DNA of 62,977 nt from a virus: IMG/VR virus record IMGVR_UViG_3300022821_000003, positions 1 to 62,977 of that record, one strand, 5' to 3'. Positions 1 through 62,977 of the stretch are shown in pieces. The translations under genes and the position numbers were made by a program. Below the pieces are notes generated by a model. The model worked only from the letters and a program-made list of their open reading frames with translations. It was not told where the DNA came from and did no database searches. Each line of letters starts with the position of its first letter. The stretch's first letter is position 1.

Positions 1-127
1 CAGGCGATGTAACTAAAGTAGGAACACCACTAGACAATCAAATAGGAATATGGACTGGAGACGGAACGATTGAGGGAATACCTGGACTTTCTTACACACC
101 AGGAGCAAATCCCCTGCTAGAGGTATC
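1..127. repeat. terminal direct repeat, left copy
   Basis: Identical to 62851-62977. A tail-fibre reading frame passes through this join without a stop. The repeat is most simply an assembly overlap of a circular molecule (127 is a common assembler k-mer length), so the unit genome is 62,850 bp. A true terminal redundancy of this length cannot be excluded from sequence alone. Confidence 0.95.
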
Positions 128-2438
128 AGGTTATTTAAGATTCAGTGACCATGCTAATCTAGGGATAATTTTTAAGAATACTGAGAGTTCTCAACAAAGT
201 AATTTAACTTGGCAAGATTCGATAGGCTCTTCTGTTGCTAGAATAACAACGGATTACACAAACGAGTATATTGATTTGAGAGGCTACTCGCCTTCATTAA
301 ATATAGTATTGAGAGCTGACTTCGGAGAAAACAGAGTTGCTATAGGAGGTGGTAATACTTATCCAGGAGCATTACTTGATTTAGGAGAAGAGGGAGTTAG
401 GCAAGGTGAAATCAGATTTGCAGGTTCTACTTCTGGCTATACGGATATTACACCTAGTGTAACAGCAGGTAATAATACTTTAACTTTACCGACAACGACA
501 GGAACAGTAGCCTTAACTTCTGATATTACAGGAACTAACTCGGGTACTAACACAGGAGATAATGCAACTAATACTCAATACTCTAGTTTAGTAACAAATG
601 CTACTCATACTGGAGACGCTACTGGAGATACAGCTTTAACAGTAGTTAAAATAAATGGAACTCTAATGTCAGGTTTAGCTACAGGTATTTTAAAAAATAC
701 AACCACAACAGGAGTACCGAGCATTGCAGTTGCAGGAGATTTTCCAACACTTAATCAAAATACAACAGGAAATGCAGGCACAGTATCAACTATCACAGGA
801 CTTGCACCAGATACAGCCACTACACAAGCTACACAGCCGAATATAACCTCTCTAGGAACTTTAACCACTCTAACAGTAGATAATATAAACTTAAATGGCT
901 CAACAATATCAGCCACAGGAGATGCAGGACTAGCTCTTTACGATAATGCTAGTAACGGAATATTTATTGAAGATGGTGGCAACGTCGGCATCGGGACGAC
1001 AGCCCCAGCCTACGAATTAGATGTAGACGGATTCACAAACACAAAATCAATTCACGAAGTTTCCGATGAAGGCTTAGTCCTAGGAATGAATTTCAACACA
1101 GAAAATAACGTAGGAACAGCAGGAAGTGAAACAGTATTAGATAGTTCAACATACAACAATCACGGAACAAACAACGGAGCAACACACGACCCAGACGGAG
1201 GTTTTAATGGCGGTGGAGCTTTTAGTTTTGATGGTACGAATGATTATATAGATTTAGGAACAAATTTAATAGACTGGTCAAATAATTGGACTATTTCTTT
1301 ATGGATAAATCCAACAGGGACAGGAGATGCTGGGCAAGACGTATTTGAAAGTTTAGATGGTAATAATGGTGTTAGAATACAATATGATGATATTACGAAT
1401 GGAAGGATTGAGTGTTTTGTTGGAAATGGAGCAACAACAATAAGACCATCTTCTACAGATATAACCCCAAATGAATGGACTGAAGTTGTTTTAAATTATG
1501 ACGGAACTAACTCTAAGCTTTATATGAACGGAGAGTTAAAAGATACTGATGCAGTTGTAGCAACAAATCAAACAGGTGTAACACAGCTTGGGAGATTTTT
1601 TACAGGAACAGCGGAACATTATAGTGGCTTAATAGACAACGTAAAAATCTACAACAGAGCATTATCAGCAGACGAAATAAAAGCTCAATATCTTCAAAGA
1701 GCAGAAGTAGGAGATAGTTTTGTTAGTCAAAGTGATGTATTTGTTGATAGTAGTGGGAATGTAGGGATAGGGACAGTTGCTCCAACCTCAAAACTCCACA
1801 CAATCCAAACAGAAACAACAGGAAACGCTTTATTAGTTTCGAGAGATTTAGCAGCTGCTTCTACTAATAGTCCTTTGGTTAGTTTGGTTCAGGACAATGC
1901 AGGAGACGACCAGAATGCTTTGAGTATTCAAAATGACGGAACAGGTTATGGAATATATGTAGACCAAAATGGTAATAATAGAAGTATTTATGTAGACAGT
2001 GGAGCAACTACAGCTCCAGTTTTCACTTTAAATGCAGCCAATACAGACGGTAATGTAGTCGCTTGGACTTTTGCAGGAAATCATGCAGATAGTGGAAATA
2101 TAAACTTTTTATTTGATAATACAAATATAAATTCAGTAGTTAGGAATATTTTAATTAGACAGCAAGGAGTAGGAATAAATACTACATTTCAAAATACGCT
2201 CGCTCTCGCAGGAGAAGTAGTGCAAGTAATTCAAGACAATGCTAGTTCAACTGCTGATGCTCAAAGTATTCAAAATAATGGAACAGGAACTTGCTTATTA
2301 TTATCTCAAACTCAAGACGTAGAAGTGATAGACTTTGACGCTTGTACTGATGGGGGAACTTCAAAAACAACTATCGCAGGAAGCCTAAAAATACAAATGC
2401 CTAATGGCTCAACTGGATATATTAATTTTTACACATAA
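3..2438 (+). CDS. tail fibre with LamG-like domain (3' part; gene starts at 62601)
   Basis: This is the continuation, across the circular join, of the gene that starts with ATG at 62601. The joined product is about 895 residues. It has a low-complexity Thr/Gly/Asn-rich stalk, an NVGIGT-type repeat (two copies, near nucleotides 980 and 1760), and a concanavalin/LamG-like jelly-roll at about residues 438-646 that ends with the typical IDNVKIYNRALSADEI signature. Such proteins form trimeric fibres that bind surface glycans, so host recognition is the likely role (inference). It ends just before a series of small tail genes. Confidence 0.8.
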   Translation, partial: GDVTKVGTPLDNQIGIWTGDGTIEGIPGLSYTPGANPLLEVSGYLRFSDHANLGIIFKNTESSQQSNLTWQDSIGSSVARITTDYTNEYIDLRGYSPSLNIVLRADFGENRVAIGGGNTYPGALLDLGEEGVRQGEIRFAGSTSGYTDITPSVTAGNNTLTLPTTTGTVALTSDITGTNSGTNTGDNATNTQYSSLVTNATHTGDATGDTALTVVKINGTLMSGLATGILKNTTTTGVPSIAVAGDFPTLNQNTTGNAGTVSTITGLAPDTATTQATQPNITSLGTLTTLTVDNINLNGSTISATGDAGLALYDNASNGIFIEDGGNVGIGTTAPAYELDVDGFTNTKSIHEVSDEGLVLGMNFNTENNVGTAGSETVLDSSTYNNHGTNNGATHDPDGGFNGGGAFSFDGTNDYIDLGTNLIDWSNNWTISLWINPTGTGDAGQDVFESLDGNNGVRIQYDDITNGRIECFVGNGATTIRPSSTDITPNEWTEVVLNYDGTNSKLYMNGELKDTDAVVATNQTGVTQLGRFFTGTAEHYSGLIDNVKIYNRALSADEIKAQYLQRAEVGDSFVSQSDVFVDSSGNVGIGTVAPTSKLHTIQTETTGNALLVSRDLAAASTNSPLVSLVQDNAGDDQNALSIQNDGTGYGIYVDQNGNNRSIYVDSGATTAPVFTLNAANTDGNVVAWTFAGNHADSGNINFLFDNTNINSVVRNILIRQQGVGINTTFQNTLALAGEVVQVIQDNASSTADAQSIQNNGTGTCLLLSQTQDVEVIDFDACTDGGTSKTTIAGSLKIQMPNGSTGYINFYT

Positions 2439-2457
2439 TAAACTAAACTTAAAAAGT

Positions 2458-2631
2458 ATGAAATACGAACTATCAAACGAAGAAAAAAATGCTTTATTCA
2501 CATTATTAAACAGAGCAAATCTAACAGGGCAAGAAGTTCCTGCATTTAATAAGCTGGTTAATATCTTCTCTAATCCTATTATTGAAAAACCTGCAGTTAA
2601 AAATGAAGAAGAAAAAATAGATAAAAAATAA
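2458..2631 (+). CDS. small hypothetical protein downstream of tail fibre
   Basis: A 57-residue protein starting MKYELSNEEKNALF. The ATG at 2458 is preferred to an upstream in-frame ATG at 2404, because 2404 lies inside the tail-fibre coding end and 2458 follows the A-rich leader typical here. It has a predicted helix, a short hydrophobic middle and a Lys/Glu-rich tail. Its place between fibre and tail genes suggests a small virion or assembly factor. I do not recognise the family. Confidence 0.6.
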   Translation: MKYELSNEEKNALFTLLNRANLTGQEVPAFNKLVNIFSNPIIEKPAVKNEEEKIDKK

Positions 2632-2641
2632 TTAAAATAAA

Positions 2642-2779
2642 ATGGCAGATTATTTACTACAAGAAGACGGAGATAAAATACTACAAGAAGACGGATTTGG
2701 TATTTTATTACAACAACAAGCTTATATCCTTATAGCGACTGTAGCTAGCTTTTTGCTGACAGACATAATCTTAAACTAA
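2642..2779 (+). CDS. small tail-associated protein with LLQEDG repeat
   Basis: A 45-residue reading frame with two near-identical LLQEDG/ILQEDG units followed by a hydrophobic C-terminal half. Short LLxEDG repeat proteins are common between tail-fibre genes of phages. The gene starts with ATGGCAGAT, a start also used by neighbouring structural genes, and ends 1 nt before the next gene. Function unknown; probably a minor structural protein. Confidence 0.55.
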   Translation: MADYLLQEDGDKILQEDGFGILLQQQAYILIATVASFLLTDIILN

Positions 2780-2780
2780 A

Positions 2781-3398
2781 ATGGCAAAAACATACAACGA
2801 CATTTCAACAACATATAATGATGTAGATACAAACTATAATGGTTTTTTAGTTACATTTATTAATATCTCAGACTCCCTAGGATTAACAGACTTAATAGCA
2901 ACTGTAAGAGCCAGAGTAATTTCTATATCAGATTCGTTAGGGTTGACAGATGCTCTAGCAATAATGATTGCGAGATTCATTAATGTATCTGATTCATTAG
3001 GATTAACAGACTCTATTTCTGTATTAAGAGGGAGAACAATAAGTATTTCAGACAGTATAAACCTTACAGAAACATTAACAGTAATAAGGGCAAGACTTAT
3101 AAGTATTTCAGACAGGATAGGATTAACAGAGTTTTTATCAGTAGTTCTTGGAAGATTCTTAAATGTTTCAGACTCACTAGGGTTATCAGACACCATTTCA
3201 GTAATCAGAGCAAGATGTACAAATATTTCAGAGACACTAAACTTAACGGATAACCTAAGCATTAGTTCGTGGATAAACAAACTCAAACCAAAAATAATTA
3301 ACTTTAAAAATAACATAACACCAAAGATGTTAAAGAAAGACTCTACAAAACCTAAACTATTCGATAGGGATTCTGCAACACCAAGGTTACTAAAATAA
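2781..3398 (+). CDS. repetitive structural protein (ISDSLGLTD repeats)
   Basis: 205 residues.The centre consists of about six tandem repeats of about 24 residues with the pattern ISDSLGLTDxIxVxRAR. The C-terminal tail is Lys/Pro-rich. SDSLxLTD repeats recur in virion proteins of many phages and are thought to form beta-rich fibres. The start and stop are tightly packed with neighbours (1 nt gap on each side). Role in the virion is inferred from position; no catalytic motif is seen. Confidence 0.7.
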   Translation: MAKTYNDISTTYNDVDTNYNGFLVTFINISDSLGLTDLIATVRARVISISDSLGLTDALAIMIARFINVSDSLGLTDSISVLRGRTISISDSINLTETLTVIRARLISISDRIGLTEFLSVVLGRFLNVSDSLGLSDTISVIRARCTNISETLNLTDNLSISSWINKLKPKIINFKNNITPKMLKKDSTKPKLFDRDSATPRLLK

Positions 3399-3399
3399 A

Positions 3400-4563
3400 A
3401 TGGCAGATACACAAAATACAAGCAACCCTATAAGGGTAGCGAATCCATCACTAGATGGACAACCAAGAACATATCTTACACAAGATGTTGATGCTACTGG
3501 AGTAGCACTCTCAGTTGCTTCTGTCTCTGGATTTCCAGGAACAAGTGACTCTGACTTCTATGTTTTAATTGGTGACTATGGAGACGAAAAAGCAGAAATC
3601 AAATTAATAGATTCATCAGCAACAACTGGTAAAGTCTTAACTGTCGCAGCTTTGACAAGCTCTCATGGAGCTTCTGACCCAGTTACACTAATAGAGTTCA
3701 ACCAAATTAAGTTCTTTGGACTAGATTCTGCAGATGCAACGACTTATAACGAACTTGAAGCGAAGGACATAGACCCAACAGCTCAGTACACAGAATATAC
3801 ATATACAACAACACCAGCAGTTTATACATTCTTTTCAACGGCTTATTATCATTCAGTTAGCCTTAATCTTTCAGCATATTCTGAAATAATTGGTAGCTCT
3901 AGTTTTACTAGAAGGTCTACAGAAAGAGTTATAAAATCTGCTGCAATAAAAGCCCTAACACAAGTAGATGAAAACCCAACATCTAAATTGACTTGGGACA
4001 TAGCTGTAACAGTATTACAAGACGGATTAGACGAAATCTCTGCAAGAAAAAAGAGATGGGAGTTTTGGGATACTATTTCAACTGGAACATCTACAGTATC
4101 TGGAACAGCAACAATAGCAAAACCTACAGACTTAACACAGTTAGTTAGAATCAAAATAAATGGTTATCAATTAGATTGGATTACTAAGAATGATTATAAT
4201 AGCTATACAGAGGGAACTACAGCGACTGGAGAACCAAGATACTTCGTAGAAAGGAATGAAACATATTATTTATATCCTACACCGAATGCTGCTTATGATA
4301 TAGAATATGAATACTATAAAACACCAGATGTACTAAGCAATATGTCAACAGAAATAGACATACCATTAGTACCAGTATTAATATATTACTGTGGTGCTCA
4401 ATTCGCATATATTAGAGGAAACGATAAAAGAGGAGATAAACTGTATCAAATGTATGTAAGATTACTTGAAGAACAAGTTGAAGAATATGGCGGACCTGCG
4501 CAGGATTCTACGGCAGAATACATAGAACAAACTAGCGTTTATAATAATGATATGTTTATATAA
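3400..4563 (+). CDS. head-tail adaptor / tail tubular protein A-like
   Basis: 387 residues with a beta-rich N-terminal third (about 1-110) followed by a helical domain around RSTERVIKSAAIKALTQ and a C-terminal region ending in a helix YQMYVRLLEEQVEEYG. The gene precedes the large tail protein, as adaptor genes often do in podovirus-like genomes. Family assignment rests on overall architecture and order, not on a diagnostic motif, so the exact role is inferred. Confidence 0.5.
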   Translation: MADTQNTSNPIRVANPSLDGQPRTYLTQDVDATGVALSVASVSGFPGTSDSDFYVLIGDYGDEKAEIKLIDSSATTGKVLTVAALTSSHGASDPVTLIEFNQIKFFGLDSADATTYNELEAKDIDPTAQYTEYTYTTTPAVYTFFSTAYYHSVSLNLSAYSEIIGSSSFTRRSTERVIKSAAIKALTQVDENPTSKLTWDIAVTVLQDGLDEISARKKRWEFWDTISTGTSTVSGTATIAKPTDLTQLVRIKINGYQLDWITKNDYNSYTEGTTATGEPRYFVERNETYYLYPTPNAAYDIEYEYYKTPDVLSNMSTEIDIPLVPVLIYYCGAQFAYIRGNDKRGDKLYQMYVRLLEEQVEEYGGPAQDSTAEYIEQTSVYNNDMFI

Positions 4564-4568
4564 AAAAT

Positions 4569-6059
4569 ATGGCAACAACAAGACAAACAATTCGATATAC
4601 AGACTTTGACGGATTACTCAACTCGAATACATCAGACTTCTTGATGAATAAGAATGAACTTATTGCATTGAAGAATGTCTGGACATACAAACTTGGTAAA
4701 CTTGAAAAGGTTCCAGGATATGACTTAGCATCATCATCACAAGTTATCGACAACGAAAGTCCTAATTTCTTACATTGGTATTTTGATGTAGCTACAAGTA
4801 GAGACTATTTACTTGCAACAAGCAATGAAGGCTCAGACTTAACATTGAAATATATAACACCAGATTCAGCAACACCAGTCACATCGTGGACTACAATAGG
4901 AAGTATATCTACATCTTGGGATACTTATGAAGATAGCAAACCAGATATGGAAAACTATTTAGGCAAGGCATTTATAGTAGGACATAGACAAGGAACTACA
5001 TTTTTACCTAATGCTACTGTCGAAGGAGCTGTATTCAGTACAGCAGATACAGATATAACAGATATGCCACAAGGTAAATATATTGTTAGATATAGAGACT
5101 TATTATATGTATTATATGCCAAGGTTAGTAGTACAGTATATCCAACAAGAGCTTACTATTCAGACGAACCAACAGCAGGAGCGATAGGTTGGACAGGGAT
5201 ACTAACAAACTTTATTAACTTTGGTTATGATGACGGAGAAGTAATTACTGGAGCAACAGAAGCTTTAGATAGATTGATAGTTTTCAAAGAAAGATCAATG
5301 TGGAAATATGATGAATCAGAAAGAAAGAAAATAGCAGATGTAGGTTGTGATAGTTATAGATCTATAGTCAAAGTAAACAACATCCCATATTGGTTTAATA
5401 GATATGGATTTTGGAGATGGAAAGGTTACGAACCAGAATTAATATCTGCTAAGGCTCAGAGTTATATCGATGCAATAGACCAGACTAAGCTAGGAGAAGT
5501 TGTTGCTACACAGTATGATGGTTTTGAATATAGAGCATTTATAGGAGATGTCACTGTTGAGGGAATATTATATAATAACGCTTGGTTCTGCTGGGATACA
5601 AGAAAAGAAACTTGTTATATTAGATGTACTTTTAATGAAGTAAAAGCAGCAACAAACTTTATAATAGCATCTAAACGTAGGGCATACTTCTCAGATGATG
5701 ACGGGTATGTGTACAAGTTCGGTCATAAAATAGATGGTATCTATGCAGATAATGGTAATGAAATAGATTCATTCTTTATAACACAAGCTTATGACCATGG
5801 AGTACCAGAAGACGTTAAGTACACAAACCAAATAACAACATTTACAAAATACGCAGAAGGACTTAAATGTTCAATAGATATAAATAAAAATAACTCATTC
5901 GATGATGAGAATATACCACAGTTAGACCAACATATAGGGAAAGCAGATATAGCATCGAGTGGTAATAGATATAGATTTAAGTTTAGGGAGAAGAGTGATA
6001 ATAAATCATGGGAATTCGAAGGATTCTCAATCTCAACAGAGATAAAAGAATCAGATTAA
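4569..6059 (+). CDS. tail tube/stopper protein, tail tubular protein B-like
   Basis: 496 residues, begins MATTRQTIRYTDFDGLLNSNTSDFLMNKNELIALKN, reminiscent of the N-terminus of beta-propeller tail nozzle proteins in short-tailed phages. It has many repeated short WT/WxY-containing beta segments and no membrane segments. It lies directly after the adaptor-like gene and before the giant fibre gene, which fits a tail tube or nozzle role. Moderate confidence from context; fold not proven. Confidence 0.5.
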   Translation: MATTRQTIRYTDFDGLLNSNTSDFLMNKNELIALKNVWTYKLGKLEKVPGYDLASSSQVIDNESPNFLHWYFDVATSRDYLLATSNEGSDLTLKYITPDSATPVTSWTTIGSISTSWDTYEDSKPDMENYLGKAFIVGHRQGTTFLPNATVEGAVFSTADTDITDMPQGKYIVRYRDLLYVLYAKVSSTVYPTRAYYSDEPTAGAIGWTGILTNFINFGYDDGEVITGATEALDRLIVFKERSMWKYDESERKKIADVGCDSYRSIVKVNNIPYWFNRYGFWRWKGYEPELISAKAQSYIDAIDQTKLGEVVATQYDGFEYRAFIGDVTVEGILYNNAWFCWDTRKETCYIRCTFNEVKAATNFIIASKRRAYFSDDDGYVYKFGHKIDGIYADNGNEIDSFFITQAYDHGVPEDVKYTNQITTFTKYAEGLKCSIDINKNNSFDDENIPQLDQHIGKADIASSGNRYRFKFREKSDNKSWEFEGFSISTEIKESD

Positions 6060-6061
6060 AT

Positions 6062-9000
6062 ATGGGATATTCAGAACTTGGATACAATACATTATTGACA
6101 AAAGCAGAAATAACAGATGCTATAACTAATGCTAATGTTGACTCTGTGATTACTTCTGGCGCTATTGGATTTCAGCAAACAACAATGAATAAACTTTTGA
6201 CAAATCAAGATATGCAGTCTGAAGATTTTGTCACTGGTGTTTCTGGTTGGCAAATACAAGGTAATGGAAATGTTGAGTTCGGAGATGGCAACTTTAGAGG
6301 AGATATAACAGGAGCAAGTGGAACATTTACAGGAACATTATCAGCAGCGACTGGCTTTATTGGCGGGTGGACAATTAATGCGACATCTATAACTGATACG
6401 GCAGGTACAGTTGGATTATCTTCAGAAGTAACAGGAGGAGATGATATTAGATTCTGGGCAGGAAATGTTACACCTGCATCTGCTCCTTTTAGAGTGACTG
6501 AGGCTGGTTCACTAGTTGCAACTTCAGCTATAATCGCTGGATGGACAATAGATTCGACTACAATTTCTTCTGCTTCGAATGAAGTAGTTTTAGATAGTGC
6601 TAATAAAAAAATAACGGTAGGTACTTCTGCTGAACTTGTGATAGATGGAGATAACAAAAATATAAGTAGTTCAAACTATATCAGTGGTTATGCAGGTTCA
6701 GGTTTTTATTTAGATAGTGATTTATTAGAAGTAGGTAATATAGCTTCTAGAGGGATTATTAGAACAGCTGTATTCCAAAAAGATGTTATAAGTGCGGTAG
6801 GTGGTAATGTAGCGATATTAGATGCTGATGTTTTGGATACTGATATGACTGCATTAGACGCTAGTACTTTATCAATAGAAGAAAATACTACTTTTTTAGA
6901 AGGAGATATTCTAAGAATTAAAGATGGCATAGATGATGAATGGTTAGAGGTTTTAACATCTGGAGAAGCTATTTGTGATAGTTATAGTGAAGCTTATTGG
7001 AACGCATGGACTGCTTTATTCACTGGCGGAGGTTTCCAAATGAGTGGACAATCTTTTACAGGAGACGGTAACGTTTTAAGTAGTTGTAAGTTTTATTTAC
7101 AAAAAGTGACAGGAAGTCCTACTGGAAATGCCACAGCTACAATTTATGCTCATACTGGAACTTTTGGAACCGATGGAATACCAACTGGTGCTGCCTTAGC
7201 AACATCTGGAACCTTTGATGTTTCAACGCTTACATCAACAGCAGAATTAGTAACTTTTACTTTTACAGGAGCGGAAAAAATAACTTTAGTAGACGGAACT
7301 AATTATTTCGTGATACTTGAATATCCAGGAGGTGATACTAGCAATAGAGTTAATCAGGGAGCTTCTCTCCCTAATGTATTAGCACCTGGTAATGCAGCTT
7401 ATTTTAAAACTGCTGACGTATGGACTTCTAGTGAGTGGGATAGAATTTTCTATGTTTACACAGACCAATCTTCAAATCCTTATACAGTTACTAGAGATAA
7501 GGCTGGAGATTATACTGCAGATAATAATCCTGCATGGACTAAAGGTGCAGCAGTAGTAAACTATGGACAGTCAGGAGATGGTGGTGTATATATGACAGCT
7601 TCGGAAAGTAATGCTCCATATCTTTCAATATTTGACCACGCAGGAGAGCCTTGGGATACTATAAACACTCGTTTAAGACTAGGAAATCTAAACGGTTACT
7701 TAGGGTATTCTACGGATAAATATGGGATAGCGATTGGAGAAACTGATAAGTATTTAAAATATGATACAACTAATGGGTTAAGAGTTAAGGGAGACGTTAC
7801 GTTGACTGGCGGAGAAGTTAGTGCAGATTATTTGACAGCTGGGACAATTACTTCTAAAGCGATTGCTTTGGCGGCGGATGCTACAGATTGCTATATAGGT
7901 TCTGGAAAAACTGATTTTACAAATACTGATACTGGCTTTATATTAGGTAGAGATTATGGTGATAGTAATACTGCTAAATTTTATATAGGAAATTCTTCTG
8001 ATTATTTAAATTGGACAGGTAGTACTATGTCTATGCTATGTTCAGGAGAGAACGCTATCACTATTGATTATGGTTCTGATATTCTATTAAAAGAAGGCGG
8101 AGATTTAAAATTTACTTCTGTGGTAGCTCCAACAGCTTGCACCGCAACTCTTGTAGCTACTGCTGTCGGGAATATAGACGCAGGAACACATAGTTATAAA
8201 ATAGTGTATGTAAATGAAACAGGCGAAACATCATTAGGGGCAGTAAGTAATGTAGTAACCACAGACGCAACTCATAAACAAGTTGACTTAACCGATATTC
8301 CAGTAAGCATATCAGGCTCAGTAATTTCAAGGGAAATTTATAGGACAAAAGCAGCATCGCCTGGTGATGTTTATTATTTGCTTGATGAAATAGCTAATAA
8401 TACAGCTACTACTTATACAGACAATGTCGCAGATGCTGACTTGACAGGAGAAAGTGCAAATAACAAAGAAAATAATACTTATGGAAAAATTATTATTAAT
8501 AATATTGTAGTCGCATCTTTAGCAACTACAAACATCCTTATAGGACAACATAGCGGAACTAACCTTACAACTGGGTTTGGTAATACCTTTTTAGGAAAAC
8601 AAACTGGTCGTTTTACTGATTCTGGGTCTCGTAATACATTTATAGGTGCGTTCTCTGGTGAATACAACACTACAGGAGAGAGGAATACTTTTATAGGATA
8701 TGGTGTCGGAGCTAATACTACTGGAGACGAGAATACTTTTATTGGGCAGGTAGCTGGTTGGTATAACTCTTCTGGATATGGCAATACTTTTATAGGAAAC
8801 TATGCTGGATTTTATGAAACAGGTTCTAACAAACTTTTCATAGACAATGCAGCAAGAGCCAGCGAAGCCGATGGAAGAATAAAATCTCTTATTTATGGAG
8901 GGTTCCACGCCACTGCCTTGTCTCAACAAATCACTTTTAATGTAGGAACTTTGAATATTTTAGATGGTGGGAATATCGCTACTGGAACGACAACAGGTTT

Positions 9001-9157
9001 AAAAATAGGGACAGCAACATCCCAAAAGTTAGGATTTTATAATGCTACACCAGTAGACCAACCAGCAACAGTTGCTGACGCTACTGATGCTGCTAGCGTA
9101 ATTTTAAGATGTAATGATATAATAGATAGACTGCAAGAACTTGGATTAATAGCTTAA
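6062..9157 (+). CDS. large tail fibre / receptor-binding protein
   Basis: 1031 residues from ATG at 6062 (directly after the upstream stop; an in-frame ATG at 6008 lies inside the previous gene). It contains two GWTI...ITS/ISS beta modules (about residues 100-200), a jelly-roll-like region, and near residues 840-950 a run of NTFIGxxAG repeats as found in trimeric beta-roll adhesins. The C-terminus (TTGLKIGTATSQKLGFYNA and the following helix ending ELGLIA) is a trimerisation end commonly seen in phage fibres. Likely a host-binding fibre. Confidence 0.75.
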   Translation: MGYSELGYNTLLTKAEITDAITNANVDSVITSGAIGFQQTTMNKLLTNQDMQSEDFVTGVSGWQIQGNGNVEFGDGNFRGDITGASGTFTGTLSAATGFIGGWTINATSITDTAGTVGLSSEVTGGDDIRFWAGNVTPASAPFRVTEAGSLVATSAIIAGWTIDSTTISSASNEVVLDSANKKITVGTSAELVIDGDNKNISSSNYISGYAGSGFYLDSDLLEVGNIASRGIIRTAVFQKDVISAVGGNVAILDADVLDTDMTALDASTLSIEENTTFLEGDILRIKDGIDDEWLEVLTSGEAICDSYSEAYWNAWTALFTGGGFQMSGQSFTGDGNVLSSCKFYLQKVTGSPTGNATATIYAHTGTFGTDGIPTGAALATSGTFDVSTLTSTAELVTFTFTGAEKITLVDGTNYFVILEYPGGDTSNRVNQGASLPNVLAPGNAAYFKTADVWTSSEWDRIFYVYTDQSSNPYTVTRDKAGDYTADNNPAWTKGAAVVNYGQSGDGGVYMTASESNAPYLSIFDHAGEPWDTINTRLRLGNLNGYLGYSTDKYGIAIGETDKYLKYDTTNGLRVKGDVTLTGGEVSADYLTAGTITSKAIALAADATDCYIGSGKTDFTNTDTGFILGRDYGDSNTAKFYIGNSSDYLNWTGSTMSMLCSGENAITIDYGSDILLKEGGDLKFTSVVAPTACTATLVATAVGNIDAGTHSYKIVYVNETGETSLGAVSNVVTTDATHKQVDLTDIPVSISGSVISREIYRTKAASPGDVYYLLDEIANNTATTYTDNVADADLTGESANNKENNTYGKIIINNIVVASLATTNILIGQHSGTNLTTGFGNTFLGKQTGRFTDSGSRNTFIGAFSGEYNTTGERNTFIGYGVGANTTGDENTFIGQVAGWYNSSGYGNTFIGNYAGFYETGSNKLFIDNAARASEADGRIKSLIYGGFHATALSQQITFNVGTLNILDGGNIATGTTTGLKIGTATSQKLGFYNATPVDQPATVADATDAASVILRCNDIIDRLQELGLIA

Positions 9158-9161
9158 AAAT

Positions 9162-9602
9162 ATGATTTTAGAAATAATAATGACATTAGGAATATCAGTA
9201 ATATTCACAGAGACACCAGCTGTTGACTGTGGTAACGAACTTGTTAACGGTTGTTATAACACTAGAACAAATACTATCTACCTAAAGTATGAGAAGGATA
9301 ATATTAATAGAATATTCTACCACGAGTTAGGACACGCGATATTTTATGAAGATGATTACTCGAGGACAATAATAAAAGATTATCCTCCGCTAGCAAATTA
9401 CTGCACAGAAAAAAAACTAGAGAATTACCCAAGTTTAACGAAAGATGGAAACTGTGAACCGCACTATGATACAGAAGAAAATAGATTAAACGAAAGAGTA
9501 GCTAATTACTTTGTAGAATATATATATAACCCTAACAATTTTAGCGTTTATAACCCTGTTCTATATATATATTTTAGAGATAAACTAAATAACATAAAAT
9601 AA
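9162..9602 (+). CDS. putative zinc metalloprotease (HELGH)
   Basis: 146 residues with a classical zincin motif HELGH at 54-58 followed by an acidic helix and a downstream Glu-rich segment (TEENRLNERVANYF) that could carry the third zinc ligand. The hydrophobic N-terminus (about 1-16) could be a membrane anchor or weak signal. A single protease gene within tail genes may process a virion protein or host surface layer (inference). No close family recognised beyond the gluzincin motif. Confidence 0.6.
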   Translation: MILEIIMTLGISVIFTETPAVDCGNELVNGCYNTRTNTIYLKYEKDNINRIFYHELGHAIFYEDDYSRTIIKDYPPLANYCTEKKLENYPSLTKDGNCEPHYDTEENRLNERVANYFVEYIYNPNNFSVYNPVLYIYFRDKLNNIK

Positions 9603-9603
9603 T

Positions 9604-11418
9604 ATGGCAATAAATTTAGGACAACAGTTTACACAAGGGCATAATCAAGCAGCCTCTGACTTTCTAATAAAAACAGTAGGAACAGATGATTTAACCTCTT
9701 TATCTACAAGCGAACTTGCTCGTGCTATTGATGCCGCAAATCAAGCCAATATAACGGGACTTTCTAATTGGGCTTATTCAGGCACTCAAATAAGTGGTGG
9801 CATTGAGTCTGCTTTGAGTGACTATGAAAACCAAATAAAAAGTAAAGGAGTTATAGCAGACGCAGGAAGGGATACTTTTAGAATGACTTTTACTCCAGTT
9901 TTATTACAAGAGGCAAACAGGAGAATAAATGAAGGAAAAACAGAAGCTAGAGCTGGAATGACCGCTATGACTAAGGATGGGAAAATTATTTATTATGATT
10001 TGACTAGACCTAATTTAAAGACTGAATTTGATAGAATGATTAGTGGAGAAGGATGGACTAATCAAGGAATAACAACTCCTAAGAGAGAGTACAAAAACCC
10101 AGCGTTAGCACCTGAAGGATCTGAACAAGCTAGAGTAGATGCACAAGGAGGATCTACTGGAACTGGTTGGTATGACCAAGTTACAGGAAAAGATACACCA
10201 GTTGGAGTAGGAACTCCTAGACCAACTTCAACGACAACAGATTCTCAAACTACTTCTACAGCAAATCAACCAGCAGATAAAGATATAAAAACAGCAAGGA
10301 AAGATGTTGTTGCAACATTCCATAAATACTTAGGAAGGAATCCAACATCAACAGAGGATTGGAACAATGTTTATAATCTTATGACAAAAGCTCCTACAGA
10401 AGTAGAATCTAGATTATCAGCAATATCAGATAAAATAAAAACAGATGCAACCACAGCTAGAACAGATTCTACTGGCGGGACAACTGATGCAACATCTAAT
10501 ATAGATCCTCTAAAGGTTGCACAAAACTTAGGATATACAGCAGCAGACTTTGCTAACGACCCAGGATTTACTTCATATTGGGGAAACAAAAGTAAAGCAG
10601 AATTAGAAGAAGCATTAAAGAATAGAAACGATTACGACTCAACTTCTGGTCGTAAAAGAACACCATCTGAACAAGGTTCATATGATGAGAGCTCAGGTTG
10701 GCTACAAGACCTATTAGATACTGGAGAGATAGACCAAGCACAATTCAATGCATTAGATGGCATTATGAATACAGACGATTATACTTCTGGTAAACGTGTT
10801 TATACAGAGGCAGAGATGACTAAGATAGCAATAGATGCAGAATCAAAAGCTAGAACAGACCTAGAACCATATTATACAGATTTAAAGTCTAGAGATATGG
10901 AGGACTTGAAGACTGGATATGAAGATATAAATAATTCAGCAGCTAGATATACACAGAATGAACAGAAGAGTTATAAAGAAACACTAGCAGCGACTAAACA
11001 GGGACTAAGAGCTAAGGGACTAACATTTTCTGGACAATCTAGAGGGACATTAGGAAAAGAAGGAGCTTTAGCAGACAAAGGAGTTGAAGGCTCAGTACCA
11101 CAAAACAGGAGATATTCTATAGAAGATAATCTAGCAGGATTCCAACAACAAGCAAGAGATTTAGGAACAACTGCAGAAAGAAGATATGGAAGTGCAGCTT
11201 TAACTGGACAAGCAGGATATCTAGAACCAGGTACATTGCCAGACCCATATAGCAGTGGTTTAGACTATAATACTTCTAGTACAAGGTCTTTATATGACCC
11301 AAAGAAAGATGCTTCACAGAGAGGTTATGTCAGCCCTGAACAATCAGACATAGCTAGGGAAAGAGAACTAGAAGTTCAAAAAAGAAAACAAGATAGACTT
11401 AATACTTATAAATACTAA
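9604..11418 (+). CDS. internal virion / ejection protein (hypothetical)
   Basis: 604 residues, rich in Thr, Ala and Gln, with a low-complexity Thr/Ser stretch around residues 195-230 and long helical segments in the C-terminal half (KARTDLEPYYTDLKSRDMEDL and following). No enzyme motif is seen. It is the first of three consecutive large helical proteins preceding the terminator, the position and style of internal or ejection proteins in short-tailed phages. Function is inferred from context. Confidence 0.5.
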   Translation: MAINLGQQFTQGHNQAASDFLIKTVGTDDLTSLSTSELARAIDAANQANITGLSNWAYSGTQISGGIESALSDYENQIKSKGVIADAGRDTFRMTFTPVLLQEANRRINEGKTEARAGMTAMTKDGKIIYYDLTRPNLKTEFDRMISGEGWTNQGITTPKREYKNPALAPEGSEQARVDAQGGSTGTGWYDQVTGKDTPVGVGTPRPTSTTTDSQTTSTANQPADKDIKTARKDVVATFHKYLGRNPTSTEDWNNVYNLMTKAPTEVESRLSAISDKIKTDATTARTDSTGGTTDATSNIDPLKVAQNLGYTAADFANDPGFTSYWGNKSKAELEEALKNRNDYDSTSGRKRTPSEQGSYDESSGWLQDLLDTGEIDQAQFNALDGIMNTDDYTSGKRVYTEAEMTKIAIDAESKARTDLEPYYTDLKSRDMEDLKTGYEDINNSAARYTQNEQKSYKETLAATKQGLRAKGLTFSGQSRGTLGKEGALADKGVEGSVPQNRRYSIEDNLAGFQQQARDLGTTAERRYGSAALTGQAGYLEPGTLPDPYSSGLDYNTSSTRSLYDPKKDASQRGYVSPEQSDIARERELEVQKRKQDRLNTYKY

Positions 11419-11419
11419 T

Positions 11420-12793
11420 ATGGCAACAAATTTTTATAGAACAAAAGACCCACGAACTGGGCAAGATGTCATGAAGGAAGTAGGAACAGATAGATATATT
11501 GGTCCTACAGAGTTTGGTCAAGGGGCTGGCTTCTCAGAAGCTAGACCAACAAACGCAAGACCAACAACACCTACTACAAACACAACATCTAAACTGGGAG
11601 CTTATAAGTCTAATCAGAAGTTTTTAGATTTAGTAAAACAAGCTATCCAGAAGAAACAAGGAATGAATAAAGACATTCAAAGCTCAAGAGATTATTGGAG
11701 AACTCAACAAAGAGACCCAATGACATTCACAAATGAAAGTCTTCAACTAGCAACACCAGCACAGCAACAATCTTTAAGAGAGAAGAGATATGCAACAGCT
11801 GGAGCACATTTGCAAGGATTAACAGAAGAGGAAAAATATCGTGGAGGAAGACTTGACGATGTCTTAGCAGAGCTAGAAACGACAAGAAAAGGTGAAGCAG
11901 ATGCTGTCAATAATGACGAAATAAGTGAAGGCAGAAGATTAGACCAATTACTCAAAAAGAAAAGTCTTGGAAGTAATCCAACAATTTCAGATATAGAGGG
12001 TTCATATATAAGTGATGACGGTAATAGGGTTGGTAACAAAACTGGAGGAACATTATCATGGAGAAACAACAACTCTGGAAATCTAAAATACTCAGATTGG
12101 CAAAAGGAGTATGGGGCTATTAAAGATCCAAATTCAGCATTCGCAGTATTTCCTGATGAAAAATCTGCTAGAAGTGCATACAAAGCATTATTAACATCTC
12201 CAACTGGTATTTACTCTGGATTAACTTCAGATGAGGCAATGTTGAAATGGTCTAGCGATTATAGCGGAGACCCTAGGGCATATGACTATCAAAAGCTTGT
12301 AACATTAGGTGCTCCAGCAGTATCTAAAGATTTAAGCAAGTTTACAGATGATGAATGGAACAAACTATTTGAAGCACAGAGAAAAGCTGAAGGATGGACA
12401 GTAGGAACAACACTAGATTCAACCACACTTCAACACGATACATGGACAGAAGCCGCAACAAGAGCTCTAGCATTAAAGACTGGAATAAGCTCAACTGAAC
12501 TATGGGGCAAGTATACTGATGAAGAACTAGATGCTAAAGCACTAGAAGCTGGAACAGACTTAATTGCTGAAATGATTGGTGGACTGAAGGCTAATGAAAT
12601 ATTAAGCACAAGTATCAAAGATAAAACTGCATTAGAATACATTCTTAGACTTAAGTATGAACTAGATGCTACAGATGCAGAAATAGAGGAGTTCATGAAA
12701 GAAATGGGAATGCCAACTACTAAAGGTAAGGACTCGAATGGTGACCCTATCAAGGTCTTAGACTTACTAGAAGATATAATTAACCCAATATAA
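11420..12793 (+). CDS. virion protein with lysozyme-like WRNNNSGN/FAVF module
   Basis: 457 residues. At about 215-300 it carries WRNNNSGNLKY...GAIKDPNSAFAVFPDEKSA, which resembles the R-NNPGNI...FAVF module of phage proteins with a transglycosylase-like fold that locally opens peptidoglycan during DNA entry (family knowledge). The rest is helical with low-complexity linkers. Located between two internal virion proteins, so a virion-borne cell-wall-degrading role is plausible. I cannot point to a confident catalytic glutamate. Confidence 0.5.
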   Translation: MATNFYRTKDPRTGQDVMKEVGTDRYIGPTEFGQGAGFSEARPTNARPTTPTTNTTSKLGAYKSNQKFLDLVKQAIQKKQGMNKDIQSSRDYWRTQQRDPMTFTNESLQLATPAQQQSLREKRYATAGAHLQGLTEEEKYRGGRLDDVLAELETTRKGEADAVNNDEISEGRRLDQLLKKKSLGSNPTISDIEGSYISDDGNRVGNKTGGTLSWRNNNSGNLKYSDWQKEYGAIKDPNSAFAVFPDEKSARSAYKALLTSPTGIYSGLTSDEAMLKWSSDYSGDPRAYDYQKLVTLGAPAVSKDLSKFTDDEWNKLFEAQRKAEGWTVGTTLDSTTLQHDTWTEAATRALALKTGISSTELWGKYTDEELDAKALEAGTDLIAEMIGGLKANEILSTSIKDKTALEYILRLKYELDATDAEIEEFMKEMGMPTTKGKDSNGDPIKVLDLLEDIINPI

Positions 12794-12797
12794 AAAA

Positions 12798-15700
12798 ATG
12801 GCTACTTTTGATAAAGGAAAAGCAGACAAGTTACTAGAACTATACAGACAAAAGAAAGCTGCTGGTCCACAAAAAATACAAGTTAAGAATCCTTATTCTA
12901 GGACAAGTGTTGACTATGAATCATTAGCTAGAGATACAAGTCAGGCTAATGGACAGCAACAAGATATAACTGTTCCACAGAAACAACCTCTATTAGATAG
13001 AGTAGGTTCTTATGTCGCACCACAAGAGAAGGCTAGAACTGTTGATTTCTTACGTGAACTGCCAGGAGCAGCAAAACAGATTGGATTAGATAAACCAGTA
13101 ACAGGATTAGGCTGGAACGTACTTAAAAATACTGTTAGTAAACTAGGAGAATTTATCGATAAAGGTGGAGCACAGGCTATTTCTGCATTATCATCTCCTA
13201 TAGAAGCATATACAGAATTAAATACAGCAGGAGATTTAGAGAAGAATAGATTGAATCCATCATCAGAACTTAGAGATTTTAAAAAGGTATGGAAGACTGC
13301 AGCTGATATTTGGGCAGGACGTGCTAATGAAATAGGACATCCATTAGAAGACTTATTCACTCCAGATGAACCAGGTAAAGGAATGAGAGCATTAGTAGAA
13401 CAACCTGCGCAAGAAGCTGCACAGAGCTTTTATGATGACACAAGTTTAGGGAATAGAGTTAAACAGATTGCTAAATTAACTGGACTAGGAGTAGAATCTA
13501 TATTTGGTAACCCTTTTTACTTATTTAATATAAGCGGATTGTCAAAGGGAAGTTTTAAGATACCTAAAGAACAAAGAGCATTAACACTCCAAGGTTTGTT
13601 AAACCCAGAGAAAGACTCTGCGTTAAGAGTATTAGGTTTAGAAAAAGGAGCAACTAATGTTGAGATTAAACTAGCCTACAGGAAACTAGCTCACAAATAT
13701 CATCCAGATAAAGTTGGCGGAGATGAAGCTTTATTTAAAACAATCAATGATGCTTATGCATCTTTAACGAAGAATAAACAATTTGCAATACCACACAAGG
13801 AACCCGTCAAACCAACAGGAACGCCAGTAAGAACAACTCCAGGAGGATTACAAGGAGGAGCAAGTAGACAGATATTACAAGAAGGAGTCAGTCAGAAACC
13901 AGTTATCCCATCACAAAACACTCCACTCGCTGCATTCCAAATGGTAAATTCAGCACAGCAGGAAGCAATGAATACGATCGTACAAAAGCTAGAGAAAGCA
14001 AAGGCTAAAAAAACAAAGCTAATTGCTGAAGGCAGAGATGTAGTTGCTACAAAGAAATCACTAGCAACAATAAACAAAACAATAGAAAAGATTAAAGCTA
14101 AGCTAAACACAGCACAGGACAATCAAGATATTACAACAGGTCCAGTATCTGCACCAAAGATAGTATCTCCAACGATAGAACTTCCAGCACCAGAAACAGT
14201 TATACCTCTTAGACAACCTAATACAGATATTGTTGTTTGGAATGATAGAGCTAAAACAGAGATAGCAAAACCAACAACAAGAATATTAACAGTAAAGCCT
14301 GGAACAATAATAAAGACACCAGTTAGAAATACAGCACAAATAGACAATAAAACAACAAAAATACCAGTTAGAAAGACAGCTCCGATAGTAATTAGAGAGC
14401 CTAAATCATATAGTCAGATAGCCAAAGAATCTTCAGCAAGAGATGTTAGTAAAAAGAGCTCAGCAATACAAAGATTGATTGCAGGAAGGAAGGGAACTAA
14501 AACAGTTGCTAGAACAGAGCCAAAAACAGCTACAATATCAATACCTAAAGAGAGTAAACGGTTTGTGACTGATGTGGATTTGTTTAAGAAACTGACAAAG
14601 ATGAAGAAAGATGGCAAGACTGAAAACGACTTCATGATGCTTGAAGCAAAAGCAGCAGAGGACTTTGCAGCTGGAAAAACAACCACAGATAAGTCAATAG
14701 CTATAAACGACTTCATAGAAGACAACTTCAGAAAATCTGGAGGAAGACTATACTCAAAGACATCTAAAACAATAGACACAGCCGCTAAAAGAGGTGTAAA
14801 AAAAGTAGAGCCTAAGAAACTGACTTGGTTAGAAAAACTTAGAAATCGAAGTGGAGCTAAAACAGAAGTAGAGTTTAAGTTAGTTACAGAAGGACAAAGA
14901 CTTATAAGAAAATACGGTAAACTTGTATCTGAATCTGGAACACCTAGAAGAGCAGCAGGAGTCCATTATAAAAATACTGGTAATATACTTGTTAGATCAC
15001 TAACAGATATACCAACAGTTTCGCATGAACTTACACATAGACTTGACAGCCACCTAGGAATAACAGATAAAATGAGAAGGTTAGGAGATGACTCTATATT
15101 AAATGATTTAGAAGAAATATATTTAGCATATTATCCAGGAGCCAATAAAAAAGCATCTAATTCTCTAAAGACAAGAGAAGGACTCGCAACTCTGATAGAG
15201 AACTATGCTTTAAATCCTGAAATAGTTACAGAAGAATTTCCACTATTAGTAGGAGCTATATTAAAATCTACTGGTAAATATTATGATAAGAAAGTAGCAG
15301 AACTTGTTGCAGATGTAGATAGCATTATAGGAAGATACCAAGCACTAGCTGATATTGACAAAGTAGGAGCAATGTCTGCAGCAGATAAACAAATAATACC
15401 TGCAAATAAAACTTTCACAAAAGCGGATGATGCAACAACATTCTTCGCTGATTATATTCACCCATTTGAGAAACTAGCAAGAGTCTTTGGTAAGGATATG
15501 ACAAATGAAGATCCATCAGTATGGTTTAGGCATAGAAGAAATGCAAGTAATGTTGCTATGTATAACATATCACAGAATAAGGACTGGTATTTGCTTAACA
15601 AAGATGGAGAGATGGTTAAGAAGTTCGATTATAATATGAAAAGCATTGGCAAGGACTTGATTGACAAAGGTTTGTATACTATATATGGAAACTACTTAAA

Positions 15701-18026
15701 AGCTAGAAGAAAATTCTATGAAAATAAAGAGCTAGAAGAACTACAAGCTAGTCTGACTCCAACTGAAGAAGATATTGATAGAATAGAAACATTAAAGAAG
15801 ATACAAGAAACAGAAGAATGGGATATGAATGTTGTTAATAATGTTGTTAATCAGTTCAAAGATGAGTTTAAGGAATACGATCAAAAAGTTGATAGTATAA
15901 ATGAAGAACTATTAAAACTTCTAATAGATGTAAAGATAGTTGATGCAGAAGCAGGAGCAAGGATGCTTAAAACAAAAGGATACATACCCTTCTTCAGAAC
16001 AATGCTAGATGAGATTGAAAAAACACCAGTTATGAAAAGTGGTAAAAGTATGCCATCAACAGTAATACAGAACATAATCAAAAGGAAAGGTTCAAAAAAA
16101 GCTATCGAAGACCCATTCATAAGTTCTATAAAAGCTAGTATGCATGTCTTTGAAAAAGCAATGCTACAGAAAACATTTGAAAATATATATAAAATGAGAA
16201 GTCGTGGTGATGTGATTAAGGAAGTAGAAACACAACCAGTTCCTATGGGAAACAAGATTGTTTATCCAAAGAACAAAGGGAATGTTATATCCTTTAAGCA
16301 TAATGATAAGGTTGTAACTTTAGGATTGTCGCCAGAATTAGCTCAAGTATTTCAAACAGATTTAGAATTAAGAAGCCAAGGGAATATGGCGAGAATGGTT
16401 AAATGGTTTTCTAGACTATTCGTTAAGAGTACTACTGGTGTTTTATATCCAGCATTCATGCTTACGAACATATTGATAGATAGTCCATCTGCATACGCTC
16501 AGTCACAGAATACAGTTAAACCAATTATTGATGGTGTTAGATATATAGCGAAAGCTAAAACAAATAAGAATTCATTTGAAGCACAGACTTGGAAAGAATG
16601 GAGGGTATTCGGTGGATTAGAGTCAGCGCAAATAGCAATGTACGATAAATCTTCTACAGAGCTAATGAGAAAGATAGGAATAAAACAACTAGCTAGAGGA
16701 AAGGTTAAGGAAGCGTTTGTTTCATTAAAAGATATCTTTTCGGTACCTTCTGAGTATAGTGAAGCATTAAATAGATACCCAGAATATCACAGAGCTAGAT
16801 TAGCTGGAAAAAGTCAACCAGTTGCGATGGAAGAATCTGCAAGAATAACAGCATCATTCTCACATACTGGAAGTCTAGGTAATCCATTTATGAGAAGCTT
16901 ATTACAATCTGTCCCTTATGGGAACTCTCCTTTACAGGTTACAGCATCTGCAATTAGAGGAATAAGAGATCCAAAAACTAGAGTTAGAGCAGTAAGGACA
17001 TACATGGTGTTAGCATCTTTGAGTGTAGGTGGATTAATGAAGTTAATATACTCATTTAAAAAAGCTAAAGACTCTGGAGATGAAGATGAGATAGAGAGAA
17101 TACAAACCCTGATAAATAATTACAAGAACTTTAATACATATGAATTAGGCAACAACATAATAACGATAGACTCATTTACGAAGGAAGGGATTCTTAAAAT
17201 GAGGACACCAGCAAACTATAACATCATAGGAACTCTTATTAATATGTCGTTAGCAGAACAATATCTAGGAAAAGAATTCGACTATAAAGATTATATAGAT
17301 GCAATAAAAGACCCATTTATTTCTGCTCAATTTGATATAACTGAACCACTTAAACTAGCAACAAGTTGGCTTGCACCTCCGATGAAGGCAATCATCGAGT
17401 CTGGGCTAGGGAAGAAAACATTCCCAGAAGTCAAAGACTTAGAACCATTCTATATGGCTACATGGAATAGCGAAGATAGATACTTCCCATATACAAATGA
17501 TATTGCAATAATGTTGGGTCAGACTGAAGTTATGAAGGCTAAAGGAATATCACCATTACAGATAGAACACTTCTTGAAGACTGTACATGGACGTGGTATT
17601 GAGAATTTATATAAGAATATCAATGATGGTTTACCAGATGTATTAAAGAATCAGTTTGATGAGATACGACGAGTATTCAAAAGTAAAGCATATGATTTTC
17701 ATGGAGTTGGTTATGAACAGTTTTACGAAGATAGAAACAGAATGAATAATGATTATTCTAAAGCTCGTAAAGCTAAGGATAGGAATAAGGTAAGAGAACT
17801 AGCAGATACTAATAAGATATATAATAAGGTTAGTGAAATGATGACAAGTTTAAGGAAGATAAATGCAGAGAGTGATAATACAATTCCGAATGAATACTCT
17901 AACGATATATATGGGATAATAGAAGCACTGAATAAGAAGGATTATGTAGAGGCAGAAAAGCTATACAGATCAAATGCTAGAGGTATAAATTATTATATCG
18001 AACAAGAAAAAAGAAGACTTAGATAA
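12798..18026 (+). CDS. giant polyvalent virion protein with J-domain and zincin motif
   Basis: 1742 residues, the last gene of the rightward arm. Around residues 277-325 it has a J-domain with the HPD tripeptide (YRKLAHKYHPDK), which in DnaJ stimulates DnaK ATPase. Around residue 741 lies HELTH, a gluzincin motif. From about 1210 a segment (PAFMLTNILIDSPSAY and following) resembles the large polyvalent protein-associated domains found in injected phage proteins. Between these are Lys/Thr-rich disordered linkers. Probably packaged and ejected into the host, where it could recruit host chaperone and cleave a target (inference). Confidence 0.7.
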   Translation: MATFDKGKADKLLELYRQKKAAGPQKIQVKNPYSRTSVDYESLARDTSQANGQQQDITVPQKQPLLDRVGSYVAPQEKARTVDFLRELPGAAKQIGLDKPVTGLGWNVLKNTVSKLGEFIDKGGAQAISALSSPIEAYTELNTAGDLEKNRLNPSSELRDFKKVWKTAADIWAGRANEIGHPLEDLFTPDEPGKGMRALVEQPAQEAAQSFYDDTSLGNRVKQIAKLTGLGVESIFGNPFYLFNISGLSKGSFKIPKEQRALTLQGLLNPEKDSALRVLGLEKGATNVEIKLAYRKLAHKYHPDKVGGDEALFKTINDAYASLTKNKQFAIPHKEPVKPTGTPVRTTPGGLQGGASRQILQEGVSQKPVIPSQNTPLAAFQMVNSAQQEAMNTIVQKLEKAKAKKTKLIAEGRDVVATKKSLATINKTIEKIKAKLNTAQDNQDITTGPVSAPKIVSPTIELPAPETVIPLRQPNTDIVVWNDRAKTEIAKPTTRILTVKPGTIIKTPVRNTAQIDNKTTKIPVRKTAPIVIREPKSYSQIAKESSARDVSKKSSAIQRLIAGRKGTKTVARTEPKTATISIPKESKRFVTDVDLFKKLTKMKKDGKTENDFMMLEAKAAEDFAAGKTTTDKSIAINDFIEDNFRKSGGRLYSKTSKTIDTAAKRGVKKVEPKKLTWLEKLRNRSGAKTEVEFKLVTEGQRLIRKYGKLVSESGTPRRAAGVHYKNTGNILVRSLTDIPTVSHELTHRLDSHLGITDKMRRLGDDSILNDLEEIYLAYYPGANKKASNSLKTREGLATLIENYALNPEIVTEEFPLLVGAILKSTGKYYDKKVAELVADVDSIIGRYQALADIDKVGAMSAADKQIIPANKTFTKADDATTFFADYIHPFEKLARVFGKDMTNEDPSVWFRHRRNASNVAMYNISQNKDWYLLNKDGEMVKKFDYNMKSIGKDLIDKGLYTIYGNYLKARRKFYENKELEELQASLTPTEEDIDRIETLKKIQETEEWDMNVVNNVVNQFKDEFKEYDQKVDSINEELLKLLIDVKIVDAEAGARMLKTKGYIPFFRTMLDEIEKTPVMKSGKSMPSTVIQNIIKRKGSKKAIEDPFISSIKASMHVFEKAMLQKTFENIYKMRSRGDVIKEVETQPVPMGNKIVYPKNKGNVISFKHNDKVVTLGLSPELAQVFQTDLELRSQGNMARMVKWFSRLFVKSTTGVLYPAFMLTNILIDSPSAYAQSQNTVKPIIDGVRYIAKAKTNKNSFEAQTWKEWRVFGGLESAQIAMYDKSSTELMRKIGIKQLARGKVKEAFVSLKDIFSVPSEYSEALNRYPEYHRARLAGKSQPVAMEESARITASFSHTGSLGNPFMRSLLQSVPYGNSPLQVTASAIRGIRDPKTRVRAVRTYMVLASLSVGGLMKLIYSFKKAKDSGDEDEIERIQTLINNYKNFNTYELGNNIITIDSFTKEGILKMRTPANYNIIGTLINMSLAEQYLGKEFDYKDYIDAIKDPFISAQFDITEPLKLATSWLAPPMKAIIESGLGKKTFPEVKDLEPFYMATWNSEDRYFPYTNDIAIMLGQTEVMKAKGISPLQIEHFLKTVHGRGIENLYKNINDGLPDVLKNQFDEIRRVFKSKAYDFHGVGYEQFYEDRNRMNNDYSKARKAKDRNKVRELADTNKIYNKVSEMMTSLRKINAESDNTIPNEYSNDIYGIIEALNKKDYVEAEKLYRSNARGINYYIEQEKRRLR

Positions 18027-18064
18027 AAAAAAGGGAACTACAATTTAATGTAGTTCCCTTTTTT
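18025..18064. terminator. bidirectional intrinsic terminator between convergent arms
   Basis: A 12-bp perfect stem (18031-18042 with 18049-18060) and 6-nt loop, flanked by an A-run on the left and a T-run on the right, so it can end transcription from either side. It starts at the stop codon of the giant virion gene, and its T-run overlaps the end of the leftward gene at 18063. Confidence 0.9.
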
Positions 18065-18239
18065 AGTCCTTATAGAGTTCATCTACTAAATAGATGAACC
18101 TTTTTTCTTTTGCCTCTCTAAATTTAACACTCTTTAGTTCAAGCTCTCGCATCAATTTAATTGCTGTTATCCATTTCTTATCAAACATCTTTGGCTTAAG
18201 CTTAGAAAGCATTATCTTAGATATTTTAATTTTCTCCAT
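18063..18239 (-). CDS. small hypothetical protein, last gene of leftward arm
   Basis: 58 residues, starts MEKIKISKIMLSKLKP, very basic and helical, ending YLVDELYKD. The stop codon overlaps the bidirectional terminator. Starts with the same MEKI(K/P)I opening as two other early genes (18776 and 38231). Unknown function; could bind nucleic acid given its charge, but no fold is recognisable. Confidence 0.55.
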   Translation of the reverse strand: MEKIKISKIMLSKLKPKMFDKKWITAIKLMRELELKSVKFREAKEKRFIYLVDELYKD

Positions 18240-18257
18240 ATATCTAGACTCCTATAT

Positions 18258-18776
18258 TCATAACATTATTTCGTCCATTATTATTTGCTTAGGTAAAAAA
18301 TTATAGCAGTAATAACTGCTACTGAATGTTATCTTCTTCTGTCCATCGAAATCTATCCTTTTATCAAACATAAGTAACTGTAAGTCCTTATCCTTAAAAA
18401 GCTTTTTAGGTGCTGAATCATTTAACCATGTATTAGTCATCAGGAGAGCAAAAGGTTTGTTAAAAGATAAAGCTCTTTCAAATATTTGTCTTTTTCTGGT
18501 AAAAGGAGGATTACTAATTATTATATCCCATGATTCTGGTTCATATATATAATAATCCTTTCCACTATCTATGTGAGAAAAAACGACCTTATGTCCAGCA
18601 TCTACAAGAACTTTAACAAACTCACTATCCTCTTTATCAAACGGACACCAAATAACACTATCAGAATTTATGTATTTTAATAACGGTCTAACAGCATATG
18701 CTGGTGTATAGTTCTCATCGTTATTCCCTTTAGAATATAATATTTCTTTACTATTCATATTTTTAATTTTCTCCAT
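18258..18776 (-). CDS. SAM-dependent adenine methyltransferase-like protein
   Basis: 172 residues with the catalytic NPPF motif at 89-92 (DIIISNPPF), characteristic of amino-methyltransferases acting on adenine. A degenerate acidic strand after VIWCPFDKED likely forms part of the cofactor pocket, but a canonical glycine-rich motif I is not obvious. It is compact, without a target-recognition domain, and may be a phage DNA modifier protecting against restriction. Its ATG is nested within the last codons of the upstream gene, implying translational coupling. Confidence 0.6.
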   Translation of the reverse strand: MEKIKNMNSKEILYSKGNNDENYTPAYAVRPLLKYINSDSVIWCPFDKEDSEFVKVLVDAGHKVVFSHIDSGKDYYIYEPESWDIIISNPPFTRKRQIFERALSFNKPFALLMTNTWLNDSAPKKLFKDKDLQLLMFDKRIDFDGQKKITFSSSYYCYNFLPKQIIMDEIML

Positions 18777-19062
18777 CTAACATACCCCTCCTTCTTATCC
18801 ATGCCCTAAAGCTTTCTCCCCACTCTTCAGATTTGGTCTTCCCTCTATTCTTTTCAAACTCGAAGCATTGTTCATTGTAGCTTTTAACAGATTGCTTCTC
18901 ATTAGGGCATGCATATCCCATATCTTCATAATTGACATTATTACACCATCCAGCCATTAATCCATCGTTGAAAACAACAGATGGCTCTGTGAATGTATAA
19001 ATTTGGTCTATCAATCTAGTAGATCCTGAAGTTGTCGTCCTATAGCCCATTGTATATGCCAT
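18763..19062 (-). CDS. small early protein with YNEQCFEFEKNRGK signature
   Basis: 99 residues. It carries the YNxxCFxFEK signature shared by ten early proteins of this genome; here the signature (YNEQCFEFEKNRGK) is followed by about 30 further residues, as it also is in the protein at 31522. The N-terminal half has two cysteines (GWCNN, GYACPN). No known domain recognised. It overlaps the next gene by 14 nt, so the two are probably translated in sequence. Confidence 0.65.
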   Translation of the reverse strand: MAYTMGYRTTTSGSTRLIDQIYTFTEPSVVFNDGLMAGWCNNVNYEDMGYACPNEKQSVKSYNEQCFEFEKNRGKTKSEEWGESFRAWIRRRGMLDGEN

Positions 19063-19063
19063 A

Positions 19064-19213
19064 CTATTTTATTGAATACTTAGAGGTTATTATGAATCTA
19101 TCCTTAAGTAATTTATTAAATTCCTTCTTAGTTATCTTCCCTTTTTCTTCTGTTAGGATAGAAACATTCTCATAATCTTCTAACCAGTCCAATATAGTCT
19201 TTTTAATATCCAT
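19064..19213 (-). CDS. small hypothetical protein
   Basis: 49 residues (MDIKKTILDWLEDYENVS...), acidic N-terminus and basic C-terminus, likely two helices. It starts 11 bases from a GCTAATATTAGC palindrome and is the first gene after the tRNA-Trp interval in this direction. Unknown function. Confidence 0.5.
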   Translation of the reverse strand: MDIKKTILDWLEDYENVSILTEEKGKITKKEFNKLLKDRFIITSKYSIK

Positions 19214-19227
19214 GCTTTTTTTATTTG

Positions 19228-19239
19228 GCTAATATTAGC
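19228..19239. promoter_or_regulatory. GCTAATATTAGC palindrome, operator-like
   Basis: Perfect 12-bp palindrome. The same word, with one central change, occurs at 19263, 28073, 33298, 42937 and 42996, mostly next to phage promoters. Likely a binding site for a dimeric regulator (inference). Confidence 0.5.
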
Positions 19240-19262
19240 GAAAGTGTTTATAAAGATATTTA

Positions 19263-19274
19263 GCTAATGTTAGC
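19263..19274. promoter_or_regulatory. GCTAATGTTAGC palindrome, operator-like
   Basis: Second copy, 35 bp from the one at 19228 (centre to centre), about three and a half helical turns. Paired spacing suggests cooperative binding upstream of the gene starting at 19213. Confidence 0.5.
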
Positions 19275-19392
19275 CATTTCTTACTTAATTTGTCTGTTTT
19301 GAGACCTCTCAAGGGTACTTATGTACCACTTTTACGATTTTGTTCGCTACGGGGCTTATATCGCCTTATTATGAGCTCTGAATTGTTGTTAG

Positions 19393-19464
19393 CACGAAGT
19401 TATGGAATCGAACCACAATGTTCGGTTTTGGAGACCGACATAATAACCGTTATATGAACTTCGC
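19393..19464 (-). tRNA. tRNA-Trp (CCA)
   Basis: 72-nt cloverleaf on the minus strand: acceptor GCGAAGU with ACUUCGU, T-loop UUCGAUU, and a 7-base anticodon loop CUCCAAA giving anticodon CCA. 3' CCA is not encoded. It follows the NrdD-like mini gene by about 8 nt. About 230 bp to the left (19240-19392) hold only the second palindrome and a short GGTAC hairpin. Confidence 0.85.
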
Positions 19465-19472
19465 TCACTTGC

Positions 19473-19619
19473 TTAAGTGACATTAAACAATTTTCTATTC
19501 TTCCATTCTTCTTGTTTAGCGTCATTCCAGTTAGATACTGGTCGCATGAATCCTGTCACACGACTATACACTTCGCATTTTTGTCTACCCTCATTTGTTT
19601 CTGTTGTCTTTGCAGCCAT
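19473..19619 (-). CDS. NrdD C-terminal-like mini-protein
   Basis: 48 residues with CEVYSRVTGFMRPVSNWN, close to the conserved C-terminal segment of anaerobic ribonucleotide reductase NrdD (C-x-V-x-SR-x-x-GYxRPVxxWN). Only this segment is present: there is no catalytic barrel or full Zn site. Stand-alone versions of this segment are found in phages and are usually annotated as NrdD-like; the role is unclear. It ends right before tRNA-Trp and its stop region forms a small CACTT...AAGTG hairpin. Confidence 0.6.
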   Translation of the reverse strand: MAAKTTETNEGRQKCEVYSRVTGFMRPVSNWNDAKQEEWKNRKLFNVT

Positions 19620-19661
19620 ATGTTTTTTTTGTTTTAGTTTTTAAAGATACATCTTTGTGTC

Positions 19662-20066
19662 TTAAGTGGAAATTGTAATCTCCACTCTTGGATCCGTCTT
19701 ATCAATTTCTCCACTACAATAGTATGTAGAAAGAATGTGTGTGTCGTCATCATCTTTAATGCAGCCACACTCTGTGAGTGCATCGCAAAAAAACTTCTCA
19801 TGTATAGATAGAACGTTAGCTCTATCTGATAGCCTCTTAGAACCTTTGAATAGTTTAAACTCTAGCCTAAGAGGCATATCAAACTTAAGACCTCTGAGTT
19901 GGTCTTTAATATCCTCCTTGTACTTCTTCTTGACTTCGTTACTTATAAAATAATTCCAATTTCTATAGTTATTCAAATTCAAAATCACTTTACGATCAGC
20001 CTTTGTCTTACGTGGTAGCATTACATAAAGTGGTGCTATTATCATTTTTCTAAACATTGTACGCAA
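19662..20066 (-). CDS. RusA-like Holliday junction resolvase
   Basis: 134 residues. The central part RANVLSIHEKFFCDALTECGCIKDDDDTH matches the RusA layout (N, K and D on one helix, then a DD pair), whose aspartates bind magnesium and cut four-way junctions. It ends with a PRVEITI strand, as in RusA proteins. Phages use it to resolve recombination or replication intermediates before packaging. The classical DxDN segment is modified (SDRAN), so activity is likely but not certain. Confidence 0.65.
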   Translation of the reverse strand: MRTMFRKMIIAPLYVMLPRKTKADRKVILNLNNYRNWNYFISNEVKKKYKEDIKDQLRGLKFDMPLRLEFKLFKGSKRLSDRANVLSIHEKFFCDALTECGCIKDDDDTHILSTYYCSGEIDKTDPRVEITIST

Positions 20067-20069
20067 TCT

Positions 20070-20297
20070 TTACTTATTCAAACATGCACTCTTTAAGAAG
20101 CTATGATTTCTAATTCTAGTAAACATAGCTAATCTTTCTGGGTCTTGCTCTGTTACACTACACCAGAGGAAGAAAGCAGGATTATTCTTAATATAGTCTA
20201 ATCTTTCGTCTATAACTTCCCTGTCTGTAGTTTTAACTAAACAGTCTTTGAATGCCTTTCCCAAAATGTTTATGCATCCCTTTGTTTTATATTTCAT
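20070..20297 (-). CDS. hypothetical protein
   Basis: 75 residues, MKYKTKGCINILGKAF..., helical, with a conserved-looking NPAFFLWCSVTEQDPERLAMF core. It shares its first base with the stop of the HNH gene upstream (4-nt type coupling), so is likely co-translated. Not recognised; context is DNA processing. Confidence 0.55.
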   Translation of the reverse strand: MKYKTKGCINILGKAFKDCLVKTTDREVIDERLDYIKNNPAFFLWCSVTEQDPERLAMFTRIRNHSFLKSACLNK

Positions 20298-20575
20298 TAT
20301 TTCTTAGTGCTTCCTTTTGCCTTACTTAGTTTTCCCCCGTTTCGCCTGTCGTGCTCTTTATTGTGTTTCCCAATTGCACTAATCCCTTTGCCAGGTTTTA
20401 GTTTGACAAAGTTACTCTTTTTGTTATCGCCCTTTTTTCCGTTCTTGTGATGTATAAGCTCCCCAGGTTTTGCTTTAGTTATCTTCCTTCTATAGTCAGA
20501 TGATTTCCCACCCTTCCAACGTCCGTTCTTTTTCCCTGGTCTAGCCATATTAGGATTCTTTCCTACTGGTGGCAT
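20297..20575 (-). CDS. small HNH endonuclease
   Basis: 92 residues, extremely basic. Core IHHKNGKKGDNKKSNFVKL followed by HNKEH gives an HH-N-H arrangement of an HNH nuclease; the GRWKGG lead-in is typical of phage homing HNH proteins. Such enzymes nick DNA and often promote their own spread. Start could also be the internal ATG at 20548. Placed between a methyltransferase and a resolvase gene. Confidence 0.65.
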   Translation of the reverse strand: MPPVGKNPNMARPGKKNGRWKGGKSSDYRRKITKAKPGELIHHKNGKKGDNKKSNFVKLKPGKGISAIGKHNKEHDRRNGGKLSKAKGSTKK

Positions 20576-20592
20576 ATTTTTTTAGTCGAGTA

Positions 20593-21291
20593 TCAATCTC
20601 TTTTAGATTCGACCTCTGCACTGTTATTTTTTAAATCAACTTCTTCGACTTTTTCTAATCTTTTAATCCCAGCCTTAAAATATTCTTCATCTAATTCCAT
20701 CCCTATATATTTTCTTCCTAATCTTTTGGCTGCGACCAGAGTGCTTGAACTACCACAGAATGGGTCTAGCACTATATCACCTTCCTCAGTTGTCTCTCTT
20801 ATTAATAATTCTAAAAGCTCTAATGGCTTTTCAGCGATATGAGACATCTTTGTATGGTGCATTCTCTTAACACTAATTAAATTAGCTACGTTATGATTCT
20901 TAGTTTTGAAAGCTCCTTTTGTTAGAACTAATATCAACTCGTATTGTGGTCTGAAGTTCCATCCCATTCCAAAATGCATCTTATTCCAAACAATAGTGTT
21001 TTTATGAATGAAACCAGCGTTTCTAGCCTCTCTCATAAAAACATCTATTGTAGACCATCCACAAAAAACAAGTGAAACATTTTTAGATATCCTATATATT
21101 TGTTTATAAAATGACGGAACCCAATCTAATTCTTTGTCGTTTTTTATCTCAACTCCAGAAAACTTAGACCCTTTTCTACTAGCTTTCATACTAATTCCGT
21201 ATGGAGGGTCACAAAATATTAAATCGATTGATTCGTCTTCGATATCTTTCATTAGTTCTAAACAATCTCCTTTTAAAAGTTGACTAATCAT
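20593..21291 (-). CDS. DNA methyltransferase, beta class (DPPY)
   Basis: 232 residues. Catalytic DPPYG at 28-32 near the N-terminus and a SAM-binding VLDPFCGSSST segment near residue 173; this order defines the beta class of N6-adenine/N4-cytosine DNA methyltransferases. Target domain lies between. There is no restriction partner beside it, so it is probably an orphan enzyme that masks phage DNA from host restriction. The C-terminus is Lys/Glu-rich. Overlaps the next gene by 8 nt. Confidence 0.85.
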   Translation of the reverse strand: MISQLLKGDCLELMKDIEDESIDLIFCDPPYGISMKASRKGSKFSGVEIKNDKELDWVPSFYKQIYRISKNVSLVFCGWSTIDVFMREARNAGFIHKNTIVWNKMHFGMGWNFRPQYELILVLTKGAFKTKNHNVANLISVKRMHHTKMSHIAEKPLELLELLIRETTEEGDIVLDPFCGSSSTLVAAKRLGRKYIGMELDEEYFKAGIKRLEKVEEVDLKNNSAEVESKRD

Positions 21292-21505
21292 TTGATAGTT
21301 TTACCTGTTTTTTAATTTCTTCTTTAATTCTTTTAATCCTTTTCTTGCTTGCGTTGATGCAATAAACTTTATCTTCAGCTAAACTTATCTTAAGTTTCTC
21401 TGCAAGATACTCTGCAACTACTAAAGCTAATTTTGGGTCTGATGTTTCAACAACTGTGTCGAAATCATAGTGCTCAAAATTGAAAGGCTTGTCTGCTCTT
21501 ATCAT
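21284..21505 (-). CDS. hypothetical protein
   Basis: 73 residues, MIRADKPFNFEHYDFDTVVETSDPKLALVVAEYL..., ending in a basic helix. It overlaps both neighbours (8 and 32 nt). No motif recognised; probably co-translated with the methyltransferase. Confidence 0.5.
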   Translation of the reverse strand: MIRADKPFNFEHYDFDTVVETSDPKLALVVAEYLAEKLKISLAEDKVYCINASKKRIKRIKEEIKKQVKLSND

Positions 21506-21860
21506 AATACTTTTTATTAGTTTGTAAAAATTCTACGTCTTCTTTAGTTTTAATGTACCATATTGATTCTAGATATTTCTTTGTCTTTAATAAATACTTT
21601 CTTCTCACATCAAATGAATGTATTGACGGTAAATTACGACGTCCTTCTGGCATGTGATTTCTAAAGTTATTTAATGGTGCTACGTTGAATGGGCTGTTTG
21701 ATATTCTCTTCAGAATATGATGAAGAGCATCTGCATCATTTCGTCCGTCTTCCCAATCTAAACAGTAGCCACCAAAGTCAAATAATTCTCTAGTCTTTGT
21801 ACTGAAATTGTTTTTCATATTATCTACTAATGGTGTGGAGTTAAAAACCATTGCCAGCAT
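21474..21860 (-). CDS. HNH-like nuclease domain protein
   Basis: 128 residues. The segment DADALHHILKRISNSPFNVAPLN followed by FRNHMPEGRR has the HH...N...H pattern of HNH nucleases that replace recombination endonucleases in phages. N-terminal cysteine-containing CLDWEDGR segment precedes it. Not surrounded by intron signals, so it may be a recombination or packaging nuclease rather than a homing enzyme. Start uncertain (ATGs at residues 1, 4 and 15). Confidence 0.5.
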   Translation of the reverse strand: MLAMVFNSTPLVDNMKNNFSTKTRELFDFGGYCLDWEDGRNDADALHHILKRISNSPFNVAPLNNFRNHMPEGRRNLPSIHSFDVRRKYLLKTKKYLESIWYIKTKEDVEFLQTNKKYYDKSRQAFQF

Positions 21861-21879
21861 TTCTATTTTTTATGGTAGT

Positions 21880-22356
21880 GGTTCCTCAATACTAATCTTC
21901 GTGTTGCAACACGAAGATGTTCTATTCTCACCACCTTTTACATTTTAGGCTGTACCTCTCCACCATCAGTAGACAATTGTTTACAAGCAAAATCTTGGAG
22001 GTAAGAATTTGCCGAGACGTAGCCTTAGGTCGGTCCAACTTAATGGATTACCCTGTCGCCTGCCTAAGGGCATTGACACAGGTCTTGGTCGTACTCGTAT
22101 AGTCATCTTACATGATATTAATTATTCCAATGGATTTATACCCCTTCCAAAATATCTATTTATCAATTGGAAGGTCGTGATTGTCGGATATGTAATAGCA
22201 TTCATAATATCTTACCTATCTTAGCGTCTACCTATTCCGCCACTCCAAGACTTTACTTGTAAATTGTTTTCCATAATTACTCACTGATGGAGAGGGGCTG
22301 GTAGGGTTGCCGCCCTAGACATTCCAACACACCTCAAACAATGAGCAATCGTTATT
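21880..22356 (-). ncRNA. structured non-coding interval (two or three RNA units)
   Basis: No convincing gene in about 490 bases. In the leftward direction I see: a unit closed by CTCATTG/CAGTGAG (about 22338-22270) with an inner TAGGG...CCCTA hairpin; a second unit closed by TCTTGGAG/CTCCAAGA (about 22252 to 21990) with an inner CCTTCCAA/TTGGAAGG hairpin; and a perfect 24-bp palindrome near 21895-21918. Each large unit is followed by an AAACAATT-type tail. The 5' part of the second unit resembles a tRNA-Leu 5' half (GGCGGAAU-GGUAGACGC), but no matching 3' half is found. Function unknown. Confidence 0.5.
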
Positions 22357-22773
22357 CTATTGTGACTTCTGTGGATTAAGATATCGATCGTGCATATGAC
22401 GAATCACATCTTCCCCAACAGGAGCTTCCCTCTTTTTATCTCTCCTTATGCATTCATTAAGAGGTGTATTTATAAACTTAACATTAACTTCTGCATCATT
22501 GATTTCTGCTATTAAAGACATTTGTTTAAAATGCTTTACTTCAAAATTAGTGTCATCTACAACTACATTATGACCATGAATTAATGCTAAGTCTATAATC
22601 ATATCTCTAATCTCAATAACAAGTTTTTCATTGTTTCTACTGTAATGACTACTATCAACCATTGCTCTTATGTCATCTTTATTGACTCTTTTCCATCCTT
22701 TCTCAACAAGTTCTTTAGCATATGTAGACTTTCCTGATGCTGGGAGTCCTTTTAAAATTAGTATCTTACTCAT
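22357..22773 (-). CDS. polynucleotide 5'-kinase domain protein
   Basis: 138 residues, a P-loop kinase with Walker A GLPASGKST (9-17) and a VVDDTNF motif as in the kinase half of T4 polynucleotide kinase. It would phosphorylate 5'-OH ends of RNA or DNA. The matching 3'-phosphatase is a separate gene here (38609-39058). Together they can heal ends left by anticodon nucleases. The codons for the last residues (NPQKSQ) coincide with a copy of the TTAATCCACnnAAGTCAC box that precedes early transcription units. Confidence 0.8.
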   Translation of the reverse strand: MSKILILKGLPASGKSTYAKELVEKGWKRVNKDDIRAMVDSSHYSRNNEKLVIEIRDMIIDLALIHGHNVVVDDTNFEVKHFKQMSLIAEINDAEVNVKFINTPLNECIRRDKKREAPVGEDVIRHMHDRYLNPQKSQ

Positions 22774-23323
22774 CTTTTTTATCCTTTACGTGCATTGTTT
22801 TATGACAATCAACACATAATGTTATTCCATTATTTATATCCCATAGTTCCATACAGTTTATTGCATCTTCTATAGACTTAATCTTATTCTCTTTAATAAT
22901 TTTAGAGAAGAACTTTATGTGGTGTGCATGTAGTCTTCCTCCGACTTTCTTACATTCCTGACAAGTGTAATCATCTCTTTTATAGACACTGGTTCGCCAA
23001 TCCTTATATTCCATTATCTTTCTTATTTTCTCATTATCCTCAGATATTCCACCCTTCCAAAATGCACACTTATCTCCAGAGTGAGCTTTCCCAATATTCT
23101 TCCTCCATTCTTTTGTTCTTTTTATCCCTTTAAAAAATATGCTTTTTATCTTACGTTCCTTGTCTGTATAAATTCTACCCTTCTTTCCCTTGTTCGGAGA
23201 TGGTTTTCCTTTCTTAGCCTTGCTTAATTTAGCTTTATGGTCATCAGAAAACTTCCTACCAGTTGTAGCTTTGGATATTTTCTGTTTAGTCTCTTCCGAC
23301 ATTTTCTCGCCCTTCTTCGCCAT
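22766..23323 (-). CDS. free-standing NUMOD3-HNH homing endonuclease
   Basis: 185 residues: N-terminal basic NUMOD3-type repeats (EETKQKISKATTGRKFS, HKAKLSKAKKGK) for DNA binding, then an HNH core with CQEC...HAHHIKFF...N...CVDCHKTMH, where four cysteines bind a structural zinc. Homing endonuclease family. Not in an intron; it overlaps the kinase genes on both sides (8 and 38 nt), so it was inserted between them without disrupting either. It probably mobilises this region between related phages. Confidence 0.8.
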   Translation of the reverse strand: MAKKGEKMSEETKQKISKATTGRKFSDDHKAKLSKAKKGKPSPNKGKKGRIYTDKERKIKSIFFKGIKRTKEWRKNIGKAHSGDKCAFWKGGISEDNEKIRKIMEYKDWRTSVYKRDDYTCQECKKVGGRLHAHHIKFFSKIIKENKIKSIEDAINCMELWDINNGITLCVDCHKTMHVKDKKDE

Positions 23324-23828
23324 TTATTATCTTTTTAATTTCACTATATAAATACTCCTTATCAGAACTATTTATTATTTCATAATCTGGTTCTATCTTA
23401 TCCATCTCTGTTTCAGAGATATGTTTATCGTTGCTTATGTTACCAGGTCTAGTTATTCTAATAACAATACCACCAGAGTCTTTTACTGCCTTAGCCTCAT
23501 TCAAAAAACGAACATCATCAGCAACAACATTGCTATCGATATCAATACTGTTGAGCCACTTATCGACCCAGTAATTTTCATTGTCCTTTCTCCTAACATT
23601 CGTACCATAGTTTTGTAATAACAGTCTCACTAATGGTGGTTTAACATCAAACAAAGTCCTGATATCTGCAGTCCTATATGCTAAAGATAACTCTTTCAAT
23701 AAATCTGGAAAGTTTTCTGTAACCTCTTCTATTAATGAATCCTTAAAATTAATATCTTTAAAGTCTTTTAGACATTTGCTTGCCTCTGATTTGCCAGAGT
23801 GCTTTTTTCCAGTAAATGCAATTATCAT
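23286..23828 (-). CDS. deoxynucleoside monophosphate kinase-like protein
   Basis: 180 residues with P-loop GKKHSGKSE (7-15) and later VVADDVRFLNEAKAV, a pattern seen in T4 gp1-type dNMP kinases and related phage P-loop kinases. It would convert dNMPs to dNDPs and so supply phage DNA synthesis. Assigned by P-loop plus the DDVR-containing strand; alternative is another nucleotide kinase. The start overlaps the upstream gene by 4 nt. Confidence 0.65.
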   Translation of the reverse strand: MIIAFTGKKHSGKSEASKCLKDFKDINFKDSLIEEVTENFPDLLKELSLAYRTADIRTLFDVKPPLVRLLLQNYGTNVRRKDNENYWVDKWLNSIDIDSNVVADDVRFLNEAKAVKDSGGIVIRITRPGNISNDKHISETEMDKIEPDYEIINSSDKEYLYSEIKKIINGEEGRENVGRD

Positions 23829-24301
23829 AGTTTTTCTAATTCTTTCTTCAAAGAGGATATACGTTGAGTGATTGTGGTAAGTACGCTATCTATTGAAGAT
23901 ATTTTTAGCTTATATTTAAAGTACAATGTTTCGTAAAGCATCCTTCGATACCTTTTTTCTTCTGTGTCTTTTATTAAGACGTTCTCTATCTGCTCCTTAT
24001 TCTTAACTCTACCTTTCTCAGCAGTAATCTTTTCTGTAATTACATCCCATTGATGAGCTCTATACGAACGTATTTCTAGTCTTAATGACTCGAATATTTG
24101 GTTTAGTTCTCCAACATAGTCTGTTATGAAGAACTTATATCCAGCTAATTTTGATTGTGCTTCCGATAGTTCTCCTCCGTTCATTGAAAGGAAATTGCCT
24201 CCAACCTCTGATATTATCTCTGAGACTTTTTCCATTATTTTACTACCAGAATCATTTTTTGTTTCTTTTTCAAACTCCTCTTTTACATCTTTAAATGTCA
24301 T
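23825..24301 (-). CDS. coiled-coil hypothetical protein
   Basis: 158 residues, largely alpha-helical with heptad-like patterns (EKRYRRMLYETLYFKYKLKISSIDSVLTT). No enzymatic motif. Sits between the nucleotide kinase and recombination-type genes, so a DNA-metabolism accessory role is possible. Not recognised. Confidence 0.55.
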   Translation of the reverse strand: MTFKDVKEEFEKETKNDSGSKIMEKVSEIISEVGGNFLSMNGGELSEAQSKLAGYKFFITDYVGELNQIFESLRLEIRSYRAHQWDVITEKITAEKGRVKNKEQIENVLIKDTEEKRYRRMLYETLYFKYKLKISSIDSVLTTITQRISSLKKELEKL

Positions 24302-24310
24302 ATAATACTT

Positions 24311-24481
24311 TTAATAATCATCATCATTTTCATCTCTATATGCATCGAATCCTATCGCACTTATCGTTTTAGTTTGTTCTTCCTTTTTCCAGACTTCAGT
24401 TATCTGTGCATTAGATTCTTTTCTTATGGCATCTGCTGCATCCTTTGCAACAACTTCCTTTTTGATATAAAATGTTATCAT
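24311..24481 (-). CDS. small acidic-tailed protein
   Basis: 56 residues, MITFYIKKEVVAKDAADAIRKESNAQ..., a short beta strand then helix, ending in a DENDDDDY tail. This strand-helix form (xFxVxxxVxAxDAxDAIR) is a small fold seen in many phage mini-proteins. It is 1 nt from the next gene upstream. Function unknown. Confidence 0.55.
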   Translation of the reverse strand: MITFYIKKEVVAKDAADAIRKESNAQITEVWKKEEQTKTISAIGFDAYRDENDDDY

Positions 24482-24482
24482 G

Positions 24483-24626
24483 CTATTTTAATATTTTTGC
24501 AACACGCTCACTCCTTGTTATAAATCTTTTCTTAACAATAAGATGTTCTACATTCTTATATTCTAGTGAATCTATACAACGTGCTATAAAGATTAATGCT
24601 TCTTTTATTTTTTTATAATTATCCAT
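24483..24626 (-). CDS. small helical hypothetical protein
   Basis: 47 residues from ATG at 24626 (MDNYKKIKEAL...), which overlaps the stop of the Cas4/RecB-like gene by 8 nt. A longer in-frame start at 24716 lies deep in that gene and is unlikely. Basic, helical. Unknown. Confidence 0.5.
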   Translation of the reverse strand: MDNYKKIKEALIFIARCIDSLEYKNVEHLIVKKRFITRSERVAKILK

Positions 24627-25287
24627 AAGGGCATGTTCTGTCTCCAGTTTTACTCCAAGGACATAATCCGAAACAATGGGGACCAGGAGTAGCTTCAAAT
24701 CTAGATGTATGAACATCTGAGATGTATCGTTTGATCTTACCCTCTAGCCCCATTATTTCATCCTCACTCCTTTCAACAGGAATGATTTGCGGGAGAACAT
24801 TAGTTTTCTTATTGTTGATTGAGTAAACGAGTGGAATTGGTCTACCAAATTTCTTTAACAATACATACATATAAATATCTGTTTGTATTGTATCCACATC
24901 TTTTTCATTCCACTTTTTTGATGATGTTTTATATTCCACTCCCTGGCTTTCATCGATCCTATCTATAAACCCATACAGTGGAATATCTACTCCAGGAATA
25001 TCAACATGAAACTCATATTCAGTTTCCAACACAGAACCGAGTACTGGATTACCCAAGTACTTAGTAAATAAATGTGTCAGCATTGTTGAGTGCTCTGGAT
25101 TATCTTTAATAATTTGTCTTGATTTAGACTCGTTATTATTGTGATAAGCCTCAAGCATCTCATGATACAGTGAACCTATTATCAAAGCATCACTCTTTTG
25201 AGACAGTAATTTGTATTCATAACGAAACCTATACTGTAGAGGACACCTTTCAAAGGTGCTATATCGAGTTGCACTTATACTGCTCAT
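24619..25287 (-). CDS. RecB/Cas4-family PD-(D/E)XK nuclease
   Basis: 222 residues. H42, D109 (GFIDRID), E118-x-K120 (EYK) and Q135 (QTDIYMY) form the RecB-type nuclease active site. Cys15 and three C-terminal cysteines (CFGLC...C) are spaced as in Cas4-type iron-sulfur nucleases. The likely role is 5'-end or single-strand processing in phage recombination. It lies next to the SSB-like gene, supporting a recombination module. Confidence 0.8.
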   Translation of the reverse strand: MSSISATRYSTFERCPLQYRFRYEYKLLSQKSDALIIGSLYHEMLEAYHNNNESKSRQIIKDNPEHSTMLTHLFTKYLGNPVLGSVLETEYEFHVDIPGVDIPLYGFIDRIDESQGVEYKTSSKKWNEKDVDTIQTDIYMYVLLKKFGRPIPLVYSINNKKTNVLPQIIPVERSEDEIMGLEGKIKRYISDVHTSRFEATPGPHCFGLCPWSKTGDRTCPYG

Positions 25288-25676
25288 TTCTTCAATGCGA
25301 TTAATTTTAAGTTGAATTTCTTCTGCATAACTAATTGCATATCTTTATCTTTTATTTCCTCTATTTTTCCTATTAGCGACCTTAGCTGACCCTCGTTATC
25401 TATATCATTGATTTTCTTTTCTAATTCAAGGAGGGTTTTATCAACAGCCTTGCTTAACGCAACGGGTTTAGATAAATTTGATTTGATTTCATCATAATAA
25501 GCACTCGTATTTTTTTCGCACAACTCCCGACCAAAGTTGATTGCATTTTGGACACTTTCCATGGATTCTGAATCGAACCCAATTATATCAACGCCTAATC
25601 GATAATCTTTAGACTCAAAATTGCCTAAATTAATCTTTTGTGTTATCTCTACTTTTATTTTTTCTACTTTTTCCAT
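25284..25676 (-). CDS. hypothetical coiled-coil protein of recombination module
   Basis: 130 residues starting MEKVEKIKVEITQKINLGNFESKDYRLGV, a beta N-terminus followed by helices. The ATG is directly preceded by the CCACTAAAGTCACT box. It overlaps the nuclease gene by 4 nt. Unrecognised; context (between an SSB-like protein and a RecB-like nuclease) suggests a recombination accessory factor. Confidence 0.55.
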   Translation of the reverse strand: MEKVEKIKVEITQKINLGNFESKDYRLGVDIIGFDSESMESVQNAINFGRELCEKNTSAYYDEIKSNLSKPVALSKAVDKTLLELEKKINDIDNEGQLRSLIGKIEEIKDKDMQLVMQKKFNLKLIALKK

Positions 25677-25690
25677 AGTGACTTTAGTGG
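25677..25690 (-). promoter_or_regulatory. early-junction box CCACTAAAGTCACT
   Basis: Directly abuts the ATG at 25676. Copy of the repeat whose best form is TTAATCCACTTAAGTCACT-ATG, found at about a dozen leftward gene junctions. Confidence 0.6.
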
Positions 25691-25695
25691 ATTAA

Positions 25696-26484
25696 TTAAA
25701 AAGGAAGATTTTCTACATCGATGTCATCTTCAGAAACCTCTGTTCCAGTTATGCCAGACTTCTCAATCTCTTTTTTAACAACTTCTCCAGAACTCTTGTA
25801 AGAATCAGCAATAGCATCTAACTTATCTTCTAAGCCATTAGCAATCTCATCAACCTTATCTTCTTTTGTCTTCCCTATGTTCTGTAAGTTACAAGCCCAG
25901 AACTCATTAATCCCAAACTTCTTTTTCTCTAGTGCAAACTTAGTCGTGAAGTTTCTGAATCCATTATCATCCCTTTCTTCTTGACATCCATCTTTGTAAG
26001 TAAACCAATTATTGTTCTGATTCAGCTTCCATCTAAACTTAAATATATCTCCAGATATTAGCACATATAGAATAGAGAATACATCAAATGTTTTCTCTGG
26101 AATTCCTTTAGGACTTACTTGTCCTGTTGCGAATTCTGTCTTTGTCCCTGCGTAAGGACCTTCATATAAAACTCTCTTTTCATCTGGACAGTAGACTCTA
26201 ACATCATTTCTACTACCTGTAAATTCAAACTCATTTGACATATATGCAGGTTTGTGAACATACTTTGATTGAATTTGATATCTGTCAAATAAGATGACAG
26301 CCTCTAAATCTTTTACGAAGAAATCTTTGCTATATTTTCCTTCTAAATCTCTTGTTTTGATGTTGAATCCTTCTTGAGCAGGAACTTCAACTTCTTGCAT
26401 TTTTCCATCAATCTCAATTTCCTTTGATACTTTCGTATTATTTACTGAGATTTCAGGTATAAACTCTTGTTTTTCTTTCTCCAT
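25696..26484 (-). CDS. SSB-like / ssDNA-binding protein with acidic LPF tip
   Basis: 262 residues. Beta-rich body (about 40-200) followed by a helical acidic tail that ends DDIDVENLPF, matching the C-terminal tip of bacterial SSB (DDxxPF), which recruits repair enzymes. It is beside the RecB/Cas4-like nuclease. A phage single-strand-binding or annealing protein is the best reading. The core does not match E. coli SSB by eye, so the fold is inferred. Confidence 0.6.
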   Translation of the reverse strand: MEKEKQEFIPEISVNNTKVSKEIEIDGKMQEVEVPAQEGFNIKTRDLEGKYSKDFFVKDLEAVILFDRYQIQSKYVHKPAYMSNEFEFTGSRNDVRVYCPDEKRVLYEGPYAGTKTEFATGQVSPKGIPEKTFDVFSILYVLISGDIFKFRWKLNQNNNWFTYKDGCQEERDDNGFRNFTTKFALEKKKFGINEFWACNLQNIGKTKEDKVDEIANGLEDKLDAIADSYKSSGEVVKKEIEKSGITGTEVSEDDIDVENLPF

Positions 26485-26489
26485 TTTTT

Positions 26490-26966
26490 TTAAAAGGGAA
26501 CCTCCGAAACAATGATGTCATCGTCAGTCTCACTAACTCTTTCATCAACTGCTACGGCTTTTGCCTCTTCTTTATTTATAAAACTTAATTGATTTATTGT
26601 TTCTTCTGTCCTTTCTTTGGACTCTTCTCTCCTTCTTGCAATACTCCAGTTAGTGAACTGAGTGGATAATCCAAAATACTTTTCTCCTGGTTGTAATGTT
26701 GCATTACCATCAGATATTAACTCCTCTATAGGTATCAACCATTCTCCATCATTACTATACCTGAATCCAGCCTTCTTGATTTCTGTCATTGGTAGTATCC
26801 CCATAGGGGTTTCTTCCCATCCTTCCTTAAGCTTTTTAGCATACCATTCCTGTCCTTCCTTAATGAACTCTGGCAGGGTTTTCTTTCCACCGTTTCCCGA
26901 TGTAAGCAATTCTGCCCTCTTGCTCAAGTTCTTTGATGCGTCCGACATTGAATATTTTTTCTCCAT
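26490..26966 (-). CDS. hypothetical protein with SSB-like acidic tip
   Basis: 158 residues ending SETDDDIIVSEVPF, again the SSB-type acidic C-terminus. Central region KKTLPEFIKEGQEWYAKKLKEG and GEKYFGLSTQFTNWSIARRR. The first about 35 codons overlap the upstream gene in another frame (26860-26966). Possibly a partner of the 25696 protein. Start could be the ATG at residue 7. Unrecognised family. Confidence 0.55.
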   Translation of the reverse strand: MEKKYSMSDASKNLSKRAELLTSGNGGKKTLPEFIKEGQEWYAKKLKEGWEETPMGILPMTEIKKAGFRYSNDGEWLIPIEELISDGNATLQPGEKYFGLSTQFTNWSIARRREESKERTEETINQLSFINKEEAKAVAVDERVSETDDDIIVSEVPF

Positions 26967-27276
26967 CTGATAATGTTATGATAGGTTCTTTGCCCTCAAG
27001 CTTGTCAAAGTCCTCATCAATATATTTATTAAGTGTTGATAATGTCCACTTGAAGTCTGCTGTATCCACAAGGTGCTTCATTGTCCTTATGATTTTCTCA
27101 CTACTATAGCAATCATATTCTTGTGCATCTAAATAATTCTTCTTAACAATCCTATCCAACTGAATTTGATTCTCAACTGTCATCCCCTTAGCTTTCATAA
27201 ATAGTCCAATTATCTTCTCAACCTTATCCTCACTCTCCATACACTTTGATATTGCTTCGGCTGAATTGAATGTCAT
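26860..27276 (-). CDS. hypothetical protein overlapping next gene by 107 nt
   Basis: 138 residues, helical, ending RIAYIGKRWKENPARVH. The C-terminal 35 residues share DNA with the start of the next gene in a different frame; both look like real protein sequence. Lies next to a primase-like gene. Function unknown. Confidence 0.55.
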   Translation of the reverse strand: MTFNSAEAISKCMESEDKVEKIIGLFMKAKGMTVENQIQLDRIVKKNYLDAQEYDCYSSEKIIRTMKHLVDTADFKWTLSTLNKYIDEDFDKLEGKEPIITLSDGEKIFNVGRIKELEQEGRIAYIGKRWKENPARVH

Positions 27277-27277
27277 T

Positions 27278-27844
27278 TTAATAACTTAATAATAATAGAC
27301 CGTCCTTTTTTATATCATATCCTGGCAATAGAGCAGGATTGAATGGTGGTGTTACAACATGCCATCCATTCTTTGTTTCAAATTTGTTGAAATTTCTTCC
27401 AACGATCGGAAATAGTTTTTCCTTAAGTTCTTTCAGCCCGTCCTTATCATCTAGGTCTATCATGAATGCTATTTCTGTTTTTGTTTTAGGATTGCATATA
27501 GCACTTATCCATCTATTCTTTATGTCTAAATAAAACATATCCCTATTATACTCATCTTCATAGTCTGCATCTAACTGTCTGCCTTTAAATATTCTAATAG
27601 CCTTGTTCATATCTCTCTTGTTGACACTGCTATATATTCTATATGGTATATCAGATTCATTTTTGATGCTAACGAGCTTATCTAGTTCTTCTTCAAACTC
27701 CTCTTGTGAATATGCTATTCGCTTGATAGCCGACCTGTCTCTTTGTGCTCCTCCTTCTTTCTTCCTGTGGATAAGCATTAGCATCCTTACACCATCTGTA
27801 AATCCATCAAACTCTGCTATTATTTTTTCAGTTTCTTTATTCAT
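27278..27844 (-). CDS. primase-polymerase (AEP)-like small protein
   Basis: 188 residues. The stretch YRIYSSVNKRDMNKAIRIF, then FMIDLDDKDGL and FETKNGWHVVTPPFNP, resembles the catalytic Asp strand and NGxH segment of archaeo-eukaryotic primase-like phage proteins. Only one clear Asp pair (DLDD) is visible, so activity is uncertain. It could be a reduced primase or a nucleotidyltransferase. No other replication initiation protein is seen in the window. Confidence 0.45.
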   Translation of the reverse strand: MNKETEKIIAEFDGFTDGVRMLMLIHRKKEGGAQRDRSAIKRIAYSQEEFEEELDKLVSIKNESDIPYRIYSSVNKRDMNKAIRIFKGRQLDADYEDEYNRDMFYLDIKNRWISAICNPKTKTEIAFMIDLDDKDGLKELKEKLFPIVGRNFNKFETKNGWHVVTPPFNPALLPGYDIKKDGLLLLSY

Positions 27845-27845
27845 A

Positions 27846-28007
27846 TTAATTCATATTTATTTTAACCCACTCATCCATATTAACATCTCCACCTGCACAC
27901 TTGCAAACATCTCTTTCCTTATAGTAGTTGCAAGGACATGTAAACTTATTTGAGCATAGACAGTGTCCTATCTCTCTTGCTTTCTGTTGTATCTTTTTTA
28001 AATTCAT
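27846..28007 (-). CDS. cysteine-rich FTR-like mini-protein
   Basis: 53 residues with CLC...CPC...CKC spacing (HCLCSNKFTCPCNYYKERDVCKC), resembling the C-x-C, CPC and CHC motifs of ferredoxin:thioredoxin reductase catalytic chain, which hold a 4Fe-4S cluster and redox cysteines. The first gene of its transcription unit: a promoter lies at 28040-28068 and the CCACATAAGTCACT box abuts the ATG. Redox or DNA-synthesis role inferred. Confidence 0.6.
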   Translation of the reverse strand: MNLKKIQQKAREIGHCLCSNKFTCPCNYYKERDVCKCAGGDVNMDEWVKINMN

Positions 28008-28021
28008 AGTGACTTATGTGG
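28008..28021 (-). promoter_or_regulatory. early-junction box CCACATAAGTCACT
   Basis: Abuts the ATG at 28007, 18 bp downstream of the -10 of the promoter at 28040-28068. Same repeat family as 38456. Confidence 0.6.
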
Positions 28022-28039
28022 TTCTTACCCTATAACTTA

Positions 28040-28068
28040 AGTATAGCACACTTTATGTCAGATTGCAA
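28040..28068 (-). promoter_or_regulatory. extended -10 sigma-70 promoter, leftward
   Basis: TTGCAA - 17 bp - TATACT with TGC just before the -10. Followed by AGTTATAGGGTAAGAA, nearly the same initial transcript as at 33245 and 43209. A GCTAATGTTAGC palindrome lies 5 bp upstream of the -35. Confidence 0.75.
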
Positions 28069-28072
28069 CTCT

Positions 28073-28084
28073 GCTAATGTTAGC
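28073..28084. promoter_or_regulatory. GCTAATGTTAGC palindrome, operator-like
   Basis: Immediately upstream of the -35 of the leftward promoter at 28040-28068, a position fitting an activator or repressor site. Confidence 0.55.
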
Positions 28085-28130
28085 CATAGAATCGCTGTTT
28101 TTAAAACATTTTTTTATTTATATTTATTTT

Positions 28131-28250
28131 TTATAATTGAATCTTTAACTCTATGTAATAACTTATGAGAAACATTATTATTAAAAATATTGTTAAGCAT
28201 ACATTAAATTTCCATCCACTCTTTATTATCATAAATGTTTTATTCTTCAT
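28131..28250 (-). CDS. small predicted membrane protein
   Basis: 39 residues with one hydrophobic helix (VCLTIFLIIMFLISYY). Overlaps the preceding mini reading frame by 11 nt. Very AT-rich, so chance cannot be excluded. Confidence 0.3.
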   Translation of the reverse strand: MKNKTFMIIKSGWKFNVCLTIFLIIMFLISYYIELKIQL

Positions 28251-28308
28251 TATGTCTATCCTTATTATAGATATGAGATAATAGTATTATTAGTAATATC
28301 AATTCCAT
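28240..28308 (-). CDS. possible 22-residue membrane peptide
   Basis: MELILLIILLSHIYNKDRHNEE. Hydrophobic first half then charged tail. Directly downstream of tRNA-Cys in the leftward direction. Low confidence because of its size. Confidence 0.25.
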   Translation of the reverse strand: MELILLIILLSHIYNKDRHNEE

Positions 28309-28335
28309 TTTGTTTATACTTATTTAATAAATTTG

Positions 28336-28407
28336 AGCCATGAGTAGGAGTCGAACCTACGATCCAGGATTTGCAGTCGAGAGCCTTTCCGTCTTGGCTA
28401 TCATGGC
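28336..28407 (-). tRNA. tRNA-Cys (GCA), atypical anticodon stem
   Basis: 72-nt minus-strand cloverleaf: acceptor GCCAUGA/UCAUGGC, T-arm GUAGG-UUCGACU-CCUAC, anticodon loop CUGCAAA (GCA). The anticodon stem has two mismatches in the middle (CUCGA opposite UCCUG), unlike a normal tRNA-Cys. The 3' CCA is not encoded. It starts 3 bases after the stop of the Cys-rich protein gene. Confidence 0.75.
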
Positions 28408-28410
28408 ATA

Positions 28411-28557
28411 CTAGACTTTCCAGTAATATTCGCATTGACCATCCTTGCTAGGATTCTTCATGAAATAAGATTGCATCATACCAGCCTTAGCTGTATATCG
28501 ATAGCAAGTCTTTTTTCTTTTACAATTTTTTCCTCCACATTTTGTTATATCTGTCAT
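28411..28557 (-). CDS. small cysteine-rich protein, paralogue of 29246 gene
   Basis: 48 residues, MTDITKCGGKNCKRKKTCYR... with four cysteines (C-x4-C-x5-C and a later C before EYYW). About two thirds identical to the protein at 29246-29425, so a recent duplication. Phage proteins with this CGGxxCxxxxxCYRY start are small zinc-binding proteins of unknown function. Confidence 0.65.
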   Translation of the reverse strand: MTDITKCGGKNCKRKKTCYRYTAKAGMMQSYFMKNPSKDGQCEYYWKV

Positions 28558-28584
28558 ATATTTAATCTTGTTATTAATAAAATT

Positions 28585-28608
28585 AAGGGGGAGTTTATTA
28601 TCCCCCTT
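28585..28608 (-). terminator. intrinsic terminator
   Basis: Hairpin AAGGGGGA / TCCCCCTT with an 8-nt loop, followed leftward by AATTTTATT. Located right after the stop of the gene at 28615. It separates this small operon from the duplicated Cys-protein and tRNA-Cys. Confidence 0.7.
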
Positions 28609-28614
28609 ATGTCT

Positions 28615-28764
28615 CTAGTGATACACATATCCTCCATAAGGAGCTTTTTTAAGTCTCTCTATGTAAGCGAGTGCATCAGTTGTTTCTTTCGTTGAAGAAA
28701 GATTTTCAAGTTCTTCTTTTTTCTTCTCCAAGTAGTCGTCAATTTCTTTAATCCATTCATTCAT
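28615..28764 (-). CDS. small hypothetical protein with strong ribosome binding site
   Basis: 49 residues, acidic coiled coil then GGYVYH end. A consensus AAAGGAGG lies 5-6 bases before the ATG, one of the very few clear Shine-Dalgarno sites in the genome. Ends directly before a terminator. Unknown function; probably foreign relative to neighbours. Confidence 0.6.
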   Translation of the reverse strand: MNEWIKEIDDYLEKKKEELENLSSTKETTDALAYIERLKKAPYGGYVYH

Positions 28765-28811
28765 GATATCCTCCTTTAAAGTTCATTGACAATAATTGCG
28801 TTAACAAATGT

Positions 28812-28997
28812 CTATAAAGTGCTTCTTCTGATATCATCTTTACTTCTTTCTAAAGAATCAATCAATCTTTCAATAGAGCGTCTTTCTTCATACTCTTTTA
28901 CCTGAGAGAGCATAATATCTGCCTCTGCTCTAAAGATATTAAGTTCAACACTAACTTCGATAGCCAAATCCTTAACTTCTTTTTTACCATCAAACAT
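28812..28997 (-). CDS. small helical hypothetical protein
   Basis: 61 residues, coiled-coil-like, MFDGKKEVKDLAIEVSVELN... ending RRSTL. Preceded by a G-rich ribosome-binding-like AAAGGGGGAATT. Overlaps the HNH gene by 8 nt. Confidence 0.5.
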   Translation of the reverse strand: MFDGKKEVKDLAIEVSVELNIFRAEADIMLSQVKEYEERRSIERLIDSLERSKDDIRRSTL

Positions 28998-29277
28998 AAT
29001 TCCCCCTTTTAGAAAGAGCGTCTATAACATGGATAGTTTGTCCTCGCCAGAAGTAGTCTATTAAATAGTTTATTATCTCCTCTGGAGTTTTGTTGTCAAA
29101 AAGAGTGTGATAGTCTTCATGTCTGTATTTGTCCAAATAAACTATATTCTTATTTGTTGTCTTGCCTCCTCTGGAGCCAGGAATGATATGGTGTCTAGTG
29201 AACTCTCTGCCTTCAGACTTCTTTTTGTCTATACGTCTTTTCTCCTTACGAAGTTTCCTTTTTTCTTTGGACGCCAT
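28990..29277 (-). CDS. HNH endonuclease domain protein
   Basis: 95 residues. Basic N-terminus, then TRHHIIPGSRGGKTTNKNIVYL and HEDYHTLF: the H-H, N and H of an HNH nuclease with a GGxxTxxNIxxL loop. No zinc cysteines. GGGAGG lies upstream of the ATG. May be a small homing or packaging nuclease. Confidence 0.65.
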   Translation of the reverse strand: MASKEKRKLRKEKRRIDKKKSEGREFTRHHIIPGSRGGKTTNKNIVYLDKYRHEDYHTLFDNKTPEEIINYLIDYFWRGQTIHVIDALSKRGNYV

Positions 29278-29425
29278 TTGTTACCTCCCAATAGTATTCA
29301 CATTCATTATGTTGATTTGGATTAGCTAGGAAATAAGATTGCAGCATACCAGCTTTAGCTGTATATCGATAGCAAGTCTTTTTACGCTTGCACCCTTTTC
29401 CTCCACACTTTGTTATATCTGTCAT
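29246..29425 (-). CDS. small cysteine-rich protein, paralogue of 28411 gene
   Basis: 59 residues from the ATG at 29425 (MTDITKCGGKGCKRKKTCYR...), the start shared with its paralogue; an in-frame ATG at 29455 lies in a structured leader and is unlikely. It has an extra C-terminal tail (VTNGVQRKKETS) created by the overlap with the HNH gene start. Confidence 0.65.
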   Translation of the reverse strand: MTDITKCGGKGCKRKKTCYRYTAKAGMLQSYFLANPNQHNECEYYWEVTNGVQRKKETS

Positions 29426-29434
29426 ATTTTTTAT

Positions 29435-29506
29435 CTTACTGACACCCAAGAACAATTCTTGGATGTTAATTAAATATTCCCAACATTACTGCTAAGTGTC
29501 AGTAAG
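29435..29506 (-). ncRNA. structured 5' leader RNA
   Basis: An 11-bp perfect stem (CTTACTGACAC / GTGTCAGTAAG) closes a 50-nt loop that holds a CCAAGAAtt/ttCTTGG inner hairpin. It ends 9 bases before the start of the 29246 gene, as a regulatory leader or processing signal would. Confidence 0.5.
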
Positions 29507-29510
29507 CTAT

Positions 29511-29708
29511 TTAATCTCCTAAGTTATTTATAAATCTATTAAGTCTCTTCATTGTCTTTATGATACCTGTTTCATTAAACTCTTCTTGATGCACTTCTTT
29601 TTTATCTAAGTTAAATAATGTGATTAAAGTCTCATACTTTCCATCTTCAGAGCTGACAGGGTTGATGCTTATCCATGTTATATCTTTTTTCTTAAATTTT
29701 AGTTTCAT
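29511..29708 (-). CDS. small hypothetical protein
   Basis: 65 residues, MKLKFKKKDITWISINPVSSEDGKYETLITLF..., beta-rich first half and helical second half. Adjacent (1 nt) to the HIT-domain gene. Unknown. Confidence 0.5.
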   Translation of the reverse strand: MKLKFKKKDITWISINPVSSEDGKYETLITLFNLDKKEVHQEEFNETGIIKTMKRLNRFINNLGD

Positions 29709-29709
29709 A

Positions 29710-30054
29710 TTATTTTAACTTAATCAAATGTAGATGCAAATGTGCAGGAACTGTCATAAGCTTTGGTGTGTTCCTAGCTATATACGAATAGCCTTGACAA
29801 ATACTATCAACTATTTTATAATACTCCTTAAGTTCTTCTTTATTTAGATCTCTCATCTTAGCTATGTGTCTCTTAGTAGCTAATAGATGATGTTTTGATG
29901 ATATTAAGTCATATGGGAACTTATTGTCCACAACAACCCAATAACGATATTCTTTTAATAAGAGGTCCTTTAAACAAAAAGGACATCCTTGTTTACTTCC
30001 TTTTAAAAACTTTTGATACATCTTTTCTGTTTCCTCCGTTCTTAATGAAGCCAT
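29710..30054 (-). CDS. HIT (histidine triad) family protein
   Basis: 114 residues. C-terminal HLHLH (105-109) is the histidine triad of nucleotide hydrolases/transferases, and CPFC (24-27) fits the zinc pair of HIT proteins. The FPYDLISSKHHLLATKRH core is typical of the family. Substrates would be adenylated or nucleotidyl compounds. Shortened compared with cellular HIT enzymes but complete in key residues. Confidence 0.75.
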   Translation of the reverse strand: MASLRTEETEKMYQKFLKGSKQGCPFCLKDLLLKEYRYWVVVDNKFPYDLISSKHHLLATKRHIAKMRDLNKEELKEYYKIVDSICQGYSYIARNTPKLMTVPAHLHLHLIKLK

Positions 30055-30069
30055 ATTAAATTTTAATAA

Positions 30070-30153
30070 TTAATCCTCTTCTCCACAATCCTCATGTGTA
30101 TCGAGGTCCGTATCTATATACTTTTGACACTTCTCACAATAGATTATACTCAT
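30070..30153 (-). CDS. 27-residue zinc-knuckle-like peptide
   Basis: MSIIYCEKCQKYIDTDLDTHEDCGEED with C-x2-C...H-x2-C, a minimal zinc-binding pattern. Its first 19 codons and start site are duplicated exactly at 30660-30722. This copy keeps the H-x2-C half and so is probably the functional one. Confidence 0.5.
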   Translation of the reverse strand: MSIIYCEKCQKYIDTDLDTHEDCGEED

Positions 30154-30157
30154 ACTT
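30095..30157. repeat. 63-bp direct repeat, copy 1
   Basis: Identical to 30660-30722; both copies carry the start and first 19 codons of the small zinc peptide. They bracket about 500 bp of structured non-coding sequence. Confidence 0.9.
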
Positions 30158-30159
30158 TT

Positions 30160-30656
30160 TTATAAATTATTTACTAACAGTGGGGTACATCTCATATCTA
30201 TCAGGGATTTAATCTCCTTAATATAGGGCAGATATGTAATAAATATGCCTTATGCGATGCTACTGACTACTATTTACACGTGCTTATTTGTAGTCAACCC
30301 ACCCTGTCAATAAACAATTGTTTGCTATATATCTTATAGAGGTGGGGGTTTCTCCCACTGATACTAACGAGGTGACTCAGTTGAGCCTTGGTAATTAACC
30401 TGTATAGTTAATCGACTGTACAGTCTTTCACTACAAGCCCAAAAGCTACATATAGATTTTTGACGCCTATTCCTCACTCTATAAGATATGTAATAAACAA
30501 TTATTTGCTAACAATGGAGACCAGCCAATAGATAACTACCCCAATATAAAAGGGTTGACATAGTCCGTTCAATGAATACTAATGCCTTGCGAGCCATAGT
30601 CTTTAAGCATTGACGTTAGTTTCCAGTTATCTACTCTATATTTCCGACTGGTAGTC
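30160..30656 (-). ncRNA. array of three structured non-coding RNA units
   Basis: Three hairpin-closed units in the leftward direction: GGAGAC..CCAG/CTGG.TCTCC with inner TAGATAACT/AGTTATCTA (about 30656-30510); ATATCTTATAGAG/CTCTATAAGATAT (about 30490-30325); CAG..TGGG/CCCACTG (about 30307-30178). Each is followed by a related AT-rich tail (TAGCAAAyAATTGTTTATT or similar). No gene except the truncated peptide reading frame entering at 30569. They do not match a ribozyme family that I recognise. Confidence 0.55.
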
Positions 30657-30718
30657 TCCTGTGTATCGAGGTCCGTATCTATATACTTTTGACACTTCTC
30701 ACAATAGATTATACTCAT
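30569..30718 (-). pseudogene. truncated copy of zinc peptide gene
   Basis: Begins with the same 19 codons as the 30070 gene, then diverges into the structured RNA (49 residues in total) and loses the H-x2-C half. Most likely a by-product of the insertion or duplication that placed the RNA array. Could still be translated. Confidence 0.5.
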
Positions 30719-30722
30719 ACTT
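30660..30722. repeat. 63-bp direct repeat, copy 2
   Basis: Exact copy of 30095-30157, 565 bp away. Confidence 0.9.
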
Positions 30723-30876
30723 CAAATATTAAATTATCATCATCATCATAATCTATCCCATAATCAGTATCATATACATTCTTACCATCTTCTGTATCAT
30801 AATAACTAAATAAAACATTATAGTCTTTTTTGTTTTCAATTTTTTGTAACTGATTTATTAATTCTGATAACTTCAT
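30715..30876 (-). CDS. small acidic hypothetical protein
   Basis: 53 residues, MKLSELINQLQKIENKKDYNVLFSYYD..., with a DYDDDDN stretch. This N-terminal KLSELINxLxxI pattern is common in small phage proteins. Stop overlaps the ATG of the downstream truncated peptide copy (ATGA). Confidence 0.55.
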   Translation of the reverse strand: MKLSELINQLQKIENKKDYNVLFSYYDTEDGKNVYDTDYGIDYDDDDNLIFEV

Positions 30877-30880
30877 ATTT

Positions 30881-31147
30881 TTAATAGTTATGTAACTCTT
30901 CTTTTAATCGACAAATCTTTTTTTCTAACCGTGCAATTATGAATCCCCTCAACGCCTCTGCGTCATCTCCGTTGAAGTCAACCGAATGGCTGGACATTTT
31001 ACCATAAATATTAGTCCCGTAAACATATTCAGTTATAAAGGAGACTATACCGTTATGGCTGTTGCTATAGATAAAGTCGGAAGTCCTTTCTAACTCTTCT
31101 AGTTCTATCAATTTATTTTTTACTTCTTTCGCATGTTTAATCTTCAT
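30881..31147 (-). CDS. hypothetical protein
   Basis: 88 residues, helix - beta - helix layout (KELE helices at both ends around SHNGIVSFITEYVYG). The ATG follows an AAAAAGT leader downstream of a structured RNA unit. Not recognised. Confidence 0.5.
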   Translation of the reverse strand: MKIKHAKEVKNKLIELEELERTSDFIYSNSHNGIVSFITEYVYGTNIYGKMSSHSVDFNGDDAEALRGFIIARLEKKICRLKEELHNY

Positions 31148-31162
31148 ACTTTTTTGTCTTAA

Positions 31163-31290
31163 TGATTATATACTAGTGGAGGCGGTCTTTGTGTTTGGCT
31201 ATAACCTACATCCTGCATAAATACAACATGGTGGGACACCGTCTATATAAATACATACCCCCACTCTACCTCCTCCATTAATATATAATA
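31163..31290 (-). ncRNA. structured RNA unit
   Basis: Closed by TGGAGG(A)GGT/ACC(G)CCTCCA, with an inner GTGGG/CCCAC helix. It is flanked by an AT-rich tail like those of the 30.2-30.6 kb units and lies directly upstream of the gene starting at 31147. Confidence 0.5.
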
Positions 31291-31301
31291 GCGATTATTT
31301 G

Positions 31302-31502
31302 CTATATAAATAAATCTTTTAATAATTTAATAAAGTTTCTTTTATAATAAGGACAATTACCATCATGATTACTATCCCAGATATCGACAAACTCTTCTGT
31401 TATCTCTCCAGGACCACTATGATATTCTATTTTCTTGTTACAAGTATCAGCGAATACTAAATTCTCTGGGGAGTACTTGCAATCATTACAACATTTTTTC
31501 AT
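31302..31502 (-). CDS. small cysteine-rich protein
   Basis: 66 residues with KCCNDC...C...CPYYK, a likely zinc-binding N-terminus (C-C-x2-C) and helix at the end. The CCACTGAAGTCACT box abuts its ATG. Unknown function. Confidence 0.55.
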   Translation of the reverse strand: MKKCCNDCKYSPENLVFADTCNKKIEYHSGPGEITEEFVDIWDSNHDGNCPYYKRNFIKLLKDLFI

Positions 31503-31516
31503 AGTGACTTCAGTGG
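31503..31516 (-). promoter_or_regulatory. early-junction box CCACTGAAGTCACT
   Basis: Abuts ATG 31502 and joins TTAAT from the upstream stop (TTTTAATTAATCCACTGAAGTCACT-ATG overall). Confidence 0.6.
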
Positions 31517-31521
31517 ATTAA

Positions 31522-31902
31522 TTAAAATGCTCCAGTTAATATCTCATCTAAACTTTCATCTAAGTCTATTAATGCTTTTCTTTTATTAGATTTCCCTCTA
31601 TTCTTTTCAAACTCAAAGCATCTATCATTATAGTCTTTTGGTGTCTTAGGAATTACAGCTTTCTTTAGTCTTAAATCAAATCTACTATCGAATTCAGCCA
31701 CATAAAACTGTTCTGAATATCTGTATCCATGACTACCAGGTCCTAATGCATCTCCATCTAACTCATCATAATCAGACAGAAGAAATATCTCTCTACCATT
31801 TTCAGCCTCAAGTAAGAAAGCCTCTGTCCAATCATCTTCATAGCTGCATTTCATTTCTACTATATCTCCTGTATTATATTGTATGCTATTTATTACTATC
31901 AT
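31522..31902 (-). CDS. small early protein with YNDRCFEFEKNRGK signature
   Basis: 126 residues from ATG 31902 (MIVINSIQYNTGDIVEMK); an upstream in-frame ATG at 31920 would run antisense to the end codons of the neighbour's signature and is less likely. N-terminal small beta-barrel (NTGDIVEM...), then the signature YNDRCFEFEKNRGK, which extends as in the 18763 protein, and about 30 more residues. The start ATG is nested in the YD codons of the upstream gene's signature. Confidence 0.6.
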   Translation of the reverse strand: MIVINSIQYNTGDIVEMKCSYEDDWTEAFLLEAENGREIFLLSDYDELDGDALGPGSHGYRYSEQFYVAEFDSRFDLRLKKAVIPKTPKDYNDRCFEFEKNRGKSNKRKALIDLDESLDEILTGAF

Positions 31903-32179
31903 ATCTATGACATCTTTCATTATAATATTCTACCGACATATCTAACTTCTTTAATATTAAACCACCACTATCAAACTCAAAAGCTACAAAACACCAAGAA
32001 TATTTATAGTTATTGTCTCTTATATATCTAGGATAACTACCTTCAAAATGGTTATTGTTACCAAGGATATAGAATAAGTCATCATTATCTGAATTGTAAA
32101 TAATCTTACCTTCAGTAAAATCTTTATCCATTGAGTATTTAAACAATACTAAATCTTTATTTTTTATGTTCTTTATCAT
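31886..32179 (-). CDS. small early protein ending in YNERCHRYDSNK
   Basis: 97 residues from ATG 32179 (MIKNIKNKDLVLFKY), preferred to ATG 32209, whose first residues merely re-read the neighbour's tail. Beta-rich body, C-terminal signature YNERCHRYD. The start ATG lies inside the tail codons of the next gene upstream, so the genes are probably coupled in translation. Confidence 0.6.
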   Translation of the reverse strand: MIKNIKNKDLVLFKYSMDKDFTEGKIIYNSDNDDLFYILGNNNHFEGSYPRYIRDNNYKYSWCFVAFEFDSGGLILKKLDMSVEYYNERCHRYDSNK

Positions 32180-32483
32180 ATATGTGACATTCTTTATTAT
32201 AGTCCTCAACTGTTAAATATATCTTAATGAAGTCTTCCATATTTGGATGTATATCGTATTCACTTAAACTTCCAGATTCATGACATATCCGATATGAACA
32301 ACTGAATCCATGTTTATTACGTGCAGACCATCCATCTAAGCTTAATTTATCAGTAAGAACAAAATAGTAACCATCTTCTATTACAACCATAGCATCAATC
32401 TCTTTTTCTTTTCTACCATCAAATACATCAATCCATAAAAGCTTTATCCTTTCTTTGTTTTTAAATATTTTTATATCTAACAT
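32157..32483 (-). CDS. small early protein ending in YNKECHIYDKEHKK
   Basis: 108 residues, beta-rich, with C-terminal YNKECHIYDK. The ATG overlaps the stop of the upstream family member (ATGTTAG). No other motif; function unknown. Confidence 0.6.
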   Translation of the reverse strand: MLDIKIFKNKERIKLLWIDVFDGRKEKEIDAMVVIEDGYYFVLTDKLSLDGWSARNKHGFSCSYRICHESGSLSEYDIHPNMEDFIKIYLTVEDYNKECHIYDKEHKK

Positions 32484-32797
32484 TTGTTTTTATCATAATC
32501 AAAACATATCTCATTATATTCCTTTGATGATAGATTAGTTTTAGTTATTGTATCATAACTATCAGGGAGTCCACAGTTAGTCAATCTCCAGGAGTATCTA
32601 TATCCAAACATCTCCTTTGCTCTTGCTCCTCCACCTAATGCATTACTGTCAGAGCAGATATAATATTGTAGACCATAATCTGAATTATGGATTGATATCT
32701 TTCCTTTAAAACTCCTATATTTAGATGAAGTGATAACAGAGTCTCCATGTTTAAAAATCCCAAGACCCTCATTACTCTCTATATGACTATAGTTCAT
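32477..32797 (-). CDS. small early protein ending in YNEICFDYDKNKC
   Basis: 106 residues; N-terminal SH3-like segment (FKHGDSVITSSKYRSFKGKI) and C-terminal YNEICFDYDK. First in a four-gene chain of family members (32797 to 31522), downstream of a structured leader and a promoter at 32963. Confidence 0.65.
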   Translation of the reverse strand: MNYSHIESNEGLGIFKHGDSVITSSKYRSFKGKISIHNSDYGLQYYICSDSNALGGGARAKEMFGYRYSWRLTNCGLPDSYDTITKTNLSSKEYNEICFDYDKNKC

Positions 32798-32799
32798 AA

Positions 32800-32960
32800 A
32801 AAAACGATTACTCTGGTAAAGTCGGTTGTGACTTGTTAAGCAGAGTTCTCTTTATAGATAGACTTATATTAAAATTAGGGGGAGAAATACTATGATATCG
32901 ATTCAGTTATCGCTAACATTCGCATAGTATCCGACAATCTTTTAGGGTTTGTGTTTCCCC
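32800..32960 (-). ncRNA. structured 5' leader of the four-gene chain
   Basis: Begins just after the promoter -10. TAGGGG pairs with CCCCTA, and inside it ATACTATG pairs with CATAGTAT, enclosing GTTA-GCGA-TAAC with a GNRA tetraloop. A second hairpin (CTCTG/CAGAG with AGTC/GACT) comes before the ATG at 32797. A regulatory leader is likely (inference). Confidence 0.5.
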
Positions 32961-32962
32961 TA

Positions 32963-32992
32963 GTTATAGCACATTTTACATCGTTTTGTCTA
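32963..32992 (-). promoter_or_regulatory. extended -10 promoter, leftward
   Basis: TAGACA - 18 bp - TATAAC with TGC before the -10, same layout as 28040, 33245, 42543 and 43185 promoters. Drives the structured leader and the 32797 gene chain. Confidence 0.65.
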
Positions 32993-33027
32993 TAGTCTTT
33001 CCGATGGTAGATCCAACTACTGCTATA

Positions 33028-33201
33028 TTATTTACTGTGATTTACTCTGTATAAAGTTCGGCGTGCCGTCTCACAGTGAGAATCCCATTTATTTAGAGTC
33101 CACGGATTCAAACTTATGTTCTCTATGGACTTATATAATGCCTTATATAAAGCTAGACACCAATAGGCTTCTCTATTAGTATGTAGCTTTATATCTGCCA
33201 T
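33028..33201 (-). CDS. small Trp-rich hypothetical protein
   Basis: 57 residues, MADIKLHTNREAYWCLALYK..., with LNPWTLNKWDSHCETARRTLY; helical and basic. The CCACTCAAGTCACA box abuts the ATG, and a strong promoter lies 44 bp upstream. Not recognised; possibly a host-takeover protein, since it heads a transcription unit. Confidence 0.6.
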   Translation of the reverse strand: MADIKLHTNREAYWCLALYKALYKSIENISLNPWTLNKWDSHCETARRTLYRVNHSK

Positions 33202-33215
33202 TGTGACTTGAGTGG
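33202..33215 (-). promoter_or_regulatory. early-junction box CCACTCAAGTCACA
   Basis: Abuts ATG 33201; same family as 38456. Confidence 0.6.
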
Positions 33216-33244
33216 ATAAAAGATTCTTCTTACCCTACATATTA

Positions 33245-33274
33245 AGTATAGCATACTCGAGTCAATTTTGTCAA
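33245..33274 (-). promoter_or_regulatory. extended -10 sigma-70 promoter, leftward
   Basis: TTGACA - 18 bp - TATACT with TGC before the -10. About 110 bp around it match the rightward promoter region at 43112-43232 in inverted orientation, including GGGGTC upstream of the -35 and TAGGGTAAGA after the -10. Confidence 0.85.
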
Positions 33275-33297
33275 GTCTTTTCGACCCCTTAATCTTA

Positions 33298-33309
33298 GCT
33301 AATCTTAGC
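33298..33309. promoter_or_regulatory. GCTAATCTTAGC near-palindrome, operator-like
   Basis: Lies 24 bp upstream of the -35 at 33269-33274, with a second partial copy beside it. Confidence 0.5.
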
Positions 33310-33345
33310 CTTAGAATATGAGGGCTAAAATAAATATTTCTGAAA

Positions 33346-33621
33346 CTATTTTTTGTCAAATAAAAAACACGTTTCATTGTACTCAACTGTGGATAACTTT
33401 ATGTGTTTCAGAGATGATACTCCAGAATTATTTTCAGAATCATCCAACCTATTTTCAGAGAACCACCAACCAAAAATATATGTGTCTTTATCTAATGATA
33501 ATTTATCATCGCAATTAAACATAATACAGATATCACCACCAGCGACATCATTATAGATAATCCCGTTGACTTTAGATCCATATCTTGTGATTTCAATTCT
33601 ATCTCCCTTCTTATACTCCAT
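33346..33621 (-). CDS. small early protein ending in YNETCFLFDKK
   Basis: 91 residues: N-terminal SH3-like strand set (YKKGDRIEITRYGSKVNGIIYND) and C-terminal YNETCFLFDKK. Ends just before the promoter region at 33.2-33.35 kb. Family of ten in this genome; function unknown. Confidence 0.65.
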   Translation of the reverse strand: MEYKKGDRIEITRYGSKVNGIIYNDVAGGDICIMFNCDDKLSLDKDTYIFGWWFSENRLDDSENNSGVSSLKHIKLSTVEYNETCFLFDKK

Positions 33622-33931
33622 ATAAATCTTTGTTGTCTTTCCAAGTTTTTCTAGCCTTTAAGAATTCATCAAAGGTTGAGAAATCATCTACAGCGACATA
33701 TCCAAGGAACAATAACTCAGTCTTGATTGGTTTATTATATTTCTCATCTAACTCTATAAAAGGTAGACTCGATAGTATTTCGAATCTACCTATAAGACCA
33801 GACTTCATCCTAAGTTTGATTGTTGTTCCTTTACATTCATAATGCTCTAGCATTAGAGTAGCATCACAGAATCTACGATTAATTCTAGCTAGATATTCTT
33901 TATGTTTCTTTCTAAATATATATTTTTTCAT
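33611..33931 (-). CDS. hypothetical protein
   Basis: 106 residues, basic N-terminus and a beta-rich middle (GTTIKLRMKSGLIGRFEILSSLPF), helical end. Starts after a CCACCTAAGTCACT box and follows the E1-like gene. Not recognised; could belong to the Ubl cassette transcript. Confidence 0.5.
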   Translation of the reverse strand: MKKYIFRKKHKEYLARINRRFCDATLMLEHYECKGTTIKLRMKSGLIGRFEILSSLPFIELDEKYNKPIKTELLFLGYVAVDDFSTFDEFLKARKTWKDNKDLYGV

Positions 33932-33945
33932 AGTGACTTAGGTGG
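33932..33945 (-). promoter_or_regulatory. early-junction box CCACCTAAGTCACT
   Basis: Abuts ATG 33931; the upstream E1-like stop codon provides the TTAAT part of the box. Confidence 0.6.
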
Positions 33946-33950
33946 ATTAA

Positions 33951-34670
33951 TTAAAATGGCATTGGCTCAACAGGGATGCCAGCCGACATAGTAGCACCAG
34001 AGGGCACAGGAGGGGCATCAGGCGTTTTATTTGCATGGTCTGCCTTAATGTGTATGAGACTGTTAAGGTCTACGTATATGGAAGGTGCTATCTGGTTAAT
34101 CTTTAGAGCATGTTTCCTTACCATGTTTCCGATAAGACCTCCTATAACTAAACAGTTAAAAGAGATAGACCTACCAGTGCATTGTTCATGGTCGACAGCT
34201 CCTGGTTCTACTGTAGATAATAAGTAGGTTCTTGATTTATAATAATGTAGTTCAAATGATAAGCCTCCCATTCTTCCATCTATTATTGTTAAATCCTTAT
34301 CTTTATATATCTCTCCTAATCTTATTCTCTCTGCCATCGAATCTATTGTTATTATGATAAGACCATCTACAATATACTCCTCTTCTTTTATATTCTTCAT
34401 GATAGATATTGTAGTTCCTGTCTGTTCAAAGACATTTTTAGCTAGTGCCTTGACCTTGAACTCTCCGAGTTGGTCTTCTTTGTAGAACTGAGATGCTATG
34501 TTATGATTCTCTACCTTATCATTGTCATAGACAGTAATGTTACTGCATCCGACTTTAGCAAGTGTTAATGCAACCCAACTTCCTATCCCACCTGCTCCAA
34601 GGATATGTATTGGAAACCTTAAGTCTCCAGCTTTTATGATGTCGAGTTGTCTACTATATCTTTTAGACAT
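33951..34670 (-). CDS. E1-like Ubl-activating enzyme (ThiF family)
   Basis: 239 residues. Rossmann ATP-binding loop GAGGIGS (25-31), acidic strand end YDNDKVENHN with the conserved Asp and Asn, Lys in FKVKALA (about 71-74), and Cys164 in EQCTG as the candidate thioester cysteine. ThiF/MoeB/E1 enzymes adenylate the C-terminal Gly of ubiquitin-like proteins. It ends with VEPMPF, an SSB-like PF tip. It is downstream of and co-directional with JAB, E2-like and Ubl genes, so activates the Ubl at 37165 (inference). Confidence 0.85.
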   Translation of the reverse strand: MSKRYSRQLDIIKAGDLRFPIHILGAGGIGSWVALTLAKVGCSNITVYDNDKVENHNIASQFYKEDQLGEFKVKALAKNVFEQTGTTISIMKNIKEEEYIVDGLIIITIDSMAERIRLGEIYKDKDLTIIDGRMGGLSFELHYYKSRTYLLSTVEPGAVDHEQCTGRSISFNCLVIGGLIGNMVRKHALKINQIAPSIYVDLNSLIHIKADHANKTPDAPPVPSGATMSAGIPVEPMPF

Positions 34671-34671
34671 T

Positions 34672-35700
34672 CTATTGTTTTAGTTCATGACCATTACCTA
34701 ATCCTTTAATATCAGAATCGATAATATCATCTTCTTCAGATGAATCATTAACATTTTTATATGAATTAGCTATGTATCCATTGACAGCATCGTATTCATC
34801 TCCGTATAAATTACCATACTTTTCATAATAATCATCACAGATACAAAAGGTTACTGGATTATAACAATCAGGACAAAAGATTATTTCTTCATCGCTTTCT
34901 TCTAATCTTTCACACTCTTCACATCTCCTATCATCAACTCCATAGATTATATCATCAAGTTTATTTTCGAAAGTAGCCTTGTCCGTTCTGCCAAAGAATG
35001 AGTCTTGCGTTTTTTTTTTAGATTTTTCATAAGTCCTCTCAACTTTATAGACTTTTTCCCTAACCTTAGCTTTAACTTCAGCCTCACATTCAGAATATAT
35101 CTCTGGGCAATAGAATAAGAGTTTCTTTGTCTCAGCAATCTCATCATCTTTTTTAGATATTTCATCTTCTAAAGCTGATTGTTCTTCCTCTAATTTAGAG
35201 ACAGTTTCTTCTATAACTTTATCCAGATCTTCATCAATGAGAATCTCTACATCAACCTTTGTTTCATGTGGAGCAAAGACTAAACCAAAGTCAGATGGGT
35301 CTAACGGAAGCACATCGATACGTCCTAAAAACTTTCCCTCCTTATTCGTAACGATTGATATAAGTTTCTTATTGTCTTTTACATGCTCCTTTATTGTATC
35401 ATCATCTGTAGTTGACCACGAAACACCTAAATCTCCATGTGTATGCCACCAAACATTCCAGTCCTTTAATGACTCTTTAGCTTTAGACATATCATACATA
35501 AACTTAGCCATTGCTCCAGTATCTAGGTTAGTCGATGCAGAACCACATTCTTGGTCAAAAAGTGCTATATCTATTAACATAATCTCACCATCCTCTGTAA
35601 TAACACTCTTTCCCATCCCAGAGACTTCTCCAGGTGCATGATGAGTGTAGGCAGCGAGTTTGATTGCTGTTTTATTTTCTATTAATATTTTTTCTACCAT
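34672..35700 (-). CDS. JAB/MPN-domain isopeptidase
   Basis: 342 residues. N-terminal JAB domain with full JAMM metal site: Glu25 (GEVSGMG), His86-x-His88, Ser96 and Asp99 (HTHGDLGVSWSTTD), in the spacing of deubiquitinases. Then a coiled coil (about 155-215) and a C-terminal zinc ribbon region (CEEC...CPDC...C-x-C). Role: trimming the Ubl after its GG (removing the two C-terminal leucines) and/or removing it from targets. Starts at a CCACTTAAGTCGCT box. Confidence 0.85.
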   Translation of the reverse strand: MVEKILIENKTAIKLAAYTHHAPGEVSGMGKSVITEDGEIMLIDIALFDQECGSASTNLDTGAMAKFMYDMSKAKESLKDWNVWWHTHGDLGVSWSTTDDDTIKEHVKDNKKLISIVTNKEGKFLGRIDVLPLDPSDFGLVFAPHETKVDVEILIDEDLDKVIEETVSKLEEEQSALEDEISKKDDEIAETKKLLFYCPEIYSECEAEVKAKVREKVYKVERTYEKSKKKTQDSFFGRTDKATFENKLDDIIYGVDDRRCEECERLEESDEEIIFCPDCYNPVTFCICDDYYEKYGNLYGDEYDAVNGYIANSYKNVNDSSEEDDIIDSDIKGLGNGHELKQ

Positions 35701-35714
35701 AGCGACTTAAGTGG
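35701..35714 (-). promoter_or_regulatory. early-junction box CCACTTAAGTCGCT
   Basis: Abuts ATG 35700 of the JAB gene. Confidence 0.6.
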
Positions 35715-36819
35715 ATGAAAGCTCTTCTCCACAATCTGGACAATCACCATCTTCATTAATAGTTACAGAACGCTCGCAGTTCTCACAATATGCACTCGTA
35801 GTATTTAAGTTCTTGAAGTCTTCAGCAAACTTACGACCATCCCATTTCTCATTTTCATCCCAGTAAATATTAGAAAACCAATCGATTTCATTCTCTGGCT
35901 TAATAGTTACAGTCTGAGCACAAAAGAATTCTTCCTCTTGAATATATGGATTACCATAGTCTGGTTTTTCTAAGAATATAATTAAAAGATAAGCTAAACC
36001 GATTATATTCCCTTCATTCCTTAACTTCATGACCTCATCACCCACACTCTCTCCTAAACATAAAGTTGAATTGTTTATACAAGGATGGTGGTATTTGAAC
36101 CTGTCTTTATGTCTCTTGTAGTTTATTGCTCTGACTCTTTGACCAGAATCTAATGGGATTAAAATTTTATATGCACCTAAAGTAAAGTCTCCTAATGATG
36201 ATCCTTCTCTATGATATACTAAATCATTAGTTGTGATTAGAACACTTTTATATCCATCAGATTCTATTGGGTCTACTGATGCTATCTTCTTATTAGACAT
36301 AAACTTATCATACTTGGAAACAAGTTCATCCACATTAACTGTTAGTCCTCTTTTACTTTTAATTAAGTCTGCAAGCTTATGATTGTCACCTTCTATCTGT
36401 AGTTCTTTTCTAGATAAATCTGCAGCAAGACTTCTTGCAGTAGATACTAAAGAACGTAATGAATCTTCTTTAGACCTAATCTTTATTGGTAACTCAGATA
36501 TTTTCTTGAAAGCAAGTTCTCTAATCAATCCAACAAATGCACGTTTCTTTTCATCTGATAAATCAACAGAACTATCTAAATCAGACTCTTTGAATAGCAA
36601 ACTATATCCATTCATTCTATCTGTCCTATTCTCTAATGTATGACAGAACGGATGTTCGTCATCAAAAGCAATGTTTAACATACTATCTCTAATCTCGATA
36701 ATTGTTCCTTTATATTTATTATCTTCTACATCAAACAAATCTTTATTTGACATAAAAGGTTTAAAGTTTTTGTTAGTAACGATTCTATCACCAACATAGA
36801 CTTTTGTATTTTTTCTCAT
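35707..36819 (-). CDS. E2-like Ubl-conjugating protein with extra N-terminal domain
   Basis: 370 residues. Residues 190-310 have an E2 (UBC) pattern: beta strands, YHHPCINN (244-250), STLCLGE with the candidate catalytic Cys254, then a helix and EKPDYGNPY. C-terminal zinc ribbon CENC...CPDC. The first about 85 residues (VGDRIVTNKNFKP...) are homologous to the stand-alone protein encoded next door (36823-37086). A helical linker joins the two. It would carry Ubl as a thioester and pass it to a target. Confidence 0.8.
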   Translation of the reverse strand: MRKNTKVYVGDRIVTNKNFKPFMSNKDLFDVEDNKYKGTIIEIRDSMLNIAFDDEHPFCHTLENRTDRMNGYSLLFKESDLDSSVDLSDEKKRAFVGLIRELAFKKISELPIKIRSKEDSLRSLVSTARSLAADLSRKELQIEGDNHKLADLIKSKRGLTVNVDELVSKYDKFMSNKKIASVDPIESDGYKSVLITTNDLVYHREGSSLGDFTLGAYKILIPLDSGQRVRAINYKRHKDRFKYHHPCINNSTLCLGESVGDEVMKLRNEGNIIGLAYLLIIFLEKPDYGNPYIQEEEFFCAQTVTIKPENEIDWFSNIYWDENEKWDGRKFAEDFKNLNTTSAYCENCERSVTINEDGDCPDCGEELSST

Positions 36820-36822
36820 ATT

Positions 36823-37086
36823 TTATACACCATCTTCTAGCTCAAACTCTTCTCTTTCGAGCATACAGCCAGTCGAATTACTTAATAATCCATTCAAATG
36901 ATTTGTAAAGCTTAAACCTCGACCGAATCTAATGCCATAAAAGCTACTCTTTCGAGTCACGATTATACCACGAAACCGTTCTTGCTTTAAATCAATCTCT
37001 TTTCCCTTGTTGTCTTTAGGACTAAATCTTGGAGTTGTTTTTATAAAATCTCCAACATAAGCTCTTTTGACGGTTTTTCTTTTCAT
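36823..37086 (-). CDS. small domain protein, paralogue of the E2 N-terminus
   Basis: 87 residues, beta-barrel-like (YVGDFIKTTPRFSP ... RGIIVTRKSS ... LSFTNHLNG), aligns over its whole length with residues 1-85 of the neighbouring E2-like protein. May be an adaptor or target-recognition module of the conjugation system. The CCACTTAAGTCACT box abuts its ATG. Confidence 0.65.
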   Translation of the reverse strand: MKRKTVKRAYVGDFIKTTPRFSPKDNKGKEIDLKQERFRGIIVTRKSSFYGIRFGRGLSFTNHLNGLLSNSTGCMLEREEFELEDGV

Positions 37087-37100
37087 AGTGACTTAAGTGG
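37087..37100 (-). promoter_or_regulatory. early-junction box CCACTTAAGTCACT
   Basis: Best-consensus copy, abutting ATG 37086 and placed just after the terminator of the Ubl gene. Confidence 0.65.
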
Positions 37101-37120
37101 ACAAATGTCCTTAATTAAAT

Positions 37121-37154
37121 TATAAATAAAAGAGGCTATAACTGATAGCCTCTT
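37121..37154 (-). terminator. intrinsic terminator after the Ubl gene
   Basis: 10-bp perfect stem AAGAGGCTAT/ATAGCCTCTT with 5-nt loop, followed leftward by TTTATTTA. Would uncouple Ubl expression from the enzymes downstream. Confidence 0.85.
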
Positions 37155-37164
37155 GTTCTATAAT

Positions 37165-37401
37165 CTATAAAAGACCACCTTCTTTACGACCAACGATTTG
37201 AAGTGTATCACCATCTTCAAGTTTGTCGTCCAATTTGATTGGATCAGTTTCACCATTCATGTGAACAGCCTCTGATGAACCAACTGTCATGTTAGCCTCT
37301 TCTAAAACAAATCTTAGAGTAGATTCGTCAGGAACTCTAACAGTTACTGATTCTTCTCCAAACTTGGTAATCTCTACTGAGATTAATTCACTTCTTTGCA
37401 T
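37165..37401 (-). CDS. ubiquitin-like beta-grasp protein (Ubl)
   Basis: 78 residues: two N-terminal strands (SVEITKFGEESVTVRV), a helix (STLRFVLEEANMTV), then VHMNGETDPIKLDDKLEDGDTLQIV, the classic beta-grasp order of ubiquitin/ThiS folds, and C-terminus GRKEGGLL. Gly75-Gly76 would be exposed by removal of Leu77-Leu78, which the JAB protein nearby could do. Upstream of E2-like, JAB and E1-like genes, and has its own terminator, consistent with high-level substrate expression. Confidence 0.85.
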   Translation of the reverse strand: MQRSELISVEITKFGEESVTVRVPDESTLRFVLEEANMTVGSSEAVHMNGETDPIKLDDKLEDGDTLQIVGRKEGGLL

Positions 37402-37479
37402 TTAATTGTGGGAAATTATATATACACTCAGGAACATATAATTATCCAATTATTAATAATATATAACACCCCGAAGGGT

Positions 37480-37833
37480 CTATATTGTATCTGCGATAAA
37501 ACACTTTTCATTATAAGCCTTAGCTATATCTTCAGGTGTCAACTCTGGGTCTTCCTCACAGTAGTCATAACCATCTCTATCTGGATATGGTAAAGGACAA
37601 TCACTTTCTATTGCATCTAGATTTTCTAAGTCTTCACAGTCTAGTTTATAGTTACATTTTGGACAGATATAAGAAATATCATCGTTCTCATAACTACTTT
37701 CATGTTGGTCGTGCATATCCATATCTCCACAAAAGGATATTGTTCCATTTTCACTTCCCCAAGTCGTATATTGAGCTGTATAATCTAGGTGGTCTATTTC
37801 TTCTTTGCACTTAGGACATCTTGTTATCGCCAT
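37480..37833 (-). CDS. zinc-ribbon protein ending in YNEKCFIADTI
   Basis: 117 residues: N-terminal CPKCKEE and central CPKCNYKLDC zinc ribbon pairs, very acidic linker, C-terminal YNEKCF signature of the early family. A UUCG-capped hairpin (ACCC-UUCG-GGGT) lies right after the stop. Immediately upstream of the Ubl gene, so could be a conjugation partner (inference). Confidence 0.6.
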   Translation of the reverse strand: MAITRCPKCKEEIDHLDYTAQYTTWGSENGTISFCGDMDMHDQHESSYENDDISYICPKCNYKLDCEDLENLDAIESDCPLPYPDRDGYDYCEEDPELTPEDIAKAYNEKCFIADTI

Positions 37834-37838
37834 ATATT

Positions 37839-38231
37839 TTATCTAAATTTATTTAATTGTTTTACACTAACATTAGCCAATCCTAGCTTACTATCTGATA
37901 TTGTACTAAAAGCCGTACTTGATAAGTCTATTATTCTATCTGGGTATGTTGATTCATCTGGTCCATAATCTGTTATAAGGACTTCTACTGACTTACCATT
38001 ATCTAGGTTGGTTACCTCAACAAAAGAATATCTTATGAAGTCTCTCGTTGCACAAACATAATGTCCTATACTTGACCAATCTCCTATTGTATAGTCATAA
38101 TAGCTTGCTACTCCAGTTAATACTTTATCATCATTCTCAGGGAGGAAGTATCGATTTGATTCTTGCTCCTTATTACTGGAACATGAAGACAAAAAAAGTA
38201 TTAAGATAATTATTATTGGTATCTTTTCCAT
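37839..38231 (-). CDS. RlpA-like lipoprotein (double-psi beta-barrel)
   Basis: 130 residues. Signal peptide with lipobox LSSC (Cys17), then GVASYYDYTIGDW..., TNLDNGKSVEVLITDYGPDES and RIIDLSSTAF, the RlpA/expansin-type order with conserved GP and DLS. RlpA proteins bind or cleave denuded peptidoglycan. A secreted lipoprotein in the early arm may alter the envelope, for example superinfection exclusion, or help lysis. Its ATG lies inside the upstream gene's last codons. Confidence 0.7.
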   Translation of the reverse strand: MEKIPIIIILILFLSSCSSNKEQESNRYFLPENDDKVLTGVASYYDYTIGDWSSIGHYVCATRDFIRYSFVEVTNLDNGKSVEVLITDYGPDESTYPDRIIDLSSTAFSTISDSKLGLANVSVKQLNKFR

Positions 38232-38455
38232 AGTTTTTTATCAAATTTATGACATGCTTCATTATATTTCTCTGGTGTTTCATTATATAAAGATATGTTT
38301 TCAAAAAATACTCCACCATTATTTTTTGGACGCCATGCTATACCTTCACCAATCGATTCTATCTTAAAAACGAGACCGAGTTTCCATCCAGCATCAGGAA
38401 TCATTCCTCCCATTCTATTATGACATATAACAACATCTCCAACTTTAAATTTCAT
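38213..38455 (-). CDS. small early protein with YNEACHKFDKK signature
   Basis: 80 residues: SH3-like start FKVGDVVICHNRMGG, then YNEACHKFDKK near the end. The CCACTTAAGTCACT box abuts the ATG. Translationally chained to the RlpA-like gene by 19-nt overlap. Confidence 0.65.
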   Translation of the reverse strand: MKFKVGDVVICHNRMGGMIPDAGWKLGLVFKIESIGEGIAWRPKNNGGVFFENISLYNETPEKYNEACHKFDKKLWKRYQ

Positions 38456-38469
38456 AGTGACTTAAGTGG
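38456..38469 (-). promoter_or_regulatory. early-junction box CCACTTAAGTCACT (type example)
   Basis: Reading leftward: TTAATTAATCCACTTAAGTCACT-ATG. The core ACTTAAGT is an 8-bp palindrome. Copies occur at 25677, 28008, 31503, 33202, 33932, 35701, 37087, 39908, 41410 and 41683, with partial ones at 22361 and 40319. Role unknown (promoter element, operator, RNA processing site or translation initiation element). Confidence 0.65.
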
Positions 38470-38495
38470 ATTAATTAATAACTTCTGCACATTTG

Positions 38496-38603
38496 CTATA
38501 TGTCTGCTATATCACAGAGTTTACATGCAGAATGATAATACTTACCATGTTTATAAAATTCTTTTAATTCTTTGGTCTCTTTACATCTAATACATTCTTT
38601 CAT
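38496..38603 (-). CDS. 35-residue zinc-finger-like protein
   Basis: MKECIRCKETKELKEFYKHGK... CKLC: C-x2-C at the start and C-x2-C near the end, the CxxCxxxKxxxEF layout of small phage zinc proteins related to HNH-type zinc knuckles. No nuclease residues. Between the HAD phosphatase and the early-family gene. Confidence 0.55.
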   Translation of the reverse strand: MKECIRCKETKELKEFYKHGKYYHSACKLCDIADI

Positions 38604-38608
38604 ATTCA

Positions 38609-39058
38609 CTAGAACGAACCCTCTGCCACTTGAAGACATTTAAGACCAAGCTCCCTCCACATTTGGACGACTTGATTCCTGTCATCAAGGACAAATAGTA
38701 TATTATATTTATCTTTTACATTTGCATCAAACAACTCTCTCTTGACGATACTATCCCTTCTATTATCTTTATTGGTTCTCATAAACAAATCATCATAAGG
38801 GATATCATTAGTCATTAACCATTCAAGAGTTACATCTTTACAGTCTTCATCTCTCCCAGACAACAATATTATTCTGTAATCATCTGCTTTATACTTCTTT
38901 ACAATGTCTAAGATGTGATAATGAACTCCATCGCCTATTGCTTTATGATATTCGAATGGTGTTCTGTCAATCATGTAGGCTAAAGTGCCGTCAATATCGA
39001 CGATTAATGCTTTAGGTAGATATGCTCTATCTATTGCTATATTTTTTATCTTTGTCAT
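38609..39058 (-). CDS. polynucleotide kinase 3'-phosphatase domain (HAD family)
   Basis: 149 residues. DIDGTLA (21-27) is HAD motif I; LLSGRDED is motif II and LDDRNQVV motif IV. The order matches the C-terminal phosphatase half of T4 Pnkp, which removes 3'-phosphates or 2',3'-cyclic phosphates from RNA ends. The kinase half is a separate gene at 22357. The ATG is nested in the upstream gene's YDK codons. Confidence 0.75.
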   Translation of the reverse strand: MTKIKNIAIDRAYLPKALIVDIDGTLAYMIDRTPFEYHKAIGDGVHYHILDIVKKYKADDYRIILLSGRDEDCKDVTLEWLMTNDIPYDDLFMRTNKDNRRDSIVKRELFDANVKDKYNILFVLDDRNQVVQMWRELGLKCLQVAEGSF

Positions 39059-39368
39059 AGTTAAAACATTTTAAATTATAATCTTTTGTTGATTGTTTAA
39101 ATGGTTTTATTACACTGAATTTATTTTCATATTGCCAATGATTATCATAACAGTTTATAGTCCATCCATATTTATAATCAGAACAAGAATTAATTATTGG
39201 GTTGCCTCCCCTGTAATCAGGATTGTTGGATACAAACATAAAATAGTCATATTCTTCTGATGTTTTGTATATCTTCCCAACTGTTGAATGTCCAGAGTTA
39301 CTCACTACAACTACATCTATCGGTTCATCTTTTTTTAATTTTAATAGTTTTTGTCTAAATGCTTTCAT
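39027..39368 (-). CDS. small early protein with YNLKCFNYDKDKK signature
   Basis: 113 residues: a beta-rich domain with IDVVVVSNSGHSTVGKIYK, then YNLKCFNYDK near the C-terminus. The next gene's start ATG lies within the TAT-GAC codons of the signature. It begins 14 nt after the 3' end of the split tRNA. Confidence 0.65.
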   Translation of the reverse strand: MKAFRQKLLKLKKDEPIDVVVVSNSGHSTVGKIYKTSEEYDYFMFVSNNPDYRGGNPIINSCSDYKYGWTINCYDNHWQYENKFSVIKPFKQSTKDYNLKCFNYDKDKKYSNR

Positions 39369-39382
39369 ATATTTTATCTATG

Positions 39383-39885
39383 TTGCGAGAGTGGGATTTG
39401 AACCCACGACCTCATGGTTATATTAAAGCACTATCAATAACAAAATCTTTAGCCCAAAGGATTGTACTAATACAAAGATTATTTTTAGGTTTTTGATATC
39501 TTAAAGTTATTGTTGTTTTCTTTAACATATCTCCAGAGATTATATATACTTTATCTAATTTTTCGCACCAGATAGCTATATAATCTACCTTCTCGTAGCA
39601 TGATTCATATTTGATTCTTTTAGAACCAATTCTTTTACGAATATCTGCAACAACACATCCATTAGATGTTTTACCATGTTTTATTTGTATTTTTTTTAAA
39701 GTTCCATCAAAATCAGCTATCATATCATATGGTTCGTTATCTCCGAACGGCAATGAAACTGGATAGCCTCTTTTAATAAACTCAGCAATAATAACACCTT
39801 CTGCCTTATTTCCCTTTGATTTTGTATTCATAATTTAATAATGCACTAATGAGCCATGCGAGCTACCTGACTGCTCTACCTCGCT
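39383..39885 (-). tRNA. split tRNA-Met (CAU) interrupted in the anticodon loop
   Basis: 5' half 39885-39849 and 3' half 39419-39383 on the minus strand. Joined, they give a full cloverleaf: acceptor AGCGAGG/UCUCGCA (first pair A-A mismatch, as at the end of initiator tRNAs), D-stem GAGC/GCUC, anticodon stem CAUGG/CCAUG with loop CU-CAU-AA, T-arm GUGGG-UUCAAAU-CCCAC. The gap is 429 nt, starting after the anticodon U36, and is nearly filled by an endonuclease gene. No group I core is visible in the gap. Confidence 0.8.
39418..39831 (-). CDS. PD-(D/E)XK homing endonuclease inside tRNA-Met
   Basis: 137 residues. Asp36 (PYDMIADFDG) and Gln49-Ile-Lys51 (KIQIKHGK) match the PD-(D/E)XK group I-intron endonuclease family that includes the cyanobacterial I-Ssp6803I, which also targets a tRNA-fMet gene. 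The ORF starts 18 bases after the 5' tRNA half; its TAA stop uses the two A residues at 37-38 of the tRNA anticodon loop. A homing enzyme that cuts unsplit tRNA genes is the likely role. Confidence 0.75.
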   Translation of the reverse strand: MNTKSKGNKAEGVIIAEFIKRGYPVSLPFGDNEPYDMIADFDGTLKKIQIKHGKTSNGCVVADIRKRIGSKRIKYESCYEKVDYIAIWCEKLDKVYIISGDMLKKTTITLRYQKPKNNLCISTILWAKDFVIDSALI

Positions 39886-39910
39886 ACAAACCCACGATAT
39901 GTGGGTTTGT
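39886..39910 (-). promoter_or_regulatory. perfect hairpin abutting the tRNA-Met 5' end
   Basis: ACAAACCCAC / GTGGGTTTGT, 10-bp stem with 5-nt loop; its 3' edge touches nucleotide 1 of the tRNA. May help 5' processing or be a leftover of an older tRNA T-arm. Confidence 0.5.
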
Positions 39911-39921
39911 GACTTAAGTGG
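39908..39921 (-). promoter_or_regulatory. early-junction box CCACTTAAGTCACA
   Basis: Here the box precedes the hairpin and tRNA-Met rather than a coding start, which argues it is not only a translation signal. Confidence 0.6.
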
Positions 39922-39924
39922 ATT

Positions 39925-40299
39925 CTATAGATAGTTACTTCCTTTTAATTCTTTCAAGATTTTAGCTATTGCTCTTGGTCCTTGTGCATTTAAAATCTTG
40001 TCTAGTTTGTCTGCAACGAAATCCTCTTCTGTTTCATACTTTTGATAGAAATCTAACTCTTCTTGAATCTCTTTAATTTCAGACTGTAATCTCTTGATTA
40101 GCTTTTTTCTATTCTCAAAGACGAATTCATCATTTGGATAAATACTGACGCTTCCACCCCTTTGGTCGTCGTTTGCTGAGAAACAACCACCACCATTGAT
40201 AGCTGAAACTCTTAACAGCCTCCCGACATAAGATGTTCCTCCGTGTAGAGATTTTTTTAAGATGATCTCATCACCTATAATAACTCTAGGATTTTTCAT
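39925..40299 (-). CDS. hypothetical protein with SH3-like start and coiled coil
   Basis: 124 residues: beta-barrel-like N-terminus (VIIGDEIILKKSLHGGTSYVGRLLRV), a Gly-rich stretch and a coiled coil (QSEIKEIQEELDFYQKYETEEDF). The start of the barrel resembles the VGDxI start of the E2-like N-domain and the early family. Unknown function. Confidence 0.5.
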   Translation of the reverse strand: MKNPRVIIGDEIILKKSLHGGTSYVGRLLRVSAINGGGCFSANDDQRGGSVSIYPNDEFVFENRKKLIKRLQSEIKEIQEELDFYQKYETEEDFVADKLDKILNAQGPRAIAKILKELKGSNYL

Positions 40300-40346
40300 A
40301 GTTTATTTTAAATTAATAATAGTGACTTATTGTTTTATCTACAATA

Positions 40347-40538
40347 TTATTTTATAATAGTTAATGATAATATTGTTACAAATGTAGCACAAAACAACGA
40401 CCTAGCAACACTCTTAGCGACACGAGTGGAATGAGGCTTGGTGACGTTTTGCACTGTAAAGTTTTTTTGATCGCCATCACATAGAGCAGTGGCGATATAG
40501 TTGTGTCTTTTCATCTCCTTTTGTTTCCTTAACAGCAT
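40347..40538 (-). CDS. small basic protein with hydrophobic C-terminus
   Basis: 63 residues (or 55 from ATG 40514). The C-terminal LFCATFVTILSLTIIK could be a membrane segment. Overlaps the next small gene in another frame over about 60 nt. Uncertain. Confidence 0.35.
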   Translation of the reverse strand: MLLRKQKEMKRHNYIATALCDGDQKNFTVQNVTKPHSTRVAKSVARSLFCATFVTILSLTIIK

Positions 40539-40635
40539 GACTCACTACTGCAATAGGATTATTATATATATATGTTGCCTCAGATATACTACAATCTTGT
40601 TCATAGGCAATCTTTTTTATAGCATTTTTAATCAT
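40477..40635 (-). CDS. small hypothetical protein, first gene after the consensus promoter
   Basis: 52 residues, MIKNAIKKIAYEQDCSISEATYIYNN..., helical with a possible helix-turn-helix-like start. It follows a long structured leader from the promoter at 40766. Unknown. Confidence 0.5.
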   Translation of the reverse strand: MIKNAIKKIAYEQDCSISEATYIYNNPIAVVSHAVKETKGDEKTQLYRHCSM

Positions 40636-40666
40636 ATTGATTAATCTTATTAAATAATTGTCAAGT

Positions 40667-40817
40667 TAAGCTAGATAGAAACTCATAGATACGAAGTTCA
40701 TAACAAGTGTCGTTTGTACGGACTTGAGATGGATTGCCTACCGATAGGTCATTTATATCTATTCTATTATAACATAGTAAGAAAGTATTGTCAAGCAATA
40801 TACTATCTAGCTTAACC
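40667..40817 (-). ncRNA. structured leader closed by a 14-bp stem
   Basis: GTTAAGCTAGATAG (about 40817-40804) pairs perfectly with CTATCTAGCTTAAC (about 40680-40667). The consensus promoter at 40766-40794 lies inside this loop, so a transcript from an upstream promoter (40865) would contain the full structure. Tail after it (ACAATTATTTAATAAG) resembles the tails of the other RNA units. Confidence 0.5.
40766..40794 (-). promoter_or_regulatory. consensus sigma-70 promoter, leftward
   Basis: TTGACA - exactly 17 bp - TATAAT. Drives the 40635 gene and those to its left. Confidence 0.9.
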
Positions 40818-40864
40818 CAACAATCATTATATTCGATGTTGGGCGAAAAACAAATATTTTAATA

Positions 40865-40893
40865 CTAATATTCGGCAAAAAGAAGCTTGTCAA
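40865..40893 (-). promoter_or_regulatory. sigma-70 promoter, leftward
   Basis: TTGACA - 17 bp - TATTAG, 99 bp upstream of the consensus promoter, with a CCCAAC/GTTGGG hairpin between them. Confidence 0.65.
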
Positions 40894-40919
40894 TTAATAT
40901 TAAAATCCTTATTTTTTAG

Positions 40920-41021
40920 ACATTGTGAACCATGCTTATCGGCTTGTTTTATTCATCCCAGCTTGCACGAGGATTCTGATGAAAAATTTAATGCGTTCAT
41001 CTTCTTTACGCAACCGATATA
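40920..41021 (-). ncRNA. three-way-junction-like structured RNA
   Basis: ATCGGnTT pairs with AAGCCGAT and encloses GCGT/ACGC and CATC/GATG hairpins. It lies directly after the stop of the small gene at 41022. 102 nt, no reading frame. Could be a small RNA or 3' end structure. Confidence 0.4.
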
Positions 41022-41147
41022 TTAAATTGTGTCTAAACGAGCTGATGCTATAATCATTATAACGACATCTAATGTAACTCGATACATTTTCGCTATATCT
41101 AACATCTTTACTTTATTACGATATGCTGTTATTATTTTATAATACAT
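41022..41147 (-). CDS. 41-residue helix-turn-helix-like protein
   Basis: MYYKIITAYRNKVKMLDIAKMYRVTLDVVIMIIASARLDTI: two helices with a short turn (LDIAKMYRVTLDVV), as in Hin- or sigma-like HTH motifs. Overlaps the upstream early-family gene by 16 nt. A possible regulator, for example of the palindromic operators. Confidence 0.45.
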   Translation of the reverse strand: MYYKIITAYRNKVKMLDIAKMYRVTLDVVIMIIASARLDTI

Positions 41148-41395
41148 AATTTTGAGTCATATTCATGACATTGTTTATTATAATCTATTGATGAAAAAGG
41201 ATATGGTTCAATATGGTGCTCGTAACATCCAATCAACATTTTATTAGACCAGTAAATACCAGTAGGGCTACCCTTACTATAACTATCTATAGTAAAGATA
41301 TCTCCCACTTTAAAGCCATTATCTCTATTATAACTATTAGAACCTAATTCTGTTGTTGCGATAACTCTAACTGTTTGACCTATTTTATACTTCAT
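41132..41395 (-). CDS. small early protein with YNKQCHEYDSK signature
   Basis: 87 residues: two SH3-like segments (YKIGQTVRVIATTEL, FKVGDIFTIDSYSKG) and near the end YNKQCHEYDSK. An early-junction box is 15 bases upstream of its ATG. Family of ten. Confidence 0.65.
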   Translation of the reverse strand: MKYKIGQTVRVIATTELGSNSYNRDNGFKVGDIFTIDSYSKGSPTGIYWSNKMLIGCYEHHIEPYPFSSIDYNKQCHEYDSKLCIIK

Positions 41396-41409
41396 ATTGA
41401 TTTGATGTT

Positions 41410-41423
41410 AGCGACTTAAGTGG
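41410..41423 (-). promoter_or_regulatory. early-junction box CCACTTAAGTCGCT
   Basis: Lies 14 bp upstream of ATG 41395, not adjacent, unlike most copies. Confidence 0.55.
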
Positions 41424-41434
41424 ATTCTGTTAGT

Positions 41435-41644
41435 TTATATGGTTATATCAGCGATATACTTTATCCTGGGCTTTATAGCACCATCGTCAATCAATTCATT
41501 AATATGCCACTCTCCATTGATATTAAAGCAATCTGGTAGTGATTCAAGCTTTTTAATAGCATTCGCTTTAATGTTTTTAAGTCCTGATTCTGACTTAAAC
41601 TTCCAACATCTGAAATCACTTTTCTTAACTTCAAAATATTTCAT
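41435..41644 (-). CDS. hypothetical protein
   Basis: 69 residues, MKYFEVKKSDFRCWKFKSESG..., basic with a helical middle and a RIKYIADITI end. Box copy at 41683 precedes it by about 40 bp. Unknown. Confidence 0.5.
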   Translation of the reverse strand: MKYFEVKKSDFRCWKFKSESGLKNIKANAIKKLESLPDCFNINGEWHINELIDDGAIKPRIKYIADITI

Positions 41645-41682
41645 ATTGATTAATCTTTAATAATAAGGTTCGATATGATGTT

Positions 41683-41696
41683 TGCGACTTAAGTGG
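41683..41696 (-). promoter_or_regulatory. early-junction box CCACTTAAGTCGCA
   Basis: Between a terminator (41711-41740) and the gene starting at 41644, so it sits where new transcription must begin. Confidence 0.6.
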
Positions 41697-41710
41697 AATT
41701 TTCTTTCCAA

Positions 41711-41740
41711 AATAAAAAATACCCTGTTTAATGGGTATTT
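41711..41740 (-). terminator. intrinsic terminator
   Basis: AAATACCC/GGGTATTT with 8-nt loop followed leftward by TTTATTTT. The stem overlaps the last codons of the 41728 gene. Confidence 0.85.
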
Positions 41741-42012
41741 CTCATGATTTTAAATGGTGAATGAGTTCTGAAAGTTCCTCCTCTATCATAACATAGCTTG
41801 GGTATTTCTGCAAGTTCTTTTTTTAGTTCCTTGTCGCTCTTTTTGATTAATTCTTTTACTTGTTTTCTATTCTTTAAAATTAATAATATTGACTCCTTCT
41901 TTTTTTGGTCTTGTTTAGCTTTGCGGACTTTTAATTCTATTTCAACCTCGCTCCAGTTTTCAATCGTTCCGACTTTTATTTTAAAAAATAGTTTAGAAAA
42001 CTTGACAAACAT
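41728..42012 (-). CDS. basic coiled-coil hypothetical protein
   Basis: 94 residues, highly Lys-rich (RKAKQDQKKKESILLILKNRKQ) with helical middle; candidate nucleic-acid binder. Between two terminators, so transcribed as a separate unit or by leak-through. Not recognised. Confidence 0.55.
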   Translation of the reverse strand: MFVKFSKLFFKIKVGTIENWSEVEIELKVRKAKQDQKKKESILLILKNRKQVKELIKKSDKELKKELAEIPKLCYDRGGTFRTHSPFKIMRNTH

Positions 42013-42033
42013 ATAGTTTTTTCTAACTTATTT

Positions 42034-42066
42034 TTTAATAAAAGAGGGGAGCATTTCACTCCCCTC
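42034..42066 (-). terminator. intrinsic terminator after first leftward gene
   Basis: GAGGGGAG/CTCCCCTC with 7-nt loop followed leftward by TTTTATT. Confidence 0.85.
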
Positions 42067-42073
42067 AGTCCGT

Positions 42074-42442
42074 TTAACTAGCTTGACCCTTGTTAGCTAA
42101 AACTTGTGTAATAGCTATTTTGATGTCTTCCTCAGTCGGCTCCTCCGACTTCTCTACTGATGGGAGTTTTTCTTTTAATTCTGCTATTTTTTCTTTATTC
42201 GGCGTCATTACAAGGTCGAATCCCTCCTCTTTTTCAATCAGTCCCTCGCTGATAGCTTGCATTATGGTCGTTTTAATGCCTCCCTTGTCGGACTCCCTCT
42301 TATTTTTGACTACAGTTGCACTCCTCCATATTCTAGCTAATAGCGTACTTTTGATGAAGTCTTTACTAAACTCCTCCCCTTGAATTTTTAATGGTTCCAC
42401 TCCCTCAAATGTTACCATCTCTCTCAATTGAGTCTTATTCAT
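42074..42442 (-). CDS. first leftward gene, hypothetical
   Basis: 122 residues, MNKTQLREMVTFEGVEPLKIQGEEF..., with a winged-helix-like middle (TTIMQAISEGLIEKEEGFDLVMT) and acidic C-terminal helix. It has its own promoter (42543) and terminator (42034), the arrangement of a regulator next to the divergent control region. Repressor or activator role is inferred only. Confidence 0.5.
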   Translation of the reverse strand: MNKTQLREMVTFEGVEPLKIQGEEFSKDFIKSTLLARIWRSATVVKNKRESDKGGIKTTIMQAISEGLIEKEEGFDLVMTPNKEKIAELKEKLPSVEKSEEPTEEDIKIAITQVLANKGQAS

Positions 42443-42542
42443 ACTTTTTGTTACTACTTACTAAAACTTTTAAAAACTTCTAGCAAGTAATTATGTTATA
42501 ATATTTATTAATATTTTTTAGGTTTTTCTTTAACCTGTAACT

Positions 42543-42571
42543 AGTATAGCATAAATTTTAAATAATAGCAA
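42543..42571 (-). promoter_or_regulatory. extended -10 promoter, leftward
   Basis: TTGCTA - 17 bp - TATACT with TGC before -10. Its transcript has a leader of about 100 nt before ATG 42442. Confidence 0.75.
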
Positions 42572-42659
42572 GCACCCTATAAAACGGCTATAACTTAAAA
42601 CCTTTCACCCCGTTTATATTCAACCATTACATTATACTAGCTATTTTATAGGGTAGTTT

Positions 42660-42779
42660 TTAAGGGAAGTATTACAGGGGAGTATTATAGGGAAGTATTA
42701 CAGGGGAGTCCTGCTATTTTGGGGGAGTCCTGCTATTCTGTATACAGACACCCCTCCCCCCTCCCCCCTATTAATAGGG
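42660..42779. repeat. G-rich tandem repeats, pyrimidine tract and palindrome (candidate origin or packaging site)
   Basis: 42664-42740 holds three GGGA-AGTATTA(C/T)AG-type units and two GGGGAGTCCTGCTATT units in tandem. It is followed by an 18-base C/T tract (42751-42768) and the palindrome CCCTATTAATAGGG (42766-42779). Much more GC-rich than the rest. Located between divergent promoters and just before the terminase genes. No gene. Origin or pac/cos function is inferred. Confidence 0.5.
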
Positions 42780-42936
42780 ATTAAAAGGCTTGCACTAGAC
42801 TGTACCCGTACTTTACGCAAGCGACTGGGGGGTCGTGAATCCCAATCACATGGATGAGGGGGTGGTGGTTTATATATAATATGTAAACATAGACACACCC
42901 CCAAGATAAAAACACATAAAGGTAAAAGATAGAATC

Positions 42937-42948
42937 GCTAATGTTAGC
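42937..42948. promoter_or_regulatory. GCTAATGTTAGC palindrome, operator-like
   Basis: First of two copies, 59 bp apart, in the divergent control region. Confidence 0.5.
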
Positions 42949-42995
42949 CAAAGAGGATCTAGCTCTAGGATTCCCCGTGATAAAAGAGTTGCTAT

Positions 42996-43007
42996 GCTAA
43001 TATTAGC
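42996..43007. promoter_or_regulatory. GCTAATATTAGC palindrome, operator-like
   Basis: Perfect copy, 178 bp upstream of the rightward promoter -35. A degenerate copy (CCTAATACTAGC) lies at 43150, 24 bp upstream of that -35. Confidence 0.5.
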
Positions 43008-43184
43008 CAAGGACGGGGGGTGTTTCTGAGAAAAAGTCTAAAAAGAGCAAAAAAACATCTAATTTCCATAAAAAAATAGCTGTCAAATTTTAAAAACAGA
43101 AAACTTTTTGAAGTTTCAGAAATATTTATTTTAGGGGGTCTTTTATTTACCTAATACTAGCTAAGAATCAGGGGTCAAAAAGAC

Positions 43185-43214
43185 TTGACAGAATCGATCA
43201 AAAGATGCTATACT
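43185..43214 (+). promoter_or_regulatory. main rightward (structural arm) promoter
   Basis: TTGACA - 18 bp - TATACT with TGC before the -10. Only good rightward promoter seen upstream of terminase. Shares about 110 bp with the leftward promoter region at 33245, including a 23-bp block (43112-43134) identical to the complement of 33325-33347. Confidence 0.85.
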
Positions 43215-43347
43215 TAGAGTATAGGGTAAGATAATTGTTTTATAGGATATCACAGGTAAAAGCCTAAGAATATCAATGCGTGGAATATAGATTATCTTAA
43301 TAGCTTGAGTGAGACTCATATGTTAAAAGCCACGCTTACAAACTAAT
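43215..43347 (+). ncRNA. structured leader of the structural arm
   Basis: GCGTGG (43278) pairs with CCACGC (43330-43335), enclosing about 46 nt; an AGATAAT/ATTATCT pairing competes with it. Followed by TTACAAACTAAT-ATG. Likely leader of the terminase message. Confidence 0.45.
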
Positions 43348-43812
43348 ATGAAAAAGATAACAAAGAACATGGCAGACTTCTCAGAGGAGTATGTCAAGAA
43401 CGGATACAATGGGACAAAGGCATATGGAACTGCATATGGACAAACTAATAAACAAATATGTGCATCAGAAGCATATAAACTATTACGAGACCAAAGAATC
43501 ATAGATGAAATAGAAGTAGTCGAAGGAAGCTTCAGAATACTAGGGCAAATGGCAGGAATAGATAAAGGTGCAATTGTAAGAGCATTAAAGGAAATGCTGC
43601 TAGCAATGAAACCAGACAAGAATGGTGATGATATACCAGATTATACTGCTCGTAAGGACGCTATTACCTTATTTGGTAAGCTTACTGGCGATTTCAAGGA
43701 AAGAAAGGAAATAGAGATTTCAAATAAAGAAGATTTATCAGATATTGACCCAACCAAACTATCGAAAGAGGAGATAGATATGTTGGAGAAAGATCTAATA
43801 GATGAGTTATAA
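43348..43812 (+). CDS. terS: terminase small subunit
   Basis: 154 residues. N-terminal FSEEYVKNGYNGTKAYGTAYG and KICASEAYKLLRDQRI is the DNA-binding helix-turn-helix of the Terminase_2 family; the helical middle drives oligomer formation and the acidic C-terminus contacts the large subunit. Recognises the packaging site, which may be in the repeats upstream. Stop and the next start overlap (TAATG). Confidence 0.85.
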   Translation: MKKITKNMADFSEEYVKNGYNGTKAYGTAYGQTNKQICASEAYKLLRDQRIIDEIEVVEGSFRILGQMAGIDKGAIVRALKEMLLAMKPDKNGDDIPDYTARKDAITLFGKLTGDFKERKEIEISNKEDLSDIDPTKLSKEEIDMLEKDLIDEL

Positions 43813-44510
43813 TGAAAAGTGTAGAATATTTACAAAAATTAGCTAAGAGTCCTGAACTTAGGAACTTAGAATGGGCGAAGTGTCATGAAGACCCGTATTA
43901 TTGGCTAACAAACTGGGCATTCACATTAGATGTCCACGACCCCAAGAATCCACAAAAGCCCTTTCCTGACAAAGAATATCTAAGAATTATTGTAGATAAA
44001 TGGTTAGAACATAAAATCCTATTATTTCCTAAATCTCGTCAAATGATGATGAGTTGGGTCTTTACAGGATTATACTTATGGGATACACAGTTCCATTATG
44101 GTAAGCTAACATTCTTTCAATCAAAGAAAGCAGATGATGCTAATGATTTGGTTAAAAGAGCAAAGCTTATTTGGGACAATGAACCATCGTTCCTTAAAAG
44201 ATATTATAAACGTGGAGAATTCCACAAATTGAACTGTAACCCACAGAATCAAGGAAATCACGTATATTCATTACTAACCTTTCCTGACATCAAGTCAGAA
44301 ATAAGGGGAGTTCCTGAAGGTGGAGATGTTGTTAGGATGCATACATTATCTGGAATGCTTTCAGATGAGTCTGCTTTTCAACCAGAAATGGCAAGTGCTT
44401 TTACAGCACTAAAGCCAACACTCAGTTCTGGTGGAAGACTGACATGCGTCAGCACAGCAAACGACAACACTTGGTTTGAGGAAGCAGTCTTCGATTTATT
44501 AAAAATGTAA
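43812..44510 (+). CDS. terL: terminase large subunit, ATPase half
   Basis: 232 residues. Walker A-like FPKSRQMMMSW (about 72-82), Walker B MLSDES (182-187), coupling motif TCVSTAND (211-218). It ends right after the ATPase domain; the nuclease domain is in a separate gene at 44702. Normal large subunits have both in one chain, so this is a natural split at the inter-domain linker. No frameshift is apparent, since another gene lies between. Confidence 0.85.
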   Translation: MKSVEYLQKLAKSPELRNLEWAKCHEDPYYWLTNWAFTLDVHDPKNPQKPFPDKEYLRIIVDKWLEHKILLFPKSRQMMMSWVFTGLYLWDTQFHYGKLTFFQSKKADDANDLVKRAKLIWDNEPSFLKRYYKRGEFHKLNCNPQNQGNHVYSLLTFPDIKSEIRGVPEGGDVVRMHTLSGMLSDESAFQPEMASAFTALKPTLSSGGRLTCVSTANDNTWFEEAVFDLLKM

Positions 44511-44514
44511 AGAT

Positions 44515-44700
44515 ATGGAAAAGAATAGATTATATTTCTTTAAATATTATCAGACAAGTAATTTAAAGATGATATTACTATTTATAAGGATAATATTTAA
44601 ACTAGCGACAGGGAGGAAAATAGTATATGTAACAAATCATGGAGAAAACAAGGAGGCACAATTAAACATTTATATAGGAAACAGTAATAAGCAAGAATAG
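44515..44700 (+). CDS. small predicted membrane protein inserted within terminase, paralogue of 47169
   Basis: 61 residues, xxxYFFxxxxxSxxMILLFIRII and ATGRKIVYVTN: one hydrophobic segment then a short beta end. Same length as and similar to the protein at 47169-47354 (YFF, IR-I, G-x-I, TN positions agree). Fills the space between terminase halves. Unknown function; possibly a mobile passenger. Confidence 0.6.
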   Translation: MEKNRLYFFKYYQTSNLKMILLFIRIIFKLATGRKIVYVTNHGENKEAQLNIYIGNSNKQE

Positions 44701-44701
44701 T

Positions 44702-46219
44702 ATGTACGACGACACAGACAAACCAGAAATATCAGAAGGAATTAAATTCTGGAAGAATCCAAAGAATGGTTTTCACGTATTGATGCTCCACTACACGGCT
44801 GACGAATCTAAAAATCCAAAGACTACTGAAGGAGCAAAATGGTATGAAGCAGAGAGAGAAGGTTCACCTAAAGCAGTTTGGAATAAAGAATACGAAATTG
44901 ACTTCACAACTAAAGCTGGTCAATTAGTATATGGTCCAGAGTTTTGTGACTTTAAACCAAGCATACACCTAGTCGATTCATTCGAACTAGGAGATGTAGA
45001 ATTATTTATAGGGATGGACTTTGGACAGAGGAACCCTAACTGTGCTCTAGTAGGAGCAATAACAAGAGATAAGAAAGTTTATATAATAGATGAGTATTAT
45101 AACCCAGCGATACCAAGTGTAGCAAGTAAGGAAATGTTCGACAAATTTGGTTATTTAATTTCTGGGTATAGAGACAACTTATCAATAGGACAAAAGAAAA
45201 TTCTAGCAGACAACACATTTCAAGTGAAAGTCATCGATCCATCGACAGCAAGCAAGAATAGAACAAAAATAATAGAAGGAGAAGAAGTACCATATTCAGT
45301 CATAGAGGATTTCGATGACAATGGATGGGAATTCGAACCAGCAACGAACGACTTTGTAGCTGGAGTAACAAGAGTAAGGGAATATATGAGGATAGACGGT
45401 TTACTAAACTCACACTTATATATATTTAAAGATAAGTGTCCTAAACTCTGTTGGGAATTACAACACTATCGTTATAAAGAGAATACAGAAGCGACAGATA
45501 GACAGAATAATGAACCAGAGAAACCAGTAAAGAAGGATGATCATTGCCTAGCTGGAGATTCAATTATAAATACAGTTAACGGAGATTTTAAAATAAAAGA
45601 CCTTGTTGGCAAAAGTGGATATGTTTATTCATATAGCAATGAACTAAAAAGAGTCCAAGTCAATAGATATGACAACGTTAGGCAGACAAAAGTAGCTGAG
45701 ACATTAAAAATAACCCTAGATGACGATTCAGAAATAGTTTGTACATATGACCATCCTATAATGATTAGGAGCGGAGAATATAGATTAGCTGGAGAATTAA
45801 AAGCAGGAGATAGCTTAATGCCAGTTTATCAAACGATTGACTCACACGGGCATACAAGAATAAACCTAAATAATGGAGATAGTATGTTCGCACACAGAGT
45901 TAATAAATATAGAAAGAAGAAATATTGTGAAGAGGGATGCAGAGCAATCGGTTTCTCAAGAAACAAAAAAGAGTGGAATCATAAAATCAAGAAGATAGAG
46001 AAAGGTGAGGTTATACCAGTATATAATATGCACGTAGATAGGGTTAATAACTTTTCTTGTAATGGAATTATAGTTCACAATTCTATGGACGCACTTAGAT
46101 ATTTGATAATGACCAGACCAAATAAACCAGAAGAAGCGCCTACAGCAAGAACAAAAGTTCAAAGAGATTTAGATCAATTAATACGACCTAAAATCCTATC
46201 AGGGTTTGATGTCGACTAA
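44702..46219 (+). CDS. terL: terminase large subunit, nuclease half, with intein
   Basis: 505 residues. Extein parts: linker domain (GIKFWKNPKNGFHVLMLHYTAD), RNase H-like nuclease (GMDFGQRNPNCALVGAI, Asp106) and C-terminal KKDDH-SMDALRYL motif. An intein (residues 282-460) interrupts exactly between DDH and SMDALRY. After protein splicing the mature chain is about 326 residues. It must assemble with the ATPase half (43812) to form the packaging motor. Confidence 0.85.
   Translation: MYDDTDKPEISEGIKFWKNPKNGFHVLMLHYTADESKNPKTTEGAKWYEAEREGSPKAVWNKEYEIDFTTKAGQLVYGPEFCDFKPSIHLVDSFELGDVELFIGMDFGQRNPNCALVGAITRDKKVYIIDEYYNPAIPSVASKEMFDKFGYLISGYRDNLSIGQKKILADNTFQVKVIDPSTASKNRTKIIEGEEVPYSVIEDFDDNGWEFEPATNDFVAGVTRVREYMRIDGLLNSHLYIFKDKCPKLCWELQHYRYKENTEATDRQNNEPEKPVKKDDHCLAGDSIINTVNGDFKIKDLVGKSGYVYSYSNELKRVQVNRYDNVRQTKVAETLKITLDDDSEIVCTYDHPIMIRSGEYRLAGELKAGDSLMPVYQTIDSHGHTRINLNNGDSMFAHRVNKYRKKKYCEEGCRAIGFSRNKKEWNHKIKKIEKGEVIPVYNMHVDRVNNFSCNGIIVHNSMDALRYLIMTRPNKPEEAPTARTKVQRDLDQLIRPKILSGFDVD
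45545..46081 (+). mobile_element. intein in terminase nuclease domain
   Basis: 179-residue Hint module: Cys1 (CLAGDSIINT), block B with TYDHP, block F/G VYNMHVDRVNNFSCNGIIVHN, then Ser+1. No intact LAGLIDADG; about 50 residues (HGHTRINLNNGDSMFAHRV...) in the middle may be a remnant of an HNH-type insert. Probably a splicing-competent mini-intein. Confidence 0.85.
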
Positions 46220-46225
46220 AAAAGT

Positions 46226-46537
46226 ATGAATGAGAAAACAACAAGTAGCACAATGTGTAAGGAACAAATAGAAAGAACACCTAGTGTTGAGAGAGGATCA
46301 TCGATAGTAGATGGACTAGAGTATAATAACAAAAATCTTGGTAGATTATGCGATGCAATAAATGTCTTAGAAAGTAGATTATCAGATATATTGCTAGATC
46401 CATGTCCGCAAGATTTATTAGGAGAGGGTAAAGACAGAGAGATGTCTCAGGTTGGAAGAACATTAAGTTCAGTCAACATAGAAATAGAAAACCAAGTAGA
46501 AAGATTAATAGCAATATCGCAAAGAATAGATTTATAA
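46226..46537 (+). CDS. hypothetical helical protein
   Basis: 103 residues, starts MNEKTTSSTMCKEQIERT, mainly helical (YNNKNLGRLCDAINVLESRLSDIL). Position between terminase and chaperonins; small proteins of this form are common near terminase in phages. Not recognised. Confidence 0.5.
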   Translation: MNEKTTSSTMCKEQIERTPSVERGSSIVDGLEYNNKNLGRLCDAINVLESRLSDILLDPCPQDLLGEGKDREMSQVGRTLSSVNIEIENQVERLIAISQRIDL

Positions 46538-46552
46538 ATTAAATAAAAGCGT

Positions 46553-46753
46553 ATGACATTTGAAGAAAGAAAAGAAAAGTTACAAAAGGATTTAGAAGAA
46601 ACTTGTAATGAGTTAGAACTAAACATTTACGCAGCTAACGCTGTATTACCAAATGGTGAAGTTATTCCTATAATGAAAGTTAAGGATATGAAACCAGAGG
46701 AAGAAGTTAAAGAATTAAAAGAAGAAAAAGATGGAGATAAAACTAAAAAGTAA
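46553..46753 (+). CDS. small charged hypothetical protein
   Basis: 66 residues, a helix, a short beta hairpin (IYAANAVLPNGEVIPIMKV) and a Lys/Glu-rich tail that overlaps the GroES-like gene start by 23 nt. Unknown; coupled in translation to the co-chaperonin. Confidence 0.5.
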   Translation: MTFEERKEKLQKDLEETCNELELNIYAANAVLPNGEVIPIMKVKDMKPEEEVKELKEEKDGDKTKK

Positions 46754-46982
46754 TTTACTTTTAATTAAAAAACATAAGAATTCTCAACTGTCTGTAGATA
46801 TGGCAGTAGAGGATAACGATGGAGACAAGGGTTTAATAACAGGGGAAGTATTAGAAGGAGAAGGCAAAGGAGACACAGTCATCTTCGGTCGATATTCGCT
46901 CCTAACGTTCACCTTACAAGGTGAAGATTATAATGTATTAGATAAGGATGATGTTCTAGGAATATGCTCCTATCGAGAATAA
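46731..46982 (+). CDS. groES: GroES-like co-chaperonin
   Basis: 83 residues. The C-terminal half (GDTVIFGRYSLLTFTLQGEDYNVLDKDDVLGI) matches GroES strands (GDxVxFxxYxGxxxxxxGexyxxxxxxDIL). N-terminal KLKSNLLLIKK fits the first strand. The mobile loop with a GGIVL-like sequence is poorly conserved. Works as the lid of the phage GroEL-like protein 376 bp downstream. Confidence 0.7.
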   Translation: MEIKLKSNLLLIKKHKNSQLSVDMAVEDNDGDKGLITGEVLEGEGKGDTVIFGRYSLLTFTLQGEDYNVLDKDDVLGICSYRE

Positions 46983-46986
46983 AACT

Positions 46987-47166
46987 ATGAAGAATAAAAA
47001 GGTATATCCACCAATGAAAACAATCTTTTCAAAAACTAAAGTAGGAATACAAGCATGGCATCTTATAGATGGTGAATGGGTAAACATAGGACAGTTATTT
47101 GAAAATGGAACAGTTAAGTATTATACTAATGGTGAATTAGAAGGAGAAAGAGAATTAATAAAATAA
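46987..47166 (+). CDS. small hypothetical protein
   Basis: 59 residues, MKNKKVYPPMKTIFSKTKVGIQAWHLI..., beta-rich with a WHLIDGEWVNIGQLFENG segment. Between GroES- and GroEL-like genes. Unknown. Confidence 0.55.
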   Translation: MKNKKVYPPMKTIFSKTKVGIQAWHLIDGEWVNIGQLFENGTVKYYTNGELEGERELIK

Positions 47167-47168
47167 AT

Positions 47169-47354
47169 ATGAATGTTAAGAAAATGTATTTCTTTAATCC
47201 AGATATCGAATCATATCAAATAATATTTTTAATGATTAGAATGATTGGGTGTTTATTAATAGGACAAAGAATATTAGCAATTAGTACAAATGAATTAACA
47301 AATGGTAAGAAGGAAGATGAGAATCAAGTCAGATTCTATTTTCACAGAGAATAA
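47169..47354 (+). CDS. small predicted membrane protein, paralogue of 44515
   Basis: 61 residues: MYFFNPD..., a hydrophobic segment (IIFLMIRMIGCLLIG) and a polar end. Paralogue of the gene that sits between terminase halves. Both are in the same transcription unit. Confidence 0.6.
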   Translation: MNVKKMYFFNPDIESYQIIFLMIRMIGCLLIGQRILAISTNELTNGKKEDENQVRFYFHRE

Positions 47355-47357
47355 AAT

Positions 47358-48941
47358 ATGTATAAAGAAATAAAATTTAACAACGACGCAAGAGTAAAGA
47401 TTTTAGAAGGAGTTAATATCGTCGCAGATGCTGTCGCAACAACTTTAGGTCCAAGAGGAAATACTGTGATATTCGAGGAGAGTCTTTATCCGACAATAAC
47501 AAAGGACGGCGTAACGGTTAGTCAGCAAATCTTATTAGAAGATAAATTCCAAAGTATGGGGGCTATGATGGCAAGAGAGGCAGCAGAAAACACAAATAGA
47601 GAAGCAGGAGATGGAACAACTTCAACAGTAGTTCTACTAAGAGGAATTGCAAACGAAGGACACAAATATATTACAGCTGGAATGAATCCTATACTTATTA
47701 AAAGGGGTATGGATGAAGCATTAATACAGGCTATCGATATTATAGATGGAAATAAAAAAGAAGTAACCTCTATAGATGAGAGAGTGCAGATTGCAACAAT
47801 CTCTGCAAACAATGATCCAGAAATTGGTCAAATGATTGCAGATGTTATAGAGGAAACAGGAACTAATGGTATTGTTACTGTAACAAATTCTAACTCAATG
47901 GAAACAGAAGTTGAATATGTTAAAGGAACAAAATTGGATAGAGGATATTCATCACATATGTTCATAACAAATAGAAAAAGACTTTCAGCAGAAATGGCTA
48001 ACCCAATAATTATTCTTACTACAGATAAGATTAATATGGAGAGTCAATTAATTAAAATTCTACAAAGCCTACTTGAAGCAGGTAAAAGAGAATTTATTCT
48101 AGTAGGTGGGACAGTAGAAGGACCAGCATTAGCATTTCTTACACAGAATCATTTACTTGGTAAGTTCACATGTATACCAGTGAGTATGCCTTCATTTGGA
48201 GATTACCAAAGAGACTTATTTTATGACTTGGCTGCATTAACAGGAGCAACTGTTCTTGGAGAAGAGGAGTCTACAAAGTTGAAAGATGGTAAACTATCTG
48301 ATTGTGGAATAGCAGAGAATGTAATTGTAACAAGAGATTCTACTATATTTACTGGAGCTAATGGAGATATAAAAACAAGAGTAGATGAAGTGAAAGCATT
48401 AATATCCAAATATAAAGATTTATTCATAATAGAACAATTAAAAAAACGTTTAGGCAGATTAAATGGATCTATTGCTAATATTAAAGTAGGTGGTTCATCA
48501 GAGACAGAACAGACTGAAAAGAAGTATAGAATAGAAGACGCATTAAATTCTACCAAATCTGCTGTAGAAGATGGCATTATTGAAGGTGGAGGAACAGCAT
48601 TGCTGAAAGCATCTTCATCAATGTTAATGGATAATGATATAAGCGAAGAACAAAAAGCTGGATGGAAAATTGTAGTAGCATCGATGGAGCTTCCATGTAA
48701 ACAGATCATGGAGAATTCAGGTTTACCAGCAGATGCAATTATCGCAAAGATTAAAGAAGATGGAATAGGTTATAATGCACTAACTAATAAATATGAAGAT
48801 TTATATGAGAGTGGAGTTATAGACCCAGTAAGATGTGTTAAAAAAGAATTATCTAACGCAGTTGCAACAGCAGGAACACTTTTGACATCCTCAGTCGCAA
48901 TCGCACTAAAGCCAAATGATAGAAGCAGTATTAGCAATTAG
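47358..48941 (+). CDS. groEL: GroEL-like chaperonin
   Basis: 527 residues, full length for the family (about 545). TLGPRGNTV, TKDGVTV, GDGTTSTVVL (Asp85) and SAVEDGIIEGGGTAL are the ATP-binding and equatorial motifs; apical domain has GYSSHMFITNRK. The GGM-rich C-terminal tail is missing. Forms a folding chamber, probably for the capsid or other virion proteins; phage chaperonins are known in some giant and marine phages. Next to GroES-like gene. Confidence 0.9.
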   Translation: MYKEIKFNNDARVKILEGVNIVADAVATTLGPRGNTVIFEESLYPTITKDGVTVSQQILLEDKFQSMGAMMAREAAENTNREAGDGTTSTVVLLRGIANEGHKYITAGMNPILIKRGMDEALIQAIDIIDGNKKEVTSIDERVQIATISANNDPEIGQMIADVIEETGTNGIVTVTNSNSMETEVEYVKGTKLDRGYSSHMFITNRKRLSAEMANPIIILTTDKINMESQLIKILQSLLEAGKREFILVGGTVEGPALAFLTQNHLLGKFTCIPVSMPSFGDYQRDLFYDLAALTGATVLGEEESTKLKDGKLSDCGIAENVIVTRDSTIFTGANGDIKTRVDEVKALISKYKDLFIIEQLKKRLGRLNGSIANIKVGGSSETEQTEKKYRIEDALNSTKSAVEDGIIEGGGTALLKASSSMLMDNDISEEQKAGWKIVVASMELPCKQIMENSGLPADAIIAKIKEDGIGYNALTNKYEDLYESGVIDPVRCVKKELSNAVATAGTLLTSSVAIALKPNDRSSISN

Positions 48942-49185
48942 TATATTAAGTTCTCTAGGATTAGTATTTTATACAATAAAGAAGAGTTCAGAAGATAGAA
49001 AAGAAACTATACAAGAAATGGCTAAAATATTTCTCTCAAAGAATATGGAGGAATATGTAGAAACAATTCAAGAAGACAACGAAGAAGAAGAAATAGTACA
49101 AGATGAAATTGAAGAAGTAGACGCTGTCGATGAGAGATTATTAATAGAGCACTTAAAGAAAACGCATGAAAATATCGAAAGTTAA
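48916..49185 (+). CDS. acidic protein with N-terminal membrane anchor
   Basis: 89 residues: a membrane helix (VLAISILSSLGLVFYTI) then a highly acidic tail (EDNEEEEIVQDEIEEVD). Starts within the end of GroEL (26-nt overlap). Function unknown; Rz-, spanin- or portal-accessory-like small proteins have this form. Confidence 0.5.
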   Translation: MIEAVLAISILSSLGLVFYTIKKSSEDRKETIQEMAKIFLSKNMEEYVETIQEDNEEEEIVQDEIEEVDAVDERLLIEHLKKTHENIES

Positions 49186-49426
49186 AATTAAAAAAGTAGT
49201 ACCAAACAAAGGGCTCGTTGGATTTGCATCTTGCATTATTGAGGACTCTTTATTCTTGGGGAATATAGCAATATTCACAAGACTAGGAGAGGAAACTAGG
49301 ATGAGATTAGTATTTCCAATAAAAGAAACTGAACAAAATAAAATATCAGTGTTTCACCCGTTGACTGCAGAGTTGTACTACTTGCTAGAACAGGCGATTA
49401 CTGAAAAATATAAAGAGAATGATTAA
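49166..49426 (+). CDS. hypothetical protein
   Basis: 86 residues, beta-rich with VRLVFPIKE-type strand, ending ALYYLLEQAITEKYKEND. SpoVG-like spacing of strands (KIKKVVPNKGLVGFASCIIEDSLFLGNIAIF) is notable: SpoVG starts with a similar strand and loop. Overlaps both neighbours. Tentative. Confidence 0.45.
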   Translation: MKISKVKIKKVVPNKGLVGFASCIIEDSLFLGNIAIFTRLGEETRMRLVFPIKETEQNKISVFHPLTAELYYLLEQAITEKYKEND

Positions 49427-51275
49427 TCTAGAATATTTAAGAAAACAAAAAATAGAAACTGGACGTAATCCAGAAGTTATTAAATTTATAGATAGTCTTT
49501 ATACATCTACTTCAGCTATGTATCTGAAGCAGCATAAAGACTGGTATATAAGTGATAGGTTTGTTCGTGGCGACCATTGGATTGTTTATAACAAGACTCT
49601 AAATAGAGTACAAACAGTTCCTCTTGTAGAAGGAGAAGTCAGACGGACAATAAACAAAATTAGGTCACAACTTCGTGGTATTAAAAACTTCGTTAAAAGA
49701 AGTCAACCAAGATGGGAAGTCCATCCTAATGATAGCACTGACGAAGCATATGCAGAAGCATCTAAGAAGAATAAACTTCTACAGAATATATATAGGACAA
49801 GAAAAATTAAACAAAGCTTGACGGATTTGATTGTTAATGCTTTTAAATATTCTGCTGGGTTCTTAGAAGGCGGATATGTTAAAAGAGATGGTAAAGACGT
49901 TATAGATTTTTGGATAGACAGTTCATATGATATATTACCAGATCCATATGCATCAACAATCCCAAGTTGTAGATACATTTTTAAGACATTTGTAAAGCCA
50001 GTTGAATCAATTAAAGGAAATAAGGAATATACTATTAAAGATGAGAAGATTTCAGATAACAGGGAGGCTGCTGCAGATTATAAGAATATATTAGAACTTG
50101 AAAAATATAACAGAGAATCTAATAAAACTAACAAGGACTTAGAAACAGCAGTTGTTAAAGAACTATGGTTAAAATGGATTGAAAAAGATGAAGTGAAAGT
50201 TAGAGTTATCACTGTTGTAGGAAATAATGTTGCAAGAGTATATAACCCTAAATATAGAAGATACCCAATATTCAATTATAACCCAGAACGTAATGAGGAG
50301 TCGATCTTTAACACACCATGGATAAAAGATCTTATTTCTATTAATAAGTCATTAGACAAAACAGCTTCACAAGTAGAGGCATACATTCAGAGAATGCTTG
50401 CTGGCAAATACTTGATTAAGAAAGGTGTTGATGTTTCAATGATAACAGATAAAGGAGCAGAAAAGATTTACTATAAAGGACAGGTTCCACCTAAGCAGAT
50501 GGACTTACAACCACTACCAACAACACCATTTGTGTTTATGCAGAATCTTGAAGGTTGGATTGAGGAACTAGGCGGAGTCAGAGAAGCATCACTTGGTAAA
50601 GCAACAGGTTCTCTACAATCTGGTAAAGGGATTGAGGCGCTACAATCAGCAGATGCTGGAACTGTAGCAGAACCGATAGAGAATCTTGAGTTATTATTAC
50701 AAGACGTTGGTAATTTTGTACTAGAATTAATAGCTGATTATCAAATAGCATCAGATGAAATAATTGAAGATGGTCAGAAGATAAAATATGTTGGTAAAGT
50801 AGCTAATAATGAACCAGAAGGAGCAATGGTAATTGATGGCAACGATGAAATTAAAGTTACTATAGTTCCAGAGATTGCATATAGTGAAGATGCTAAAAAG
50901 GAATGGGCTATGAGATTAGCAGAAGCCAAACTGATAGATGGACAAACATTATTAGAACAGTTTAAATTCTCTAACATATCTGACATAGTAGATAGAATGG
51001 AAGTAAAGAAAGCAGAAGAGTTCAAACAAGATATGATGAAGCAGAGAGAAAGTCATAGATCAGACGGACAAGGTCCAGAAGATACAGCCGATCTCGCTGA
51101 TAGTGAAAACATGCAAATGTCAACTGGACAACAGGTACCAGAAACTCCTAAAGTTTTATGGACACCTGAACATACAGATTTACACATTTCATTTATTAAA
51201 GAGAATGGTGATGTTTACAAACAGAACCAGGAACTATTCGATGCTCATATATCAGCAGAAGAAAATTATCAATAA
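49419..51275 (+). CDS. portal protein
   Basis: 618 residues. Begins with a helix and the WYxxxRFVRGDHWI segment, then RRTINKIRSQLRGIKNFVKRSQPRWEV, and in the middle NPERNEESIFNTPWIKDLISINKSLDKTASQVEAY, which is the helix and clip layout of portal proteins of podovirus- and siphovirus-like phages. C-terminal disordered Gln/Asp-rich tail. Sits between terminase and scaffold, the usual order. Confidence 0.8.
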   Translation: MINLEYLRKQKIETGRNPEVIKFIDSLYTSTSAMYLKQHKDWYISDRFVRGDHWIVYNKTLNRVQTVPLVEGEVRRTINKIRSQLRGIKNFVKRSQPRWEVHPNDSTDEAYAEASKKNKLLQNIYRTRKIKQSLTDLIVNAFKYSAGFLEGGYVKRDGKDVIDFWIDSSYDILPDPYASTIPSCRYIFKTFVKPVESIKGNKEYTIKDEKISDNREAAADYKNILELEKYNRESNKTNKDLETAVVKELWLKWIEKDEVKVRVITVVGNNVARVYNPKYRRYPIFNYNPERNEESIFNTPWIKDLISINKSLDKTASQVEAYIQRMLAGKYLIKKGVDVSMITDKGAEKIYYKGQVPPKQMDLQPLPTTPFVFMQNLEGWIEELGGVREASLGKATGSLQSGKGIEALQSADAGTVAEPIENLELLLQDVGNFVLELIADYQIASDEIIEDGQKIKYVGKVANNEPEGAMVIDGNDEIKVTIVPEIAYSEDAKKEWAMRLAEAKLIDGQTLLEQFKFSNISDIVDRMEVKKAEEFKQDMMKQRESHRSDGQGPEDTADLADSENMQMSTGQQVPETPKVLWTPEHTDLHISFIKENGDVYKQNQELFDAHISAEENYQ

Positions 51276-51290
51276 TTAATAATAACTAAT

Positions 51291-51605
51291 ATGTCAATAA
51301 ATTTCAAAGATTTCATTGGCGATGTCAAAAAAGGTGCTGGCATTGTTAAAAGAAGTTATGCGGATGTTGGTAAAAACATCAAAGGGATTGTAAAGGATAA
51401 AAAAGCTAAAAAAGTTTCTAAAAAGAAAGCAAAAGCTAAATATGGAGAACTAATAGATACATCGTCTAAAAAGGAATTCATAAAAAACAATGGTGAAGTG
51501 AACTATAATAAAGCGATGGATTCAGGTTCAATTTTCAATCCTAACCAAAGAAAACTTAATAAAATTAGAAAAGCAAAGGAAGCAAAATATAGTAGATTAA
51601 AATAA
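51291..51605 (+). CDS. small basic head-associated protein
   Basis: 104 residues, Lys-rich with repeated KKxKAK segments and a C-terminal helix. Position between portal and scaffold. Candidate nucleic-acid-binding or head-completion factor; not recognised. Confidence 0.5.
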   Translation: MSINFKDFIGDVKKGAGIVKRSYADVGKNIKGIVKDKKAKKVSKKKAKAKYGELIDTSSKKEFIKNNGEVNYNKAMDSGSIFNPNQRKLNKIRKAKEAKYSRLK

Positions 51606-51612
51606 TTAATAT

Positions 51613-51635
51613 ACGCAGAGCGTTTTAGACTGCGT
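51613..51635 (+). promoter_or_regulatory. leader hairpin upstream of scaffold gene
   Basis: ACGCAG/CTGCGT stem (51613-51618 with 51630-51635), then TACAAACTAACG before the scaffold ATG. Same hairpin plus ACAAACTAA design as before terminase. Confidence 0.45.
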
Positions 51636-51671
51636 TACAAACTAACGTAAAATAATTTTACAAGAAGTATT

Positions 51672-52415
51672 ATGGAAAATGAAACAAAGGTAGTACCAGA
51701 GGCTCCAGCAGCAGTAGAACCTACCACTACACCAGCTGAAGAAATCGTAACTTCGCAGGAAGTAAAAACTGAAGTACCAGTAGCAGAAGTTGCTCCAGTA
51801 CAAGATAATGTCGTAGATATGGCTAAGATGCAAGAACAAATAAGTAATTTGAACACAGCATTAAAGCAAGAGCGTGACACTGGCAAAGTCGAGAGCAAGG
51901 AGCTCAAAGAAGAACTTGCTAGGTCGAAGGAAACTATTGACAAACTTAAAAATGTCTTTAGTCCAGAGGTAGCAGTAGAAGAGGTTAATGAAACCTTATC
52001 AATTGATAAAATCACTGCTTTATTAGATGAGAGAGATAACAAAAAGAAAGAGGACGAGAGTAGGGAAACGCAAGCTCAAAAAATTAAAGCAGAAGTTTCA
52101 GATCTAGAAAAAGAATGGAATGGAGCAGAAGGTAAGCCAAAATACGAAGATGAAAAAGTCTTAGATTGGCAAGAAAATAACCAAAAGTTATACCTATCTC
52201 CAAGAGAAGCTTTTAATGAAATGAACAGAGACACAATCATTGATTGGGAAATTAAAAATAGACTTAACAAAAAACCAGAGGTCCAAAGTGTTGAAACTCC
52301 AGGAGGTTCACCTACAAGTAGGGAACCAATAGAGATGAAACCTAAGACGACCGAGGAACTTCGTAGTGCTATCTCAGAAGCAATGGACGCAGCTTCTGAT
52401 GAGAATATAAACTAA
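51672..52415 (+). CDS. capsid scaffolding protein
   Basis: 247 residues: acidic Pro/Glu-rich N-terminus, long coiled coil (about 50-150, MQEQISNLNTALKQERDTGK...), and a basic/acidic C-terminus. Directly precedes the capsid gene, as scaffolds do. Guides capsid assembly and is normally lost on maturation. Confidence 0.75.
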   Translation: MENETKVVPEAPAAVEPTTTPAEEIVTSQEVKTEVPVAEVAPVQDNVVDMAKMQEQISNLNTALKQERDTGKVESKELKEELARSKETIDKLKNVFSPEVAVEEVNETLSIDKITALLDERDNKKKEDESRETQAQKIKAEVSDLEKEWNGAEGKPKYEDEKVLDWQENNQKLYLSPREAFNEMNRDTIIDWEIKNRLNKKPEVQSVETPGGSPTSREPIEMKPKTTEELRSAISEAMDAASDENIN

Positions 52416-52418
52416 TAT

Positions 52419-52448
52419 CTACGAAGTTACGATATACGGATTTCGTAG
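52419..52448 (+). promoter_or_regulatory. leader hairpin upstream of the capsid gene
   Basis: CTACGAA/TTCGTAG stem with 16-nt loop, ending 12 bases before the capsid ATG. May protect or regulate the most abundant message. Confidence 0.45.
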
Positions 52449-52460
52449 TAACATAAACAC

Positions 52461-55400
52461 ATGGCACAGTCCGTAACAAACATGGCTGGAGCTGCGATAA
52501 ATCTTGTCGCCTCGTAGAGTAATCTACGTGTAAAATCAATTAAATTGCGGGAACATCCTTAGAGCTTTAACTACACTGACTCGTGTAAAAACGTTAAAGA
52601 TTGGACAATCTGCATCAAAATCTTATGACAATTAAAAGGTGTGTTCATTGTAATAGAGATTACAAGACACAAGACACTAAAAGAAAATTTTGTTCACAAA
52701 AATGTTTTAGAGAATGGAGAAAAGAAAATTGGCATCCATCTCAAGACCATAAAGATTCAATAAGTAAAAAATTAAAAGGTCAAAAATCAACTGGGAAGCC
52801 CTTCGAGAAGGGGCATACGATAAACAATGGTAGAGAACCATGGAATAAAAATAAAACTGGAGTTCAGAAAGCATGGAATAAAGGATTAGTAATGAAGAAT
52901 TACTACGATGAAGAACAGTACCAAAAATTTATAAAAGGTTGTATAAAAGGTGGAATTGCTTGTTGCTTAAAAGTAGCAGACAATACAAATAGAACAAAAA
53001 TAGAAATAATATTAGAAGATATAGTAGAAGAACTTGGAATAAAATATATGACACAGTATCCATTACTTGGGATAACTGTAGCAGATATATATTTGCCAGA
53101 CCACCATATAGCAATATATGCAGATGGAGATTACTGGCATAACTATCCTCATGGAACGAATAAAGACCATGAAGTTAACAAGGAACTAAAGAATGCTAAT
53201 ATACAAGTAATGCGTTTCTGGGAATGTGACATATATAAAGACATTGACAGAGTAAAAAAAATCATAAGAGATGTTCAGAGACTATAATATTGCCCCTCGG
53301 CAGAGGGTGAAGGGATAGTCCGACTTATACCGAAAGGTATTGGATATACATGGAGAGTATATGACGGCGTTGTTCACGAGCAAGTATTCACAAAGAATGT
53401 TTTGTTCATGAATGTATTAAAAAACGTTGCTCATGATACTGGAGCAGTTTCAGTCGCAGGCGCTTCAGCTACAGGTGGTGGTGGTAAAATGATTACAGTA
53501 CATTATGGTCGTAAATGTGTTGCGACCCTTAGAAAGTAATTTCTTTGACAATTTAACTAACTATATGCTGGAAACTCCTTAGAGCCTTTCGTACCAAAGT
53601 GTAAAAATCGAAAGGATTGGACAATCAGCAGAAAAGATTTCTATGAAAGAAAACAAATATCTTGCATATTTAACAGGAGTTTACCTTTCAGATGGATCAT
53701 GTTTTAAACATGAGAGAGGATATGTTTTTAAACTATCTTCAATTGATATGGATTATATAAATTATACAAATAAATGTATAGATAATCTGATAAACAAAAC
53801 TGGATCTATTTACGAAAGTAAACCAACTGGATGGGGCAAGAAAAATATATTCACAATTCGCATATACGAAAAGCAATTATTTGAATATTTAACAATACAA
53901 ACAGAAAAGAAAACAAAAATACCAACTTGGATTTTAGAAGGGAAAGAAAGCATTAAAAAAGAATTTATTGCTGGAATGGTGGATGGTGATGGTTGGGTTG
54001 TTTTCAACGTATCTGGTACTGGGAGAGGTTTAAACTGGCAAATCGGATTAAGTGGTTCTGAAATAATGATGAACAATATTTCAAGAATGTGTAATAAAAT
54101 GCAACTTAAATCGTGGGGTCCAACAAAAATCAAAACTAGTAAAAATACGTATAGACTATTTTTCGACACACTTGATTTTATAAAATTTAAAATAAAATTA
54201 AGGATAGACAGGAAAATGGCTAGAATAAATTTCATTAGAAAAATTCTCAACGACTACATGTTAGTCTCCAAGACAAATCCAAAAAGGATTAAAGAAGTTC
54301 TTGGATGAAGATATAGTCTCATCTTTATGTAGACATAAAGCTAAGATATTAAACGAACACTGGTAGTGCAGCTGGATCTGAATCATTAACTTTACCTACA
54401 GCTGGACAGCAAGCTTATATACAAGCTAACATCCCGATGAAATATAACTTTCATCAAATTTCTCTTACAGACGTTGTTTTACAAGGTTCAAAGAGATCAA
54501 AAGAGTTCTTAGTAAACGTTTTAGAATCAGAATATGATGGAGCTAAGAATGATATGCAGAGACAGTTATCACGTCAAGGGTATGGTATTAAACGACTTCT
54601 TACCAGGTTACTGATTCCATCGTGTGCCCTATAAAACACACAAATAAAATTATCACTAATAAGGGGAATCCTGAAATTGGCAACCCCTAGCAAGCACATT
54701 ACAATTTATTTCGGTTTTATATAATAAAATATGAAACAAACAAAAGCAATTAAACTGGCTTATCTAGCTGGCTTTATAGATGGAGAAGGATGTATAATGA
54801 TAGCAAAAAGAAATCCTAGATTAGAAGGAAGAATAAATGTTAGTTATTCAATTCTATTAACAATATCTCAAAAAGATGGAGCAATAATGGATTGGTTAAC
54901 TGGTAACTTCGGAGGTAGTGTTCAATATAAGAACAAAGAAAGAGATATTTATGTCTGGAATATAACACATAAGAAAGCAGCAAAAGTACTTAAAGAAGTC
55001 CTTCCATTTATCAAATATAAAAGACCACAAATAGAAATTGCTATTAGATTACAAAATAGATTAACCAAAACGTTAAAAGGAAAAGATGGCAGAGCATTAC
55101 CATTAACTGATAGCGAAATAATCAAACGAGAAGAAATGTATTTAGAATGCAAAAAACTAAAACATATTTATAAAGAATCAAAATACCGAAATAAATTAAA
55201 TAATGGTGCAGCTGTAGAGACTAAGTGTGATAACCTAGAGATAGGAAGCGATAGTCCGACCTTGCAGAAATAACAACTGTAAGATGTTAGCAGAAATGAC
55301 TAACACTCCTCAATAGAGGAAGTAACAACTTGGGAACTGGAGAAATTGCTAAAGTAAATGCAGACCCTTCAACTGGTACTACTGTAGAATTAGACAACCC

Positions 55401-56127
55401 TATGGTTGGAAAAAATCCTACAGATTATATCGAGATTGGAAACGTTTTAAGATTTGGAGCAACAGCTTCAACTATTGGAACAGTAGATTCAATCACAGAT
55501 GGTGATACTTTCGAATTAGCAGCTGGAGTTGCAGCAATCGCTGACAATGACCCAGTGTACATTGCACAAACGGCTACACAGTCAAACAAAGACGCTGAAA
55601 TAATGGGACTTAAAGGTCTTATTGATGATGGTGCTAATCTTACCACTTTAGAAGGTCTTTCTAGATCTACTTACATTTGGTGGCAGTCATATGTTAATGA
55701 TAATACTTCACAACGTTCATTAACAGACGCTTTACTTCATACTACTTGGATTGAAGCACAGAAGAAAGGTGATACTAAATATATCCTTACTTCATGGGAC
55801 GTACAATCAGCTTATGGACAACTTTTAACTCCAGATAGACGTTATACTAACGGAGACATGCAGTTAAATGGTGGGTTCAAAGGGGTAGACTTTAACGGGA
55901 TACCAATGGTAGCTGACTATGACGCTCCATATGATGAAGCTTACTTCATCGACCCTTCAACTTTATCAATTGAAGATTTAGCTCCTATCTCATTTTTGAA
56001 AGAAGATGGTGCTATTCTAGACAGAAGTGCAACGACACCTGCTTGGAATGCCACGCTTCGTTACTATGCTAATTTATGCAACAAGGCACCGAACAAATCG
56101 GCTGCCCTTAGAGATATTGTCAAATAG
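52461..56127 (+). CDS. major capsid protein, four exons split by three group I introns
   Basis: Exons 52461-52498, 53344-53512, 54356-54583 and 55333-56127 join in frame to 409 residues: MAQSVTNMAGAAI-YTWRVYDG...HYGR-NTGSAAG...SRQGY-GTGEIAKV.... The spliced sequence resembles major capsid proteins with the HYGR/VRYGRN segment. Junctions were chosen from P1 pairings (intron 2: GGUCGU with GCGACC; intron 3: AGGGUAU with GUGCCCU; intron 1: GCGAU with GUCGC) and reading frame. Position after scaffold and before the beta-helix gene also supports capsid. Confidence 0.85.
52499..53343 (+). mobile_element. group I intron 1 of the capsid gene
   Basis: Starts AAATCTTGTCGCC with IGS GUCGC. Core parts GCGGGAAC...AGAGC and GGACAATCTGCA in the 5' piece, AGGGATAGTCCGA and P9 hairpin ATACC-GAAA-GGTAT in the 3' piece. 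Contains the 52625 endonuclease. 3' site placed at G53343 to keep frame. Confidence 0.8.
52625..53287 (+). CDS. intron-encoded endonuclease, Vsr/EDxHD-like
   Basis: 220 residues from ATG 52625 (an upstream TTG lies in the ribozyme core). Zinc ribbon CVHC...FCSQKC, NUMOD3-like basic repeats (HKDSISKKLKGQK, NKGL), and a C-terminal Vsr-like nuclease (VADIYLPDHHIAIYADGDYWH, RFWECDIYKD). Homing enzyme that would cut intronless capsid alleles. Confidence 0.75.
   Translation: MTIKRCVHCNRDYKTQDTKRKFCSQKCFREWRKENWHPSQDHKDSISKKLKGQKSTGKPFEKGHTINNGREPWNKNKTGVQKAWNKGLVMKNYYDEEQYQKFIKGCIKGGIACCLKVADNTNRTKIEIILEDIVEELGIKYMTQYPLLGITVADIYLPDHHIAIYADGDYWHNYPHGTNKDHEVNKELKNANIQVMRFWECDIYKDIDRVKKIIRDVQRL
53513..54355 (+). 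mobile_element. group I intron 2 of the capsid gene
   Basis: Starts AAATGTGTTGCGACC. P1 GGUCGU/GCGACC with the U-G pair at the splice site and P10 AACAC/GUGUU with the next exon both form exactly, so the splice sites are well supported. Core GCTGGAAACTCCTTAGAGC, GGACAATCAGCAG and GATATAGTC. Confidence 0.9.
53643..54308 (+). CDS. intron-encoded LAGLIDADG endonuclease
   Basis: 221 residues with two LAGLIDADG motifs: LTGVYLSDGS (about 10-19) and EFIAGMVDGDG (about 106-116). Double-motif enzyme cutting as a monomer. Homing of intron 2. Confidence 0.85.
   Translation: MKENKYLAYLTGVYLSDGSCFKHERGYVFKLSSIDMDYINYTNKCIDNLINKTGSIYESKPTGWGKKNIFTIRIYEKQLFEYLTIQTEKKTKIPTWILEGKESIKKEFIAGMVDGDGWVVFNVSGTGRGLNWQIGLSGSEIMMNNISRMCNKMQLKSWGPTKIKTSKNTYRLFFDTLDFIKFKIKLRIDRKMARINFIRKILNDYMLVSKTNPKRIKEVLG
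54584..55332 (+). mobile_element. group I intron 3 of the capsid gene
   Basis: P1 AGGGUAU/GUGCCCU with U-G at the splice site; core AAGGGGAATCC and GCGATAGTCCGACC. 3' part has hairpins CTTGCAG/CTGTAAG, TGTTAG/CTAACA and CCTC/GAGG before the final G55332. Subgroup differs from introns 1 and 2 in the 5' core. Confidence 0.8.
54731..55273 (+). CDS. intron-encoded LAGLIDADG endonuclease (single motif)
   Basis: 180 residues with LAYLAGFIDGEGCI near the N-terminus and only one clear LAGLIDADG motif, so it would act as a homodimer. Homing of intron 3. Confidence 0.8.
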   Translation: MKQTKAIKLAYLAGFIDGEGCIMIAKRNPRLEGRINVSYSILLTISQKDGAIMDWLTGNFGGSVQYKNKERDIYVWNITHKKAAKVLKEVLPFIKYKRPQIEIAIRLQNRLTKTLKGKDGRALPLTDSEIIKREEMYLECKKLKHIYKESKYRNKLNNGAAVETKCDNLEIGSDSPTLQK

Positions 56128-56172
56128 ATTTTATCTAGCATAAGATAAAGAATAGGTTCGATAGACGAAAGT

Positions 56173-56197
56173 GGGGGATTGGTTAGATCAGTCCCCC
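56173..56197 (+). terminator. GC-rich hairpin after the capsid gene
   Basis: GGGGGA/TCCCCC with a 13-nt loop, 46 bases after the capsid stop. No T-tract, so it may be an RNA-stabilising or weak terminator hairpin. Confidence 0.45.
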
Positions 56198-56232
56198 AGC
56201 CTATATTAGCTATAATTAATCTAACTAATTGT

Positions 56233-56715
56233 ATGAACAAAACTTGTATTTTATGTGGAGAAATCTACGAAAGACAAAACAACTGTACTATCGGAATTTG
56301 GAACAAAAGAAAATTTTGTTCGCCAGAATGCTCACAGATAGCTAGGGTAGGAATGAAACATTCTGAAGAAACAAAACAAAAGATTAGGAAAACAAAAACA
56401 GGATCGATACCATGGAATAAGGGTACTGGATATAAAACTAAACTTCAAAAGAAGATTAGGTCTTGTACTAAATATATAGAATGGAGGACATCCATATACG
56501 AAAGAGATAACTGGGTATGCAAAACATGCAATACTAAAGGATTGAAACTCACAGCACATCACATGAAATCTTTTGCACTTATACTAAAGGAATATAAGAT
56601 TAAAACATTATATGAAGCAGAAGATTGTGATAAGTTGTGGGATTTGGACAATGGAGTTACGCTCTGTCATGAGTGTCATAAACTAACGGATAGTTATGGC
56701 AAAAACATTAACTAG
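56233..56715 (+). CDS. free-standing HNH homing endonuclease
   Basis: 160 residues from ATG 56233 (an upstream in-frame start at 56179 lies in the hairpin). Zinc ribbon CILC...FCSPEC, NUMOD3 (EETKQKIRKTKTG, PWNKGTG), HNH core CKTC...TAHHMKSF...N...CHECHK. Very similar in layout to the 22766 enzyme. Inserted between capsid and beta-helix genes. Confidence 0.8.
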   Translation: MNKTCILCGEIYERQNNCTIGIWNKRKFCSPECSQIARVGMKHSEETKQKIRKTKTGSIPWNKGTGYKTKLQKKIRSCTKYIEWRTSIYERDNWVCKTCNTKGLKLTAHHMKSFALILKEYKIKTLYEAEDCDKLWDLDNGVTLCHECHKLTDSYGKNIN

Positions 56716-56767
56716 TATCTCACTTACTGGGTGAGGGTAAACTATTAAACATAAACAGCTTAAACAA

Positions 56768-57748
56768 ATGATAAAAAATAGAAATATTGCTCCAGATGCA
56801 GCTATCTCCATTTCGAAAGTTATGGGTGCTGGAATGCTAGGAGCAGGAAGAATCTTGTATGTAGCACCAGCTTCATCAGCTTCTTACTCACGTTGGAATG
56901 GAACTGTTCCATCTTCAGATTTATACACTACCATTGCAGCAGCTTATGCTCAGGTAGTTACAAATAGGAATGATGTTATTGTTCTTTCTCCAGATGGTCA
57001 CGCTCAAACAGAAATGTTATCTCTTTCAAAGAATAGGTTTCATATCATAGGAGCTGACGCTGGCGGACGATACCAAGGAGCTAGATGTAGAATCACAATG
57101 GGCACAACTGGTGTCGCTACAGACTTAGCAGTAATGCAAAACACTGGAGTAGGTGTTAGCTTTACTAATATTAAATTTGATAGTTCGAGTGAAACAACAG
57201 AAAGTTTGTACTCAGTTATCGAAGCAGGTGAATACGCAAAGTATGAAGGTTGTGAGTTCTATAAGTCAACTGACTTAGACGGGGACCAAGCAGCAGAATT
57301 AGTACTTAACGGAGACACTGCACTATTTAGAAATTGTGCATTTGGTTCAACATCAAACATTGTTGCAGATGCAAAAATTAGACCTAATGTACTTCTTACT
57401 GGAGGTATTGTTAGTGGAAAGAAATGTAGAGATTCAATCTTTGACGATTGTATTTTCTTATCTAAAGCAGGTGGTAATGAGCATAATGCTGTATACGGTG
57501 CCAACGCAACAGATGTAGAAAGAATGTTACAATTTAAAGGATGTACTTTCTTCAATAACCCACTTTCAGCCGCAACTCCTGATGCAGCTATTGCTTTCGG
57601 AGCAGCACAAACAGAAGGAGCAGTTTTCTGCGACACAAACTGTGCAGTAGTAAACATAGTCGTTATGGGAACAACTGGACAGAACATTTTTGTTGTGTCA
57701 CAGGATGGTTCAACTTATTCAACTGCTGGATTATCAGTAGCTTCTTAA
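56768..57748 (+). CDS. beta-helix head decoration or minor capsid protein
   Basis: 326 residues, starts MIKNRNIAPDAAISISKVMGAG, then repeated short beta runs with polar turns (CRITMG, VSFTNIKFDSS, YEGCEFYKS, FRNCAFGS, IFDDCIFLS, FKGCTFFNN), the CxF pattern of right-handed parallel beta-helices. Located after capsid, so a decoration protein or head fibre is likely. Confidence 0.65.
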   Translation: MIKNRNIAPDAAISISKVMGAGMLGAGRILYVAPASSASYSRWNGTVPSSDLYTTIAAAYAQVVTNRNDVIVLSPDGHAQTEMLSLSKNRFHIIGADAGGRYQGARCRITMGTTGVATDLAVMQNTGVGVSFTNIKFDSSSETTESLYSVIEAGEYAKYEGCEFYKSTDLDGDQAAELVLNGDTALFRNCAFGSTSNIVADAKIRPNVLLTGGIVSGKKCRDSIFDDCIFLSKAGGNEHNAVYGANATDVERMLQFKGCTFFNNPLSAATPDAAIAFGAAQTEGAVFCDTNCAVVNIVVMGTTGQNIFVVSQDGSTYSTAGLSVAS

Positions 57749-57797
57749 AAACTTATATTTTTAAGTTCTTTATTCGCTCCTTAATTATAGGGAGCGA
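57744..57797 (+). terminator. two hairpins between beta-helix gene and next gene
   Basis: CTTAAAAA/TTTTTAAG (57744-57765), then TCGCTCC/GGAGCGA (57774-57797). The first, A/T-rich, resembles a weak terminator; the second lacks a T-tract. Confidence 0.4.
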
Positions 57798-57833
57798 GAC
57801 TAAGGGCTTAAGAAATAATTAATAATAAACATT

Positions 57834-58121
57834 ATGAAAATTAGAAACAATGGTTCTGACTTTAAAATCACATATGATTCTAAAGAATATGAAATTAAAA
57901 AAGGAGAAATGGAAGTTACTGACGAAGGGTTAGCAACATTCATCATCAAGAAAGCAAGAGCTTGGGGATTCAATGTTGAAAAGACAGGTCTTTCAAGCAA
58001 AGAATTAGTACAACCTATAGAGGCAATTAAAGAAGTTAAAGCAGAGAAAGAAGACGTCAAAGAAGACGTTAAAGAGGAAGTTAAAGCAGAGAAAGAAGAT
58101 AAAAAGAAAACTAAAAAATAA
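57834..58121 (+). CDS. small structural-module protein with charged repeat tail
   Basis: 95 residues: KITYDSKEYEIKKGEMEVTDE beta region and a Lys/Glu repeat tail (KAEKEDVKEDVKEEVKAEKED). A hypothetical head protein by position. Confidence 0.5.
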   Translation: MKIRNNGSDFKITYDSKEYEIKKGEMEVTDEGLATFIIKKARAWGFNVEKTGLSSKELVQPIEAIKEVKAEKEDVKEDVKEEVKAEKEDKKKTKK

Positions 58122-58126
58122 AAACT

Positions 58127-58438
58127 ATGAAAGATGTATTAAGAAACTATGATAAGTTACTTACATATAAAAAGAACCTAGACGGTTCGGTAGATATAAT
58201 AAGAAAGAGTCCATTTGATACCCAGAAAGAGCACAACCTTTTCAAGATATCTAATCAATATATTGGGAGTGCTAACTGGGTATTGAGAAAGTTGATTAGC
58301 ATGGACACGACTAAATATGATTTAGTTGGGAATGCTATGAGACATAATTGGGCTATAAGAGAAAGAAGAGACTCACGTAACATGCATGAAGACTTAGCAG
58401 AATTCATGGTAAGTGGTGGCTCTACTTTCATAAATTAA
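58127..58438 (+). CDS. hypothetical structural-module protein
   Basis: 103 residues, YDKLLTYKKNLDGSVDIIRKSPFDT... ending VSGGSTFIN. Similar small proteins are found with phage head or tail genes. Unknown role. Confidence 0.5.
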   Translation: MKDVLRNYDKLLTYKKNLDGSVDIIRKSPFDTQKEHNLFKISNQYIGSANWVLRKLISMDTTKYDLVGNAMRHNWAIRERRDSRNMHEDLAEFMVSGGSTFIN

Positions 58439-58442
58439 AAAT

Positions 58443-58844
58443 ATGATTGCAATAACAAAAACACTCGATGGAGTTACCCTAGAGTCTGATGCAGCAGCTA
58501 CGCAAGCAGCAGCATCTAGAGTACAAGTTGATACACAGGATAAAAGTCAATTAAACTTTACATGTTACTATACAACTGGTTCAGCTGAAACAAGTAATTC
58601 ATGTAGTGTTATGGTTGAAGGATATGATGGAACAGACTGGGTTCAAGTAGGAGAACATTCAATAACTACTGGAGATGCAACTTATGTTCCAACAATCTTC
58701 GTGATTGCAGGAGCAGCAGCAGCTACAGAATATCCAGCACATTTTTCTGTAGATATAGCCTTTACAAAAGTAAGGTTTAGTGCATTAGAGGCTGGAGTAT
58801 CAGCAAATAAAGGAACAGTTACAATAATAGCATTAGCACAATAA
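58443..58844 (+). CDS. beta-rich structural protein
   Basis: 133 residues, Ala/Thr/Ser-rich beta pattern (TCYYTTGSAETSNSCSVMVEGYDGTDWVQVG), typical of small virion beta-sandwich proteins. Stop is 1 nt from the next gene. Function inferred by composition and context. Confidence 0.55.
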   Translation: MIAITKTLDGVTLESDAAATQAAASRVQVDTQDKSQLNFTCYYTTGSAETSNSCSVMVEGYDGTDWVQVGEHSITTGDATYVPTIFVIAGAAAATEYPAHFSVDIAFTKVRFSALEAGVSANKGTVTIIALAQ

Positions 58845-58845
58845 T

Positions 58846-59091
58846 ATGAATATATATAAAAAGCTAATTAAGATTGGCAATGAAAAACAAAAATCCCTAT
58901 CATTTGATAAGGCAACATTAGTAAAAATATTCAAAGGTGCTATGATTTCGGCAACTGGAGCATTCGCTCTATATGTACTTAATTTTGTCGGTAGCATGGA
59001 ATTTACAAATATACACTTAGCTTCGTTGGTTGCTTTTGGTATACCATTCTTAGTAAACTTAGTTAAAGAGTTTATGAAGGGAACCAAGTAA
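58846..59091 (+). CDS. small membrane protein, holin-like
   Basis: 81 residues with two hydrophobic helices (about 33-50 and 58-74) and a basic C-terminus (VKEFMKGTK), the layout of class II holins. Next gene is also membrane-anchored and a lysis-type set follows. Holin role is inferred. Confidence 0.55.
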   Translation: MNIYKKLIKIGNEKQKSLSFDKATLVKIFKGAMISATGAFALYVLNFVGSMEFTNIHLASLVAFGIPFLVNLVKEFMKGTK

Positions 59092-59092
59092 T

Positions 59093-59404
59093 ATGACAGA
59101 CTTTTTAACAAAAGAAGAAGCAAAAGCAGCGCAAGATGCTTGTTATAAAACAAACATAAGACCAATTATGAATGAGCTAAAGGAACTAAAAACTGATCTC
59201 AAAGGTTTTGGGAAGGAGTTTAATGACTTCAAAGCAGAGCTTAAAGAAATAGTAGCAGTGATACCATATCAAATACATGCAAGTATAATTGAAGAGGCTG
59301 ATAGAAAATATGCATCTAAGTTGACGCAAAGAATGATGTACGGATTAGCAACAATAATTTTGATAGCATTTATAGGAGGACTTGTTACACTAGTGATAAA
59401 ATAA
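59093..59404 (+). CDS. coiled-coil membrane protein (XhlA-like)
   Basis: 103 residues: coiled coil (NELKELKTDLKGFGKEFNDFKAELK) and a C-terminal membrane helix (MYGLATIILIAFIGGLVTLVI), resembling hemolysin XhlA-type lysis accessory proteins. Adjacent to the holin-like gene by 1 nt. Confidence 0.6.
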   Translation: MTDFLTKEEAKAAQDACYKTNIRPIMNELKELKTDLKGFGKEFNDFKAELKEIVAVIPYQIHASIIEEADRKYASKLTQRMMYGLATIILIAFIGGLVTLVIK

Positions 59405-59426
59405 TAAACTAAATAAACGAAAAAGT

Positions 59427-61118
59427 ATGAAGATAAGAAAAGCGATATTATTGCCTGATATACATTATCCAGAGCATTCTAAATCAAGTATGAATTTAGT
59501 TAAGAAGTTTATAAAAGACTTCAAACCAGACGAGATAATATATCAAGGAGATAATCTAGATATGGATGTTATATCTCACTGGAATAAAGATAAGAAAAGA
59601 AAAGTAGAACTAAAGAGATTAAAGAATGATTACGATGGTTTTGACAGAGACATTCTAAAACCGATAGAGAGCTTAGTAGGGAAGAAAACAAAGTTTGTAT
59701 GGTTAAATGGAAATCATGAGGACTGGGCTAACCAATACTTAGACAAGAATCCAGAATTAGAAGGGATTGTAGAACCAGAAATATGTCTCAACTTAGAGAA
59801 AAGAGGATACGAGTTTATCCCATTCAACAAAATATATAAGCTTGGTAAACTTAATATCATACATGGATATTATACAAGTAAGTATCATGCAGCTAAGACT
59901 TTAGATGTATTTGGAGAAAGTGTGGCGTATGGACACTGTTTTGATGATAAAACAGAGCTACTGACAAAAGATGGCTGGAAGTACATCAAAGACGTTTCAT
60001 TGGACGAAGAGATAATAACATCGAATTTAAACAAAGATGTTTTAGAATATAACAAAATAGAAAAGATATATAAATACAATAACTATAAAAAATTAGTCAA
60101 GATAAAAAGTCGTTCATTCGACTTATTAGTCACACCAGACCATGGAGTTGTTAATTTCAATAGTAATAATGAACCTGTTCTTTTAAAGGCATCAGAGGTT
60201 ACAGACAAAAATTACGCTAAATTTAAAATTTGTGGGGAATTAAAAAGAGATGGAGTGGATTTAACAGATGATGAATTATCATTGATTGTATGGATAACAG
60301 CAGATGGATCGTTCGATGGAAGAACAGGAATAAGATTTCACTTAAAAAAGGATAGGAAAATAAAGTATTTAAGTCATTTATTGACTAAAATGGGAATAGG
60401 GTTTAGCAGCAAAAAGACAAAAATAGGAACTACAAGAATCTACTTTAATTTAGAAAGGTATAAAGACAATAAGAAAATAATACCATTATTTGATTTCAGT
60501 TCATGCAAAAAGAAAGTTCTGCCGTCAATAATCAGGGGTTGTAATTTGGAACAAGCGAAATTATTATTATATGAATATTCAATAACAGACGGATGCAGAG
60601 TAGCTTTTGGGTCATACCAACTTTCTACATCGAAAGAAGTAGAAGCAGATATATTACAAGAAGTTTTTGTCACGAATGGAATGAGATGTAATAAATTAGA
60701 GAGGATACGTGATGGAGTGCAAAATAATAGTTTTATTTTGTCGGTTAACACAAACACAAACCCAGTTGAATTTAAGACAAATAATATAGAAACTGTTGGA
60801 TATTCTGGTGATGTCATGTGTGTCACCGTTAAAAACCACACATTGTTAGTCAGACGAAACGGGAGAACATGTATAACACAGAACACACACAGTCCACAAA
60901 TGCAAGCCAAAGTCAAACCTATAGACACACAAGAATTTCATGCAGCATATGGGTTACCATGCTTAGCAGACCTAGCACCAGACTATATGCATAACAGACC
61001 CAGTGCATGGATAAATGGATTTGGAGTTGTATATATAATGCCAGACGGAACATTTAACTTATATACAATAATAATAGTTAATAATAGATTTGTTTTTAAT
61101 AACAAGCTATATAAATAA
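59427..61118 (+). CDS. calcineurin-like metallophosphoesterase with intein
   Basis: 563 residues before splicing. Extein N-part: DIH (11-13), GDN (41-43), GNHED (95-99), and VAYGH ending at residue 170. Extein C-part: THSPQMQAKVK. Joined, these give GHTHSPQ, the last metal-binding motif of the metallophosphoesterase fold. Spliced enzyme is about 247 residues. Substrate unknown; similar phage proteins lie near tail genes. The intein lies inside the active site, so the unspliced form must be inactive. Confidence 0.85.
   Translation: MKIRKAILLPDIHYPEHSKSSMNLVKKFIKDFKPDEIIYQGDNLDMDVISHWNKDKKRKVELKRLKNDYDGFDRDILKPIESLVGKKTKFVWLNGNHEDWANQYLDKNPELEGIVEPEICLNLEKRGYEFIPFNKIYKLGKLNIIHGYYTSKYHAAKTLDVFGESVAYGHCFDDKTELLTKDGWKYIKDVSLDEEIITSNLNKDVLEYNKIEKIYKYNNYKKLVKIKSRSFDLLVTPDHGVVNFNSNNEPVLLKASEVTDKNYAKFKICGELKRDGVDLTDDELSLIVWITADGSFDGRTGIRFHLKKDRKIKYLSHLLTKMGIGFSSKKTKIGTTRIYFNLERYKDNKKIIPLFDFSSCKKKVLPSIIRGCNLEQAKLLLYEYSITDGCRVAFGSYQLSTSKEVEADILQEVFVTNGMRCNKLERIRDGVQNNSFILSVNTNTNPVEFKTNNIETVGYSGDVMCVTVKNHTLLVRRNGRTCITQNTHSPQMQAKVKPIDTQEFHAAYGLPCLADLAPDYMHNRPSAWINGFGVVYIMPDGTFNLYTIIIVNNRFVFNNKLYK
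59937..60884 (+). mobile_element. intein with LAGLIDADG endonuclease in phosphoesterase
   Basis: 316 residues, Cys1 (CFDDKTELLTKDGWKYI), block B TPDHG, two LAGLIDADG-like motifs (SLIVWITADGS, LLYEYSITDGC), block F/G SGDVMCVTV... and final ITQN, then Thr+1. Complete splicing and homing layout. Confidence 0.9.
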
Positions 61119-61119
61119 A

Positions 61120-62091
61120 ATGAGAAATACAGGTTTAATATTAGAGAAAGGAATTAAGGATTATATATTCCTTGGATCCAATAGCAAGATCGACAATAAA
61201 ATTATATTAGAAGATGGAGATTGGACTAATTATAAACCAATGAATGAGAAACAGTTTAACAATCTATTTGATACATGGAATTGTGTTGCATTTAGTGCAT
61301 GTAATACGATAGAAACATTCTTTAAATATCTGATAGACAACAACAAGATTAGTAATAATAACTTGGTATGGCTTAAAGATAATGGATACTTAATTAATGG
61401 AGAGGTTAATTTCAGCGATAGATTCGTTGGAGTACAATCAGGAACAAAAGTTGGTGTAGGTAATACTGGAAGTAATGTTGCAAACGCAATCCATGAATAT
61501 GGACTTGTTCCAGAGACACTATTCCCATTCCATGATGGATTATCAGAGGACGATTATTATAAAGAGTCTCCTAAAGAGATGTTAGTTTTAGGACTTGAAT
61601 TCAACAAGAGATTCACTATATTATTTGAATCGTTTTGGATAAAAGATATTGTAGATGCACTAAAGTATTCAGTTGTACAAGTATATGTATATGGATGGAA
61701 AAAGAATGAGGAAGGACTGTACGACAATAAAGATAAAAAAAGCAACCACGCAGTAGCGAGAATAAGGAGTATCACCAAACAAATATTCGATCACTATGAA
61801 CCATATATTAAATCATTAACCACTGATTATTATTATTATCCTTCTGGATATAAATACTCAGTAATAGAAAATATCAACCTTATGAATGTTGAAGATTTTA
61901 CAAAAGAAAACGACCTATTGTTTGTAAGAAACAAAGAAACAGGACAATTTGGTCGGATTATGCAAGGAGAACTTAAAGTAGTAACAACTCAAGATAGAGG
62001 TACTTTAATGCTTTTAGATGAAGCTGTTCGTAAGAATGGTAGGTCTTTAACAGAAGAAGAATGGGATTTTCTTCCTAAAAATGAATTTTAA
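61120..62091 (+). CDS. papain-like cysteine protease / amidase
   Basis: 323 residues from ATG 61120, right after the phosphoesterase stop (an in-frame ATG at 61090 is inside that gene). WNCVAFSACNTIE with Cys55 and SNHAVARIRS with His210 form a C1-type catalytic pair; NCVxFSAxN resembles C1A peptidases. Phage versions act on virion proteins or on peptide cross-links. Exact target unknown. Confidence 0.6.
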   Translation: MRNTGLILEKGIKDYIFLGSNSKIDNKIILEDGDWTNYKPMNEKQFNNLFDTWNCVAFSACNTIETFFKYLIDNNKISNNNLVWLKDNGYLINGEVNFSDRFVGVQSGTKVGVGNTGSNVANAIHEYGLVPETLFPFHDGLSEDDYYKESPKEMLVLGLEFNKRFTILFESFWIKDIVDALKYSVVQVYVYGWKKNEEGLYDNKDKKSNHAVARIRSITKQIFDHYEPYIKSLTTDYYYYPSGYKYSVIENINLMNVEDFTKENDLLFVRNKETGQFGRIMQGELKVVTTQDRGTLMLLDEAVRKNGRSLTEEEWDFLPKNEF

Positions 62092-62108
62092 TAAATAATA
62101 AAAAAACT

Positions 62109-62579
62109 ATGTTTAAAAATAAATTAGGATTAACAGGACGTGTTAAACTAGAAGCACATTATGCTGATGGAAGCTTGAAATGGGCGACTGGTTGGATGAA
62201 GAATACAATTACTAATACTGGTTTAGCAGCAGTTGCTGGACTTATAGGAGATGCAGATACTCAGACAGCTTTTACTTATTTAGAGGTAGGAACAGGTTCT
62301 GCAGCAGCAGCAGCTACACAGACAGCTTTAGAGGCAGCTATCACAGACAGTGGTTTAGCAAGAGCAGCAGCAACAGTAACAAGAGAAACAACAACAGCAA
62401 CTAATGACACACTACAACTATATAAACAATGGTCTGTTAGTGGTACAAAAGTAATAGAAGAAATAGGAATCTTCAATGCAGCTTCAGCAGGGATTATGCT
62501 TGGAAGAAAGGTCACTGGGACTAAATCAGTTGATAGTGGAGAGACTCTCGCAGCAACATATCAGGTAATATTATCATAA
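62109..62579 (+). CDS. hypothetical structural protein upstream of tail fibre
   Basis: 156 residues: KLGLTGRVKLEAHYADGSLKWATGWMKNTITNTG then Ala/Thr-rich beta segments and TYLEVGTGS. The ITNTGLAAVAGLIGD and LEVGTGSAA pattern is common in small phage structural proteins near tail fibres (DUF-type). Role unknown. Confidence 0.6.
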   Translation: MFKNKLGLTGRVKLEAHYADGSLKWATGWMKNTITNTGLAAVAGLIGDADTQTAFTYLEVGTGSAAAAATQTALEAAITDSGLARAAATVTRETTTATNDTLQLYKQWSVSGTKVIEEIGIFNAASAGIMLGRKVTGTKSVDSGETLAATYQVILS

Positions 62580-62600
62580 CAAACTAACTAATAAAAATAT

Positions 62601-62977
62601 ATGGCAACACAATTACCCATATCCTCAAGCCAGTTAAATAGCCCCGATCACTCAAAACTTCATAGAGTGATTGCTTCTGATTCAGCAGCAACGGATGAAC
62701 AGTTTGTTATAGATGGAGATGATGCAATACAAGTCAAGCAGATAGATACTCCAGGAACAGTCCCTGCTTCTGGAAGTAATCAATTATATTTCAAATCAGA
62801 CGATAAGATATATAAGAGAAATAATAGTGGGACTGAAGAAGAGGTAGGAGCAGGCGATGTAACTAAAGTAGGAACACCACTAGACAATCAAATAGGAATA
62901 TGGACTGGAGACGGAACGATTGAGGGAATACCTGGACTTTCTTACACACCAGGAGCAAATCCCCTGCTAGAGGTATC
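62601..62977 (+). CDS. tail fibre (5' part; continues at 3)
   Basis: ATG 62601 begins MATQLPISSSQLNSPDHSKLHRVIA; the frame runs into the repeat and continues at position 3 of this window (62853 equals 3) to the stop at 2438. Joined product about 895 residues with stalk and LamG-like domain. The two parts are one gene. Confidence 0.85.
   Translation, partial: MATQLPISSSQLNSPDHSKLHRVIASDSAATDEQFVIDGDDAIQVKQIDTPGTVPASGSNQLYFKSDDKIYKRNNSGTEEEVGAGDVTKVGTPLDNQIGIWTGDGTIEGIPGLSYTPGANPLLEV
62851..62977. repeat. terminal direct repeat, right copy
   Basis: Exact copy of 1-127. Confidence 0.95.

Follow-up and report, generated by a model that had tools for sequence, protein, structure and literature searches.

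Do bacteriophages run their own ubiquitin-like (Ubl) tagging of proteins? The question is raised by a short gene cluster on the minus strand of IMG/VR record IMGVR_UViG_3300022821_000003, analyzed here over a window comprising the whole 62,977-nucleotide stretch. Our results indicate that this phage carries a complete set of genes predicted to attach a small Ubl tag to proteins and to remove it, the E2 being the weakest assignment, and that related sets are found across many other phages, including the crAss-like phages that dominate the human gut.

As a first step we examined the ORFs of the locus. The original prediction described a Ubl, an E2-like protein, a JAB peptidase with a JAMM site and a ThiF/E1-like protein, all on one strand within 3.5 kb, and this observation was confirmed, with the catalytic residues of the set intact. 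The genes are packed as one transcription unit, with 1, 6 and 3 nt between E1 and JAB, JAB and E2, and E2 and a small SH3-like ORF, respectively. This fifth ORF had been missed, as had a zinc ribbon at the C-terminus of the E2 and a terminator-like hairpin after the Ubl gene. The SH3-like ORF is a paralogue of the N-terminal domain of the E2 (tblastn to E2 residues 5-83, E 4e-4), and an orthologue is present in a close relative (G002).

Table 1. Features of the Ubl locus, positions being those of the window.
Feature	Position	Strand	Length	Sequence features
Ubl, ThiS/MoaD/SAMP2-type modifier precursor (predicted beta-grasp)	37165..37401	-	78 aa	Ends GRKEGG-LL; Gly75-Gly76
Terminator-like hairpin between the Ubl gene and the enzyme genes	37130..37154	-		AAGAGGCTATCAGTTATAGCCTCTT + TTATTTA
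SH3-like ORF	36823..37086	-	87 aa	
E2-like protein	35707..36819	-	370 aa	YHHPCINNSTLCLGE; N-terminal SH3-like domain, coiled coil, UBC-like core (about residues 180-300; His245-Pro...Cys254-Leu-Gly256), C-terminal zinc ribbon
JAB/JAMM metallopeptidase	34672..35700	-	342 aa	Glu25; H86-T-H88-x7-S96-x2-D99; Cys-rich C-terminal region
ThiF/E1-like adenylating enzyme, single domain	33951..34670	-	239 aa	GAGGIGS (G25xGG28xGS), D49, D51, N57, Q61, K72, D110, R115, EQCTG with Cys164

We next asked whether each protein belongs to the family suggested by its motifs. When the window proteins were searched against Pfam, NCBIfam, PHROGs and PADLOC only the E1 was recognized, with a Pfam ThiF score of 64 bits against a cut-off of 28.1 (E 1.5e-17); Pfam Prok-JAB remained below its cut-off for the window JAB, and the window Ubl alone had no family hit. 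Profiles built from relatives were more informative. The E1 matched crAss-type E1s (hhalign E 2.6e-37), its motif residues being invariant in the alignments. The JAB profile matched Rpn11 (E 2e-7) and, more weakly, CSN5, as well as crAss-type JABs (hhalign E 4.1e-11), in 26 of which the JAMM residues are invariant. A profile of 10 phage Ubls matched PF1061 (2.1e-7), SAMP2 (2.6e-7), TtuB (3.7e-5), MoaD and SAMP1, and the diglycine was invariant in all 10; moreover, the Ubls of relatives passed Pfam ThiS cut-offs. An AlphaFold2 model of the Ubl, made with a crAss-heavy alignment before the better 10-sequence one existed, was of low confidence (pLDDT 59.7), with the element order bb-a-b-b and top PDB matches to ubiquitin, SUMO and NEDD8 (ubiquitin/SUMO at E about 3e-3).

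The E2 proved to be the weakest link. A profile of its core from ten sequences matched eukaryotic UBC with Cys aligned on Cys (hhalign E 2.8e-5, score 34.6, against a null maximum of 15.6 among 60), Cys254 and Gly256 were invariant in 10 window-type sequences, and a profile link to crAss-type E2s was found (E 1.1e-5). However, this assignment leans on the relatives, since the window and G002 alone did not reach significance against UBC (E 0.085), an earlier three-sequence profile did not match UBE2D2, and crAss-type E2 profiles did not match UBC directly. The AlphaFold model was poor (pLDDT 58.5 overall, although 70-84 in much of the core), with the element order a-bbbb-Cys-a-a, and a fold search with it returned no UBC match in PDB, thus the fold was not confirmed. 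MAFFT alignments of the window E2 with crAss E2s misplaced the N-terminal strands and were not used to judge the fold, and the Prok-E2_A/B families in 398 genomes of the phylum of G006 gave too few members for a profile.

To evaluate whether the genes stay together in other phages, we searched IMG/VR. Scans with the single window E2 or E1 found nothing, and tblastn of the E2 in phages gave no hit, alignment-based scans being needed. The close relative G002 (portal 77% identical) keeps the E1 at 61%, the E2 at 38%, the JAB at 44% identity and the start of a Ubl cut at the contig end. Full Ubl-E2-JAB-E1 sets were found in the loci L007, L101, L102 and L114, the last with a tandem Ubl having two GG junctions, and in the rearranged order E1-Ubl-E2-JAB in L107. 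Among 94 distinct loci chosen by E1 alone, 88 have a canonical JAMM gene within four genes and 73 an E2 motif, against 0 of 636 background ORFs for the JAMM gene. The catalytic residues are conserved across very diverged relatives, and the diglycine or terminal Gly is invariant in both Ubl groups. Cultured crAss001 has the set as gp79-gp76, and homologues are present in Flavobacterium phage FpV4; these show the same four-gene order and catalytic residues, although their Ubls have long C-terminal extensions after KSG, the E2 core is more diverged, and a fifth downstream gene of about 230 aa is present. They are annotated only as hypothetical, metalloprotease-domain and thiamine biosynthesis proteins. 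A scan of bacterial genomes with the E1, limited by the pattern used, returned only a MccB-like Paenibacillus protein and one nanoarchaeal MAG, so no bacterial source was identified.

The hairpin is also conserved. It was found in the same position in 42 of 57 cassettes and in 33 of 41 non-redundant cassettes, with 33 different sequences, compared to at most 1 of 41 after the other cassette genes, as would be expected if the modifier is made in excess of its enzymes.

Taken together, the best explanation, in which we have good though not complete confidence, is a phage-encoded Ubl conjugation and deconjugation pathway. In this view, the Ubl would be made in excess because most transcripts stop at the hairpin after its gene; the JAMM peptidase would trim the Leu-Leu tail to expose the Gly-Gly end, which the E1 would adenylate and bind as a thioester on Cys164; the Ubl would then pass to Cys254 of the E2, which would attach it to substrate amino groups, its accessory modules (SH3-like and zinc ribbon here, pentapeptide repeats or cysteine-rich modules in relatives) choosing the substrate; and the JAMM peptidase could remove it again. 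What the sequences show is the identity and intact catalytic residues of Ubl, JAB and E1, the homology of the E2 by profile, the co-occurrence of the genes and the conserved hairpin, while every catalytic step, the chain of transfer and the substrates are inferred from sequence alone, and no E3 was recognized. Given the frequent neighbourhood of replication genes, the likeliest substrates are host or phage proteins acted on during takeover and genome replication.

The original interpretation was thus only partly supported. Its core, a phage-encoded Ubl-conjugation set, is supported for all four proteins with the reservation on the E2 given above, and its suggestion of a counter-defence role stays a hypothesis. 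Filing the set with PRTRC cassettes is not supported, since the PRTRC_ThiF model scored 31.9 bits against a cut-off of 144.75 and no other PRTRC model hit the window proteins. The proposal that the tag serves to build the tail or capsid is not favoured, as the cassette lies on the strand opposite the structural genes, and in crAss-like and several other phages it sits next to primase, helicase, UDG or RecA genes.

Among the alternatives, the one that survives best, although unlikely, is a sulfur-carrier module, in which a ThiS/MoaD/TtuB-like Ubl trimmed by the JAB would be loaded with sulfur by the E1 for a nucleotide, tRNA or cofactor modification, the E2 being an accessory protein. The best solved relatives of the Ubl include TtuB, MoaD and ThiS, and the E1 resembles ThiF/MoeB; since the Ubl is closest to sulfur carriers and SAMPs, sulfur transfer is not excluded. 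However, the recurrent third protein has an invariant Cys in a UBC-like HPxx..CLG context and matches UBC, no rhodanese, sulfurtransferase, ThiG or tRNA-thiolase partner was seen in the window and crAss-type loci inspected, and an excess-Ubl architecture suits a consumed modifier better than a recycled carrier. Somewhat less likely is a purely counter-defensive role, as a decoy or deconjugase interfering with bacterial Ubl-based immunity (Bil, CBASS Cap2/Cap3) rather than running a pathway of its own. Bacterial Ubl conjugation is indeed used in anti-phage defence (PMC10097602, PMC11153139; Bil as summarised in PMC12948488), and JAB-type deconjugases are proposed as counter-defence in Borgs (PMC12660748); nevertheless, a decoy or deconjugase would not need intact E1 and E2 active sites, yet all are conserved, and the set accompanies nearly all sampled E1 loci rather than being patchy. 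A virion-assembly module comparable to lambda tail protein I (Ubl) and K (JAB plus NlpC) is very doubtful: phage Ubl/JAB pairs in tail clusters are known (PMC1779556), but the cassette is not in the structural gene block, there is no NlpC domain, E1 and E2 have no counterpart there, and crAss copies lie beside primase and UDG. Finally, a MccB-like adenylation enzyme making a small modified peptide or metabolite, with the rest of the set incidental, suggested by MccB being among the best solved relatives of the E1 by phmmer, is dismissed because a Ubl with conserved Gly, an E2 and a JAB recur with the E1 and no precursor peptide or MccB peptide-binding domain was seen.

How does the set compare with the systems already described? 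Among the closest are the bacterial E1/E2/JAB/Ubl gene neighbourhoods, types 6a-6e of Iyer, Burroughs and Aravind 2006 (PMC1779556), above all 6d, which likewise has separate genes for a small Ubl with a conserved C-terminal Gly, an E2-like protein, a JAB peptidase and an E1. Types 6a-6c fuse E2 to E1 and often JAB, and 6e usually fuses JAB to E1 and has an inactive E2; such E2-E1 and JAB-E1 fusions are absent here, as is the E1-E2 fusion of CBASS type, and PADLOC models of E1-E2 fusions matched only the adenylation domain of the phage E1. Type 6d has a JAB-N domain and a helical partner and its E2 lacks the upstream His, whereas in the phage the JAB domain begins at the N-terminus, no helical partner was recognized, an SH3-like ORF is adjacent instead, and the E2 has an upstream HP motif and its own accessory domains. 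The Bil (bacterial ISG15-like) operon, a bacterial weapon against phage, has a Ubl, E1 and E2, the Ubl being attached to protein targets (PMC12948488). Bil also includes a JAB-type deconjugase. In the present case the phage owns the set. The archaeal SAMP/de-SAMPylase system and Borg elements (PMC12660748) share a SAMP2-like Ubl with diglycine, a ThiF/UbaA-like E1 and a JAMM peptidase, and Borgs are likewise mobile elements carrying parts of a Ubl system, although mostly deconjugases. Haloferax-type SAMPylation is not known to use an E2. The lambda/T1 tail proteins I and K (PMC1779556) share a phage-encoded Ubl with C-terminal Gly plus a JAB peptidase, but lack E1 and E2, belong to the tail cluster and have the JAB fused to NlpC. 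No report of the full phage set was found in the open-access literature searched, which did not cover preprints or most subscription papers.

A broader reading, which we regard as somewhat more likely than not, is that Ubl conjugation with dedicated E1, E2 and JAMM deconjugase is a widespread and probably ancient part of the replication-stage programme of crAss-like and several other phage lineages. In that case viruses of bacteria would run their own Ubl tagging of host or viral proteins, with swappable substrate-recognition modules on the E2 and the modifier over-produced through a conserved terminator.

Ubl conjugation in bacteria is known so far mainly as a defence against phages, while here the phages, including the most abundant ones of the human gut, carry the predicted pathway themselves. 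The finding opens a direct experiment in a cultured phage (crAss001 gp76-gp79 in Bacteroides intestinalis), bears on whether phages use tagging to seize hosts or to answer Ubl-based immunity, and supplies very diverged E2/JAB/E1/Ubl sets, including a tandem, polyubiquitin-like Ubl, for work on the origin of ubiquitin signalling.

The record of 62,977 bases ends with 127 bases that repeat its first 127, so it is probably a complete phage genome of about 62.85 kb. TerL, portal and a GroEL lie on the plus strand, whereas the cassette is on the minus strand, with the genes in the transcription order Ubl, SH3-like ORF, E2-like protein, JAMM peptidase (JAB) and ThiF-like E1. The last four genes are separated by 3, 6 and 1 nt, while the Ubl gene is set off by 78 nt that contain a terminator-like hairpin. 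In the same part of the genome we found eight small ORFs (80-117 aa) that share a C-terminal motif YNxxC, often YNxxCxxxDK; 11 matches were seen in all among 275 ORFs, against an average of 1.6 when the ORF ends were shuffled, and small ORFs ending in similar YN/FN motifs are present in G002 (IMGVR_UViG_3300025018_000162), the closest phage found with the cassette. The coordinates of these and other features, including some from related loci (designated L), are collected in the table.

Coordinates of the cassette genes and of other features in the window and in related loci
Record	Coordinates	Strand	Feature
Window	37165-37401	minus	Ubl
Window	36823-37086	minus	SH3-like ORF, 87 aa
Window	35707-36819	minus	E2-like protein
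Window	34672-35700	minus	JAMM peptidase
Window	33951-34670	minus	ThiF-like E1
Window	31886-41395	minus	Eight small ORFs with C-terminal YNxxC
Window	12798-18026		Late protein, 1742 aa, containing a DnaJ J-domain (Pfam 8.6e-13)
Window	47358-48941	plus	GroEL-type chaperonin
Window	37839-38231	minus	DPBB lytic-transglycosylase-like lipoprotein
Window	38609-39058	minus	PNKP-type HAD phosphatase
Window	29710-30054	minus	HIT-domain protein
L114	3498-3914		Tandem Ubl of two beta-grasp repeats
L007	5333-6976		E2-like domain fused to a long pentapeptide-repeat region (Pfam 5.7e-31)
L026	8614-9309		Poorly conserved gene of about 230 aa after E1 (crAss-type locus)
L048	8648-9361		Poorly conserved gene of about 230 aa after E1 (crAss-type locus)

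The identity of each protein was evaluated by comparison with family models and by profile searches. E1 matched Pfam ThiF with 64 bits against a cut-off of 28.1. JAB has the full HxHx7Sx2D motif and Glu25, and a three-sequence profile matched archaeal and yeast Rpn11 (E 2e-7 to 5e-7) and, weakly, CSN5. The window Ubl alone is unrecognised; however, a profile of ten Ubl domains from related cassettes matched PF1061, SAMP2, TtuB, MoaD and SAMP1, with the SAMP2 match running to the last residue of that chain, and two relatives pass the Pfam ThiS cut-off.

The E2-like protein was not recognised by any family model. We built a core profile of ten sequences (the window, G002, L104, L107, L100, L101, L102, L108, L007 and L111) and aligned it with a profile of four human E2s (UBE2D2, UBE2N, UBE2I and UBE2L3). 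The alignment had an E value of 2.8e-5 and a score of 34.6, against a maximum of 15.6 in 60 column-shuffled controls, and runs from the G-x-F-x-I strand through HPxI..NGxxCLG, Cys on Cys, to the PN..xP segment. With the window and G002 only the match is not significant, so the E2 assignment depends on the relatives, some of which have near-textbook forms such as HPNISSDGDIC (L111) and HPHVQGSGNIC (L102). The AlphaFold model displayed a UBC-like order of elements with confidence of 70-84 in much of the core, although its overall arrangement is poor and Foldseek found no E2.

To further explore whether the genes stay together, we compared the window with other phages carrying the cassette. G002, whose portal is 77% identical, keeps the same gene order, with E1 at 61%, JAB at 44% and E2 at 38% identity and all catalytic residues, plus the SH3-like ORF and a Ubl N-terminus cut off at the contig end. 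More distant phages keep the complete set, L007, L101, L102 and L114 in the same order and L107 as E1-Ubl-E2-JAB. For a broader count, loci were fetched by similarity to E1 only; among 94 distinct loci with enough flank, 88 have a canonical JAMM ORF within four genes and 73 an E2 motif, while none of 636 background ORFs of 150 aa or more has either. In two loci, L099 and L103, E1 is followed directly by a Ubl and there is an upstream protein with an FCLSG motif; L103 has a short JAB-like protein (HTHPPG), and L099 has AAA and VWA-like genes instead of an obvious JAB.

Moreover, tblastn of the window E1 retrieved crAss-like phages, Flavobacterium phages and others at 23-29% identity. Their neighbourhoods hold the same set: a protein with an N-terminal Ubl-like domain that ends at an invariant Gly followed by a long extension, an E2-like protein with invariant His and Cys, a JAMM protein with all catalytic residues invariant, and E1. 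Profile comparison between the window-type and crAss-type sets gave E values of 2.6e-37 for E1, 4.1e-11 for JAB and 1.1e-5 for the E2 core (score 41.5, null maximum 12.7), although the Ubl link is weak (E 0.0027). In the cultured Bacteroides phage crAss001 the genes are gp79, gp78, gp77 and gp76, located between primase (gp80) and, after gp75, uracil-DNA glycosylase (gp74), with catalytic residues intact. The poorly conserved gene of about 230 aa that often follows E1 in crAss-type cassettes, represented by gp75 in crAss001, could be an E3-like or substrate protein.

This kind of system is known in bacteria (PMC1779556; Bil as summarised in PMC12948488) and partly in archaea and Borg elements (PMC12660748), and a Ubl plus JAB pair is known in lambda-like tail clusters (PMC1779556). 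The crAss genome papers that we could search do not mention ubiquitin or ThiF (PMC7886860, PMC6235969, PMC10172136), nor does a jumbo-phage survey describe the set (PMC7824862). Literature searches pairing crAss names with ubiquitin-related terms returned nothing relevant; as preprints and most subscription papers lay outside these searches, an earlier report is possible.

Every Ubl in the window-type alignment has Gly-Gly at the end of the domain, with tails of LL, R, RK, none, Q or GK, and the tandem Ubl of L114, which resembles a polyubiquitin precursor, has two such junctions (NVKGG-S and NVEGG-Q). This suggests that JAMM cleavage exposes the Gly-Gly end and could also deconjugate. E1 has the adenylation residues and a conserved Cys, and E2 has the conserved Cys; while these residues are seen in the sequences, the steps of the pathway are inferred from them, none having been shown biochemically. 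The accessory domains on E2 differ from phage to phage (SH3-like plus zinc ribbon here, pentapeptide repeats in L007, cysteine-rich modules in L102 and L111), which fits substrate choice by the E2 protein. Neighbours are often replication genes, namely primase in crAss-like phages, DnaB and primase in L104 and L107, and RecA in L100.

We also studied the transcriptional layout of 57 cassettes, in which the median gap is +64 nt between Ubl and E2, -68 nt between E2 and JAB and -8 nt between JAB and E1; start codons were taken as the first in frame, so overlaps may be overstated. A terminator-like hairpin lies in the Ubl-E2 gap in 42 of 57 cassettes (shuffled gaps: mean 0.5, maximum 3; random places: mean 0.8). 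After removing similar cassettes, 33 of 41 have one within 75 nt of the Ubl stop, all 33 different in sequence, against 0 of 40 after the preceding gene, 0 after E2, 1 after JAB and 0 after E1. The simplest reading of this conserved layout is that the modifier, consumed by conjugation, is made in excess of the enzymes.
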